From positions 26,715,209 through 26,779,208 of the forward strand of contig NC_134510.1 in NCBI RefSeq assembly GCF_027942865.1: a stretch of DNA of 64,000 nucleotides, read 5' to 3'. The translations under genes and the position numbers were made by a program. The notes below the pieces were generated by a model. It worked only from the letters and a program-made list of their open reading frames with translations. It was not told the DNA's origin and ran no database searches. The DNA is from Odontesthes bonariensis (taxonomy: Eukaryota; Chordata; Actinopteri; Atheriniformes; Atherinopsidae). The first letter of the stretch is position 1, and every line of letters starts with the position of its first letter. This document shows, one piece after another, positions 1 to 64,000 of the stretch.

Positions 1-2700
1 AGGCAGGCAGAAAAACCTCAGAGAGACACATGAGACGTGTGTGAGATGTTTGTTTTGTCCTTGTTGTGGTTCATGTCTCTAAACCACCTCAGCAGTGTGT
101 TTCTACAGCACTGATCCACCAACTGATCCCCGAAGATATCATTAGCTAACATGGCAGGAGGTGTCCTCAGGCAGTTCATTTCATTTCTGTGTTAAAAAAT
201 AACAATGTTGTATTTTTGCTGTTTAAGCAGGTATCATTAGACAGATTTTAAGCAGTTATGTGGAAAGACAAACATTTATGTCTCCTTTTCCCGTTTCATT
301 TACATTTCTTAACCTTTCGTGACACAGTCGATTCTCGCAATCGGTTTTACATTCGTGGGTCTTTTTGTCCACTCTGTTTCAAACAGTATCTTCTCTGTAA
401 TCATGCCACATCAGCACTCTCATATGTTGACTCTGTAACAGCAATTATACAAGCAAACACAATGCAAGCGTGTGTTAGTTCTATGTGGATAACGAGAGTT
501 TATTACAGACAAACCTAGACAGCAGTATGAGCAGGCAGATGTTCTCCGATGTTATACAGATGTTGTTGCTGTTTTTAATGCAGACAGGAGTCTACCACAG
601 ATTCAGTGCGGGCATTGTTACTAGCAGATGTTTAACTTCCCTGTAGTATTGAAATAAATACCATTATTCAGAGTGCTGTCAGAACTGTACTCACTCATAC
701 TTGATTATATTCATGAGTCCAAAGATCTGATTAAGTTGCACAGCCCAGATGGCCTGTAAACGTAAACTGAACAAATTTAAGATCACCAATTCCTTGTTGC
801 CTCAAATGCAATTAAGGTGAGGCAGTTTGCAGAGAATTATATTTACAGAGTCGTGCTTCTTATTGTCAGTATAAAACCTGAAAATCTTTCCATCTGCCAG
901 TTTGTTAAGGCTGCTGAAATTTGCCCAGTTTTATTAGTTTGATCAGTTTTAATGTTGGTCGTTAACGCTAGTTTGTCAGTAGAAGCATTCATACAAAAAA
1001 GAATCAGATGAAGAAAAGACATTTAGTGAAAACGGTTGGTCTCTTCCACCTGACCCGAGCGGACTCTTTTGGCAGGTTTGTTAGTTAAGGTGAGAATTTA
1101 CTCAATCCAGTTCAGTTCCTTTCACTGCAAAAAATTTATTCGTGGTATCGTAAATTACAAGAAATTTCTTTTCCAAATATTTTTTATTTCAATCAAACAA
1201 AAAAGTTGTGTCTTAGATTTTAAAGCTTTTCTCTGTGCAGCAGCTTCAATGGGTCAGAATAACCGGCAGATACAAATGATTCACGTCCAACACTGAGAAA
1301 CTTTAAAAGACTTTAAAAGTGTCTGTTTTTTTTTTGTTTAATGTTTCCCTTGTTGTATCTTACATGCACACGGAGACTTCAGCAAATTACTTCTGCTTTT
1401 ACGAGGTTTCAAATTTTTCCTTCATACTTTGAACAGCCAAGAATTAAAAACTTGATTAATATGCGAGTGATGAGAAGTTCCAAGCGTTCACACAGCAGAA
1501 TCTGTTTGCTTTCCTGAACACAGCTGAACACGTCAAAGATACAAAAATCAATGATAAAGACAATTTTCATGAAAGAGGAACTTGTAGGATCTGGTCATAA
1601 AGTTTTGAGAGGAGACGACACATCACCATTTGTAGATTTTAAGATTTACTTTCTAACTTTCCATCAAAATCAAATCAAATCAGTGGAAGAAATTCTTCCA
1701 CTGAGGAAAGCACAGAACATCTAAAACTTTTTTTCATCCCGTACTAAATATATTAAACACAGTTCTCTTTACATTTCTTTTTTCCAGCAATAAATAAATA
1801 AATAAATACTCTTTCTTTTTGAAGAGGTGCATCGCTTTAGGTGTGTTTGTTCTGATCGTTTCCTCTCAGGAAAAGTTAGAGCTTCTCGGTTTTAATAAAA
1901 TGCTTGTAGTTATTCTAACAAAGCAAGTGGCCAACAAAACTTATCAAAGACACACTACACGTTCGTCTCATAATGTTTCAAATGCCTTTATCTTACATGG
2001 CAATACAAATTACAACTGACAAACGCACTCCGATCAAAGCAGTTCTTCGTCGTCATTATAAGGCTTACTTATAATTTAAGCGTACATCTGTGTTGCGTTA
2101 CACTGATGGGCTGATTAACAGACCCTAAACTATATGAGATCAGCGCAAGGACCCAGCAGAGCTTCAAAATTCATTGTTTTTTATGGTGGCATTATTCAGT
2201 TTGCGTTTCTTTAAAAAGATTAGTCCTGCAGTTCGGGCTTTAACTCTGATACACTAACTATAAATCTAAACCAGTACAGTTACATGACCGGGAGGTGAAA
2301 TATGATGAATTAGGCCGAAAAGCTATTCAGATTGTGCCAAAGAAAGAAAACGAATCCAGAGAGATCCCAGCAAGTTTTGTGACATACATTATCAGGCAGT
2401 AGCTCAGACACCGTTGGCCCCTTTAGATGATTTATTTATCATTAGAGTCATTAGATTAAAAATACAGAAAAACAGAAATTAATATTAACTCACTAAATTA
2501 ATTATGGCCTCATTACGATACCTAAATGATGAGCTTAGTTTATCTTATAACCAGTATGTGCAACACAGATAAATATATAAATATATATTTATATGTGGAG
2601 GTTTAAGATGTTGGTGAGCAGATGTCACCCTCTTCTTCTGTAACAACCAATCAAAGGTCATTATTCTGATTCTGGCTTTCATCAACAACTCTGTGTTTTT
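1..2700. other. Left-flank non-coding sequence, no gene recognised
   Basis: AT-rich sequence with only short, compositionally random open frames. It could hold the 3' untranslated end of a gene lying to the left, since there are AATAAA-like words near 652 and 1790, but no coding exon with plausible splice sites was found. A short AAAT/AATA microsatellite lies at about 1790-1808. Confidence 0.6.
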
Positions 2701-2830
2701 TTTCAGACCAATCGCTGCTGAGGGAGGTGCGACGTTGCTTAAAAAGAGAGTTCATTTGATAAATAAAAAACATTTCCGCCTGACTCCGGATCACTGAGCA
2801 CATAAGGACGCTTGACACTCAATAGCAAAT
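2640..2830 (+). promoter_or_regulatory. Probable promoter and non-coding first exon of the CD4-1 gene
   Basis: Two CCAAT words (about 2647 and 2708) are followed by an A-rich TATA-like stretch near 2740. A strong splice donor (GTAAGTATAC) begins at 2831. The next good acceptor in the right place is at 6110/6111, directly before the CD4-1 start codon, so this is best read as a 5' untranslated exon joined to the first coding exon across a 3.3 kb intron. The elements are visible; the link between them is inferred and needs a transcript. Confidence 0.4.
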
Positions 2831-5137
2831 GTAAGTATACTCTATTTATCAAATTCAGTTTATTGTTATTTAGAATATAGAAAATGTCCAAAACTTGATC
2901 ATATATCAAGGATACATTACTTTGTGATAATTTTGAATTGTGAACTTAAAAGATCTCAGCAGGACCAGCGAGGCCTAAATGTGAAATTGTGTTTTAAATC
3001 AGCAGCACGGTGATGATCGTCTGTGAATATATTACAAAACTGAAAAAAGAAACCACCAGGTATGAAAAACTATTACACATTAAACACAAAAACAAGAAAA
3101 ACAAACACTGACATCAAACGCATGATATTGTCGTTATATCTCATAGAATTTAACATTTTGGAACGTTTTATACAATAAATATTGTCTTTTTGTTGTTGTT
3201 GCTTCATTTGTTTCATTTATACTCGGGTGAGTATTTGGCAGATGACCGCTGCAACATGGACCGCCGCTGTGTGCACAATCAGTGGGCCATTTACAAATTC
3301 TAAATCTAAAATGTAAACGTACATCTACAAAAGTACAGTAACATTTTACATTTGCGCATTCATTTTGCATAAACTGTTGGATGTAATATACCAATTTAAG
3401 CAAAACACACCTTCTACAATGATTTGTGTAAAACAGATATTCAGTGATACACACATTTATGACCTCAGTGCAAAAGAAGTTTTCTCTAATTCTCGTTATC
3501 TTGAAAAATAAGTTAAAAAAGCCATCGAACAAAATGATGTCCAACGTAAACTAAATCTGTGTGCGCGTTCTTTGGGAATGAAATTAAAAACACACAACCA
3601 AGTCTAATTAATTAAGAAAAAAATAGATAAATAAAAACGAGGATAACTTGTCCTGTGCTCTCCTTTTTCTTCACCTCTCCTCTCTTTGCTCCTCATCATC
3701 CCCTCCCCCCTCCATCACTGTTGTATCTGCTGCAGAAGCTCCATCCTGCCACAGATATCATCATCTTGGTTTCTGGGTTGTCGTTCCACGTGTACAAAAG
3801 ACTTTGAACGTCTGTTTATCATCAATATCACTCTTCTCCAAACTCCATTCAGATTTCTTCAGATTCTTATGTCAGCTCTTAGATCCCACGTGACAGGCAT
3901 TTTAATTTCAGTTCTTGATATTAAATAAGTACATTGAAAGTGTGGATATTCCCTCAGATTTGAATATAGTATGCTGTTTGAGATAACTGACTGACTGGAA
4001 TATATTTGCAAACAATGACAATTTTCTCACTTAAAAGTCAGTCAGACGGGACATTAGCTAAATATATTTGCATTCTTTCAATGAAATATTATCTTGTAAT
4101 CTAATATTGAATATTTATCCTGTTACATTCATCCCACCGACAGTATAATAAATAATTCATATACTATACTGTTCAATGCATAATTTTAAATTTGACTCTA
4201 AGTGAGACTGAGAGATTTACTGACAACTTGATTATTTAAAGGCATTTTCCATGCATTTATTGGACAGTACAGGGATGAGCGACATGCAGCATAAGGACCC
4301 GGCAGACCTAAAGCAGAAACATTGTAATGTTTGTAACTCCAGCAAAAAGCCGTAAGATATAATTTCCAATTATCATCTTATGTATTGTTTTGTTAGTTTT
4401 GCTTATTTTCTTTTTTTTTTATTAAAGTCCAAGTTAAACCCCAGAAGAATCAGACACTAGCTCTGGTTGTGTCTTTGCACCCGTTTATACTATAAACTAT
4501 AAACATTTAAATAAGCAGCATTTTGCATTGAGTTGGACATAAGATTTTATTCAGTCTGAATCTCTTGTGCTCAATAAAATGCAGAACACTGGTTTTATCT
4601 TTAACTCATGGGAAATCATCTTTTCTTTATTTGATATTTTGTTGATATTGATCAGGTTCAATTGTAAGACAGACCTATTAAAGACCGATAAAAGGTGATC
4701 ATCATAAAAAATGATAAAACTCTTTATGCTTTGACAGTATATTTATATATCCTTTAAGAAATTTTGTGGAAGAATTAAGTGAAAAACTTGATCTCTTTAA
4801 ATTATTGATTCACGTACATGAGTGGTGGGGGCCACATGAAACTCACCTGTTCTTATTCTTCAATCAAAAACCTTTTAAACTCTCTGTGCTCAACACTTTG
4901 ATAGCGAAAGAGAAGAGAAACAGAGATAATGGAGTGAAATGGGGAGAAAAAGAAACATCTACCTTAAACCACAATCTAGGTGTGCTGTCGCTGCTGTGGT
5001 CTCTCTTTTTTTCTACCTTTAAGCGTGGAGAGATCCGTCTTTCGTGGAACAAGGGAGGAAGAGAGGGGGTGTGAGACTCAGAGGGGGAGGAAGAGATGAG
5101 GGAGGACTGGGATACGAATCTGCACCTTAACTAAATC

Positions 5138-5340
5138 AAGTCCCACCACAACCCAGCGTACGCTCAGCGTGTCTCTTCCCTCCGACTTTTGTCTGCTTCT
5201 TTTCATTCAAAGCCCACCACAGGCCGCCTACTCTCAGCTCTGTGAAGTCTTTGACTTTTATCTTCTCAAATCTCTCTAAATCTGAGACCACCACAAACCC
5301 CTCGTTGCTTCCTGCTGAAAGACTTCCCTTTGCATCGAAA
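5138..5340 (+). repeat. Three imperfect ~72-bp repeats carrying RUNX-core motifs
   Basis: Three degenerate units each begin with a CCACCACA-type word. The first two carry GACTTTT and the third carries GACTTCCC at the matching place. The ACCACA cores sit at 5145-5150, 5216-5221 and 5290-5295, that is 71 and 74 bp apart, and a reverse-orientation TGTGGT lies at 4995-5000. ACCACA/TGTGGT is the RUNX core. The array is in the presumed first intron of CD4-1. A regulatory role is inference. Confidence 0.5.
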
Positions 5341-6115
5341 TTTCAAATATATAAATATGATGGTAAAGCAAGGATGTCTGTAGAAAACTAATTTATTTAA
5401 ATGGTGAGTGTAACATGTTTAAGTTTCTCAGATATATTTTTCTTACCTTTCACAGTTGAAGAAGTCCTTTCTTAAAGATTCAGGTTTATTTACTCAGAGA
5501 GACTAATTCAGGAGTTGGACCTTGTGTTCTGACTCACGCATTTGCGGAGTCAGTGAACAAAATCTTAGGAGTGAAATAAAGTAACAGTGTTCAGGAAAAA
5601 AAAGAACACAGTTGAATAGCTTCTCCTATTACAGAGCATATTTCATTACGTGACATTTTAATTGTCAAGTTTACAACTAATAGTCTGTTTTGACCCACCT
5701 TTAATTAATGATTTAAGGTCTATTCGTTGTCAGCAAAGTTGTACAGAGAGCAATCGGGTTGTTGCAAAGAAATAATTCAATAATGTTTAATGACCAAAAA
5801 AAGAGGTAAAGGTGTTCCACATGGCTCCATTTTTGGGCCACTTATTTTTCCACTGGGCAAGTACCCTCATCAGCTGGAAACTCCATCACCACGGTGTGAA
5901 ATTTAATGTCAATGCATATTTGTTATATTCAACTGTGCTGTATCTCCTTATCCATCAACAATACAATTATGGCTATTTTTTCACTTTAGAAATGTACAAA
6001 AGAACGCATGTTGTGCTTCTTCTAATGCAAAGGAATTGAGTTTGAATTGAGAGATGGTTTGCTCTTGACGTTTGTCATCTGTATCTTCCTTGTCTTATAT
6101 CGATTTTTCAGAAAT

Positions 6116-9100
6116 ATGACCACAATGAAGAGCTTAATTCAGACCATCCTTTTTGTCGTCACTGTGCTGAAAACAACGACTGGTGAGACGGACCGTCTGC
6201 AGATTTATTTATCTAATGAACAGTTGGGTTTTCCACATAAACTGAACATGCTTTTTAATCTTTTAGGATCTGAGGAGGTCATTTATGTTCAGGTTGGACA
6301 GGATGTCACTCTTGCGGGACCAGCGAGCGCTCCAGAACTTTATGTGTACTGGTACTTTGAGACAACTGATGGCATTGTGCTTGCCTGGGTCAATCATTTG
6401 GGTGGAAGGAACATCAATAGCAGTAAGCGGTGTAATCATTTAATCAAAGAAGTCATTTGTTTTTACAACAAATTGATTAAAAGGACTTGCATGTTGCAAA
6501 TAGAGGTATCTTTTATCAAACTAATGTTTCATCTTTTTTTTTTTTACCTTTGTAGATGATCCCTGGAAAGATAAACTGTCCTTGTCTGGCAATTCATTGG
6601 TCATCAAGAATATCCAGGAAAATAACTACGGGACTATTTTATGTAATGCGAAAAACAAAGTTGAGAAAATTACGTCTACATATAAACTAATCAAAGTTAA
6701 TGGTAAGAATACACAAAAGGTGACGTTATCAGTCATTTTACATTCAACATGATACAGTTTTGTTTAAAATGTGAAAATCTAGAGCATGTTTTTGGCAGTG
6801 TGTAATGCTAAGTTATATAATGTCATCGCAATTTATGTAATAGTAGTAAAAAACATACTCTAAAGATGTTAAAGCACTCAATGTGATTTTCTACACAACT
6901 GCAAAAGTATTTGCATTTGTCAGATTGATCTTATCAAGTTGATTTGATGTAAAAGTCCCCGTTCTTTGTTCTTCATTTTGTGCTAGTGAGTGTGAGTCCA
7001 GCGATGCTTTTGCTGCCTGAGGTCGATGTGTCTCTGACATGCAATGTGGAGACTCCTCAAGGTCAGAAGACACCCACCATACAGTGGAAGACTCCCCAGG
7101 GAAAAATGGAGACTGCTATTAATGGAAAATTTATGAAAAAAGCTGAGAGTCAAGACAGTGGAACGTGGACTTGTGTTGTGACAATTGATCAAAAAGAACA
7201 AAGCTTCCCAATTGTTGTTAAAGTTGTGGGTGAGTTGCTGTATATGGATACATTATGTTCTTTTTCTAGAGGTGCACCTTCATCTTGAAGATAATATTTA
7301 CATTATTTCTCTTCTCCTAACTTTTAGGCCTTTCCCCTGCTCCCAGACGTCAGTATACATCTACATCCTCTTCCCTCAATATCCCATGTTCCTTTCCTTC
7401 TGACATCCCCTGGGAACAAATAAAACAGGACATCAAGGACGTTCAGTGGCACTTCATCGCCAAAAAATCCTCCAGTCAGAATCCACAGAAGCTCGTTTCC
7501 TTCTCGCCAGGAGATTCATCAAGCTGGAAGAAGGACCAAGACAGAGAACTGAAACATACTGAAAACCAAAAGGGAGATTTTTCTTTATTCAGAAATAAGG
7601 GCAAAGCAGATGACGGGGGTGAATACCAGTGCACCGTGACTTTTAAAAATGGCAAGACTGTGACCAGCCTTATAGAAGTGGACGTGTTGCAAAGTAAGTA
7701 GAAACTAAATGATTTTCTGCAAGCCCAGCTCTTTTTTACACTGTTATTTTCTTTGCTTCCTCTTTTACGGTCTTTCGTAAAACCGTTTGAAACAAGTGTT
7801 GTATGTTCCTTGCCTCTTCTCTGCCTCTGCTCTTGTTGTACCATGCTGATATTTTTATCTCTCTGCTGAAGAATTTATTTATTTCTAGTGTGATATTTTT
7901 CCAATTCGGTGGATGATGTATCGTAACTGGAATCTGTGTTGTGAGGACTTAAGATGTAAAACTACAGTTTCTCATTTTTTAAATTTCAGCCATTATTTGA
8001 CCAGAAACAGAAATCCAGAGATGTGACGGGTTACTTAAAGGCAAAATGTCTTAAGTATTATATGACACTGTTTGCAGGTGTCTGTTTACTGAGCTCCGCC
8101 AGACAAAATCTACAGAATTTCATCAGCTGTGATTGAAAGTTGTTGTATCATACCTATCAACTCGTCTTGAATGTGCATCTCAAAATTAAATCAATTTAAA
8201 CACATAAATTTGATTATGTAAGATATTAAATCTTATTGCTGTATGAGTCTGAGAAGACAAGTTTTCATGCTTAAAAGTTTGAGATACAACAATAACTCTG
8301 CATTTGTTGTTTCACATCAGGCTTTACCTGACTGATGCTGTTCCTCCATCTCATCACACCTCTTAAGTTTTAGTGCAGCTGTTGAGTTTTAGTGCATGTT
8401 ACTTTTAAAACAAGCATTGTGATCATTCTTGAGAAAATCATTGCCATGCAGTTTTAGTCAAATGTGCAGTCTGAAGAAGATGCAGATATGTCCTGTTTAT
8501 TGCAGTGAAAGTTTTCAGTCTATGTATTTGTTCTCTCCTTCGTTCAGTCATCCCTTCCCCGGGAGCAGTGTTGGTTTCTGGCCACCAACTCAACCTGACT
8601 TGCAACACCAGTCAACAGCTGCCCGAAGATTTGAAGGTGAGGTGGATGCCACCTAACCAATTTTCATCGAATGTTGACAAAGGATCGAGCCACCTCTACA
8701 TCCCGAATGTGGGCACAAAGGCCAGCGGAATGTGGAGGTGTGAGCTGTTGCTGGGCAACAAACGGCTGACGATAGCTGATATAACGCTGAAAATTGGTGA
8801 GCACAGGAACACAAAGGCAGGAAATATGACATGGGCATGACCTTGTGGCCACAAAGTTTTATGACAGATACTTTGGTTTTACATGATGTGCTCCCTGTAC
8901 TGTATACTGTTTGATGGCTGTCTTCTGTACACAGAGCCCATACTGAGTGTGTGGATGCTGGTGATCATATGCAGCGCTGCAGTCATCCTCGTCCTCCTCT
9001 GTGTCCTCACTTTCATCCTCTGCCGGCGCCGACAAGTACAGTTAAACTATTCTAATTCCTTTCTGTTGGATCGCACAGGATTATCAGCATGTCATTGATA

Positions 9101-9405
9101 GTTTTACTTCTGTCTCTTTTTTGGTGTCTCTCTTTGTGGCTCACATTAGCGGAAGACAAGACACCTCAGGCAACGACTCTGCCGATGCAAAAAGTACGTA
9201 CAAACCATTTCCTGGACTGATGAGTCGTCAACCAACATACATTTACATCTACACACTCACTGAAATCAACAATCAACACTTTCAGCTGTTAAGGTTTATG
9301 AGGATAGAAACTTAAATCGTGTTTGTGGCTCTGTGTCTGTTTGCATCACTGAAACAAAATCTTTTATTTTTCAGCCCCAAGCCCAAAGGATTTTACCGGA
9401 CGTAA
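6116..9405 (+). CDS. cd4-1: CD4-1-like T-cell surface co-receptor (four Ig domains)
   Basis: Exons 6116-6182, 6267-6422, 6556-6702, 6987-7229, 7328-7693, 8548-8796, 8935-9035, 9150-9193 and 9375-9405 join in phase to 467 residues, close to mammalian CD4 (458). Residues 1-22 form a signal peptide. Four Ig domains follow: D1 about 23-124, D2 124-204, D3 205-326, D4 327-409. A transmembrane helix spans about 412-438, then comes a basic tail. The tail contains C454-R-C456, the CxC type motif by which CD4 holds Lck, and ends NPKPKGFYRT. Translating the tail exons in other frames destroys this motif, so the phases are well supported. D2, D3 and D4 have both canonical cysteines; D1 lacks the first one (VTLAGP in place of a VTLxC pattern). 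The role by family is MHC class II co-receptor on helper T cells. LAG3 is the main alternative, but the CxC tail favours CD4-1. A second in-frame ATG lies three codons after the first. Confidence 0.9.
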
Positions 9406-9960
9406 AATCTCCCAGAGTGACATTCATCACAGGACATGGCAACCAGATGAATTGATGGCCTGATAAGATGATCTTATCTACTGAACTGTGCACCTCTGAT
9501 TTACAAGCTTGCACTGGATGTTTGAAAAGATGAAAACAGCGTCAACCTGTTTTCATTTGTATAAAACTGTTGAACTGACAGATAAGACTGTTGTATTGCA
9601 AAAGGACCGTGTATTTGTATTTTACAGCTATATAGAGAGAGTTTGGATGGGTTTTACATTTGTATTCAAAAGATTTTTCATCAGATCCATGGAGATAAAA
9701 AACAGATTTAACCCTTTATTCAATCCAAGATAAATATTACTTTTTTATTTAAAAAATTTTTGTTAGATGTAGACCAATCCTTACTTTGACGCCAGCACTG
9801 TCTTTCACTCTTGTTTGTATTTTTATTTTTATTTTTATTTTCAAATTATTTTTTTCCCCTTCCCATTGTCACTCAGCCTCACTCTTACTGATGAATTCCT
9901 GTTGTAATCGGTGTAAAAAAGAGGTTTGACTTAAATAAACTGAAATAAGAAAAGGGCCTT
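9406..9960 (+). other. 3' untranslated region of CD4-1
   Basis: Non-coding sequence after the CD4-1 stop codon. The first good polyadenylation signal, AATAAA, is at 9933-9938 and is followed by a T/G-containing stretch. The real cleavage site is not determined. Confidence 0.55.
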
Positions 9961-11136
9961 CTCTTAAAAAGACGTCATCTGGATGGCGTCACATGTTGTT
10001 CCAAATCTTTAAATATGATTTTAACGATGCCTTCACAGCACGTGCAGGTTACTTATGCACCACCATACAATCGTAGATGCTCAGAACAGCAGCTGGTCTC
10101 TCTCCTCTTTAAAACGTTTCATATTTAGATGCACCAGACCTCAGGACGCTTTTCTACTTCACCTCAATCTATCTTAAATGGGCTCTGGCCCAGGGAAGGC
10201 AGCAGAGTTTTTGGACATTTATTATGTTTTAGTGTTTGTAAGATAGAGTTATAACTTACATTTGTGCATGCAACACACACAAGTTCTGCCTTTCACAACC
10301 ATTCAATTTTAGATTTTGGCTTCCTCCATTGATCACAGAGGTTTTTTTTTTTTAACCATATCTTTTGTATGCTGAGTAATAGTATTCCTCGGCAGGCTTA
10401 CCATTTGCTCACACGGCCTTTAACAGAGTGATGAACCCCCCCTTGTTTTCCCTTCTGAACGACCCAGCCTCTGTGAGATGCTCTTTTTATATCAGTCATG
10501 TTACTGGCCTGTTGCTAATTAACCAAAGCAGTCGTGAAATGTTTTTCTCCTGTTTTAATAACCTTTCATTTGTTGCCTCTGCCTAAACTATTCCAGCTAA
10601 TTTCAACTGGTCATGTTTTCAGGATTCAAGAACTCTCATTTTTGATACTCGACACGTTGTCTATTCTAATTAGATATCAGTGATTTACAAATGATTAACT
10701 TCAGTTCTTTTATTCTACAGTGTGTCACAACTTTTCTAAAATGTTTTGTTATTTTAGAATTGTATGTTAAAGTGTAACATAATTATATTGGATACGATTT
10801 TGTTATTTTTTTGGTAGCTACGGTATGTTCTTTTGTTGACTAAATGTCGTGTCATGTTATATAGATATGTTTCTGTGATGCTCTATATTGTTGCCATAAT
10901 GCAGTTACTTGCTAATACAAATAATTCCTCATGTATTATTTCTGCACACATGATGATGCTTTCATTTTCCTGAATAAAAGCATAGCCCTTTCTGCAGATA
11001 GAAGAGTTTTGTTTGTAGATGAAAACAAACTGTAAAATGTAAATAAATTGAACACAATCATATTGTATCACAACGTTTTTTTAATAAAGGATCAATATCA
11101 TTGTCGAATATGGTAATGCAGTGGCGTGCTGGCTTC
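9961..11136. other. Convergent intergenic interval
   Basis: Sequence between the 3' ends of CD4-1 (plus strand) and the C-type lectin gene (minus strand). No exon or mobile element is recognised. It probably includes the 3' untranslated region of the minus-strand lectin. AT-rich words such as AATAAA occur near 10974 and 11083 on the plus strand. Confidence 0.5.
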
Positions 11137-13383
11137 TCATGGCAGAGGGTCGGCGGCCTTCTGACAGATCCGTGGATACACAAAGTCACAGGGAACATCG
11201 TACCACCTCTGAGTGTAGCTGTCCACCACCACACAGTCCTCTCCGTCCGGCCCACCGGACTCATTGTTGTCTGGTTCGGACTTTTCCACGTTCCAAAATC
11301 TTTTCAGAAAGGATTGAAGAAAAAAATCATTGAGTGAGCATCTGTGCTGTTTTCCAAGTTAAGTTTTCATTCAACATTCAGTCCACAAACTGGAGTGTCT
11401 TAAATAGCAGTGAAATTTAAAAAAAGAAAAAAAAAACTTGTCTGTCTAATGAAGCTGGCAAGAATAACTACTGATGCAAACTTAAATCAACTTTAATTCT
11501 GTATGTGAGAGGGAATCTTTGCACACTACAATAATGGTCGCGCAGCCATTTTTATTTTGTGTTAATAACCGCGCATTCACACCGTCAGAGTAAGCCAGGT
11601 TTTCCACCAAGCAGGCAGACTGGCCCATGTCACATAATCAGTCCAGCACTTAGGTTCAGATTGAAATATCTCAACATCTATTTGATTAATTGCTTTAAAA
11701 TTTTGCACAAATAGCTACAGACTCTGCAGCATGACTCTCAAGCACCACCATGAGGTTTGGGGAGGAAATGCCTGAATCCCTTATGAATGGATTATTAAAA
11801 GACTTTGATCAAGTCCTCACCTTGACAAGGTAGAAATTAACTGATGGTCAAATTTTTATGAATTGGTCCTTTACTCAGCATCTGCTCAACAAAGTCAACT
11901 TAAACGCAGAAATAATCTTGAACGCATATGTTTGTATTTGTCGATGCTGATCCTCATGTCCAGCTGCACTTCATGCGTTTTCAAAACAATAAGCTTTATT
12001 GTAATTGTACCTTTGTGAACATGCACAATGCTTGCGCTCAGTGTGAGTGAGACCAACATAAAAGCTCTGTAACATTCGGGCCTCCACTGAAGGTTATAAA
12101 TCCTCTAACACTCTTGCTGTGTGAGTGAGTCAGTGTTGCATCATTAAGTCCTTGAATTCAGATTCAGCGCCTTGTTTTGCACATACGTATGAGCTTTTTT
12201 GTTGATATAGAACGTATTTGTTGTTTTTATGTTGTCTTATTGTGAGAGTGTCAAAGTTAGGATGAGTAATAACTCACCTTAAGAGCGCAAACAATATACG
12301 TGATGTACATGTTTTTATTTAAAACTGAAGCTAGTTGCTTGGATTATTTTGATTTGTTTGCACAACTGTAGCCTCACTGTTTATAGTTCCTGTACAATTT
12401 GATAAGTCTGTCAACCCTGATGAACTGCAAGTAAAGGTCGTAAATAGATTCTACTCAGGAAGAACCAAAATAAATAGATATTTTCTATCCTTTGTGTGTC
12501 CGAACCTGCCATTTTCTTCAAAGAGCGTGTATAATTAACATGAAAAATGATTTTTGTTTTCAAAATTTGTTTCCTCCAAATGAAATTAAATGAGAGCACA
12601 AATGGATGATGTCCAGACCTAAGGAGATTATTTTGGTTTCAATACTTACGAAACATTGAGCTTTGAGTTATCCACCCATTTCCATTCTCCTTCATTCTCA
12701 ACATCACTCAGTCCAATCCAGTAGTTTGTGTATAGACCTCCAATCCTCCTGCCTTCTTTTTCCACAGCTTCCTAAAAATGTGTTGCATCCAAGTTAATGC
12801 CTCCATCTGAATGATAAAATACTCAAAATAAATGCTCCAACAGTACACAGAGACACTTACATGCTGTTCCCTGGTGGTCAAGATGGCAAGTTGGGCGTCC
12901 ATCTTCTTACATGCATCAGCACCGGCCGACTGACTCTGTCTGTCAGTGCTGAGGTGGAAGCACTGATCCTCCACCTGAAGCCATCCATCAGGACACTCTG
13001 TGCATCTGATTGCTGGTAAAACAAAAACTAATCAATGGAAGCTGTTTGTAGAACAACATATATGAACAAACACTACAATATCATTCATCTGTTGGTGCCT
13101 GAATGAGGAGCATACAGTACCTGAAGCTGAGCAGTTGAGTGCCAGGCTGGAGTATTTATTACACAGGAGCTTGTATTGATCCTTCATCAAGGCTAGCCTC
13201 ACTTTGAAATAGGCAGCGTCTCCGTCTGGAGCCTGACAGGAGACTTGAGAGACCAAGAGGCCAAGCAGAACACCGAGGACAGCGCCTGATGACAGGGAGC
13301 AGATGCAGCATTAGTGCACAATCATACACACAGCTCAGACAGTTGAAGAGTGTCTTACCTTTATTCTTGATTAGATTCATCAT
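11137..13383 (-). CDS. Secreted (or short-anchor) C-type lectin-like protein
   Basis: Minus-strand exons 13359-13383, 13121-13285, 12861-13012, 12650-12771 and 11137-11299 join in phase to 208 residues. The start is a pair of ATGs; the first is given. MMNLIKNK is followed by about 16 hydrophobic residues ending VSC-QA, best read as a cleaved signal peptide, although a type II anchor is possible. Residues about 64-208 form a C-type lectin domain with CTECPDGW at the start, WIGLSD, an EPD tripeptide with GEDC, WYDVPC, and a final CQK region. EPD replaces the EPN/QPD sugar-specificity motif and WYD replaces WND, so ordinary mannose/galactose specificity cannot be assumed. The last three exons have the same lengths (152, 122, 163 bp) as those of the lectin at 14776-24776, which points to tandem duplication. 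It is divergent from that gene and convergent with CD4-1. Confidence 0.85.
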
Positions 13384-13442
13384 GTCTGTCAGCTAGCTGA
13401 AGATCGCAAACGTCTGTGTGCTCCCTCTGCGCTCTGTGGATG

Positions 13443-13450
13443 TTTTATAG
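13443..13450 (-). promoter_or_regulatory. TATA box of the minus-strand lectin gene
   Basis: On the minus strand the sequence reads CTATAAAA, about 60 bp upstream of the first ATG (13383). That leaves room for a short 5' untranslated leader of roughly 30-35 bases. Fit to consensus is good; function is inferred from position. Confidence 0.55.
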
Positions 13451-14775
13451 AGCACTTTATGTACTAAAGAGACAGGAGAGGAAAGTACAGATTGCACAAA
13501 TGTACCAAACAGATTGTAGTCTTCTTGATCATCAAAGCACGTAAACGCATGTGGTGCAATATTGTTTAGCCAAACTGCTGATGACCTGCCATGCGGGGTT
13601 AGATCAGTGGCTATCAAACTTGCTCTGGCATGACCAACTCCCTTTCAGAAAAGCATGTGCTTTTTATAACCAACCATTAACAATAACAGGGAAATTAATT
13701 AGAAAAAAGCTTAAACTCAACTCAGCTCAGACTCTTGTTTATTTTCTCTACATAAATCATATTAATTCAATCAACATTTTAATCCTGGTCATCCAAACTC
13801 CCCCTGCAGCAGCTCTTCCGCTTAAACAAATATTTGATGATGGACGTAGATTTGATGTTATTTACCATTAAAGAGCAAAGTCCCCTCTCTGTCCCAATCA
13901 TTTGATTAAAAATTGGTAGAGATGGATGCTTTTAAAGTGTGACTCAGCACTGACTGACTATTTGTGTTTAAAGTTATTTGTATTCTCTTCATAAGGAGAG
14001 CAGCTGCAACAATATCACCTCTACACACCATGCACCAGATGCCTGTTTTCCTCCAACAGACTCTCAATTATTTTTTTCTTGGCAGCATATTCCCACTAAC
14101 ATTGGCAGCTCTTCTGCTCCACGAGGTTCTGTTATTTAAACCACATTAATCGAAGCAGGAAAAGGAGGTTTAGTATTTATCTATGTGCCAGTGATGTGTA
14201 AGAATTGTGGCTGCATGTCACCAGTAAAATCTTATTATCTGCATTTCTGTACTTTCCTCTTGATTCAAAGCCAAACTCTCTTAAAACACACAGCCCCCAG
14301 CTGCTTTCCCATCACAGCCTTTTTTTTAAAGTCAATGTCAGGAATTTTAGGGTACTTGGTGTCTCTTTACCCTGCACTTAAAAACAGCCTGAGTCATCCA
14401 GCACATATCTGAGTCATCCCACCAAAGCTGGGAAGTGAGGAAAATACTTGGGTTAAGCAATACAGGTTAAGCAATGACAGAAACATCACAGCGACGTGGA
14501 GAAATCCTCCCATTTTCTGGAAGAATTCAACAGAAACCTGGATTTATACGTTCAGAGGCACAGCCTTATCCGACTGCACAGCACCTCTCTGAGAATATTT
14601 GTTTAACACTGAAGTGGTGATGCAGGCAGGGCAGTGTGCCGCGATAAATCAACCAGCAGGGACAAATTTAATTTCAAGGAGAAATATTGCTGCTCGGGAT
14701 CAGAGATACCAAAGTCTTTAAGGAGTAGAGGAGGCGCAGAACAAGAGAGGGAGTGTTAACAAGGAAACAACAGAC
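13451..14775. promoter_or_regulatory. Shared upstream interval of two divergent lectin genes
   Basis: About 1.3 kb between the TATA box of the minus-strand lectin and the first codon of the plus-strand lectin. It contains no recognisable exon and should hold the promoter of the plus-strand gene and possibly shared enhancers. No clear TATA box was seen close to 14776. Confidence 0.35.
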
Positions 14776-17700
14776 ATGGAGGAGGGAGACAACTACAACA
14801 GCCTGCAGGAGTTCACAGAGGAATCAACACCTGGAGGGAACAGGCTCATCCTCCAACACGCCAACGGTACTTTGTGTGTCAGTGTGGCAACAGACAGAAA
14901 TACTTAATTCAGAGTCGGATGTGTTGCCATTAGGCAGATTTAAGACGACAATCTGCAGATAAAACCGATATAAGATATAAGTTGGTGGGCTGTTTGATGA
15001 TTACGTAATCGATGTTTAAAAAATGTTTTTGTGTTAATGTATGTTGATGCTTTAGCAAATTGTTTTGCGACTTTTTGGCCCACGACAGGTTTCCCTATAG
15101 AACAATAAAGAATATTAAAAAATGTTTTCTTTAAATGTTTTCATAGAAAAGCCAAAGGTGAACTTTGCTCAGTTGTTGTTCTGACCTGTTTTACCTGTTC
15201 ATGTCTCAGTTTTTTTTTGTTAGTATAATCGTGATTTTTAGTTATTAAGACTTACTGGCAGTTTGGATCAGGTAATCTGCTCAAGTGCTCCTGACTGTGT
15301 CAGGGCTTGATGTTGTGAGTGAATTTCTCCTTATCAAGGAAATAAATTCTTCAATAAATCCATGATTGTCTGCTGTGGTCGTCCCGGCTTTTTGGTGTTG
15401 CTGAGTTCACCCGTGTGTTTATTCTTTTAGGATGTACCAGATTGTTGATCTGGCCACTTCTAAAGCTTCTGTGATCCCTCTGATGGGCCTGTTTAGTCTT
15501 TGCAGCCCAAGTATGGCCCCTTTAGGCTGCATATAGAGAAATCCATGAACTGCTTCCAAGTGCAAATTCAACGTTTGGAATCAGCTCCACACATTATTTC
15601 TTCAAAATAAGGACACAAAACAAAGGCCCAATTACATTGGAACAAGGGGAAATGGAAAGGTGAAGTAAAACATGGTTGAAATTCCAAAATAGTTAATTTA
15701 ATATTTTTATTTATCTACTTTAACCAATGCTAAAGTTAGCATTTCAATCAAATCTTGATCATTTCAAATACACTGTGGTGGAGTACACAGGCAAAACTAT
15801 GTCAATATCAAATGTTCGTGATTTTAACTTTCTGTGAGTTCATGCATCAGAAAGGTCAGTGAGGTATAGGTCTAAATCCTTGTTCCCAAGAAGGTCTGAG
15901 AATTTGCAGAGGTTATACGTCTTTGGAATTCTCAACTTTGAGTGTGTTTATATTGATTTTTGAAACCATATATGACTGTTGATGTATTTACTGATATTTA
16001 GAGATATATAGAGTTGCAAAGCTGTGACTCTTTGCTTTATATAGGTGTAGTTCTTCTAAATGGATGATTGAATAACTGTGTGTAAGTATATATATATGCC
16101 TGTATGACTGCAGAGGTTTTAGTATTTTTATACTTACAGAATGTAAAAGAATGGAACACAAAGACTAAAAATCACTACATTTAACTTTAACTACGTGTCA
16201 TCTTTTGGAAATGGTAAATGTTCTCAGCTAAACCCTAAATGGTTCTGTTATGTACTCACAGTCAGGCGATTAATTGACAACAGCTATAAGGTGGACTGTT
16301 TTGTGTCTAATCAGGCTCACAGGGACTGAAGCAGCGCACTGAATGTTTGAGGAGTCATGCTACCCTCCTGATACTCATTGGCTTTTTGGCCTCTATCTGT
16401 GCCAACATCGTACTCACTGTCCTCTGTAAGTATAAAGACAATTTCCTGTGTTTTCTGCCAACCACCCTGAGTTGAACCAGAAGTTTTGTGCAAAAGATTT
16501 AGTCTCTGAGAGTGAATCAATGATGCTTTTTTTTGGTTATTGATCAGTTACTAGTTACAATAACTCGTAGAAGGAGCTGTAAAGAGAGAAAACTTCAACC
16601 AATATTTAACATCTCATGCATTTAAATTAACCCCCTTAGTTAACTTTTGCATAATTTTAAAAGGTAATCTTAAGGCAGTTAGGTTTATGCTGTCTCTTAA
16701 TTACTTATGTAACCCCAGACTAACTCCCTGATGTGGCTGTCAGGGCTCTGTGGGGGCCATACCAACTGCTGCAGGACCACTTGTTCTTCTTGTATTGTTA
16801 TCATCCCTCATTCTGATTTTTGCACAGATCAGACACCTTCCCAGCGGGTAAAAATCTAAAGATCTGAGTTCATTGCTCACTGGTGCCTGTCTGTCTCTCT
16901 GCAAGCCTCACACAGTGCCACACTGATTATTCTTTCTTCATTTCAGCTCAGTGTGCTTTTGGACATCTATAATTGGCAATAAAAAAGATAAAGCGTTTGC
17001 CTCAGTCCAGTGAGGTCCATGTAGTATAAAAGAGCACAAAAGTCCATGATTGTGAAATATTCCTCCTGCAGGGCCAACAGTCTTTGGCAGCTCAGCCTGA
17101 CAATGTGCTTGTGAGGATACTCTCTCATTTAAGGCAAACACCACTGGGCTGTACATGCTTGATCTATTACCACAACCGCCACACACACTTTGACACACAC
17201 ATTCCGCACATACGGAAGCTTCCGAGTACAATTTTAATATCGGAAAATGATGTCTCACATCAAGACAAGGGAATAAAAAAGACTCTATGGCAACTGGATC
17301 TGTTACATGAGAGAGAAAAAGTGATGTAACACTACTTTATATGCCAAGTTACCACGGTGCTTTCTCGATATTCAGCTTTGTGATGAGTATATCTGCATGT
17401 CTGCATCCTGGCTCCAAATGGAAAAGGAGAGCCAGATGAATGAGGAAAGAAAAAACAAGGTAACTCATTATAAACATGAAAAAGGATACAGGAAGATCAG
17501 AGACCAACAAAAAAATTAATTGAGACGCAGTTTCAGCAGTAATGAGAATGTACAGAAGAAGGAACAAGAAGCTAAAGAAAAAAGAGACCATAAATTCAGT
17601 TTTGTGAATTATAATTGGCTGCAAATTCCTTGCAAGATCCAAGGATCTTGCAGTCCAAATGCAACAACAGTCAGAGCTATAGTGCCTGTTCTCCTGAAAC

Positions 17701-20700
17701 AACGCCACAGACACTTCTCTACTTTCATAATCTAGCTCTCAACAACCTTTAACCCCTATGGACGATACTCATGGGAAAATAAAGCTGCTGGTTGCTTTTT
17801 GGCACGAAACCAGACTCAAACATTACAAAGACGAGAAGAAGCCCAATTAATAACGGAAGCACATTATTTGGTCACATGAGACCAAGATAAATGTGTTTGG
17901 CTCAGTTGGGGTCTACTATGTTTGGTCTGAGCTTGCAACAATCTTGACAGTGAGAAACAGAGGTGGCAGTGTCATGATATGTCAATTTTCTCTCTACAAC
18001 ATGAGGAAAATCAGGTCATATTTGAATCAGTATGACGTTCAATTCTTGGTACAAGCCATGGTTATCTACCACTTCAACCACTGCAAAGTTCTTATATGAT
18101 TTCTTCCTGCTTGCACAGGGACACCCCTACAAATGGTTCAAAACAAAGCAGCACAAAGTCACTTTGTTCCTTATTGAACTTCACTGGTTACCCATGGCTG
18201 CCAAGATCAAGTTCAAGTCACTAATGCTTGCCTGCAGAGTAACTGCAAGGTCTGCCCCCAGCTATTTAAACTCAGGCATTTAGGTTTGAGCTCCTTTTCG
18301 GCTACTTTATTCCTCTTAGGAACGCTGTCTGGAAGCACCCTCCTAACAGCATAAACAGTCTCAGTCCAGACTGTTCTCATTTGTGGTTTCACGATGGTGA
18401 ATAAGCTAACAAGTGCTATCAGAGGAGGGGTGTCCCTGCCTACATTAAAGACACAACTTCTCAGGGAACATCGTTTCTATTAACCCTCCATCACACTGTC
18501 ACATCTAACCTGCACTTAACTGCACTCATCAGCACTTCTTTAGGTGTTGTACTTATTCTCTGCCATACTGATAGATTTAGACTGAGTTAGTGCTCCATGT
18601 ATAGACAGAGTTTCTTACCGCACTAGGCATGAATGTTGTTTCCTTTCTTTTAGGTCGCTTTGTATATACGCATCTGCTAAATGACTAAATGTAAATTTGA
18701 ATGGAAATAGGGGGCTCAATGAGTCCAAAGGGTCTTAGAGTGATGACATTTAAAAACAGCTGCATGAATGCCTGTCAAGATACTAAAATACTGGCTGCAA
18801 AGTTGGCTCCCAGACTCCATAAGCTTGGCATAAAAGGAACATTCCTGCTTGATAATGATGTGGCACACTGCAATGATGGCACAATAAGAGCTGAGCGGAG
18901 AACTATAAACTGGTCAAGTATGTGAAATGACTTGAACTTTGAACATCTTTGGGTGTTTTGAAGAGAAAGGTAGAGAAGTATAACCCTTACAGGAAAAAGC
19001 AGCCAGCTTAACAAAAAACACCTCACTATGGGATGTGTTTCAAACTGGTTTCACAATGTGTATGCCATTGTTTTTTTGTGACATTGCCTTACCGCAGTTA
19101 ACTTCAGCATCACCCCTGCACCTGTATTTTGGCCTGCACCTGTGGTTTGAAGGGTTACCAGAAAACCATAAGGTTTAATGGAGAGGAACTTGTTTTTTTT
19201 AAATCATTTTTATTACACAGGAACTCTGAAATAATTTACTAACCACACCGAAGGTTCTACAGAAAACTGAGGTAAAAGACACATTATGGGCACGTCATTG
19301 ACATGTTAAATGACATTAAAGACAGTAAGTGACTGAACTTTCAGTTCCTTGAAACCTGAGCAGTACGAGACTCCACTTTACAGCATACCTTGTGAAAGTA
19401 TTCACCCTCACGACCTCTTATTTTACAACCTGAAATTAAAATGGGTTTTAGGGTAAACACAACATGGCCACTAAGTTGAATGTGAAAAATGGAATTTTAA
19501 AACAAATGAGAAAATTCTGAAAACTTGAGCGAGCATTACAATGATTTCCCCAAAGTCAATACTAGGTAGAAGGGCTTTCTGCATCTGTTGGAGTTTGTAA
19601 GTTTGGCACATCTAACTCCTGGGATTTTTGCCCATTCCTGAAGGCAGAACTACTCCAGTTCTTTCAAGCTGGGTGATTTCTGTTGGTGTGCAGCAGTTTT
19701 AAGCCACAGCACAGATTCTCAGTCAAAATCAGGACTGTGCTTTGATCAGGCCATTCAAGGACATTTCAACTCATCCCAGGCCTTCATTGTAGTGTCACAG
19801 AGTATGTGGCAAAGGACCCAAATGCAGACTTCAGTCAGGAATTCTTAACCAAGATGGAGATGGTCACCCAGTAACAAAATATGGTTGACTGGAATACAGA
19901 ACATGGGAATCAAAACAGTGACAACACTAAAAAAAGGGAACAAATCCATAGACCATGATAAACAGTCTTCGAAACACATGTTCTTTCTGCCTGCAGCCAT
20001 CCTGCGTTAAACGAAGTGGAATATAAGCTATGCAACGTCAAGCAGTTTGAAATTTCTGTGTTTCAAAAACTCAAGAAGGGCATCAGTGAATTTAAATATA
20101 TACAGTACATGTCTACATGATGTGACTGAGATCAGCATGCTCCACGGAGCGTTATTGTTTCCTCTGAATATGACCTCACCAGGGCGAGAAGCAGTTACAT
20201 GACAGTGTCTCAATCGGGCTAGTATAGTATAAATACGACTGCTCATTGTCATGATGAAAAGTGAACCTTCGTCCCTGAAGGGTTAGGGTTTTTTCTCAAG
20301 AAATTCGGACCAATTCACGCATTTCTGGCCAAAAAGTTCCCAGGTCCTTTTCATGAAAAATATTGGAGTTGTCAGGATGATGAGAGTTGTTGGTATTTGT
20401 GCCACATGCAGCATCTTCCTTCATGGGAAGAAAGTTAAGTTCAAGTCGAATCTGATCAAAGTACCTTCTACCTCATGTTTGAAGAAACTTTCAGATTTCT
20501 TTGGTAAACTCCAAACATGCTTTATTCTTCCTTTCTTTGAGAAATTAATGTTTTGCTTTTACCACTCTTCTTATAGCTTAAAGTGGTCTAATGGGACCTT
20601 CTTCCTCTTTGGCCTCTTTGGTCTATTCACCTCTCTGAATAATGCCCTTCTTGTCTGGTGAAGGAGTTTTGGTGGTCTGCCCTTTCTAGGCAAGTGTGTT

Positions 20701-22183
20701 GTGGTGATAGTTCATTCTTCCTATCTTTCTTCATTTCAGCTGAGTGTGCTTTTGGAAATCTATAATTGGCAATAAAAAAGATAAAGCGTTTGCCTCGGTC
20801 CAGTGAGGGTCGTATAGTAGAAAAAGCACAAAAGTCCATGATTGTGAAATTTTTCTATATTTGTGCTCCCTGGGATATTGAGAGATTTTCATAGTTTTTA
20901 TAATCAGCCCCTAATGTATACTTATCCAGAACTTTGTGCCTGACCTATTTTGGGGGGCAATTGATCTTGATTGTGCTGCTTGCCTTGCAGTCATCACAAA
21001 GACTAAGACACGGGACCTTTTACAACAAATATATAATGAGACTGTCTGACATTTGAACTGCAGACAGATTAATTCTGCTGAACTAAGTGTTACACTTCTC
21101 AAAGTAATTTGAGAACTAACCCTGCAACCAGATTTGGGGAATTAAAGCATACATATGCAGAGGTCCACACTACTTTTGAGTACAACAAGTCCTCCAATTG
21201 ATGATCATATAGATCATTGGTTCATAAACCTTTAATACAACTGATGACAGCATCCTGTAAATGTACCGACCCTACAAGCTGGAGGAGAATACAACTCACA
21301 TGGGAGTATCTACATCAGAGTGGAGGATATCCTGAAATGTTCATTTTAGATGTCACAAAAACCCTCAATGGGATGTTGCAGCACCTTCAATCATTCATGT
21401 GCTCATGACACAAGTTCAAGACCAACACATCATAACAGCTTTTTCCTTTTGAGTTACATTACTGTTAATAGATGACAGAAACACCTTTGTCACTTCCTGT
21501 AGAAAAATAATAAGGTTTAGGACTAAAATAACATATTTATACATTGTGACAACGGCTGTCATCTTCATGGACACTATTTTTACAGTACACGTGCAGTTAC
21601 TCTCAGGGCCACTAGAGGCCGCATTTTCTGCAAACATGGTCATAGGTCGTTGCAGCCCTCCATGAACAAACGCCACATTGGAACATATTTGAGGAGTTAG
21701 TTAACTTTTAGAATTTTTTCAAATACTTAACTGTTTGCTTGTGTAGGGTCATAGCATAAAATCCAAAAACATACATTTTAATACAAAGCTGTTAGTCAGC
21801 AAAATGGGAAAAAAGCCTTAGCAAAGTAAGTATGTATCTACATGTATAATATTACATCAATCGATCTTTTCTTGATAGCTTCACTGAGATATTGTTTTTT
21901 TATATAGTTTTAGTAGGCAAATGGGAAGTTATGGCATAAACAGAGGACGCACAAATGTGGGAAAGTATGTGGCAATGAAACCAGCTTGTAAATGATAATA
22001 TCTTGCACCCGCAAGGGAGCTCGTATAAACACAATTATTCCTGCCAAAGCAACAATAAAACCCTTACAGAGATTCACAGACTGTACAAAGGAGCATCATA
22101 TGTCTGAGGAGAAGTTTAGAAGCAAATGAAAAAAGCAACTAAATGAGGCAATGTTCTTGTCGAGTAAAAAAAATACTGGATGG

Positions 22184-22236
<53 letters not shown>

Positions 22237-24776
22237 CTCAGGTATAGGCAGCCCAGTGCCAGGGGCCCCCCTCGATTCTCCATCTCTGGGTTTGAAGTCA
22301 GTGCAGAGGCGTTACATCCAGCTGTGTGAGGACTACGTTGCCCTGGGACACAGCTGTTCAAAGCCAGGTGGCCAAACTTACAGAGGATCAAACAAACTGG
22401 ATCCTTATCTCCTGTTGTCTTTAATATACCATTCATTGTATTTCTCTCATTAATAGTAAAGCAGTGCAGGGAGTGTCCAGAGGGTTGGCTTCATGTCGGG
22501 AATCAGTGTTACCATTTCAGCAGTGACAAGCTGGACTGGCCAAAGAGCAGAGACAGCTGTGAGGAGATGGGTGGCCACCTCACCATACTTCACACCATGG
22601 AACAGCATGTGCGCAAGTTCATGCATGTGATTTGTGTCTGAGTGTGTGTGTTTCAAGTATGGCTCACATTATGGGGAAATGTCTTTCTTGTGATGACAAA
22701 AAGCAGTTCAACAAAAACCATGCATTTTAAGGCGAAGACAGTCGTTATGGTTTAAGTTACGGTTAGGATTGGAATGAACATAAGTCAGTGTAATGTCATC
22801 TGAGGTCATGTCCTACTGTTGTGTTTATGTCTGTGAACACTGGACACAACTTATCAGCAATTGACAGCCTGGCTGACCAGCACAGGTGTTGTTTATTCCC
22901 CTTAATTGGGTCCGTTACTGCACGCTGTCAACAAGAGAAGAAAACCTGAGACGTGTGTGTGAGTAACGATGTTTTCCTCTGTCACACATCCACACTCAAA
23001 CGCACTATGCAAAACAAGGTCACTTTAAACTGATCTTTTTTTACACTTCTGCAATCTGCATTTTAATAGTTTGTTTGTTTTAATCAGATTCTGTTTTATT
23101 TATTAGATTTTCAGCTGTAACTGTCAGTGTGACCATTGCAATGAGCTATGCTTCCTTGTTAGGACTCCTCTATTATGTTTTTTTTCAATTTCAAGAAAGG
23201 ACTCTTTCCCAACACATGAACGATACAACGTGGGAGGTCCCATCCTCTGGGATGGGACTCTGCAGACTCAAAGCAGAAATCCTCAGCCAGAGCAATAATG
23301 GTTTATTCTTTTAATGGAAGGGGATTTTAATACTAGTACTTCCATTTTAAATGTGAAAACCTTTCACAAAATATATCTAATTAAATCAGCATAAACTAAG
23401 AAAGCTGTGTGTACAATTTGTGCAAATAAAAATGTTTTTTAAAAACTACTGCTAAGCATTAATGAAAATTAACTGACAGAAATTCCTGGAAATCCAGAGA
23501 GAAGCAACAGTGTGTGCACAAGAGACTGACAGTGTCAAAGCAGAGATGGATTCTGCATATAAAACAGCTTCATGATGCCTTTGCGGTGGGTCTCTGTCAT
23601 CAGAAGCAAAAGCACCTTTTCTCTCTTTTCAGCCTCACCATATCATATCTTCATACAACAACAGATATTTCTGTATCTGTTATCATTTCACTGAAGCAAC
23701 ACTTACATGATAAAAAATATTCATTACATATAATATGTTTCCCCAGTATTTCTGCAGGAGGGACACTTTAGGGGACATGAACACCATGTGATGTCATCGG
23801 AGTACATACTGTGACTGGATAGATAATGGCCCATCCTCTATGGAAAAGCCAATTGGTGCTGAAGATTATTTTTAATTGTGAAGAAGTTGCGAAGACGGGT
23901 TATGTTGCCACATAGCAACACCTTGCAATATATATTGCAAATGCGTTTTTTTTTAAAAGAAAGAAATGGAGTTGGTTACTGTAACTATGGCAACAGAGAT
24001 TCCCTCCCAGAACAATAATACAATAATGTGTTATGAGTTTTGGTGTTAAAGGACTCAAACTTGCTTTTTCTTTTTTCCCTTTTTTCCCTGGTGCAATGAA
24101 ATACATTATGTTAATGTCTTATAAAAATGTGGGTGTTATTTCCAGGTTGCTCTGGAAAAAGAGGCTCGGAGAATTGGTGGATTTGATTACCACTTCTGGA
24201 TTGGCCTCTCTGATATTGAGAACGAAGGGGACTGGAGATGGGTGGACAATACGACACTCCGGCATAAGTAACAATGATATCTCATGCATAAAGTCATTTA
24301 TTCATTTGTTTGTTTCAATCTGTATTCAAATAGCTCTTCTGCTTTCATTTTGACTTGTGTAGTACTGAATAAACTGTCGAGATAGAAAATGAAAGAGCCA
24401 AAGCAAAGTAACAAAAATTATCATTACATTCACGTAATCAGCATAAGTGCAAAATTGAAAAAATTCCAAGCATACATAATTTCTTATGTCTAAAACTCAG
24501 ACGCATCAGATTTAATTTCATGATCAAAAGTCAAGGAGCTGGGTGACCTTGTTTTTCATATTTTTCTAAAATATACCTTATTTATTCTGCCCTGCTCGCT
24601 ATCACTGTCACAGATATTGGGATCAGTGGAGCTCGGAGCCAGACAACCACCAGTCAGGAGGAGAACATGGAGAGGACTGTGCCACCTTAGACAGCCACTC
24701 AAGGACATGGTTCGATGTTCCTTGTGATCACGTTTATAAACGAATCTGCCAGATGGATGCCATTCCACTTAACTGA
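14776..24776 (+). CDS. Type II membrane C-type lectin-like receptor with YxxL cytoplasmic motif
   Basis: Exons 14776-14866, 16315-16425, 22242-22367, 22457-22608, 24146-24267 and 24614-24776 join in phase to 254 residues. The N-terminal cytoplasmic tail (about 1-45) carries EEGDNYNSL: one tyrosine with leucine at +3, preceded by acidic residues, resembling the hemITAM of dectin-1 and CLEC-2. A hydrophobic anchor spans about 46-67 and there is no N-terminal signal peptide, so the orientation is type II. A short stalk with several cysteines (68-109) leads to a C-type lectin domain (110-254) with CRECPEGW, WIGLSD, EPD, GEDC and WFDVPC. The domain is closely similar to that of the divergent minus-strand lectin and its last three exons have identical lengths. 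Family knowledge suggests a myeloid or NK-type surface receptor; ligand and signalling are unknown. The 5.8 kb second intron is full of repeats. Confidence 0.85.
16930..17060 (+). repeat. Direct repeat copy 1 (~125 bp)
   Basis: This stretch closely matches 20723-20851 on the same strand. Both share TATAATTGGCAATAAAAAAG, AAGCGTTTGCCTC, CCAGTGAGG and CACAAAAGTCCATGATTGTG in the same order, with a few substitutions. It looks like two copies of an unnamed dispersed element. Confidence 0.85.
17860..18015 (+). mobile_element. Tc1-like transposase relic, left part
   Basis: The translated plus strand reads ETKINVFGS, YYVW and RGGSVMI, matching the central region of Tc1-like transposases (the DETK-NLFG and GGSVM motifs). 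The frame is short and broken. It continues at about 18700 after an inserted LINE fragment. Confidence 0.7.
18020..18695 (+). mobile_element. L2/Rex-like non-LTR retrotransposon fragment inserted in the Tc1 relic
   Basis: An open stretch near 18160-18280 translates to LIELHWLP, AAKIKFKSL and SAPSYL, the usual C-terminal region of fish L2-like reverse transcriptase proteins. The 3' end near 18650-18690 has GTCGCTTTG and CATCTGCTAAATGACTAAAT, the tail shared by fish L2 LINEs and related SINEs. It is 5'-truncated and decayed. Confidence 0.65.
18700..19025 (+). mobile_element. Tc1-like transposase relic, right part
   Basis: The translation shows GSMSPKGL, MNACQDTKILA, LLDNDVAHCN and, after a stop, NDLNFEHLW. 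These correspond in order to the C-terminal half of Tc1 transposase (G-S-MS-KG, NA--Y--IL, the QQDNDPKHT region, SPDLNPIEHLW). With 17860-18015 it forms one element interrupted by a LINE fragment. Confidence 0.7.
19383..19800. mobile_element. Teleost interspersed repeat, first part
   Basis: Recognisable as a repeat common in fish genomes: it opens with GTGAAAGTATTCACCC, passes through GGGATTTTTGCCCATTCCTG and CACAGATTCTCAGTCAAAAT, and stops near CCTTCATTGTAG. The continuation is at about 20262-20700. I cannot assign it safely to a superfamily. Confidence 0.55.
20262..20700. mobile_element. Teleost interspersed repeat, second part
   Basis: Continues the repeat begun at 19383, starting near GTGAACCTTCGTCCCTGAAG and ending near TTTGGTGGTCTGCCCTTTCT. 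About 460 bp of unrelated sequence (19801-20261) separates the two halves, so the copy has been interrupted by an insertion or rearrangement. Confidence 0.5.
20723..20851 (+). repeat. Direct repeat copy 2 (~125 bp)
   Basis: Second copy of the element at 16930-17060, same strand and order of motifs, 3.8 kb apart. It abuts the end of the fish interspersed repeat. Confidence 0.85.
22185..22236 (+). repeat. (TCTA)n microsatellite, about 13 units, at a splice acceptor
   Basis: An uninterrupted tetranucleotide run ends five bases before the AG of the acceptor for exon 3 of the membrane lectin gene (exon starts 22242). The pyrimidine-rich part of the splice site is therefore made of the microsatellite itself. 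Confidence 0.95.
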
Positions 24777-25100
24777 ATGGTGGCACACTTAAAAGTTTGA
24801 AACTGCACAGAGCTGTGAGAGGTACAAATAGCAGTAATGTTACGTAATCAGGAGAGAAATCCTCTGTTGGAATGAAATGACTATGAATATCATCACAGAC
24901 CTTTAGGCATGATAATCATGTAATATTATTTTGTTTATCTTTGGGACAGGCTCTGGTAAATTTGCAAATTAAAAGTTGACCGGATGTTGCTTTAAAAATA
25001 ACTCTGTGCATTCTGTGTATATTTTTTATTGTTAAGATGAGTCTATAATGTTTCATACTTTTAAGACCACATATGTGAATAAATCTTTCTTCATAAAAGC
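24777..25100 (+). other. 3' untranslated region of the membrane lectin
   Basis: Follows the TGA stop. An AATAAA signal at 25078-25083 is a good candidate for the end of the transcript. Confidence 0.55.
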
Positions 25101-25639
25101 AGTTGAATATTTGTCTAGTGTCTTTTTGGCTAATTAGTGACTTATGAGACTGTATTTTACTAAATTAAGAGAAGTGCTTATAATTATGACTTTAAAACGA
25201 GCAAGAACATTGGTTCTTTTGTTTTGACCATAGTGTGGATACGAATTGTGAGATCTCTACCAAAGACTTATTTTGCCTTTTGGATTATTTGTGTTGGGTT
25301 CCTGTTCACAGCACCATGAAGAAAGAGGGCAATAAAAGAAACGGATTAAAAAGACACAAATAGGATTTCAGAAGATTAAAAGAAAAATAAATATAGCATA
25401 AACTGCAGCTAAATCATAAGAAATAACAGAATTAAAATGAGTACATATTTCTTTGCTAAATTAGGCTCCTGCACAAGTCTTTTTTATATTTTCCCAAAGT
25501 GATGATTCTGACAGTGCTTTAATGAGGACAGCAGTTCCTTTAGTTAAAAAAAGACATTAATTAATTCCTTTGTTATCCCTTTAATCATTTAGTGACTGCC
25601 TGCGGGATCCCTCAGGATATATTGAATCCAACGTTGAGA

Positions 25640-25837
25640 AAGATTAGCGATAACTAATTCACGCGGCGTACACCGGATCACCGCTAAATGACGCTGTTCT
25701 TAACCGCTGTCTTCATGTCCCACCCACCTGACACTATCGTCCAATCAGAGAGCACGTTGCTTTGTTATCGTACGTGTGCTGACAGCGGAACTTAACAACC
25801 GAGAGGGAGGCTACCTGCTAGAAACCAACACAACAAG
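25640..25837 (+). promoter_or_regulatory. COPS7A promoter region and non-coding first exon
   Basis: A local rise in CpG (CGCGGCG, CACCGGATCACCGC, GACGCTG) precedes a GT donor (AACAAG|GTACGT) at 25837/25838. The coding sequence starts in the next exon at 32064 right after an acceptor, so the leader must be spliced, and this is the only clear housekeeping-type start upstream. The transcription start is not fixed. Confidence 0.5.
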
Positions 25838-28800
25838 GTACGTTTTGTGCACACGCAACAGTATTTTGCTATTTTTGTGGAAAAATCCACATCAATATTT
25901 TATTTTCCGCGTATTCACGCATTTTGATGTGTTATCTAATCCGTGAATACGCCTAAAATGGCGTGAGGCCTAACGTCAGCGGTTAAGTGAAGCCTTGCGG
26001 CTACACGTCCGTTAGCAACCGAGCTAGCATGACACATAGAGCTTGAAGTATGATTAACACATATATTAACTAGAGGTCTCCATTTAGAGCACGCAGATAT
26101 GAAGAAAATCACTTGTACGTGTTTTGTACGTCTAGCATATTATTTGTTGTTTTCAGAAGTGTGTTGATAGATAAAGTGATTAGCCTCAATATCATTATGC
26201 CGGTGAATTAGCCATGCAGCTAACTTAAATACACGAGCAGGGAGTTTGGCTTCGTGAGCATGCCCAAAAGTAGTGATCATAAATGCATTTGATCAGTAAA
26301 GTCTTTTTAAATGATCTGGTAGGATTTCTGTATTTAAGTCTCGTAATAGTGTGTGCTTGAAATGGTAAAGAAGGGTTATCTTGCGCTTCAATATTTATTT
26401 TTTACCAAAAGTCTGTTTCTGTTTGTGACTACAAAGATGTCGGTCATCTTGAGCCGTAAACACGTAAGGGTTTAAGTTGAATAACAGTTCAAATACATTT
26501 CACTGAATGCTTAATTTTCAAGCATGAGTTGTTGTTGTTTTTTTTTTTGTTTTTATATACAATACTGTATTAATTAAGGGAAATTATCTTGCGGCTATAT
26601 AACTTATTATTAAATAGGCTATATGCCAATGTTTTAGATAGAAAACGAAAGAGAGTAAAAATCATTTGACAAACATTTATAAAATGTAAGTGTAGCAAAG
26701 GGAGTTGTGGTAGATATCTTCAGAGGTTGGTTGGTGTGTTTTTGTAATTTGGCAACAACTTATCTGCTGTGTACATGTACACGCTCAACATCGGTAGGTA
26801 ACATAGGTTAACTCTCAGTAGATGATATGGAAGGGGAGTCACAGCAAACAGTTTAACATCTGGGGTGCAGAGACAATCCTTCTTGGATTGTCCTGACTTT
26901 TCACAACAATATCGCCTTACCAATATTCCTGCTGCGTCCTTTTTAGGGATCTAAGTTTGTCCATTTTGTTCCTGCTCTACATCCACAACATCTCCTTTTC
27001 AGCTCATCTGAATTTGGGGTCTCAAGGCACTAGTTGAGCATTAGCTGCTCCCACATGCAAACAACTTTCCTGTTGCCATGGTTATGCATCATAACAGATG
27101 TAAAAGAAAAAAAAAAAGACAAAAATTACCAACAGAAATCATCCCAGCAGCGCAGCATCTAAAAAAAACTGAGTAAAAAATATTTAAACGAGTGTTTTAG
27201 CAGAAAAAGAAATTTTTTTTCAAGATTTGCTTATACATAGAACAACTGAAACACCTTGAACTGATTGATGGTAATGTCCCTAATCCATTGTCAACAAATT
27301 GTATAATAATTTGAACACTCAATTTTCTGTCATAATCCACAGACCATACAGCCATGTTCTCCTCCAATCTCTTGAAGAAAACCGTTGTATACACTTTAAT
27401 AACACTTCCTGTGAGCTTCTTCTTTGATTCAGTACATTTGTTTTTATTTAAATAATGCTTAACTGAATAGGCTAATACTTTAAGTCTAACAAATTGTTTT
27501 GTTAGTTAGTTGACATCAGGCACAATATTAGAAACCCCCGCATTATATAATACATACCCAACCCCATCCTGTGCCCCTAATATACCTGTATCTCTGACAA
27601 TTTGGGCCTCGTGGACACCGGACATCTGGTATGTAAATAAGCTCATAAAAGGGATTATGTTACCCAGTTGCTTGAACAGTTTTGATGACTCTGTTCACGT
27701 GGCCTGTTGGAAGCATTGTGTTGATTTATGGCATTATCTATTCCTTTCCAATTCCTAACTTTGTTTGTTGTATCAAATTTAAGAGATGTGTAAAATATTT
27801 CCCTCTCAGTCTCAGGGCTCAGATAGTTACACTTATTGTTTACATTGAACTTATTTTCATCTCAGTTATAACATCCCTCTCAGTACCAGGTATTTGTGGT
27901 CATACTATGTGATGTTAACTAAAGCAGAAGTTTCAAACTGCTGATTTTGATTGATTTCTACTCGTGTATCTAAGTGCCATTGCTACTTATTTAAGCCAGA
28001 GTTTTCAGGAGAGCTCCTTGGAAGTAAAGAGTGTAAAAGTAAACAAGTTACCCCCTCTCCATCTGCAACAGATCTCTTCTGTTGAAACAGAAGAAATCTG
28101 GCACTACTTGTCCCAGTCAAAATGTTTAACTGCAAACAACTTTGTTGGCTAAATGTTGTGCGTTAACGAGTATTTGCAGCACAACTTTAGCATGACCTGA
28201 TCTCCTAACTGTGGGTTGTAAAAGCTTCATAAGGTGCAATATTTTTAGCCAAAGTTTGAAAAATCACAAACACAACTTGCTTGTCTTTAAAAATCAATGT
28301 TTTTAAGTATTCCACCTTTTTAACATGACCCCACTGTCCCATGGTTAAATCCCTCTGCTTTCACTCACATTTTCACTTTACATTTCTTGCAACAACTTGG
28401 CTCCAAAAAGATTTTATTGTAAGCACATTTATGTGAAAAATTATGCTTGTTGGTCTACAGCTAGGCTAAGTATAGATTGGTGGCACAAGTCAAAGTAGCT
28501 GATTAGTGTCATTAAAGTTACGTTCAACACGTTTACATGACGTTAGACTGTGGGTGGACTCAAACGTGACTTTTAGCGTAATGTAAGAGGAATGTTAGTC
28601 CAGCTGAACTTGTATTAAATCTAATTTCTCAAATGTTGAACGAGCACTCCGAGATAATGTGGCGGGAAGTGAAATTGCTCCATTCCTTTGGACCCAAACT
28701 GGCTTCCCTGGCTTTGACTTAGAAGTTAGAAAAGATGTCTGCTTTGGGATAACTCCACAGTCTCAATGGATAGCATCCATCTCATTTGTAAGACGAGTAA

Positions 28801-31800
28801 ATGTAAGTGTAAAGTTGTCCAGTTTGTTGCTCTATATCAATTTGCCATCAGCTTGTTTTGGTCGATGATGTAGGGTAACTAAAAAAAGCTCATGGGGGGC
28901 ATACTGCCACTTTTTTTCAGATGAGTCTAACATACTTTGTTCTTTCCTGCACTTGAACACTTGGACATGGACAGTAATCCACAAGTTGTCCATAACTGTC
29001 GCTCTACTTAACTGTGTGAACCTACACGTATTCTTGTGCAGTTACCCTCTTATTTTTATTTATTTTTTTCTTATTACATTTTTCACTTTCCACTCTTCTA
29101 AGGTAGCCTTAAGATCATTTCAATCATTATATATGCAATGTGTGTTACTGACTAGTTTCAACTCTTTTTTTTCAAGCTAAGTTGTGTTTGTGCTGAATGA
29201 AATATTAAATCTCCCGTCTTTGGGTTTCTCATCATCACTGTATCATCTAAGATGAAATTCTGTCAAGAAACAGACCTTGTTAACTGTCCAAAAAAAGTCT
29301 AAGAAGTAGTTTGCAGTGATCTACAGAGCCTGACTAGTGATCTTCAGAGTGCATTTTGGTTTAAAAGGATCATGAAAAAAGGGAGATGAGGAACAGCTCC
29401 TTATTAGACTCGAGTCTATTGAAGTGTTTACTGTCATATTGAGTTTGAGCCGTAACATACAACAGAGGAATCTTCGCGGTGCCAAAATCAATTTTCTTTT
29501 CTTTTGTTGCCTTGTAGCTTTTATTTATTATTTTTCATCAATGTTTTTATTAAGTCTTTTTCCAGTAGTAGTATAGTAACATAGAAAAAAAACGAATGAG
29601 TAAAAATTAACAAAAAATAAGGGTAAATAAAAGGGAAGTGAAACAAAAATGGCGTACAATTCAAAACAATGAAATCTACTACTGCATCACTATTACGCTC
29701 ATCAGTCACAAGGAAGAGGTGGATCTCACTGCTGCCCCTTAAACTTAGCAATTTGATCTAAAAATGGCTGTCAGGTCTGGTCAAACCTCTTAGATTGTTC
29801 ATTATGTCGTATCGAATTTTCTCAATGCGCAGTACAGAGGTATCTTCTGTTAGCCACGTCTTGAAAAGAGGTTTAATTTCTGACTTCCAGAGGCCTAAAC
29901 TCAATACCTTTGCTAGTATCATTCCATACATAATGGATTTCTGGACGGGGGGGCTACAAGTCAATAAAGACAGAGAGTAGTCAAACAGTGCCACCTCTGG
30001 GCCAGGTTCAAACACACAGTCACACGTTCCAGAAAACCATTCGAATATGTTGCACCAGAAATCATCCAGCTTTGGCGATGTCGGGAAAAGGAAAGTCCAT
30101 CAGCTGACTTCCATCGACCGCATAAAGGAGAGACAGTTGGATAGATTCTTTGGAGCTTAGATTTTGAACAATGAAGTCTATGCATGACCTTAAATTGAAT
30201 TAAGTGATGTCTGGTGTATCTAAAAACAGTGCTGAGGCCTGCCGAGGCTCTCCTGCCAAACGTTCTCATCAGCCTGTGACACCAGCTCCTCCTCTCACTC
30301 TTTCTTTCAAGAGTGAGCGGCAGAATTCACTCGATCAGAAAATACCTTAACAAAATCTGAGATTGAATGTTTGGTATGAGGTGGGCCAGGAAAAAATCTA
30401 TAAACCCAGCTTTCCTCGGGAAGACTCAAAATGAGGGCATACTTTTTATTATTTTAAAAGAAAATGTTTTAGTCTCTGACTAAAGTTCAGTGTTAAGATT
30501 AAAATAAGAAAACAATAAAAAAGTATAAAATGTTTTATGGCTTCGCTTGGAGGTGCCTGCTGTACTACACAGAAGACGAAAGGGTAACACTGGGCTAACA
30601 CTGCCTGTCGGTGTTGGTTTTAATACAAATAAATACTTTACTTTTACATTGATACATAATCAGAATTGAATTACATGACAGTTGTCAACGGCAACAGAAC
30701 AATAAAGCTGTTGCCTACGGTAATCATTTAACAGTTATTTTGCAGTTTGGGAACTTAACAAAATATCAGTTAATGTTTTATTTAATCCTTCAATTATTTA
30801 TGTACTTCATTTGAAAAGCAGCATCTTACATCATCCTTTCAGCAGGCTCACAGATTTAACGGCATTCATCTTGTTTTTTTTTTTTTTAAATTCAGGATAA
30901 ATGCACAGATGGAGCCAATCAAGGCTCAGATTCAGAGCTTGATTAGACTTTGAAAAATACCTGAGATGAGAAGACACTGTGTCTGAAATGCACAGTAGGT
31001 TAATTTGCTTAGCCGGAACACATGTCTGCTCATCTGTTCAGCCTGTCTGGGAATATACTCTGTGGTCCTCTTTGATGGTGCTCCAGTGGGACAACATGTG
31101 GAAGATGTCAACGTGTGAATCTGAATGCCATCAGCTGCACCTGAGATGCATAAGAAAACAGACACACTGGTGGATTTCCAAACGCGGGTGCACTAATTTT
31201 AGGAAGTTGCCTCAGGTAATGAAGCCAGCCTGATGCAACTGCAATGGTTTTATCATTCATCCGTAACAAATGCTTCCATTGTGTCCCAAGATGTGCCTGC
31301 TGGGATTAAAGATCCTAAAAAAGATCCCATCAAAGTCAGTCAGTTGTACGTGTCCTCACACTAGTATTTTTATCCGTTTTATTTTGAGACTTTTGAACTG
31401 CAGACATGTTTTTTTTTTTTTTTTAATGTTTGGCTAGTTTGCAGGTGGTGTTAATTCATGGCCTTATCCCTTTTATTTGTTTTTATCTAGTTGTTCTTTC
31501 TAAATTGTAAATATTTGGTTGGGGCAGAGGCGGATTTATATCACTACTTTGGTAATTACTCTGGTTTTGTTTGGCTCTGTGTCGTGTTACTTGGCAGGGA
31601 ATGGGTTTGATGAATATACATGCCCTGTTTCACATTCATTACACTTGTTGCCCACAGTGGTGCTACGCAGTGCTCCTTCTCTCCCACTGCCTGAGTGGCT
31701 CTTCGGGTTGTTTGAGGGTCAAGTGGTTTTGTCAAGAGTCCTTGGCTGTTGGATGAGAAGGCGTATTGTTTAGTTGTATGGATGTCCTCTCTTCAACAGG

Positions 31801-32063
31801 CAAAAAGTGACTCATTTTGAGGTGCAAAACATGACTTCTTATTGTGATGTTGTGGAGTCCCACTTGTTATAATTCAACATTTTTGCACCTATTAGAGTAT
31901 TTTGGGGAAGAGTTCTTTTCATGACGACTGCAAAAGGTAGATCTCAAGCAATAAAATACATTGTTTCCTTGTTTTCATGTCAAACCAGCTCCAGTACTTC
32001 TGTGTGGTACTTATTTCTAACCTGCTATCTGTGTGTCTTGTTGCCTTTGCTCCCCGGCATCAG
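25838..32063. other. Large first intron of COPS7A
   Basis: About 6.2 kb without a convincing exon. Besides the L1-like relic at 29560-30280 I see only AT-rich sequence and simple runs. Open frames here lack splice-site support or similarity to known proteins. Confidence 0.5.
29560..30280 (-). mobile_element. 5'-truncated L1-like LINE relic
   Basis: On the minus strand two overlapping frames give IQFKVMHRLHCSKSKL and VSPLCGRWKSADG, then PEVALFDYSLSLLT, IMYGMILAK and LGLWKS. This matches the C-terminal zinc-knuckle-like end of fish L1-type ORF2. The frame shifts near 30000, the 5' end is missing, and the low-coordinate end is A-rich on the minus strand, as expected for a LINE tail. Confidence 0.75.
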
Positions 32064-35000
32064 ATGGAGGTGGAGCAGCTCCTGTCTCTGTCAGGCTCAG
32101 CACTGGCCCAGGCTGTCAGCTCTCTGCTGGAGACCCCAGGCCTCTATGTTTTTTCTGACATCCTGGAGCTGCCTAATGTCAGAGAGGTAAACTAATTCTC
32201 ACGCTATATCCCCCTTCACACTCCCTGTCTTTTTGGTGTTTTGTCTGACCTGACATGCGGGGGGGGGGCACAATGAAAATTGCATTACACTTAGCTGACG
32301 GGACCGGTGATGCAGACTGACACAATGATTGTTTTCGAACCACGCTGGACCACATCGACCTTACATTGTGGGTTGGTGAAGGGTACATCATCCTAGTTGC
32401 ACACTGAAGACCTGGCACCATCACATACAGTATAATATAGACAATACTCTGTCAATGATCATCTTTTTTTTTTTTTTTTTTGGAAATAAAATGCTGCTGT
32501 TACAGGAGAATGGGATTTATCAGAACCATTTTCTCCATTACTAAAGTAATGCCCTTGGAAGTACACAGAAAATGCCAGACCAGTGGGAGCATTTGGCAAG
32601 GAAATAGGGCACTTTTACAAACTTTTAACAGTCGAATTACATTTGTCCTCATTTACTGAATGACTGTTTTGTGGTTTCAGGCTGCGATAATGGAAGAGGA
32701 GCATTATTGCAGAAAATTTGCAGATGACATTGTGTCTGAAATTAAATGTCGGAGGGGAAAGGGGCTATAAAATCTACAACGCTGTTTATTGCATATATAT
32801 ATATCTATATATAGATATATATATAGATGTGTACGGGGTAGAGAAACTGGCCAGGTTGAAATTGTAATTGAGAGAGACAAAAAGTGAAAAAAGTCAGATT
32901 TTTGTCACTGTTCCAACCAAGTGAAAAATATGAAAGCAAATTAGAAAATATATGCATCACTGGACGCTCACCCAATTCAACTCATTACTTGCTGGACCAT
33001 TTGCTTTATGTCTCAGAATCTCTTCCCATAACTGCTGTCTTTTATATCAGTTTCTTCCAATTAAATCCATAAAAAACAGAAAAGTAAATGTATAAACATG
33101 TATCATGATGTCACAGACTTTAATACAACTTAAAGTTCCATCTTTTTATGCCACTGATCAAGGACACAAGTTTGACCAAAAATCTATTTTCTATTTTCAT
33201 CAGATTTATAGTCTTTAGATGAGCTGCAAATATTGGCTAAGGGTGAATTATTGTCACATCAAGCCTTCCTCATGCAGGATAAGATTTACTTGCAGTGTCT
33301 TCCTCTCAGACATTGTCGTTGGTTCAACAGAATGGAGCATTTTCTTTTCATTTCCTCTAAATGCGTGTCGAACACTTGTCAAATCAGCGTGGCAATTATA
33401 GGAGTCGGATAACTCCAACAAAGCCCATTTACATCTTTTAAGTCTCGGCAAACACTCAGCCAACACTGAAAAATTTACAGTAGCGCGTTTGCCGCGTCTG
33501 GAGGGAATTTTTCACACCTCGGCTGTATTTGTGACAGGCAAAACAGCTTGTAATTAAAATTCCTATAACTGTACAGTTAGTCCTTGAGAAGCGGTGCGCG
33601 TGTGATTTGAGTCAGGACCTGAAATGTACCTGAAATGACAGAATGCAGTCCTCCTGAGTTTGAATAACTTACACAGTCAGGTGGTTGTCGTCTTTCTAAC
33701 CTTTACCGACGCACTCATTTGGACGTCTCCTCAGAGTTAAAATGCAGCTTCACAGTTTTCATTCCCCATTGTATGCTGTCACATAATTTCTCTTTCCTCA
33801 TTTCTCCAAACCACAGCTGGAGAATGGCCCACATGCACCGGTGTACCAGCTCCTGAACCTCTTTGCCTATGGAACCTACTGCGACTACAAAGGTACTGCA
33901 GCCGCAGCACTATGTAAATAAGTAATAGTGCGGGTCTGAAACTCCTTTATTGAGCTGTATTTCTTTGCAGCAAGGCAGGCACCTTAACGCAGAGGATTTG
34001 AACACTCACAAGAGACACTGCAGGCGGTTTATTACCAGATAAAATTACTGGAGCACTTTAATCCTTTTCGACAGGTTTTTAGCAAGTGTTGTCACTATCT
34101 AATGATTGTGTGACACCAACTCTGGCGCAAATAGACTGTAAACGAATCTTTCGTGGCTAGATTTTCCCTCTGTGTAATGCATCAGTAAGCTTAAACAAGA
34201 AGTAGAATGTTTAATTATGTTTGAATTAATGCTGAATATCAACCAATAGCCTGGAAAAACAATGTAGCCCACTTTATTGTTTCCCTTCCACTTGAGTCGT
34301 GATGTCAGGAAGCACATTTACTTTCACAGGGCTGTGTAGTGAAGCCCTTAGAGGAGCTGTCAGAGCTGCTGTCTCAGGGGATCTACGTCCTGTCACCAGG
34401 GAGGCAAGTCTGAGGGAGACATGGTCACTGGAGACAGACTTGCTCCCGACTTCCCCCCGATTCTGTTCTTTGACTACTTAAACAGCTCCATCCTCGCCTC
34501 CAAATCGCTGTCTTACACTTCATAGTAACAAAAGGCCTCGATCATGTTTGACTGTATTTTTTCCCCTCTGTGCCTCATTCGTTTTATATATTCTTGTGTG
34601 TTGATGTAGAGCGAGCAGCCTCTCTTCCAGAGTTGACCCCAGCACAGAGAAACAAACTCCGTCATCTGTCAATTATCAGCTTGGCTTCCAACCTCAAGGT
34701 ACACATTGATGATTTTCTCCCCCCCATTTTTTTAATGATAGAAGGTAGATTTTCTGCACCCGCCACAGTGCTGCAGGCTTCACAAAGCAAACCCAGACAT
34801 TAATGATACATGGAAGATGCTGCCTTTAATTATGACTTTGCTGTTTTGTTCTGGTTGATAATCAAGTTGTCTTGAGTCCGTGTCATTTTATTTTATATTT
34901 ATTTATTCTTTCATGACTGACAAGGAACTATGTTATTTTTTTTCCAAGTCACCTTTTCCTTTGCACTTTCCAGCTACACTGCACCTCTCCTTATGCCCTT

Positions 35001-36400
35001 TTCTTTCTCCACTCCCAATAAATAATTGATTCATTATCCTCACCAACACTGTCCCTTTTCCCCTTTATATCTCTTTCCATTAACATCACTCTCCCTGTTT
35101 TTCTCCTTTATGTGTCACTGCTTTCCCTGTATGTGGGCTTGAACTCTCTAATTGCCCAGTGATGGACTGTTACATTTCAGACTTCTTTCATCCTACTCTG
35201 GCAGTGACATTTAGACAAATGATCATTTTTACTGTAACATTTTCAGCCATTTTCCAACAAACCGTCGAAGCATAACCACATTTGCTAGTTGTTTACCCAG
35301 ACATGTGAAAAAAAAGAGAAGGGAGTAAGAGTATTTAAAGTTGCTCCTTTTCGTGTTTGTTTTCTTCCCACCTCAGTGCCTGCCATACTCGCTGCTCCTG
35401 CAGCAGCTTGAGCTGAAGAACGTGCGGGAACTGGAGGACCTGTTGATCGAGGCAGTTTACTGCGACATCATCCAGGGCAAACTGGATCAGAGGAACCAGC
35501 AGGTGGAGGTGGACTGCAGCGTGGGTCGTGACCTCGGCCCGAACGAGCTGCCAAACATAGTCAACACACTGCAGGAGTGGTCGGTGTCCCCTTTATGTAT
35601 ACGTGCCCACACTTGAGACTTATCTCTCAATTCTGTTGTTTTGTAACTCCGTCTCCCTCCATCTCTTCCCCGCAGGTGCTCAGGGTGCGAGGCGGTGCTG
35701 TGTGGGATTGAGGAGCAGGTCTCGAGGGCAAACCAATACAGAGAGAGCCAACTAAAGGTTAAAGTCCAGGTGGAAACAGAGGTAAGTCATTCCTCCCTTC
35801 AGCCCACAGTATCACCAGAAAACTCTTTTTTTTTTTTGCTCCCGGCTGTCTGTGGTATTTAAGTTTCCTCCTGACTACATATTTTCTTTTTTTCCCCACC
35901 ATCTGCTTGCTTTAATCATTCCCTCTGTTTTTAAACTGGCTTCAGGATCCTTCTCTAATGCACTTCGAAGTAATGGCACATAGCTAAATTTTATTATTAT
36001 AAATTCCCTTTCCATTTATTGCATTCAATAATGCAGTAGCATTATTATACATTAGTTACATATGAATTATTTCCACTTTGTGGCTTCTCAACTATCTTTA
36101 CTGTCCTTTTCCAGGACTTTTGATTGGCTGCAGAGTTTAGCTTTTTCTGTGAAGGGAAGTTTGTGACCGAAGCTCGTACCGCAGCTCCAAGGTCTTTGAA
36201 CAGCTGGCCCTACAGCCTTAGCAACAAAAATTGAAAGTTGGGGATTCTCTTCCCTTCCCGAGTAAAAGGGCAAAGTTGGCAGAGCCTCATTAATTTTTGT
36301 TTGATTTGTCGGGCTGGCTGTTTTCCTTCAGGTTGCAGACGTTTGGTCAAGGTGAGAATGGTTGAAATAGTTTCTTCCGAAGTTTTTAATTTTTGTGAGG

Positions 36401-36436
<36 letters not shown>

Positions 36437-38307
36437 TAAATGCCTATTATCTAATTCCTTTTGTCTGGTTAGTTCATAAAAATCCAAAGTTTGCCCAGAT
36501 GTGCATTTTAAAAACATTTGTTGTGGGGTTTTTTTTATCACTTATTGCTGATCTCTGCCTTCCATTTACCCCAACATGTCACAATAACATTGGCATAGCA
36601 TTACACCCACAGTTTAGTACAAAAGAATTGTGCAACACAACTTATTTTCTTTTTTGGACTTCAGTATAGTTATTTAAGACATAAGTGTGCAACTCTAATT
36701 GTTCTGTTTAATCTGTAAATTCACTTCTTAGTGATCATATATTGTCATTTTTTTGTAAGCCTCTAACAGAGTGCTGAGTCATCCACATCTGTATCGCAGT
36801 GCATCTTGCACATCTTCGCACCCCCTGAATTTGACTGTTGATCTTTTATATTGGCTCCATATAAACCTTTCACTTCTCCTTCAACAGAGATCCTGGGTTT
36901 TGTTGTTGATTTAAAAACTTGTGTGAGCAGAAACAGTTACAGCATATACAGCCTGTTCCAGTGTGCATACAACTATCAGCCGCAGCATTAAAACCACCTG
37001 CTTTATGTTGTCGGCACCCCACTCCCTGGGATGTTTTGTTGACATCTAATGTTGTTCATCTGGTTTTATTGTTGTGGCTGATTGGGCTCCTGACTGTTGC
37101 TTTTAGATGGACCAGGGGGAAAAATGTTGTTCCCCTCGTAGAACGTTAAGATTTGAATCCGTATCCATTTTTGTGCATCAGGTTTCAAACCTTCAGAAAA
37201 CGTTAAAGGCCAGCGCCGCCTCGCCATCTTCGGGCCCCGCCCCCGCCGGAGCCGCCTCCAATCAGGACGCAGATCAGCCGGCGGAGCCACGTGACCCCGC
37301 CTCCTCTCAGGAACCAAGACAACCAGGCAAAAAAAGTTCAAAGGTGAAAGGGTGAGTACTGTGGCGTCACTTTGATGTTTCGTGGTTGTGCACAGTGGGC
37401 AGATCAGATGAATTAAGAACTCTTGGATACTGACATTATGTTTTTATTCAGATTTAGATTTTAATTATCTTTATATAGCTGCTTCCCCTTTTTTTTTTTT
37501 TTTTTTTTTTTTTACTGTAAAGCAATTTGTAATCACCCTCTTTGAAGTTATAACCATAACACTGTAAATACCATTTCAAACACTGAAATAAAGCCAGCAG
37601 TGCAGTGTTCTTGCAGAGAGCAAAAGTTAATTCCACAGAGGAAACTGAAAAGTGAGCAGCTGAATCTCTTCCTGTTCTTCTAACCCATGGCTAATTTCAC
37701 ATCTTTCCTGAATTCTAAAATGTCACTGGATATATAAATGTCCCGCATTCTTGCTTCCTGAAAGAAGCGCTCCCCCCCTCCAGTGATCAGTGGAGACGTA
37801 ACACGTGTCTGCTGTTTATGTTGTTCCTGCTGAACAGAAAACAGTGATTATTTTCTGGCTGCCTGTCACATTTCGATGAGGCGCAGAGCCCTGTAATTTC
37901 CATCATTCAGCACTGCGCTTCATTCAAATGAAGATCCCCTCAATGTTTTAAATTCCGAATTAATGATAGCTTAACCTCAATCCTCAAATTAAAATGAGTG
38001 TTTTGACACTATTTCTGTATAGAGCTATTTAAAGGATGAGACTGATACTGCAGCAGTTATAATTAGAAAATGTTTCTTTGCCTTAATTCTTATTAATTTG
38101 CAGGAATAAAAGAATCTACTCAAATTAGATCCGGTGTACATATATTAAATGCTGATTGGGAATATTTTAACACAGACACTTTTGCTTGCAGGTTGCATTA
38201 GTGACGATTTGAATAAGTCTCAAACAAAGCACCAAGTCAGTGTTTTTGTCAACTGTGCTCCATCCAGGCTGCGTGGCAGTGGGAAGATCTGGTCCAAGTC
38301 CAACTGA
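32064..38307 (+). CDS. cops7a: COP9 signalosome complex subunit 7a
   Basis: Exons 32064-32186, 33817-33892, 34610-34698, 35377-35579, 35676-35781, 37182-37351 and 38268-38307 join in phase to 268 residues (human COPS7A has 275). The ATG follows an acceptor AG directly, so the 5' leader is spliced. Recognisable segments are [81 protein letters not shown] and the end [13 protein letters not shown], all close to the vertebrate protein. The PCI domain covers roughly residues 1-160; a helix-rich stretch and a polar, basic tail follow. It is a structural subunit of the COP9 signalosome, which removes NEDD8 from cullin ubiquitin ligases in nucleus and cytoplasm. COPS7B is the alternative, but synteny with PIANP and ZNF384 supports COPS7A. 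Confidence 0.95.
32799..32831. repeat. AT palindromic microsatellite
   Basis: An AT-only run with short ATATCT/AGATAT pairs that reads nearly the same on both strands, inside the intron after the first coding exon of COPS7A. Confidence 0.8.
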
Positions 38308-38815
38308 GGACAAGAGCTTGAGACGTGGGGACAGCAGCACTGATGGACACTTGCTAATTAAAGGACACGTTGGCACGTTGACGGACAGACGAATACATTA
38401 AACAATGTGACCACTCTTGAAGGATACTCTCCTCACATACACTTTTCACAATACAACCACGAAGCTTCACTGGAACTTCACTCGTCACCTTTACGGATTC
38501 AGAAACGCACGCCTCGCTGATTGATTAAAAACACATGACGTTCACTCCTGCCGTTGTCAAAAGCTTTACAGGCAGCCTGTCGGTGTAAATACACAGAGCA
38601 CTTGTAACACATGAGGACTGAGTAGTCTGCAGCAGGAGTCAGTTGCCTTTGACCAGAAACAGGATCCGTGTATGTGATGCGTATGTTTGTGTGTATCTCT
38701 TCTTTTGGTTTAGATTAATTCTATGTTGCTTTGTATTTTTTTCTCTCTGTGGAGTTGAGACTTGTACAATATCAGAATATAAATTGTTGGAAAATAAAAA
38801 CGAAGCCCTGTACTT
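38308..38815 (+). other. 3' untranslated region of COPS7A
   Basis: Follows the TGA stop. AATAAA at 38793-38798 is the likely polyadenylation signal. Confidence 0.6.
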
Positions 38816-41639
38816 ATCTGGACTGTCTTATTAATGTCACTGTCACTTTTTTTATTAAACGCACTTCAATGTGCATCTCTGGAGGGTGGACTGCTAAATG
38901 TTAACTCACAGAAGGGGGCTACCCGTTAGGAGGTCAAGTCATTAATTAGGGCATGTCCCGAAAGAGATTAATGTATTATAGAGTTGAGGCTTCCTCTGTG
39001 CGATACCAGAGTGACTAGAGACACACACATATGCATAACAAGGGCATTCATATTTTATATGCGCATTTTTTTTGCCCAGAGCTTCTTCTTTCAGTGTCAG
39101 AATTTCCTGCCACGCTTCCTTATACCTCCATCACGTTGTCAAAACGTGCTCGCCCTGTCCATCTTTCACTCCTCCGATTCCATTTCCTCTGAATTCTTCA
39201 CCCTTCATCCCGCAGGACATTAATGGCGTCAATTAGCTGTCCGGCAGCGACAATGACGAGCAGGCAGACAAGGAAATGATCCTGTTTGATTTAACCCTGC
39301 ATCTTTCTCAACCCTCCCTCTCTTCAACATCCCTCCCCACCTCTATAAATGGTGGTGTTAATTTCAGTCAGTGTGACTGAGCTTCATTGGCTCATATTTT
39401 TACAAGACTGGAGCTGCGAAGTCTAACAGCTGTACGCCTCTTAGGGTGTTTGTGACGAGTTGAGGCATCAGCCATGTGACCAGTGACTGCATTTGAGTCG
39501 ATGCCTAACTTCTGAATTAGCTGTTTGTCCATCATGGTTACAGATTGCTGCAGCATCTGCTGGGATGTGTCTTGTACAGCCATTAAAACCTTCAAGCGCA
39601 ACCCGGCCAATCAATTACTCTGATCAGTAAAATGCCCAGGGGAGATGCATCAAACAAGAGCTACACAGCAAACTGGCGGAGAATCTGAAAACATTCAAGT
39701 GGCATTTGTTCTTCTTGTGCCTGCCCTGATTTTATTGAAATTTGTTTGAAAACTGTACACAGAAGAAATTCTTGCGTAGCATCCTGTTAATCTTTCTAAA
39801 GCGAGAGAAATCCATATGAGGTGAGCAGATAAGGAAAAGCTTCAGACACAAGCAGCCGCATTATTCCCCCCCACACTCCTTTTACAGCTGCTCCTCAGTG
39901 GTAAAAACATGATTGGCACATGCAGGACTTTTTAATGCCAAGTCCGTGGTTGACAATCAATGCAAGGCTGTGGACTAAATGTTCACTTCAGGGGAGGAAA
40001 GATTAGGATACAGGGGTAGCTATTAAATTGCACAGTGTAAGCTTTATCCTTCCCATAAAGCATTGCGGATTGCACCGCTCCCAGGGGAATTTATTCAACA
40101 TGCACTGAAATAAACAGACACAAAGCTAAAACGCCAGTGTTGAGTCTTTATTGAAGTTCCATGGTACAGAAAAAACACATTTCTACATGAAAGCTACTAA
40201 AAATCACAAGACTGGATATCTGGAGGATTGCACGAGCTACCATGATGCCACCAGCACAATGTCTGTCGTGGAAATGTGTGGAAGTTGGAGGGCGGGGGTT
40301 CATATCTCAAAGCTGCTTAGAAAAGTTGGATAAAACAAACCAATATTTGGCTTTTAAAGGTTCTGTAAGACACCACTCACTGATAGATAAAATAGACATT
40401 TCATAAATGATTGATTCAAAGCAATTCTCACAAGATTTCTTACTGTATACGTGCTGATTCATCGGGTGCAGATTTGATGCTTCTCGATGTACTACACTTT
40501 CCTTTGGTGCACCCGAGACGGTTCATAACGACACAAAGGGAAATGATGATGGTTTTGTCTTCCAGATTGAGATACAAAGCTGTCAGGTGAAAGAGTTTAA
40601 AAAAAATAAAAAATAAATGTATATGCTGCGGCAACATCAGTCCCTTGATCACACGTCTAGTTCACTAAAACTCATTTCCATTACAACATAAATCTGTCTT
40701 TTGTTATGTATCATCCAAACCTTTGGGAAAAATGTTATTTTTTCACTGCAATGGTTGCTCGAGCTTTACGTGTAATGAGTATTTTATCTCCACCAGAGGA
40801 AGTCCTCTATGTTTAAGACATCTCTACAAAGTCCATCAGGAACAAAGCGTGCTCACAAAGGTTCGACAAAGAAATGAACGTCGGCCAGATGATTAAGAGA
40901 ACAAATCATGAGTGTACCAGCAACAAAACCGACTCCTCTACATCTGCAGAGGAACAGAGCCACACCATTTGCATTCCAGGCGCCCAAAGCGGGGAATAAA
41001 CAGCAGTTTTTGGAGCGTGACATGTTAAACACATTGCCTGTTGGCTACAGTCATGCCAAACGGCTTTGTGAAAGACCCCGTTTTGGGCTTGGAGATGCTG
41101 AGGATGGCTTTTTAACCATATACAAGCCTGCTAAACTGAAATGAATTTTTGCGTTTCATGAGAAAGAACAGTCTGCTGAATTGACATTAATACTGAGCAG
41201 CTGAGTCATAGGTTGTGGAAGCACAGGTAGGGCACCTCAGGGGTAATGGGATGTTGTGTCGCTGGTAAACTGCTTGTTTGTGAATTAGTCATGGCGGGTT
41301 GAAGCACAGAGACTCTGGGTAGCTTGGCAGAGCTTGGGGCCATACAAACGGTTGAAAAAAGGGAACAAGTCACAGTGATGCACATGAAAGAAATTTCCAC
41401 CAAGCGCAAGAAAGGAAGAAGGGAGCGAGCAGTCGAGAGATGGGTTTTTTTTTTTTTTTAGACCTCAGGGAAGCCGAGGATCTTTGTGATGGCTGGATAC
41501 CTGGGATCCCTGAACTTGTTTCACAGTTTGAGAGAAAATAAAACAGCACTGCAGGCGCACCCTCTGGTCCTGTTGGCGTCTCTCCCCGTAGAAATGTTTA
41601 CCATATGGAAAAACAGCCACCTCACAGGTTCACAACGGG

Positions 41640-42910
41640 GATCCTGACACGGCAAGAGAGAGAGAGAGAGAGAAGAAGAAGACTCAGAGAGGAGGAAAGG
41701 AGGAGGGCGGCAGGGTTTTTGGAAGCGCAGGAGCCCTGATGATGGGAGAAAAGAGAAGAAGTGGAGCATAAAGGCCTGAAGCTTGTGTAGTGGTGTAGAT
41801 GCAAACGGAAAGCTGCATCCCAGGGGAAGGAGAGGGCGGCGGGAAGAAGTGATGGAGGAAAAGCTGATGGGGTGGCGGAAGTAAGAAGGAGCACTGAAGT
41901 GAAGCTCTATAATTATCCTGATTGAGATTAGCTTTAAATGCCCTGAAATAAAAGTATCATTTCATGGACGGTGGCTAGGTGTCTTTTCAAAGGCCCACAA
42001 TGACTCATCTTAAGAGGGAGTTTAAAACACTGATACATCTTACAGCGGCACCAACACTCCAGGCCTGAATACTCTACAGAGAATGGCGCTGCTGCCCAAT
42101 TATACTTCATGCACATCCTTACAGCGCATGCAAAGAGGTAATAAGGCTGCTCTCACACACACAAAAAAGCAAACTTGAATCCAGAGGTGCACAGAAACTC
42201 ACACATGCACTTTAGACTCGTGGACTTAGACACACAACCACAGACTGTGCAGAGCTGTTGAGGCGACTCATTACCTCTCCCTGTCGGTGAACGAAGAGGA
42301 GGTGCTGTGCAGCGTCTGCCTGCTATCCTCCGAAGCAAGGGAACGAGGGAGTGCAAGGGAGAGGGGGGGGGCCACACCACGGGAAAGCGGGGGTGGATGC
42401 TGGGAACAGCTGCGATCGTAACTGGGAGAAAAGGGTGGGAGAATGTGTGGAAAGGGAGGAGTGATAAGGATGGAGAGTTGAAGACGGAAACAAGGGGTTG
42501 GTGGAAGAAAAGAAAAGGATTACGGGTTGAAGAAAAGAAAAGGAGCAGAGCAAAAAAAGATTAAACAAAAAAAAAAAGTCAGAGTTGGAGTGAAATGTGG
42601 CAATAAAAGAAGATTAGAAAAGGAGAGGTTAAAATGAGGGGGTGCGTACAGAGAAAAGATAAGTAGAAGGAGCAGAAGAAAGAAAGGAAGGTGGAGATGG
42701 AGAAACAGAGTCAGAGAGCATCGAGGAACAGTCGAGCCATTTAGCATCAGCGAACACATTACCCTGCCACTGTGAAAAGAGAATTAGTGCACACATCGAA
42801 CTCATTAAAACACTGTCAGAGGGGTGGAGGAGGGAGGGCGAGAAATGGAGACGGAGACAGAACTGTGGGGGGTGGGGGTAGGGGGGTAGGAGGGAGGGGG
42901 GGGTCAAGAA
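41640..42910 (+). repeat. Long G/A-rich (polypurine) tract with GA and GGA runs
   Basis: Discontinuous blocks of almost pure purine, including a GAGAGA run at 41655-41675 and many GGAGG/GAAGA words around 41690-41890 and 42480-42910, separated by a mixed section at about 41900-42300. Confidence 0.75.
42866..42903 (+). other. G-quadruplex candidate
   Basis: At least five G-runs of three or more (G6, G5, G6, G3 and a final G8 or so) are separated by one- to four-base loops. This satisfies the usual G3+N1-7 rule with room to spare. Confidence 0.7.
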
Positions 42911-45224
42911 GGAGGCTACAAGGTGAGGAAATGAACAGAGGACTGACGTATCACGAGGTGTCGTGCCATTACTTCACCAAGGAGTGAGTTATTGTGAAGA
43001 CACATCACAGCATCACATTTTCAGGCTCTTAAGGACACTTTGATGCACAACAAAGCTGTTCTCACAGCCATAAAAGCCATCCTACAGCCTCATCTTTCCT
43101 CAGTAACACCTGTCCTCTTCTGGCTCACTCCTTCTCTCACCATATACACACACATAGTCATACACAAACAACACCACACTTGATGACATTATCCACACTG
43201 ACAAATTTTAGGGCTGGGAGAATCACTGAGCACATATGCTGCTCCTCTATAATCATAATGAACTGGACGTTGGCCAATTTCCACTATAGGCTATCATTTC
43301 AGTCCATCTGCACCCCCTCCCGTTCGTTCCACGGCACTTTTCTCCAACACATGGCGTTATTTACACATTTATGACTCTGTAGCACAAGCCACTCTGTAGA
43401 GAGGGCTCTGACTCCTGTCTAAATCCTTGCAATTCTCTCTGTTGTAACGCCACTTTAGATCCAGCAGCAGCATGGGTTTTCCCTCCACTGCACGGCAGGG
43501 GCCGGTGAAAGTAAGTTCTCGAAACAAAAGTGAAGGCCAGACTCAGGAACAGAGAGAAAAGAGGGCTTATCGTGTATCAGCTCAAGGCAAGCTGGAGGAT
43601 TATCTGTGGATCTACAGCCTGACTGGTGGTGCTGGGAGATAGGAGACCGGTGAGGGAGATAAGAGGAGCACCGGCTGTGCAAAGACAGCCAGTGTTAAAG
43701 TAAGAGAAGGGAACACATGTATCTCAGACAAAGACAAAAATCCCTGAGAGGTGAAAGAGACGGGAGGAAAAAGAGGAGTGTGACAGCAAAACTAAGATTA
43801 AGTGAGGTTATGCAAAAAGGGATGTGAGGGAGAACAAATTATCAGGCAATGAAATGAAAAATGAGGATACAATAGACATTGGGGCAAGATGCACAGATAA
43901 GAGAAGCATTGTGAGGAAGAAGAGAGTAAAAGTGTAAATACGAGAAGAGTGAAATGAGGGTCCCAGTGGTCAAATAAACTGGCTGTTATGGGTGTGATCA
44001 GCAAAGTGTGTGAGTGCTTCACTACATCACAGATGACTCCCCTTTTCCACCTAATAGCCAGCCACGTGTGCACGGGTACTTCCCTTCCCGGCATGGAAAC
44101 ATAACACATAGAGTAACAGAAACCCCTAACCTGTGTTTACTGTGGTATTTACATTCACTCAGAGGTTTAATGGCAGATTGGCCATTAAAGCACACTCTAG
44201 TGAAGCCATGCTAATGCTCAAACTCGTAAAGCAGCCTATCGGAGCAGTTTTTTCTTGCCTCTCCCACCCTAATGGTTATGGCACATGTTTAATCATTGCA
44301 ACACTAATGGCTCCAAATGACACATCTGTGCTAACTGTGACTTTCAGGAGCACAAGTGTTGTTAATAAAGTCATTAGTAAGCAATTACCCAGCTTTCACT
44401 TGAGGACGGGACCACGCAGAGCCATTACGTAACCATCGATGACAGACGCAGAAACACAACATGTAACTATTATCCACTCTGAAAGTCACACTTTCAGATC
44501 CCTAATACATGAGGAATGTCATCTTTCAGGTGGTAAATTAGTAAAAATTTTAGTGGCAACTCTAGACTCTCAAATCTCCTCACAGGCTGAGCCAACTAAA
44601 ATCCCACTGTTCTTGAAAACTAAACTGTCCATTTTCTATCCCTCTTCACCGACTAAAGATAATAACCAAGTGAGCAAAGCCTGATTAGACAGTTTAAGAC
44701 AGTTTTATTATTAATGAAATGCAATTATCCAGTAATTAAATTCGAAAAATAACCCCATTTTAAGTAGAGCAGTTATGTTTTATTCATCTCGTAACTCCTG
44801 AAGTTTATATCCTAGCTCCTTAGTTTGGTCCTAATTCCCACTTCAGGAGCTAAGCAACTCTACAACAGACCTCAACACATCCTCACTTTAATTGTAATTG
44901 TCATTATTTTTGGGGTGGGGGGGGGGGGGGTGTCAACAAAATAGCACCCCCCCAGTTTTAGAGTTCCACAAATCCACAATGCTGCCATATTAATGGAGGC
45001 ATTTTGTACTGAACCTCATACTGATCAGTGCGTTTTAACATGAAACTTTTACCACAGACAACCCTGAAGTGTTTTAATTAAGATCAACAGTGAACACTTT
45101 CCTGCTGTAGGACAGGTGTCCAGCTCACACAGGGAGGCTCGCTCAACCGTTCGCCGGTACTCAGCAATGCCCATCTTACATTCATGTATTCAGACGTTTT
45201 GAAGAAGAGAGTTCAGGTTCCTAC

Positions 45225-46299
45225 CAGAGTTTTGCTGTAATGATGACTGCTGTCAGGATGAGCAGTGAGGAGATGATCACGGTGACGTAGAACTGAGGGT
45301 CCACTGTAACAAACATACACACATACTCATGCAGTTACTGTGACCATGTCTAATTGTATCCTGAACAACAGAGGAAATAGTTTTTTGTTTTTTTAAAAAA
45401 AGCCAGCTGAGGTCTGTTATGTGCAAGAATCTGGCCTCCAACTTTAACAATGATCCAGTGACATCTTCTGTGTATTTTGCAGTTTTGACAACAACCAATT
45501 CCTCCCTTTGAGTGATGAGAACTTTATTAGGCATTCCCCAACACAGACACGGCCAGCTGCACACAGCAGGATGTCAGCCTTCACCTCAGTGACAGCTAAT
45601 TCCCTGGAGGACTCCTGGCGTGTGTGTGGGCTCACATGGACGTCAGCTCAAAGCCACTTTATTTAGAAATCCTTCATGTGCATCTCCTGATGCCCACCTT
45701 CCTCAGGCTCCGTCTCCTCTGCCTCCGTCCCTCCATTCTCCACTTCCTCCTTGTCCCTGGACTCCAGTGTTGCATGTTGGGGATGAATGCTCGGGTCAGG
45801 ATAAAGCCCGTCCTCTGGCGTGGCGGAGCTCGCCTCTTCCTGGTTTTCATGCATGTGCAGGTGGTCAGTTTCCTGGCTGGAGAGGAAATGGTAGGTCTCA
45901 TCCTCCAGCGGCTGCGTGGGACCCCACACCACCGCCCACAGCGGGGTGGGTGTGACCTGGGCCGTGACGGACAGCTGGACTGACAGTGTGTCCGCCTGCT
46001 CCTCGCCCTCACCTTCATCACGGTTACAGGTGGAGGGCTGTGTCACCAGAGCAACCAAGAGCAGGGAGAGGAGGGCAGTGAGTCTTGCGACAGGAGAGAT
46101 GGAGCTGGAAGTAAAAGTGGAAGAGAAAAAATGAGGGGAGGTGGAGAGAGAGTTTTTCGAGAAAACTCATTGCCCAAAGGCGCCCTGCACAACCTCAGCC
46201 GATCTCTGACATTGATTCCCATGCCAGCCATCAATCAGAATGACATTTTATGCATCTGCATTCCATACTCAGAAACTATCCATCTTACCATCTCTCCAT
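45225..46299 (-). CDS. pianp: PILR alpha-associated neural protein, partial (C-terminal exon not placed)
   Basis: Minus-strand coding exons 46289-46299, 45698-46104 and 45225-45303 join in phase to 165 residues plus an open end. The ATG (46299) gives MERC followed by a leucine-rich signal peptide (to about residue 25). The ectodomain holds LWAVVWGPT (59-67), matching the WAIVWGPT block of human PIANP, and a long acidic stretch (about 80-139). VDPQFYVTV (140-148) opens the transmembrane helix, as VDPQLYVTI does in human, and the helix runs to about 163 with AKL at the membrane exit. The last exon ends at a GTAGG donor in phase 2; reading through would stop two codons later. Human PIANP goes on with a cytoplasmic tail of about 80 residues that I could not locate. 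By family it is a neural type I glycoprotein that can bind PILR alpha. Confidence 0.85.
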
Positions 46300-46312
46300 C
46301 GCTTCACTCTGT

Positions 46313-46339
46313 TCACTGAGACCCTTCTTCTCCGATCAT
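46313..46339 (-). other. Upstream open reading frame in the PIANP leader
   Basis: Nine codons including the stop (ATG ATC GGA ... TGA) in the leader exon (acceptor at 46341/46342), ending 13 bases before the PIANP ATG and in a different frame. It could reduce translation of PIANP. Confidence 0.4.
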
Positions 46340-46855
46340 CTCTGTAAGATAAAACAGGAGGGCAAGAGAGAGAGATGGAAAAAGAGGAAGGGGGAGGGTC
46401 CTGCTTTTTTTCCTTCTTAATCTCTTTTGTCAGATTAACACCATGTAAACATAAAACCAGCGCGAGTGTGGCACAAAGCCAACTCTCACCCTTATCAAAC
46501 AGGAAAAAAATAAATCATCCATAGATTCCCCTGGGCAATCTAAATTTAACACTCAATTATGCACCACATGTTTGTAGAGGATCCACATCTGCATGCAAAA
46601 ACATCCAGAAGTACACACTCATTGTCGGTACTGTTGTTTCACACATTTACAGCGCACACACCTGAGCACAGCACATTAATCATCATTAGAAGCATCATGC
46701 ATGGAGTCAGTACTCAGTATGGCACTTTAGGCAAAGAGAGGTAACTTCCTATCAACAACTGCTGCCTAAATGCCACAGAAATGCCACTCAGGCACACACG
46801 AGCACACCGGGAGACGGACACAAGCACTCCGACACATATCAGTTATCATGCTTAC

Positions 46856-46990
46856 CTCTGGCAGTGGAGAGAGGGAATGAGAGAGGGAGACGGAGTGAAA
46901 GGGGGGAGATACAGAAAGCAAGCGAGGAAAAAAAAAAGCATCGGTTGCCGTAGCGACTGAGACATGTAGAGTCGGCTAGAGTACCAAAGG
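46856..46990 (-). other. Probable PIANP non-coding first exon
   Basis: A pyrimidine-rich minus-strand stretch ends at a good donor (CAGAG|GTAAGC) at 46856, upstream of the acceptor at 46341/46342. The 5' boundary is a guess. Confidence 0.4.
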
Positions 46991-47489
46991 GGAGAGAGAA
47001 TGATGTAGGGGAGGGCCAGGGACTGTAGGAAAGAGATTTAAATGCTAATTATTTTTTATTTTTTTTAAAGAAAGAGTTCAATTAAATGGACACAGAGGAA
47101 GAGAAATGAATTTGACAAGGCAAATAGAAATGATACAGAGGAAGACGTTAGTGAGATCATTTTGGAGGCGAGAGGTTAAAAAAAAACCAAAAAAAAAACT
47201 CTTCAATGATGTTTACAAAAGCAGCATGGATACCCCAGAGAAAACAAGACAGCGAAGAGGAGTGAAAAAAAGAGTGATGGGGACAGAGATGGCTCAAAAT
47301 TCAATCAACATTCATTCACACAGTTTGCAGCGGCAGAGAGGGGCGACGAACTGGTGCGTCGAGAGGAGGCAGGGTCACAGAGAAATTTAAAAAAAAAGAC
47401 AACAGCAGATGCAAATATGGAGGTGAGAGTCACTGTGCGACAGCTTTATTGGATGTGGAAATATTTACATAGAAAACAATCTGCCTATC

Positions 47490-47526
47490 TCACACACACA
47501 CACACACACATTCACACACACTCTCT
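47490..47526. repeat. (CA)n microsatellite
   Basis: A CA run of about 11 units followed by a shorter CA block, between the PIANP and WD40 genes. Confidence 0.9.
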
Positions 47527-47675
47527 CTTCATCCATATGTTCCCACTCCCACTAACACTATTACACTTCACTCCCCTGCGCCCTCCTTTGCCGTCTTCAC
47601 CCTCCCACCCTCCCACCCTCTCATTTCCTCTTCATGGCTGCAGGCCATGGTGTCCTCCATGCAGGAGGCCGCCGC

Positions 47676-50600
47676 TCATTGAAGAACACAGCGCAACCAC
47701 GAACTGGACCCTCCATCCTCAGCGCCGCCCGGCCGACTGTCTTCTCCTTCATCGTCACCATCCTCGTAATCTAAATATGACAAGGGGTCCTTAAGGATTT
47801 GTCACCACATGTATCATCTAAAATTAACATGGTACTGTTAATTTCAGCAGTTCTGTGGTTACTCATTAAACATGCGTGCGGGTAAATTAACTTGCGAGGG
47901 CGTGGGACTGTACCATCGGTCTCCTCGTCATCCTCCGTGTCCCCCTCTGACTCAAGCAAGCACGAGTCCATTCGACTGTCTCTCTTTACTGTGACGTCTC
48001 CCCTGTAACATTTAGACCCGCAATTAATTAAACACATAATATCAATATGAGTGTCAAGATCCGTTAATCCCACTCACACACATTGAATCTCAGAATCAAA
48101 TGCAATTGATCTCAGCAGAATGAATGAATATTCAAACAAGGAATATAACTTTTAAGTCAGTCGTGGGGACAAGTTTCGTGCCCACCTCTGCTTCCCAGAG
48201 CTAGGGAGCTGCTCCCATACGATGAGGTCTCGACCTCCAGTGACCCATCGGTGGTCTCCACTCCTGGTGGTCCACGTAGCAAAGCAAAGAATTCTGGGAG
48301 CATTTGGCCAGGTTAGAGAGGCCAGATACCGACACTGAGGCAGAGAGAACACTGGAGAGAGAAGAGAGCGATTAAAGGATTGGAGGTCAACAGAGGATGG
48401 TTTTCATTTAGTTTAAAGTGGTTTCCATTTAGTTTAAAGTTAAAGGGTGTTTTTACACCCTCACAGGGGAGAGGGTAACTTCTGGCTGTACGATTTCTCT
48501 GTGACTCACAATTAAGTCCGCTCTCTCCATTCGCCAGGTCATAGCTGGAGCCAATTAGGAGCCCTCCTGTCTGGTGAACACAATCTGTTACCCCGGTGAT
48601 ACTGCTGTGATTGGTCAACCTGGACACCGTTCCTGTGGTAATTGGACAGATGTTAGGTGGAGGGATTATGCAGGTTTCGCTGCATCTGTGCCCATCTCAT
48701 TCCAGAGCTCACCTGTCCTCCAGTGGAGGATCTTGAGCCAGGCTCTACCGTAAGCCAGGAACACTCTATCTCCCCGCGGGCTAAGTGTCAGACGCCCGCC
48801 GGGCGCCCCGCCCAAACCTGTCACCTGGCCACTCCAGTGGTGCAACAGCCTCAGGGGGTCTCGATCTGAACACCGGTTCTCCCACACAGATACCCCTCCT
48901 TCAGCCGAGCCGCTGAACACCAGCGGACCCTGAGACTGTGGAGGGCATGAAAGACACAGTTGTCATGGTGATTCGAGTCCTTACCCACTCTGTGTGTGTG
49001 TTTGTGTGCATACATGTGTGTGAGGGAGAAAAGAAAATGCATTTATGTTTGTGCAAATGGGAAAGAAGTGTATGAATTTGTCTTCTGGATGTTTCCGTGC
49101 CGCTGTTGGTTATAAATGGATCGTCCTCTTTGCGTGAAAAACCACAAAGAGGATGACAATGATGCGCTACGCTTTAATGCTTTAGGCATATTATGATGAT
49201 TGAAAATTGAAAAAAAAAAATATGTGCATATGCAGCTCTGGCTTTCAACATTCATAAAAAGCCTTTTTTGCTCAAAATACATACAGTGTGCGCTAAAATT
49301 GGACGAGCTCCACAGCTTACATCTCAACAAATATCTTTGATTTCCATTTGAAAGCAATAAATAAGGAGGGCTCGTGTAAGGAAAAAGGTGTGGAAATGTA
49401 CACATTTGATTTCTCAGGAAGAGTTTGTTTTTTTCTTCAAATTACTAATCAGGAGTCCTCAAACTACCTCAGAGAGCTTCTAAAGCATATTTTTGTGTCC
49501 GTCAGCCATTGAGTGTCAACAATAGGCTGAGGATGAAAACATCTATGGCATTCTCTGTGTGGAGAGCATATCATGGTCAGCAGGTGAATGACCCACGCAC
49601 CTGGATGGAGGTGACTGCCCCCTGGTGAGCGTTGACTGACTGGCAGTTTTGGAAAGTGTGCCAGCTCCAGGTTTGAACCTTCCCCGCATCTGCAGAGTGG
49701 CCAAGTGTGAGGTTAATGTGTGATGACAGGCAACTGGCAGTCGTTATTGTTGGTCACGACTGACCCACCTGAGCCTGGCTGCTGAACCCGATAGCATTAC
49801 GCTACTCTAACTCACTGGCAGGCGATGCCACAGTGTCAGACTCGGCATATATTAGTAAAGACATCAACACACAGTGGGATGAATTATTGCCCGTACATGT
49901 ACACACACAGACAGGCAGGAAACACAAATCTGATGTGATACAACAACTCTTGGGTGCAATTATTTTGCTCTCCATCTCTCTTACACTGTTTGTCCTCACA
50001 AAAACACACCTGATCCGGTGATGATGTAGCCGTCCTCCTCTGGCACAAAGCAGAGCGCAGACACGGCGTTGAACGTGTAGATAGACTTAACACACTGCCC
50101 TGAAGGCAACAGCAAAATACTAATTTAGCCGACATGATGCAGACCATCAGTCACACAGGCATACACTCGTTACAATGTGCACATATTTCCCAGACAGAAT
50201 CTAGAGGTTAACTTAATCTGAATAGAAACTCATATATACAGTCATGAATACTTGTGTGTTTGTGTGGTAAGCTTACCAATGCTCAGGGCCCAGATCTTCA
50301 CGTAGCAGTCAGCAGAGCCACTCAAAATAAACCTCTCTTTGTCAGACAAAGACAGGGACCAGGCTGGAGGAGAGGGCAGACACAGACAAAACAAAGGGAC
50401 AGACGGAGAGGAGGAGGAAGGGTCAGAAACAGACAGGTAGATAAGATGAATAAGTGGTGATGCACAAATGAATAAAAGAGACAGATTGCAAGGAAGAGGC
50501 AGAGAGAGAATACACATGATGGTAAAAAGAAGACAAATAATTAGTTGATTAACACGAAGTGACTTTGGTGCGACTGAGCTGCATCGCTAATGCGCTCCAC

Positions 50601-53600
50601 CTCAACGCATGGTGTTTTAAGCCGGGGAAGCAGGTGGGGAGGGAGCGCAGGAGCAGAGCAGGGGAGTCAAATGATGGAAGGCTGCCTGCTTCAGACAGAC
50701 AGTGAACTCTCTAAAGTGTCTACTGAGGTTATTTCTCACTGGGGCTGATCTGATGAACTGCTCCTATAATTACCAGGCCGCAGGACACCGGCATTACTCA
50801 GCTGCAGTGGGCCCACATGTGTATCTGTGCGTGTCCTCACCCAGCCTCTTGCAGTACTCAGGGGGAGGCGCAGACAGACAGGTGACTCCACCGGTGTGAC
50901 CCCCCAGGTTCTTGTGTTCAGTTGCCGTGGGAACGTGCCACACCTTCACCGTAGTGTCTCGACTTCGATGGACGCGGCGATGAAGAGATGACACAGAAAG
51001 CAGATCGACAGAATTACCGAGAGAAGGCGGTGGAAAAGTTAAAAGCCGTTCAACATAAACCACAAGAGATTTGAGCCGAGTGTTGAGGGCGGGGGAAGAA
51101 AAGCAAATACATGTCAGACAGCGAGGGAAAGAGCCTATTAAGCGATAAATTAGGTAGAATGTTCACTTTGCACATCCATTATGCAAATTATGCGCCGCTT
51201 TACCTTCCAGAAACCACCAGGTTGTCAACAGCAACCACGCTGGTGACTATGTCATTGTGGCCCTCCAACAGCCTCAAGCGAAACCTTGCCTTCTCCCAGG
51301 ATGCTTTGAGGGATGTAAACTCAGCTTCTGTAAAAGGAATGATTTGTGCAATTAGCAGTGTTGACTCATCAGCACCCTGGCTTGTTAATCTACTTGATTC
51401 TGCAATATGGATTAGTGTGCTGTTGCAAAGCGTGGGGCTAAATTAGCTCCAAGGAGGCAAAACGCGGGCTCTGACTGCAAGGAAGCAAATGCAGCCTGTT
51501 GGTTTAAACCCCGGCAGCCATATAATCTTGTTAGGACTCCTCAGGGCATATGTGTATTATCTGATTTTAGATGTTAACTGCAAATTAGGGCACTGCATTG
51601 CAATTTCAACTGCACGTGATGAGGTGCGAAGACAATCTCATCAGTCACTTTTCTTAATCAGCCCACCGTCCTGTTGCAGTTGCTGCTCTGTGTCAACGTC
51701 TGGACGGTCTCCGGACACGACTCCACTGTGATGTGATGCTTCAGTCCCTTCCTGCAGTCTGCCTCTCTCTGCAGCATCCCCTCCTGCCTCCCTCTGCCTG
51801 CCGGCTGGCGCTGCCGTCGTCTGAGCTTTGGACTTGCTTTCTTCCTTGAGGATCTTGGAGGCTGGAGGTGTTTGTGATGGAAGGGCCTCCGGGGCATCCT
51901 CACTGTGCCAGTGCAGAAAGCAGGAGCTGAATGAATAATCAAGATGCAAAGTGCACACAGCATCCTCTGTGACCACAAAGATACCTGTGGAGGATCTCCA
52001 GGGCTCACACAAATAAAAACAATAATTCTTCACGAGTCTGCAAAGCAAGAGTGAATAAGTCAGTTTTACAGTATGATGCAAAAGTCTCGAGTCCCCCCTC
52101 CCCCCGTGCATTTCAGGAGTCAGACTTTCTTTTAATCTCTTAAAGTGGTCTTGATCGATAGTTCTCCAAGCTTTCTAAAGGTCTTTCTGTTTTTCTATGC
52201 ACATTGGCTGCTTTTTCAATCATTTTTAGTCCAGATCTTTTTCCTGACCATTTGTGCTCAAATGGAATGTGCTATTTTGTTTTGTTTTTGAGCCACCAAA
52301 CACTCAGTGGGGTTACATGGCACTGAAAGGATCAGATAATTGGCTAAATTATAAGATTGAGTTATTAAGTTCATGTAGACACCTTATTCTGACAAGAAAT
52401 TGGATCAGATCGGATTAAGACCCCGAGATAACACGGTTGAAAGTCAAATTAAACGTGTTTGCAGACGGATGAAGCACGTGGTGAATTAGACTTTGCGTTC
52501 TGCGCATGCTCGAGATTTTTTCCCGTGGTCGTGAACCAGAAGTCGGAAGAGACGACATTACAATTGTTGTCGCCGTCAGGAAGAAACAAACAATGCGATG
52601 AAGAATGCGCCGTTGTGCATCACGTTTGTGCAATAAGCAGCTCATCACAAACAAAATGTAGAGGGACGTAGCTTCATCTTGCTCTTCATTCGCCATTTTC
52701 TCGAATGCCTGAGTTTGATTCGATTCATTCACCGCCATATATTCAAGGATAATTACCCTTGCTCAACTCATTCTTGTTGTAATTTAGCCAATTATCCGCT
52801 CCTTTCAGTGCCATGTAACCCCACTGACTGACTTATGGACCATTCAAGCATATAAAAATAAAAAACCTCTAACGCGAGGGATGAACCGGTGTTCTGTTTA
52901 TACATAACTGACAACTTAGCCAAAGAAAAATCCTATCTTTAGGGACATAATTATTAGCGGCCTGTCACAAAGATACAAATGAAATGTTCCTATTTCTTTA
53001 CTTGATTCTGTAAAGAATTCAAAAGATAACACAACTTAACAGAAAAAATCCCAGATGTCAGATATCATAGCATGGTGTGCAGTGTGTCCTTAAAAAAATT
53101 GAGGTAACTAGACAAAAAAAAAAGAAGAAAAGGAGAGGAAGTGTCAGGCCTTAAAACTATCTGTAGCAGATGAACAGGATCTGAAAGTGATGTCCTTAAG
53201 AAAGACGAAAAAATCCAGCAAAGACCTGACACAGGTCCTGAGAGATGCATCTGGACCTTCAGTTGATCCATCTACTGTTCACTGAAGCCTCATTAGAAAT
53301 GGTCTCCATGGAAGGGTGGCTGTAAAGAAGCCATTCTTCAGGAAGGGAAACAGGAAGAAAAGGCTGAGCTGTGCCAAATGACACAAGAAGTGGACTGAAA
53401 ATCAGCGTCAACAGGTCTGATGGAGGGATGAATCCTCCCCAGAACCCGAACCTCAACATTATTGAAGCAGTGTGGGGTCATCTTGAGAGAGAACAGAACA
53501 AAAGGCAGCTAACATCCAGAGAAGAGCTTTGAAAAGTGCTTCAAGAAGCCTGGAGAACTATTCCTGAAGACGACTTACAGAAATTACATGAAAGCTTGTC

Positions 53601-56600
53601 TAAGAGGGTCCAGACTGTGTGGAAGAATAAAGGTGCTCATACCAAATATTGACTTTCAATGCCATTAGCATTGTCTAAACTCTGTTTTGTCTTATATACT
53701 GTATCAAAGTGGAATGAACTGCTGCACCTGTTTCATGTTTTCCTGGCAGGAACCATGGGGTGGCTCAAGGCTATTACACAGTACTGTATGGCCAGATCTG
53801 CTAATTCCTGCGATGTGCTCAAGGTCTCGAGGGGCTCAACGAGGGAGGATGACATTATTGATTAATGTTTACATGACACATTACGATCATTAGAACAAGT
53901 TCCCTTTTCCAAAAGCACACTAGTATTTGACCTGTAGTGTCTTTGGATAGACATACAAAAAAGATCAAAGGCTTCAAAGTGAATGTTGTTGCTTTTGAAG
54001 AATTGTGCCTCTCTCCACATGCCCCCCCCACCAGCCCATGGTTGGTACCTCTCCCTCACTTCCTTACACTTGTCTTTTCATCTTCTCCTTCTTTCCGTCT
54101 CCCACAATCCCAAGAGCTTGCTGCGGGCCAGAAAGCTGCAGCTGAAGCTCAGCCAATCTGGAGCGCAGCTCCGCCTTCCTGGAGATCTGACAGGGAAAAG
54201 GGCACGAGATTGGTTGTAAAGCAAGCTGCTAAATCCACAAGTTGTTTATATGCACAACAAACATACTCGGCTTGTCTTGATTTATTAAGCTGCAGCTTGA
54301 GAGACACGCCGTACTCTTGTCTGATAGTGAGCTCTGAAATATGCATGACTGAGTAAATTGGATGTCAAGAGTATATCAAGTGTCTGTTTCCTCAGTTAAA
54401 GGAGCACTGCATCAACTTTACATGGTTTAATCACACAGTTTATACGTCAAGGTGTACTCTGCGTCCGCTAACAATTGTTTATCTTTAGAGGTTGCGGTGG
54501 AGCTTTGATGCTGTTGATTTCATCAGTTATTTTCTGCATGGGGTTGTCGACTGCAGATATTCTTTTAAAAGGTTGTAGCGTTTAGCAAGACATGACACAT
54601 TTACAAGGCACAGAGTAAATACCCAGAAGGTCTGCTGGGTTGCATTGTGGGAAACATATTCCTTCAGCAGAACTAGAAGGGCACCCAAAGAATAGTAAGT
54701 TCCTAAAATCTTACAAAAATCCTAGATTTCTAATTATGACTTTTTTTTCCCCCCAACAATTTGCCCCTCTGAGCCAAATTGAATTATTTCTTATGATTTC
54801 TAAGCCACAGCAGTCGCTCAATTTTCACTGGATTATATCTAAATTTGAGTGGAACATAATAAAACCCTAAGGATCATTTTTAACCAAATAGATTAGCTGA
54901 ATATTTTACAGTAAACTAATTAATAACAAAAAAATTGTTTTCTACCCAAATGAAGAAACTTAGAGCTTCAAAATTTTAAATCTACACTTTTAACTGTAGA
55001 CAGTGTGGTTGTGTATAGTTTTAATAAAGTTTATCTTGAAAGTTTGTTTTATGTGTCAAATACACGTGTCATTTTGTATATTTATGCGTGTATTGCTGTA
55101 ACTACCGTCTTTGTCAGGGTGCTCTTGTTTAAAAGATGTTTCAAATCTCAAGAGTCTTATCTCCTGGTTACATAAAGGATTGAATACATTTTAGAAAATA
55201 TATCTGGAAGTTTCTATAATATCGGGAAGTTGTTTGATGTTGCATAAAAACAAATAACAACCACCACAGATTTTGCGTAACAGTTTTAAAGCATAAAAAT
55301 CCAACTTTTTATGGTTGTTTGATGGTTTATTTCCACAAATACTTTTTCAAATTCTTTCACTTTTTATGAGTAAATGTTCGTATTCATTGCAGCTATAATA
55401 AAAGTAATCATTTATTTATGTGTTCAAAATTAGCAAAGCAATACTTTTCACTTTGTTTTTCGTAGATATTTGTACTTTCTGTGATTCCCCTGCCTCACCT
55501 AAAATGTGATATAACCCAACACAACAGTTTTTCTCTAATATCTTTCCTTTATGTTTGCTATGGAGTTCATAGTGGATGGTGAAGGTGTGCTGGACTACAT
55601 TACATCCTAAGAGACATTCCCAATTATAAAGATAAAGTAGGGTCTGTTTGAGACTATCTAAAACAAAGTACTATTTATAAGCTTCATGAAAGCAGCATTA
55701 TTGTTATTGGTGCATAATTGTGTAAGCCCTGCTGTCAATATGTAGCTGGTTGGAGACAATCCAAACTACTCATCGAATCCATCATATTTAAAACCTCATT
55801 TTACATAGTGAATGTAGTAAATCGTGCTTCCAATGAATACAGAGAGCTAAAGAAGCAGTAATTTATGAGTTAAGGTTTGCAAAATTGGATTTAAGAAAAA
55901 TTAATGAGAAAATTAAATGTTCCTCCAGTGCAAGAGGCCGAGTCAGTGCATTATATTCGAAGAGAAAGAATCCCTTGTGAACAAACAGCACTGTGGCTAA
56001 ATAGAAAAATTATACACACATTTTGTTGTGATTTGGTCTGTTCAGGGAAACTTCAGGGAAAGTTCAAACAGAGAAAACTTGTTGTGGCTCATAAGCAGCA
56101 AGCTTCACCGCATATGTCTTTATCACACACCCTCCCCAATTAGGAGTTGCAGGAGCAGTTCAGCAAAGACAAAGCACCGTTTCCATTTATTCCACCATTC
56201 AGATGCTGCCCTTTAACAAGCAGAGGCTCTCCTGAAGCTCCCGGTAATTATTTTCCCTGATACGCTCCTTTCAACGTGTGATCCTCTGATCTACTGAGAT
56301 CCGAGGGTAAAAACTGTCAAATTATTCATCGCACTGTTATTATTAATTCATTTTAATCTTGGTCTTTATGAAGCCAACACCGTTATTCCACCGATAACAA
56401 GCATTATTTTACACTCATTTTTTTATGATGAACTAGATCTGTAACTGTTATACTGACACTGGTGTACTGAACAGGCAACTCTGCATACTTCTGGTAGCAG
56501 AATTGATATTTACTCTATATATTTAGACTGGATCTGTCTGACATAACCTATTGTTTTACCCCTTTGTGATTTTGCCAAAAGTCTCACACAAAGATCATAA

Positions 56601-56723
56601 GAAAATGGAAATGCAGATGAAGTGTTTCTGTACCTTGAATCTCTCCTCTGTAGTGAGGCTGATTTTTATTTCCAGATTTTCAATCTGTCTCAACTTCTTC
56701 TGCAGCTTCCTCACCTCCCCCAT
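47676..56723 (-). CDS. Coiled-coil WD40-repeat protein, family not identified
   Basis: Thirteen minus-strand exons join in phase to 548 residues: 56634-56723, 54068-54186, 51667-51902, 51204-51327, 50841-50962, 50277-50363, 50010-50099, 49601-49689, 48713-48929, 48510-48632, 48186-48351, 47914-48002 and 47676-47770. Residues 1-60 form a charged heptad-rich coil (MGEVRKLQKKL, RKAELRSRLAELQLQL). A polar linker follows (about 70-160), then WD40 blades from about 165 to 485 with GSRDTTVKVW, GSADCYVKIW, GSDAGKVQTW, GSAEGGVSVW and GGRDLIVWEQ. The C-terminus (about 488-548) is very acidic (EDDEETDDYEDGDDEGE). WD40 propellers are protein-binding platforms, and the coil suggests self-association. I do not recognise the orthologue and infer no function. 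A Tc1 relic with a nested MITE lies in the intron between exons 2 and 3. The start is the first ATG after an acceptor-like AG; an upstream coding exon is possible. Confidence 0.8.
52075..53710 (+). mobile_element. Tc1-like transposon relic interrupted by a MITE
   Basis: The left end (ATGCAAAAGTCTCGAG, CATTGGCTGCTTTTTCAATC) and the right part (CAGAACCCGAACCTCAACAT, AAGCCTGGAGAACTATTCCT, ACCAAATATTGACTTTC) are the well-known ends of a Tc1 family of fish genomes. The transposase frame is broken by stops and a 0.5 kb insertion. It lies in an intron of the WD40 gene. Confidence 0.75.
52305..52826. mobile_element. Non-autonomous DNA element (MITE) with ~50-bp inverted termini
   Basis: The start reads CAGTGGGGTTACATGGCACT, and the end is its inverted copy with GTGCCATGTAACCCCACTG. 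The match continues inward through GAAAGGATCAGATAATTGGC against the reverse of the other end. ACT stands directly before and after the element, a likely 3-bp target-site duplication. No transposase is coded. Confidence 0.8.
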
Positions 56724-56849
56724 TTGAAGCTGTGGTGTTGTCAAAAGCCCCGCGAGTTTACCACCATTTAAAAGTGATGCTCAGGGGTTCACAGGGCACC
56801 GCGTGCACGGCACGTCTCATGAATGAAAACGCAGTCTGGTGGGAATTAG

Positions 56850-57000
56850 ATTATTAAGCATGTATCTGACGAATTTAGCGGTGTGCTCGGGAGACGTGTC
56901 GCCGGATGTTGACGTCACGCTGAAAGTGTATTACTGTCCTTACAGCGACACCTTGTGGTCTGTTCGGGATGTTGCCGTGAAAACGGCTAATAAACGACAT
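56850..57000 (-). promoter_or_regulatory. CRE-containing promoter candidate of the WD40 gene
   Basis: A perfect CRE (TGACGTCA) at 56910-56917 lies about 190 bp upstream of the WD40 start codon in a CpG-richer stretch. Assignment to this gene is by position. Confidence 0.4.
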
Positions 57001-57875
57001 AAACGCCTCCTGTGTTTTGGTTTGTATCGTTTCACAGCCGTGAAATATCTGGACTGTGAGCGTAAGCTTTGCTGTATGACGGCGCTCAAACACAATCAAG
57101 AACCAAAAAGTTAATCTAAAATTAATCTGGCACAGTGGAGCTGGGCCGCCAACGCCGAAAACGCTACAAAAAACAACAGTAAATAGTAAATTGGCTGGTA
57201 AAAAAAAGCGTACAACGTTTATTATATTTAAGCAAACTGAAAATAACAAACCGTATCTCATCAATTTCACACTTTTAAAATCGAATGTTGACGGGGCAAC
57301 ATTCAAAAATACGTTATTTTCTTTACAAGACAAGCAAACAAACAAAAATGTTAAAGTTAAAACAACCAGTACATCAGCATGTTGTGCCAGCATTGGTTTA
57401 TTTTTGGCTGCTCTGGTTTCCTTCCAGAATCCAACAAAGGTTTTAAAAGTTGACCATAATGTGGTGGAGTGGTGACCTTTACAGGTCAAGCAGGTAAGAC
57501 AATATGTTGCCATTTCTCTCTTTTTAAGGAGCTTTACGGATATTTTATATTTTCCAGTAGGGATACAGCATGTTTCTAAACAATTATAATTGCAAAGCAC
57601 ACAGAGGGCAGTGAAACGAGGAAATAGGATGTGAGCTTTTGCACACCCATTGAGCTCTGTAATTTCCTACGCCGCCATGAAGGCATCATCTCTATGTCTT
57701 CTCACACGCGGCCAAATGTATTATTATTATAATTATAATATAGTTATAATAATCACGCGTGTTTTCGGCTTAATTTCTGAGCAAAGACAAACTATGGCCG
57801 CTGCTGCTCGGACACCAGTCCACCTGACGGCCGGCAGGACATTTTAAAACACTTTTAAACGTACAAATCCCTCAG

Positions 57876-57893
57876 ATACCGGAAGTGACGTCA
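57876..57893 (+). promoter_or_regulatory. Overlapping ETS and CRE sites at the ZNF384 promoter
   Basis: CCGGAAGT (57879-57886) runs directly into TGACGTCA (57886-57893), a composite typical of housekeeping promoters. It stands just upstream of the GC-rich leader that ends at the donor 58122/58123. Confidence 0.55.
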
Positions 57894-57909
57894 GCGAAAC
57901 GCACTCCTT

Positions 57910-58122
57910 TTGTCTGACGACCTTATCCGGAGGAAGTGAAGCTCAGACGAGGCAGCTGGCTCATAGGAGGGAAAAAAATCAAAAAAAAAAAAAAAAAAAA
58001 GAGTGAGAGAGAGAAGGGAAAGAAGTTTACTGATTTGCGGGAATTTTGACAGAGTTGGGCCCTGAGTCCACACAGTCCCGGCCGCTCGCAGCTCCGGGAG
58101 GAGGACGGACTCATCGGTACCG
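57910..58122 (+). other. ZNF384 non-coding first exon
   Basis: A CpG-rich leader with a donor CCG|GTAAAC after 58122. It contains a run of about 20 adenines near 57979-57998. The coding sequence begins two kilobases on, after an acceptor. The start site is not fixed. Confidence 0.5.
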
Positions 58123-60196
58123 GTAAACGCCGCTGTTCTCCATGCAGTCGCTGGTAATTTTTCGTAGATATGCACGACTCTGCTGCCGCCTCTCCACCCG
58201 TCCCCACAGCCGGAAGTCTGTGAGGATGGTCTGTTGTTTTTTTTTTTTTTCTCTTCGCTTCAGTTTTTTTTTTTTCATCCTTTTGGGTTTTTTTCTTTGC
58301 ATGTTTTTTTTTTTTCTTCCAGGCGGGAGGGCAGCACAGACTCACTGTCTGCTAACTGCATGTTAATCAGCACGTCGGGCCTGATTAACCACAACATGTA
58401 AAGGGCCGAAATGGAGTCCTGCTGTTGAGCTGCTGCGCCTTATTGAAAACATAACATACATCTGACATTTAGCGATTTACACAAGTTGCAGTTTTGTTGC
58501 TCACTTGGACTCATCATACCAGATTATGTAGCTTAGAAGCTGGATCTGGTGTGAACGCCTCTTGACGTGGGTCACAAACTATATTTAGCATATTTAAAGC
58601 ATTTAAGAGGTCATTTACATACTTATTATCACAATAGCATAATCCAGGCTAATGAAAAAACAGGAATTGCATCTGCATTTTTGATGGATCATACCTCTTA
58701 ATTTGTTTGTTATAAGATGTTTATTATTCATCTTAATATTTTCTTTTTGTTGAAATTTTGCCACTGCAGTTTTGCTTCCTCTGCTGCATTACTAACACGG
58801 CTAAGTAAGAAGCCACTTCAATTGCCCCAAAGCTTTTCAGGGCCCCCCCCCTCAACAACTCCAGCTCGTTTCTTTGACAATCGGTTTTGTGGTAACTCGT
58901 TTGGCAGGATTTTTTTGCAGGAGACATTTTGCATGTAGCAGGCAGAAAAGCACAAGTGGGAACAATAACTTGTATTTGGCCAGAATGCATTTCACTCTCA
59001 GTTTCAGGGTCCTGGTGTGGTTTTCTGGGACAGTTAACTGAGACTACGTTCATTCCGCTTTTTATTTTATGACGAGTCAAAATGTCACCTGTTAAGAGTC
59101 ACTTCATTGCTCAAACCCTGTCATGGACATTGTCAGACTCACTGTCAGAATCAGAACCCTTAATAATTGCTTACAACGGCCATAAGCTTACAGTAATTTG
59201 TGTTTAAAACAAGCACATCTCTGCAAACCGGGTAATGTGGCAGGAAAAATCCACACATGAACATGGAGGGTTACAGGTTGCTCTGGTGTTGGTTGGATCC
59301 TTACAATTATAACACATTTTATTTGTTGTGTATTACAGTCTTATTGATAACCAGGATAATGAAAATGAAACACAGGCTTAAAGGGGTGAGAAAGTACTAT
59401 TCTCACTTTTCAGTCACTAGATTGCACTTGAATGAGGCTCTCAATCATTTTGCCTGTTGTGGTATCTGTATTTTGTCCTGATTATATAAATTAGACCAAA
59501 TAAAATGTGGTAAAATCCAAATCTAGTCCGTAAAGTCAGATAGAAGGCATTACATGGTGTAATAAGAAAACCAACAGACAGATGAGCACTGCTTCTTGAT
59601 CCCTAAAAAAAAAAGAAGAGGTTTGGTTACCCCTGAAAAATGGATGTATATGGTCCAATTGAGGTAAAGGAAGGCCCCAGATAAAGGCTACAACGGTGAG
59701 ATCCTCCCAGGTCAGAACACAGAGCACTACAACCTAATGCGATTCTGTTTGATAAAGGACATTAGGAAAATGTACCAAACCTGTCGTGTAAAACAAGGAG
59801 AGGAGGAAATGGGTTTCCACCCTCTCGGGATAACGCTTTTCTACTCTGGACTTAAACCCAAAATCACGAACCCTGTAAAGGATTAGCTCTCTGTTCTATA
59901 TGCTGCTGTACAAATTGTAAATGTCGTGCCAGCTCCTCGCACTAATCGCAGTTTGCAGACAGAGAAGAATGTGCTACATGGAAATGCTTTGATCCCATCT
60001 CCCCTCTTTCAACCATAACCCATCTGGAGTCTCCTCACCAGCGCATGCCTCTAACCCATGCCTCTTTTAATGTGGAGAGAGGTGGATTGTCATAACATTG
60101 AGATCACTTTAAGTTCAGTTGCATTGTGCCTTTATTGGCTTTGGCATCAAGTTTTTAAAGCTTTTACCTTGTTGCTCTTGTGTCTCTGCAGCAGTA

Positions 60197-61127
60197 ATGG
60201 AAGACTCTCATTTTAATTCGTCATATTTCTGGTCTCCTGTCCCCACTGTTCCAGGACAGGTAAGACCTCCACACAGTTATTCCAAAGCAATACAACAAAA
60301 TCTGACGCCTCATGCAGATGTAGACCTCTCTCAACTCGCTACATGAAAATGACCGCACGTCTCCTCTTTCCTGACAGATCGAGAATGCCATGTTCCTGAA
60401 TAAAGTGAAAGAGCAACAGGAGAAGAATGCTTCGTTCTCTCCTTCCTCAGCGTCCCACTACCAGACAGCTCTTCTCACCATCCCATCACCTGGGGGTAAG
60501 ACAGATGGAGGCGGGCAGGCTGGCAGTGTCGCACACCTCCACCCGCCTCACAGCACCCAGAACATCACAGTGCTGCCGGTCCCCTCCACAGGCATCATGA
60601 CAGCAGGTACGCCTGTTTCAGGCGAAAAGCCTGCAGGGACGTCTTCTCAGTTTTGGCTCAGATGCCGTGGATATAACATCTGATGATTGGAGGGTGATTT
60701 TAGAACAGAACAACACCAAAGTTTAGCCCTGACTAAGTAGAATAACAGAAGAGCATTAAATGATTTAGTTGATGAGAAGAACTGTTGCCAACAGGACAGC
60801 TTGTGGGTAAAATTAACATCTGTGCGCCTCATTTCCTGCTGCTACCACTGGGCTTAACCTCGGAATGAATCCAGTAGTGTTTTATTGTTTGTAATGCTTC
60901 CTAAACACCTCCAGGCTCAGCAGAAGATACAAAATGTGCTTTTGGTGATACATTTTTTCAATAGATACTGGACACTGTTCTTGTCGAGCGTAATTTGTTC
61001 CTCCTCTGTGCAGCTGGTCTGGTAATCACGACTCCTCAGGGAACGCTGGTCTCTCCCACCTCCTCTCAGTCATTCGTCTCTGGTCATACAGCAACAACCA
61101 TGATTGTTTCAGCACTCCACTCTCCAG
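60197..61127 (+). CDS. znf384: Zinc finger protein 384, N-terminal part (continues beyond the window)
   Basis: Exons 60197-60259, 60378-60606 and 61014-61127 join in phase to 135 residues, leaving phase 1 open. The ATG follows an acceptor by two bases. MEDSHFNSSYFW, PTVPGQIENAMF, NITVLPVPSTGIMTA and AGLVITTPQGTLVSP follow human ZNF384 in order (MEESHFNS, PTVSGQIENTMF, NITVVPVPSTGLMTAG, LVITSPSGSLV). ZNF384 is a nuclear C2H2 zinc-finger transcription factor that acts on matrix and other genes. The finger exons should lie to the right of the window: nothing in 61128-64000 continues the frame convincingly. Its place next to PIANP and COPS7A agrees with mammals. Confidence 0.92.
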
Positions 61128-61321
61128 GTGAAACATTCATACAGCGTATTCCATCTTGTGTAATGCAATGCCTTAATGCGATTTTCAGTTAAATTGGCCT
61201 GTTAGATTTTTAGTTTCTTAAATTTCTTCAGGGTAGCTAATGCAGTATAACACAGTGTCCGCCATTCAGAAAATCGGTGACGGCATTATATGATATGAGG
61301 AACAACCCTCTCTTGATGAAC

Positions 61322-62845
61322 TCCAAAATTGGGACATTTTATTTGAATATAAACGGAATGCAATGGTTTGTAAATTTCATTCACTAACATTTTATTCACG
61401 AGAGATCGTAGAAAACATGTTGAAAGTGAGACATTTTACTATTTCATGAAAAATATCAGCTCATCTTAAAATTTATGGCAGCAACATGTCACGGAAAAGT
61501 CATGACACGAGAAGCTGAGAAAGTAAGTAGGAACATGTTAAAGCGATACAATGTAACTTCTCAAAAAGCCCACTCTGGAGCTCCCCCTACAGGCTTGGAG
61601 GTAATGTACGGTTACACTGTCGTAAATACAACACCCTTTCACTTTCACTTTTCACGTTTGTTGACAAACCGGCGAGGAGTTAGAAGGTGCAAGCTATGTC
61701 GACCAAGAAGGTAAGAGTAATCAAATGTACCTGGGAGTGTGAGAGGGGTCTATTTGTTTTTGCGGTAGGTGTGCCAGAAAGCAAGTCAAAGTACTTCCGC
61801 TCAGCCACCGGGCCGCCACCGGGCCGCCACCGGGCCGCTCCAGCAAAGTTACATTGCGCAGTTTTTCCAACTCAGACCCCCGAAGGGCATAGGAGACAGG
61901 CCAATCGTAATATTAAAACTCATTCTAGCCACACAAATTTTTTCAAGCTGTTATTTTAAGGTAGAAATGTTACATAGTATTGCTTTAATTAGTGACATGA
62001 TTTTGCACAAAAAGAGCACCTTAGAGAGGCAGAATCTCTCAAAAGTAGCATTTACAAATTGTGGAGCAATTTCAGAATATTGTTTCTCAATGTAAAATTC
62101 CAAAGACCTTGAATGTTCCATCATCTACAGTACATCATATCGTCAAAAGATTCAGAGAATCTGGAGACATCTCTGTAGGCAGGGAACATGGCTGAAAAAC
62201 CAGTGTTTGTGATGTTCAACCCTCGGGCAGCATGATTCTGCCATTAAATCGCTGCATGGGTTCAAAACCTGCATCTGAACGCATGGGTGGGGGAATTAGT
62301 GCCTATGGAACTGACAGCTTGCACATCTGGAAAGACATCATTAACGCTGAAACGTATAAAGAGGTTTTTCGAGTAACGGTCGGTCTACATCCTTACATAT
62401 TTCAGGAAGACAATGCTAAACCACATGCTGCATCTATTACAACAGCCTAGCTCCATAGCAGAAGAGTCTGCCTGCAGTCCACACCTTTCACCAACTGAAA
62501 ACATTTGAGGAATAATGAAACACACGATTCAACAAAGCAGACCCAGGACTAGAAGCTAGAATCATATATCGGACAAGAATGGGACAACTTTCCTCCCAAA
62601 GGTCCAGCAGCTGTATTTTTCAGTTTTTACACATTCACAGAATGTTGTTAAGAAGGAGGAGATGATGCTCATCAGTAAACATGGACCTGTTTCAACTTTT
62701 ATGAGACGTGTCGATGTCATCAAGATGAGGGGATATTTTTCTTCAAAGAGTAAAATGTCTCACTTTCAAAACATGTTTTCTATGGTCTGTCGTGAATGAA
62801 TTATTCGTGAATGAGATTCTGTTTTTATTTACATTTTACGCAGTG
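61322..62845 (+). mobile_element. Tc1/mariner-type element with long inverted termini, decayed
   Basis: The sequence at 61408-61440 (GAAAACATGTTGAAAGTGAG and onward) is matched in reverse at 62751-62784, and the similarity continues outward on both sides. Inside, the plus strand reads RCMGSKPASE, FQEDNAKPHAASITTA and LESYI-QEWDNF, the remains of a transposase. A smaller element is nested in its left half. It lies in the ZNF384 intron that follows the third coding exon. Confidence 0.7.
61538..61988. mobile_element. Nested ~450-bp non-autonomous element
   Basis: It starts TTAAAGCGATACAATGTAAC and ends with the inverted form ATGTTACATAGTATTGCTTTAA (19 of about 22 positions agree). It carries no coding sequence. 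It includes a CG-rich tandem 11-bp repeat, about three copies of CACCGGGCCGC, at 61804-61838. Confidence 0.7.
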
Positions 62846-64000
62846 ACCAAATCTTTTCAGAATTTAAGTTGTAATTCACTAAGAAACACGATTTTAACAC
62901 GATCTGGGATATGAGTGAGATCACAAAAACGGATTTCACTCAGTTTGCTTTTCATTAAAGCTCAGATTTGTAATTTAATTGATATCTTTCAAAGCTCTGA
63001 TGATACTCAGCCTGGATTAGTGATTTGTTTTCTCTAGGAAAAAAACTAAAAGAAAATCTTCCAGAGCAACAAAGGGTGATGCAGCTCGCTTTGAAATCAT
63101 ATCAATATTCAAACAGTCATTTGAATGCTGATTATTTATTTATTTATTTATTTATTTTCCTAATAGATAAAGTTTTCTAAACATCTGATCAAATTCTTTC
63201 CTCACTCAACCAAATGTTGATTACAGAAAACAAGATTTTCTTTGTCATTCTCAGATGCTCAGTTTGGTGTCAGTATCCGTACAAGCTGGCATTTCAGGGT
63301 CACTTTACAGAAAAGCTATTATAACATTTTTTTAAATATATCTTAAGGGCATATTCTGGATTTTTTTTTTTTTTTTTAGGGTTGAGCAAAGTTACTTATG
63401 AGTAGTCATAAAACAGCTGAATTCTGACGGGGGAAGGTGACTCTGAACAGGGCCACAGAAGAATACATTTCACCATCTAAAACAACTCGAACCTTCTGGA
63501 AACATTCTAACAAATGCTATATATGGTGTCTTTTTACATCTGTGCATGCAGGGTGGCTGCCCAGTATATCCAGCTGCTGGTCAGCTGTATCTCAAAAGTC
63601 TGTCAGTTTGATCCCGAACTATCAACTATGAGAACAAACATGAGACCAAATGAATTGAAAGCCTGGAAACGCTCAGACACTTACTTGCTTTTATCTTATA
63701 CATTTTTGGCAAAAGTAATGCCAAGCTCTAACCTTTCGAACAAGTCTGACAACTCCTGACAGACTCAGCTCATCAACGGCAGGTTATAAAGCGCAACCGC
63801 AGTGCAGACACTGGCATGTAACAACACCAACATTTTTTAGTTGGGTGAGACTTCATGGTGAGATTCTCCTGATTCTCCAAACTGAGAATCAGGATAAAAC
63901 ACTGACCATTCATATCTCACACAACCTCATTCAGGTGAAAAAAAATGTATTTCCCTTTTATTTATCCCTTAAAGCTACAGTTGTCAATCTTCTTATAGAC
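62846..64000. other. ZNF384 intron, right edge of the window
   Basis: Intronic sequence with a TTTA microsatellite and a T-run near 63361. No exon continuing ZNF384 in the required phase was found. Confidence 0.5.
63127..63160. repeat. (TTTA)n microsatellite
   Basis: A tetranucleotide run of about seven to eight units in the ZNF384 intron. Confidence 0.85.

Follow-up and report, generated by a model that had tools for sequence, protein, structure and literature searches.

The 64-kb stretch of DNA analysed here (the window; positions 26715209–26779208 of a 945-Mb fish genome in 187 contigs) contains a genuine CD4-1 gene. Its nine coding exons lie on the plus strand, the first at 6112–6182, with the ATG at 6116 and an acceptor-like ttttcag immediately 5′, and the other eight at 6267–6422, 6556–6702, 6987–7229, 7328–7693, 8548–8796, 8935–9035, 9150–9193 and 9375–9405. 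Spliced together, they encode a protein of 467 residues, the best solved-structure match of which is the T-cell surface glycoprotein CD4 (9oaj_C, E = 2e-13, residues 15–451), followed by a LAG-3 chain. A Pfam scan of four exon pieces found Ig domains on three of them and none on the first, and the translation, read from the sequence, carries a WTC motif and a CxC tail, both of which are among the features of teleost CD4-1 described in passages of PMC4470515. The zebrafish cd4-1 gene starts translation in the third of its 11 exons (PMC4470515, PMC5073357) and therefore has nine from the ATG exon onwards, the same count as here. The structure match, the CxC tail and the nine coding exons bear out the CD4-1 identity that the initial annotation had assigned to this gene. 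Comparison of the exon at 7330–7692 with viral contigs gave 18 pattern matches and no relatives.

CD4-1 is accompanied by several other genes. C-type-lectin-like exons lie beside it at 12708–13028 (minus strand) and 22330–22638 (plus strand), with Pfam matches to UL45-type lectins that do not reach the curated cut-off (E = 0.003 and 0.029), and a further lectin-like piece at 11137–11358 (minus strand) is alike by eye. COPS7A-like exons with a PCI domain match occupy 34552–35616 (plus strand), and WD40-repeat-like exons occupy 45663–52762 (minus strand), one piece of which was scanned and gave a weak Pfam match (E = 0.05). The exons at 60113–61192 (plus strand) have no Pfam match and are presumably ZNF384-like; we take the COPS7A and ZNF384 neighbours to be arranged as in the human 12p13 CD4 region. 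Approximately 15–17.5 kb upstream of the CD4-1 start codon, on the same strand (L005:8650–10000 and L004:1–1060), is a gene for a small Ig-type membrane protein in which a WQC motif, one transmembrane stretch and a tail without CxC can be recognized by eye. From these features it looks like a member of the CD4/LAG3 family, perhaps CD4-2, in tandem with CD4-1; its first Ig exon has no CD4 match. Three RUNX cores occur near this gene, in L005:7000–9200, and the exons upstream of it (L006/L005) are ones that we take to be USP5.

The non-coding interval at 4960–5300, located 5′ of the CD4-1 start codon, holds a group of RUNX core words. ACCACA occurs on the plus strand at 5145, 5216 and 5290 (spacings of 71 and 74) and its reverse, TGTGGT, at 4995, exactly where the initial annotation had placed them; a fifth core, ACCACA at 4968 on the plus strand, had been overlooked. 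All five fit in 328 bp (4967–5295). The canonical 7-base RUNX motif is TGYGGTY (PMC11962653), and two of the sites carry it in full: TGTGGTT at 4967–4973 on the minus strand and TGTGGTC at 4995–5001 on the plus strand. These two are inverted relative to each other, with their starts 28 bp apart, and make up the tightest TGYGGTY pair among the 29 such sites of the window; two TGYGGTY sites per 501 bp are also found in 41 of 2080 segments. Each of the three array cores (5145, 5216 and 5290) is preceded by C and reads TGTGGTG on the minus strand, off the TGYGGTY consensus; the seventh base of the RUNX motif is less important than the core. Under the 6-base definition TGt/cGGt/c, which has been applied to mouse Runx3 peaks from CD8 T and NK cells (PMC3827420), all five cores count as sites. 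No study of RUNX binding to TGTGGTG was found among the papers listed, as judged by title and the opening of the abstract.

The array cores had been described as lying in three imperfect repeats of ~72 bp, and two of the three are repeats. Unit 1 (5136–5197, core at 5145) and unit 2 (5207–5266, core at 5216), both on the plus strand, are identical in 46 of 66 aligned columns with a score of 35, which none of 2000 shuffles equalled, also when the core was masked, and the adjacent 72-bp pair from 5131 ranks second among 6385 starts. The third core, at 5290 in 5276–5299 (plus strand), sits in DNA that, beyond the core itself, bears no significant likeness to either unit, and the claim of a third copy falls to chance level: its alignment with unit 1 was equalled in 117 of 2000 shuffles (154 with the core masked) and that with unit 2 in 427 (263 with the core masked). 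Units 1 and 2 descend from an old tandem duplication of ~70 bp; Tandem Repeats Finder, at a score of at least 40, did not report the array. Both consensus sites (4967 and 4995) fall outside the repeats. Given 46 matches in 66 columns, a perfect run of at least 9 between the two units arises in roughly half of the permutations (10749 of 20000), so the length of the run that includes the shared core gives no sign of extra constraint on the core, and we dropped that proposal.

The excess of RUNX cores just 5′ of the CD4-1 start codon is local and real. Five sites within 322 bp (start to start) were equalled in a single one of 500 window-wide dinucleotide shuffles, and again in 1 of 500 when the run was repeated, for a word and a location that were picked after inspection of the sequence. 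In the 84 kb around the gene, with 78 TGYGGT and 146 TGYGGY sites, the interval is also the densest 330-bp stretch for either word. At least five TGTGGT words occur in 2 of 2080 segments of 501 bp, and since the segments advance in steps of 100 bases, these two must, from their coordinates, be segments that hold the whole cluster at the CD4-1 locus. Smaller groups were equalled more often: 14 of 500 window shuffles matched four sites within 248 bp, and 78 of 500 matched the array on its own, three sites within 145 bp. When the duplicated unit is counted once, four sites in 322 bp remain, a density reached by 22 of 500 window shuffles and by 11 of 5000 shuffles of positions 1–6111.

Those frequencies for the array alone and for the cluster with its duplication discounted lend some weight to a reading without function, in which a common hexamer has grouped by chance in ordinary non-coding DNA and the group has been enlarged by one tandem duplication. 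We give this reading serious if less than even credence, and it ranks close behind the RUNX-bound control element that we tentatively favour. ACCACA is indeed common, with 51 occurrences in the window where 43 are expected, and it is 33rd of 1977 hexamers in a count-corrected measure of the tightest five-site cluster, some of the 32 ahead of it being simple-repeat words. Triples of ACCACA at the array's spacing (65–77 bp) are about as frequent in the 945-Mb genome as those of the reversed word (7456 versus 6343, as overlapping counts, with tandem arrays at many of the places listed). The pair at 4968 and 4995 followed by a next core at similar gaps recurs 66 times in 945 Mb, compared with 258 times for the reversed pattern, so the combination is rare yet not enriched, and other T-cell motifs, considered below, show no joint enrichment either. 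Against a chance origin, five sites in 322 bp were reached in only 3 of 5000 shuffles of window positions 1–6111, and 13 arbitrary loci from the same genome (130 kb) contain no cluster of five in 330 bp, none of four in 248 bp and a single one of three in 151 bp. Moreover, the cluster adjoins a gene whose mammalian counterpart is controlled by RUNX.

Local GC content reaches 0.515 at 5000–5199, the top of 41 windows in 2000–6200, 34 of them no higher than 0.40. There is an abrupt switch in strand composition within 4900–5330, from purine-rich up to ~5105 to pyrimidine-rich thereafter, and the GC skew passes from +0.398 (4900–5099) to −0.361 (5100–5299). The purine-rich tract at 5050–5105 (plus strand) includes the ETS core GGAAG at 5057 and 5089, and further GGAAG cores occur at 5175, 5308 and 5323. 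ETS, TCF, GATA, MYB and E-box words are not jointly enriched, as 26.6% of the 2080 segments score as high; for ETS words alone the figure is 10.4%, and the cluster segment holds no MYB or E-box word.

Several other identities for the interval were rejected. A search of the 945-Mb genome, made with simple repeats and very common words passed over, returned a single match, the interval itself; within that limit a dispersed repeat or transposon is improbable, and we ruled it out. A CpG-island promoter is unsupported, the CpG ratio at 4951–5350 being an ordinary 0.53 against a mean of 0.46. A structured RNA or DNA hairpin was also discarded: the 381-nt strand at 4960–5340 folds as DNA with a z score of −0.07, 40 of 100 shuffles being at least as stable, and a search of the window against Rfam at gathering thresholds gave no matches.

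The setting of the cores depends on where the transcript begins. Because the acceptor of the ATG exon scores only 4.9, the seventh of the nine CD4-1 acceptors, we infer a non-coding exon upstream of it mainly by analogy with zebrafish and human CD4. Two candidate donors for such an exon both appear usable, on splice-site scores that apply mammalian weights to a fish. GTAAGT at 2831–2836 (plus strand; last exon base 2830; score 7.98, rank 11 of 993 GT in 16.1 kb) would place the array in an intron, and GTGAGT at 5404–5409 (plus strand; last exon base 5403; score 9.85, rank 4) would place it in a promoter. The reading frame of the Ig-type gene upstream ends ~15 kb before the CD4-1 ATG, which would also leave room for a first exon beyond either donor.

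If the donor at 5403 is used, the TATA-like box TATATAAATA at 5348–5357 (plus strand) could be a candidate promoter element that directs a start at ~5375–5385 and a short non-coding exon 1 ending at 5403; the cores would then sit at about −80 to −410, with no first intron around them. The box stands 55 nt before the donor, and a TATA-like box 30–110 nt before a donor scoring at least 9.85 was seen twice in 260 kb of strand from the 13 arbitrary loci, so that 6.1 kb would be expected to hold 0.05 such pairs and 16.1 kb 0.12. The three donors that outrank 5403 (816, 3226 and 1089) have no TATA-like box 30–250 nt 5′ of them. However, looser limits (any GTRAG, with a TATA-like box 30–250 nt before it) yield four pairs in 16.1 kb, the CpG ratio is not raised, the donor weights are mammalian frequencies, and the implied exon would be merely ~20–30 nt long. 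In zebrafish, exon 1 measures 52 bp and intron 1 spans 13 kb, and the ATG comes in exon 3 (PMC5073357, PMC4470515); passages on mouse Runx3 report that TGCGGT marks promoters and TGTGGT, the word found here, remote elements (PMC3827420). The pairing makes a proximal promoter a live candidate, though on balance an unlikely one. Were it nevertheless true, the first exon would lie downstream of 5340, an outcome that the initial annotation had itself named as fatal to its proposal.

The zebrafish gene structure suggests one further arrangement, in which the interval holds or borders a second non-coding exon and the pyrimidine-rich units are 3′ splice-site sequence. An acceptor-like AG before 5238, with a score of 8.78 (rank 21 of 977), could be paired with the donor at 5403 (9.85), and zebrafish cd4-1 has an extra intron in its 5′ untranslated region (PMC4470515), but 20 other AG outrank this acceptor in the 16.1 kb scored, and we think the arrangement has only a slim chance of being correct.

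The nearest mammalian precedent for a RUNX-dependent element in this position is the mouse Cd4 silencer S4, a 434-bp element of the first intron in which two Runx motifs are needed for repression (PMC5360760, PMC6125603). The fish cluster (4967–5295) likewise has RUNX motifs within ~300–450 bp in a CD4 gene region, ahead of the first coding exon (coding start 6116), and the sites at 4967 (minus strand) and 4995 (plus strand) provide two consensus motifs. Unlike S4, it combines two consensus with three off-consensus cores, some of them in a tandem duplication, and its intron position, RUNX binding and silencing activity are putative. Another Cd4 control element, the maturation enhancer E4m (also NCE), recruits Runx, as the fish interval may also do, but without canonical Runx motifs (PMC6125603), which the latter has.

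RUNX sites were predicted in silico in 2015 in intron 1 of zebrafish cd4-1 and were absent from the cd4-2 genes (PMC4470515), so the idea of RUNX sites ahead of the coding exons in teleost cd4-1, a feature shared with the interval described here, is not wholly new. The zebrafish sites sit in a 13-kb intron of a gene whose structure was established by RACE cDNA, whereas here the first exon has rival candidate donors at 2830 and 5403, and the text passages of that paper describe no tandem array, in contrast to the two-unit duplication here. Among the matches listed from the open-licence literature we found no fish cd4-1 silencer that had been tested for function, and among the papers listed no experimental account of how cd4 is shut off in fish cytotoxic T cells. 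The passages of a chromatin paper on turbot (PMC12263217) hold no cd4 result, and the main text of a comparison of CD4 and LAG-3 from sharks to humans (PMC10768021) mentions neither silencer, RUNX, exon 1, UTR nor synteny.

A cluster of S4-like size (~330 bp versus 434 bp) with two consensus sites 5′ of the start codon, together with the zebrafish prediction (PMC4470515), is what could be expected of an S4-like silencer in the first intron, as the initial annotation had proposed. Yet the consensus sites lie off the array, only two of the repeat copies are genuine, and the intron position depends on the candidate donor at 2830, with 5403 as its competitor. We therefore consider silencing of the S4 type improbable, and activation, as an enhancer or promoter, somewhat less so. 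What survives of the proposed array-built silencer is the real excess of RUNX cores 5′ of the CD4-1 start; the part assigned to the array is weakened by the TGTGGTG cores, by the presence of only two true repeats and by the frequency with which shuffles match the array.

The single most likely reading, in our tentative judgement, is that 4960–5300 controls cd4-1 in T cells as an element bound by RUNX. RUNX with CBFb would bind the inverted consensus pair at 4967 and 4995, the weaker TGTGGTG cores, one of them born by the old 70-bp duplication, would assist, and RUNX together with ETS factors on the nearby GGAAG words would set cd4-1 expression by lineage. This reading, in which RUNX binding, activity in T cells and the sign of that activity are inferred, is favoured by the rarity of the cluster in shuffles (1 in 500 and 3 in 5000), its density within 84 kb, the high local GC, the CD4-1 identity of the gene, the single genome match and the mouse S4 and zebrafish precedents. 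The reading is weakened by the post hoc choice of word and place, by the shuffle frequencies for the cluster with the duplication counted once (22 of 500) and for the array alone (78 of 500), by three of five cores being off TGYGGTY, and by the lack of joint T-cell motif enrichment, of extra core constraint and of a raised CpG ratio. Our confidences in the several explanations overlap where these are compatible, as a promoter or a silencer may each be the RUNX element.

A narrower and improbable version would have the inverted pair and the duplicated weaker cores form a self-made fish RUNX element that silences cd4-1 in cytotoxic T cells. In that case, the logic of the mammalian Cd4 silencer would be carried by unrelated DNA, either as an independent solution or as one rebuilt beyond recognition. 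Should the interval prove to be no more than a promoter or a chance cluster, there would be nothing unusual about it. As a defined, single-match candidate of 330 bp with five mutable cores, it makes the question of how fish shut off cd4 testable, and if it does silence the gene, RUNX control of CD4 would either predate the split between teleosts and tetrapods or have arisen twice.
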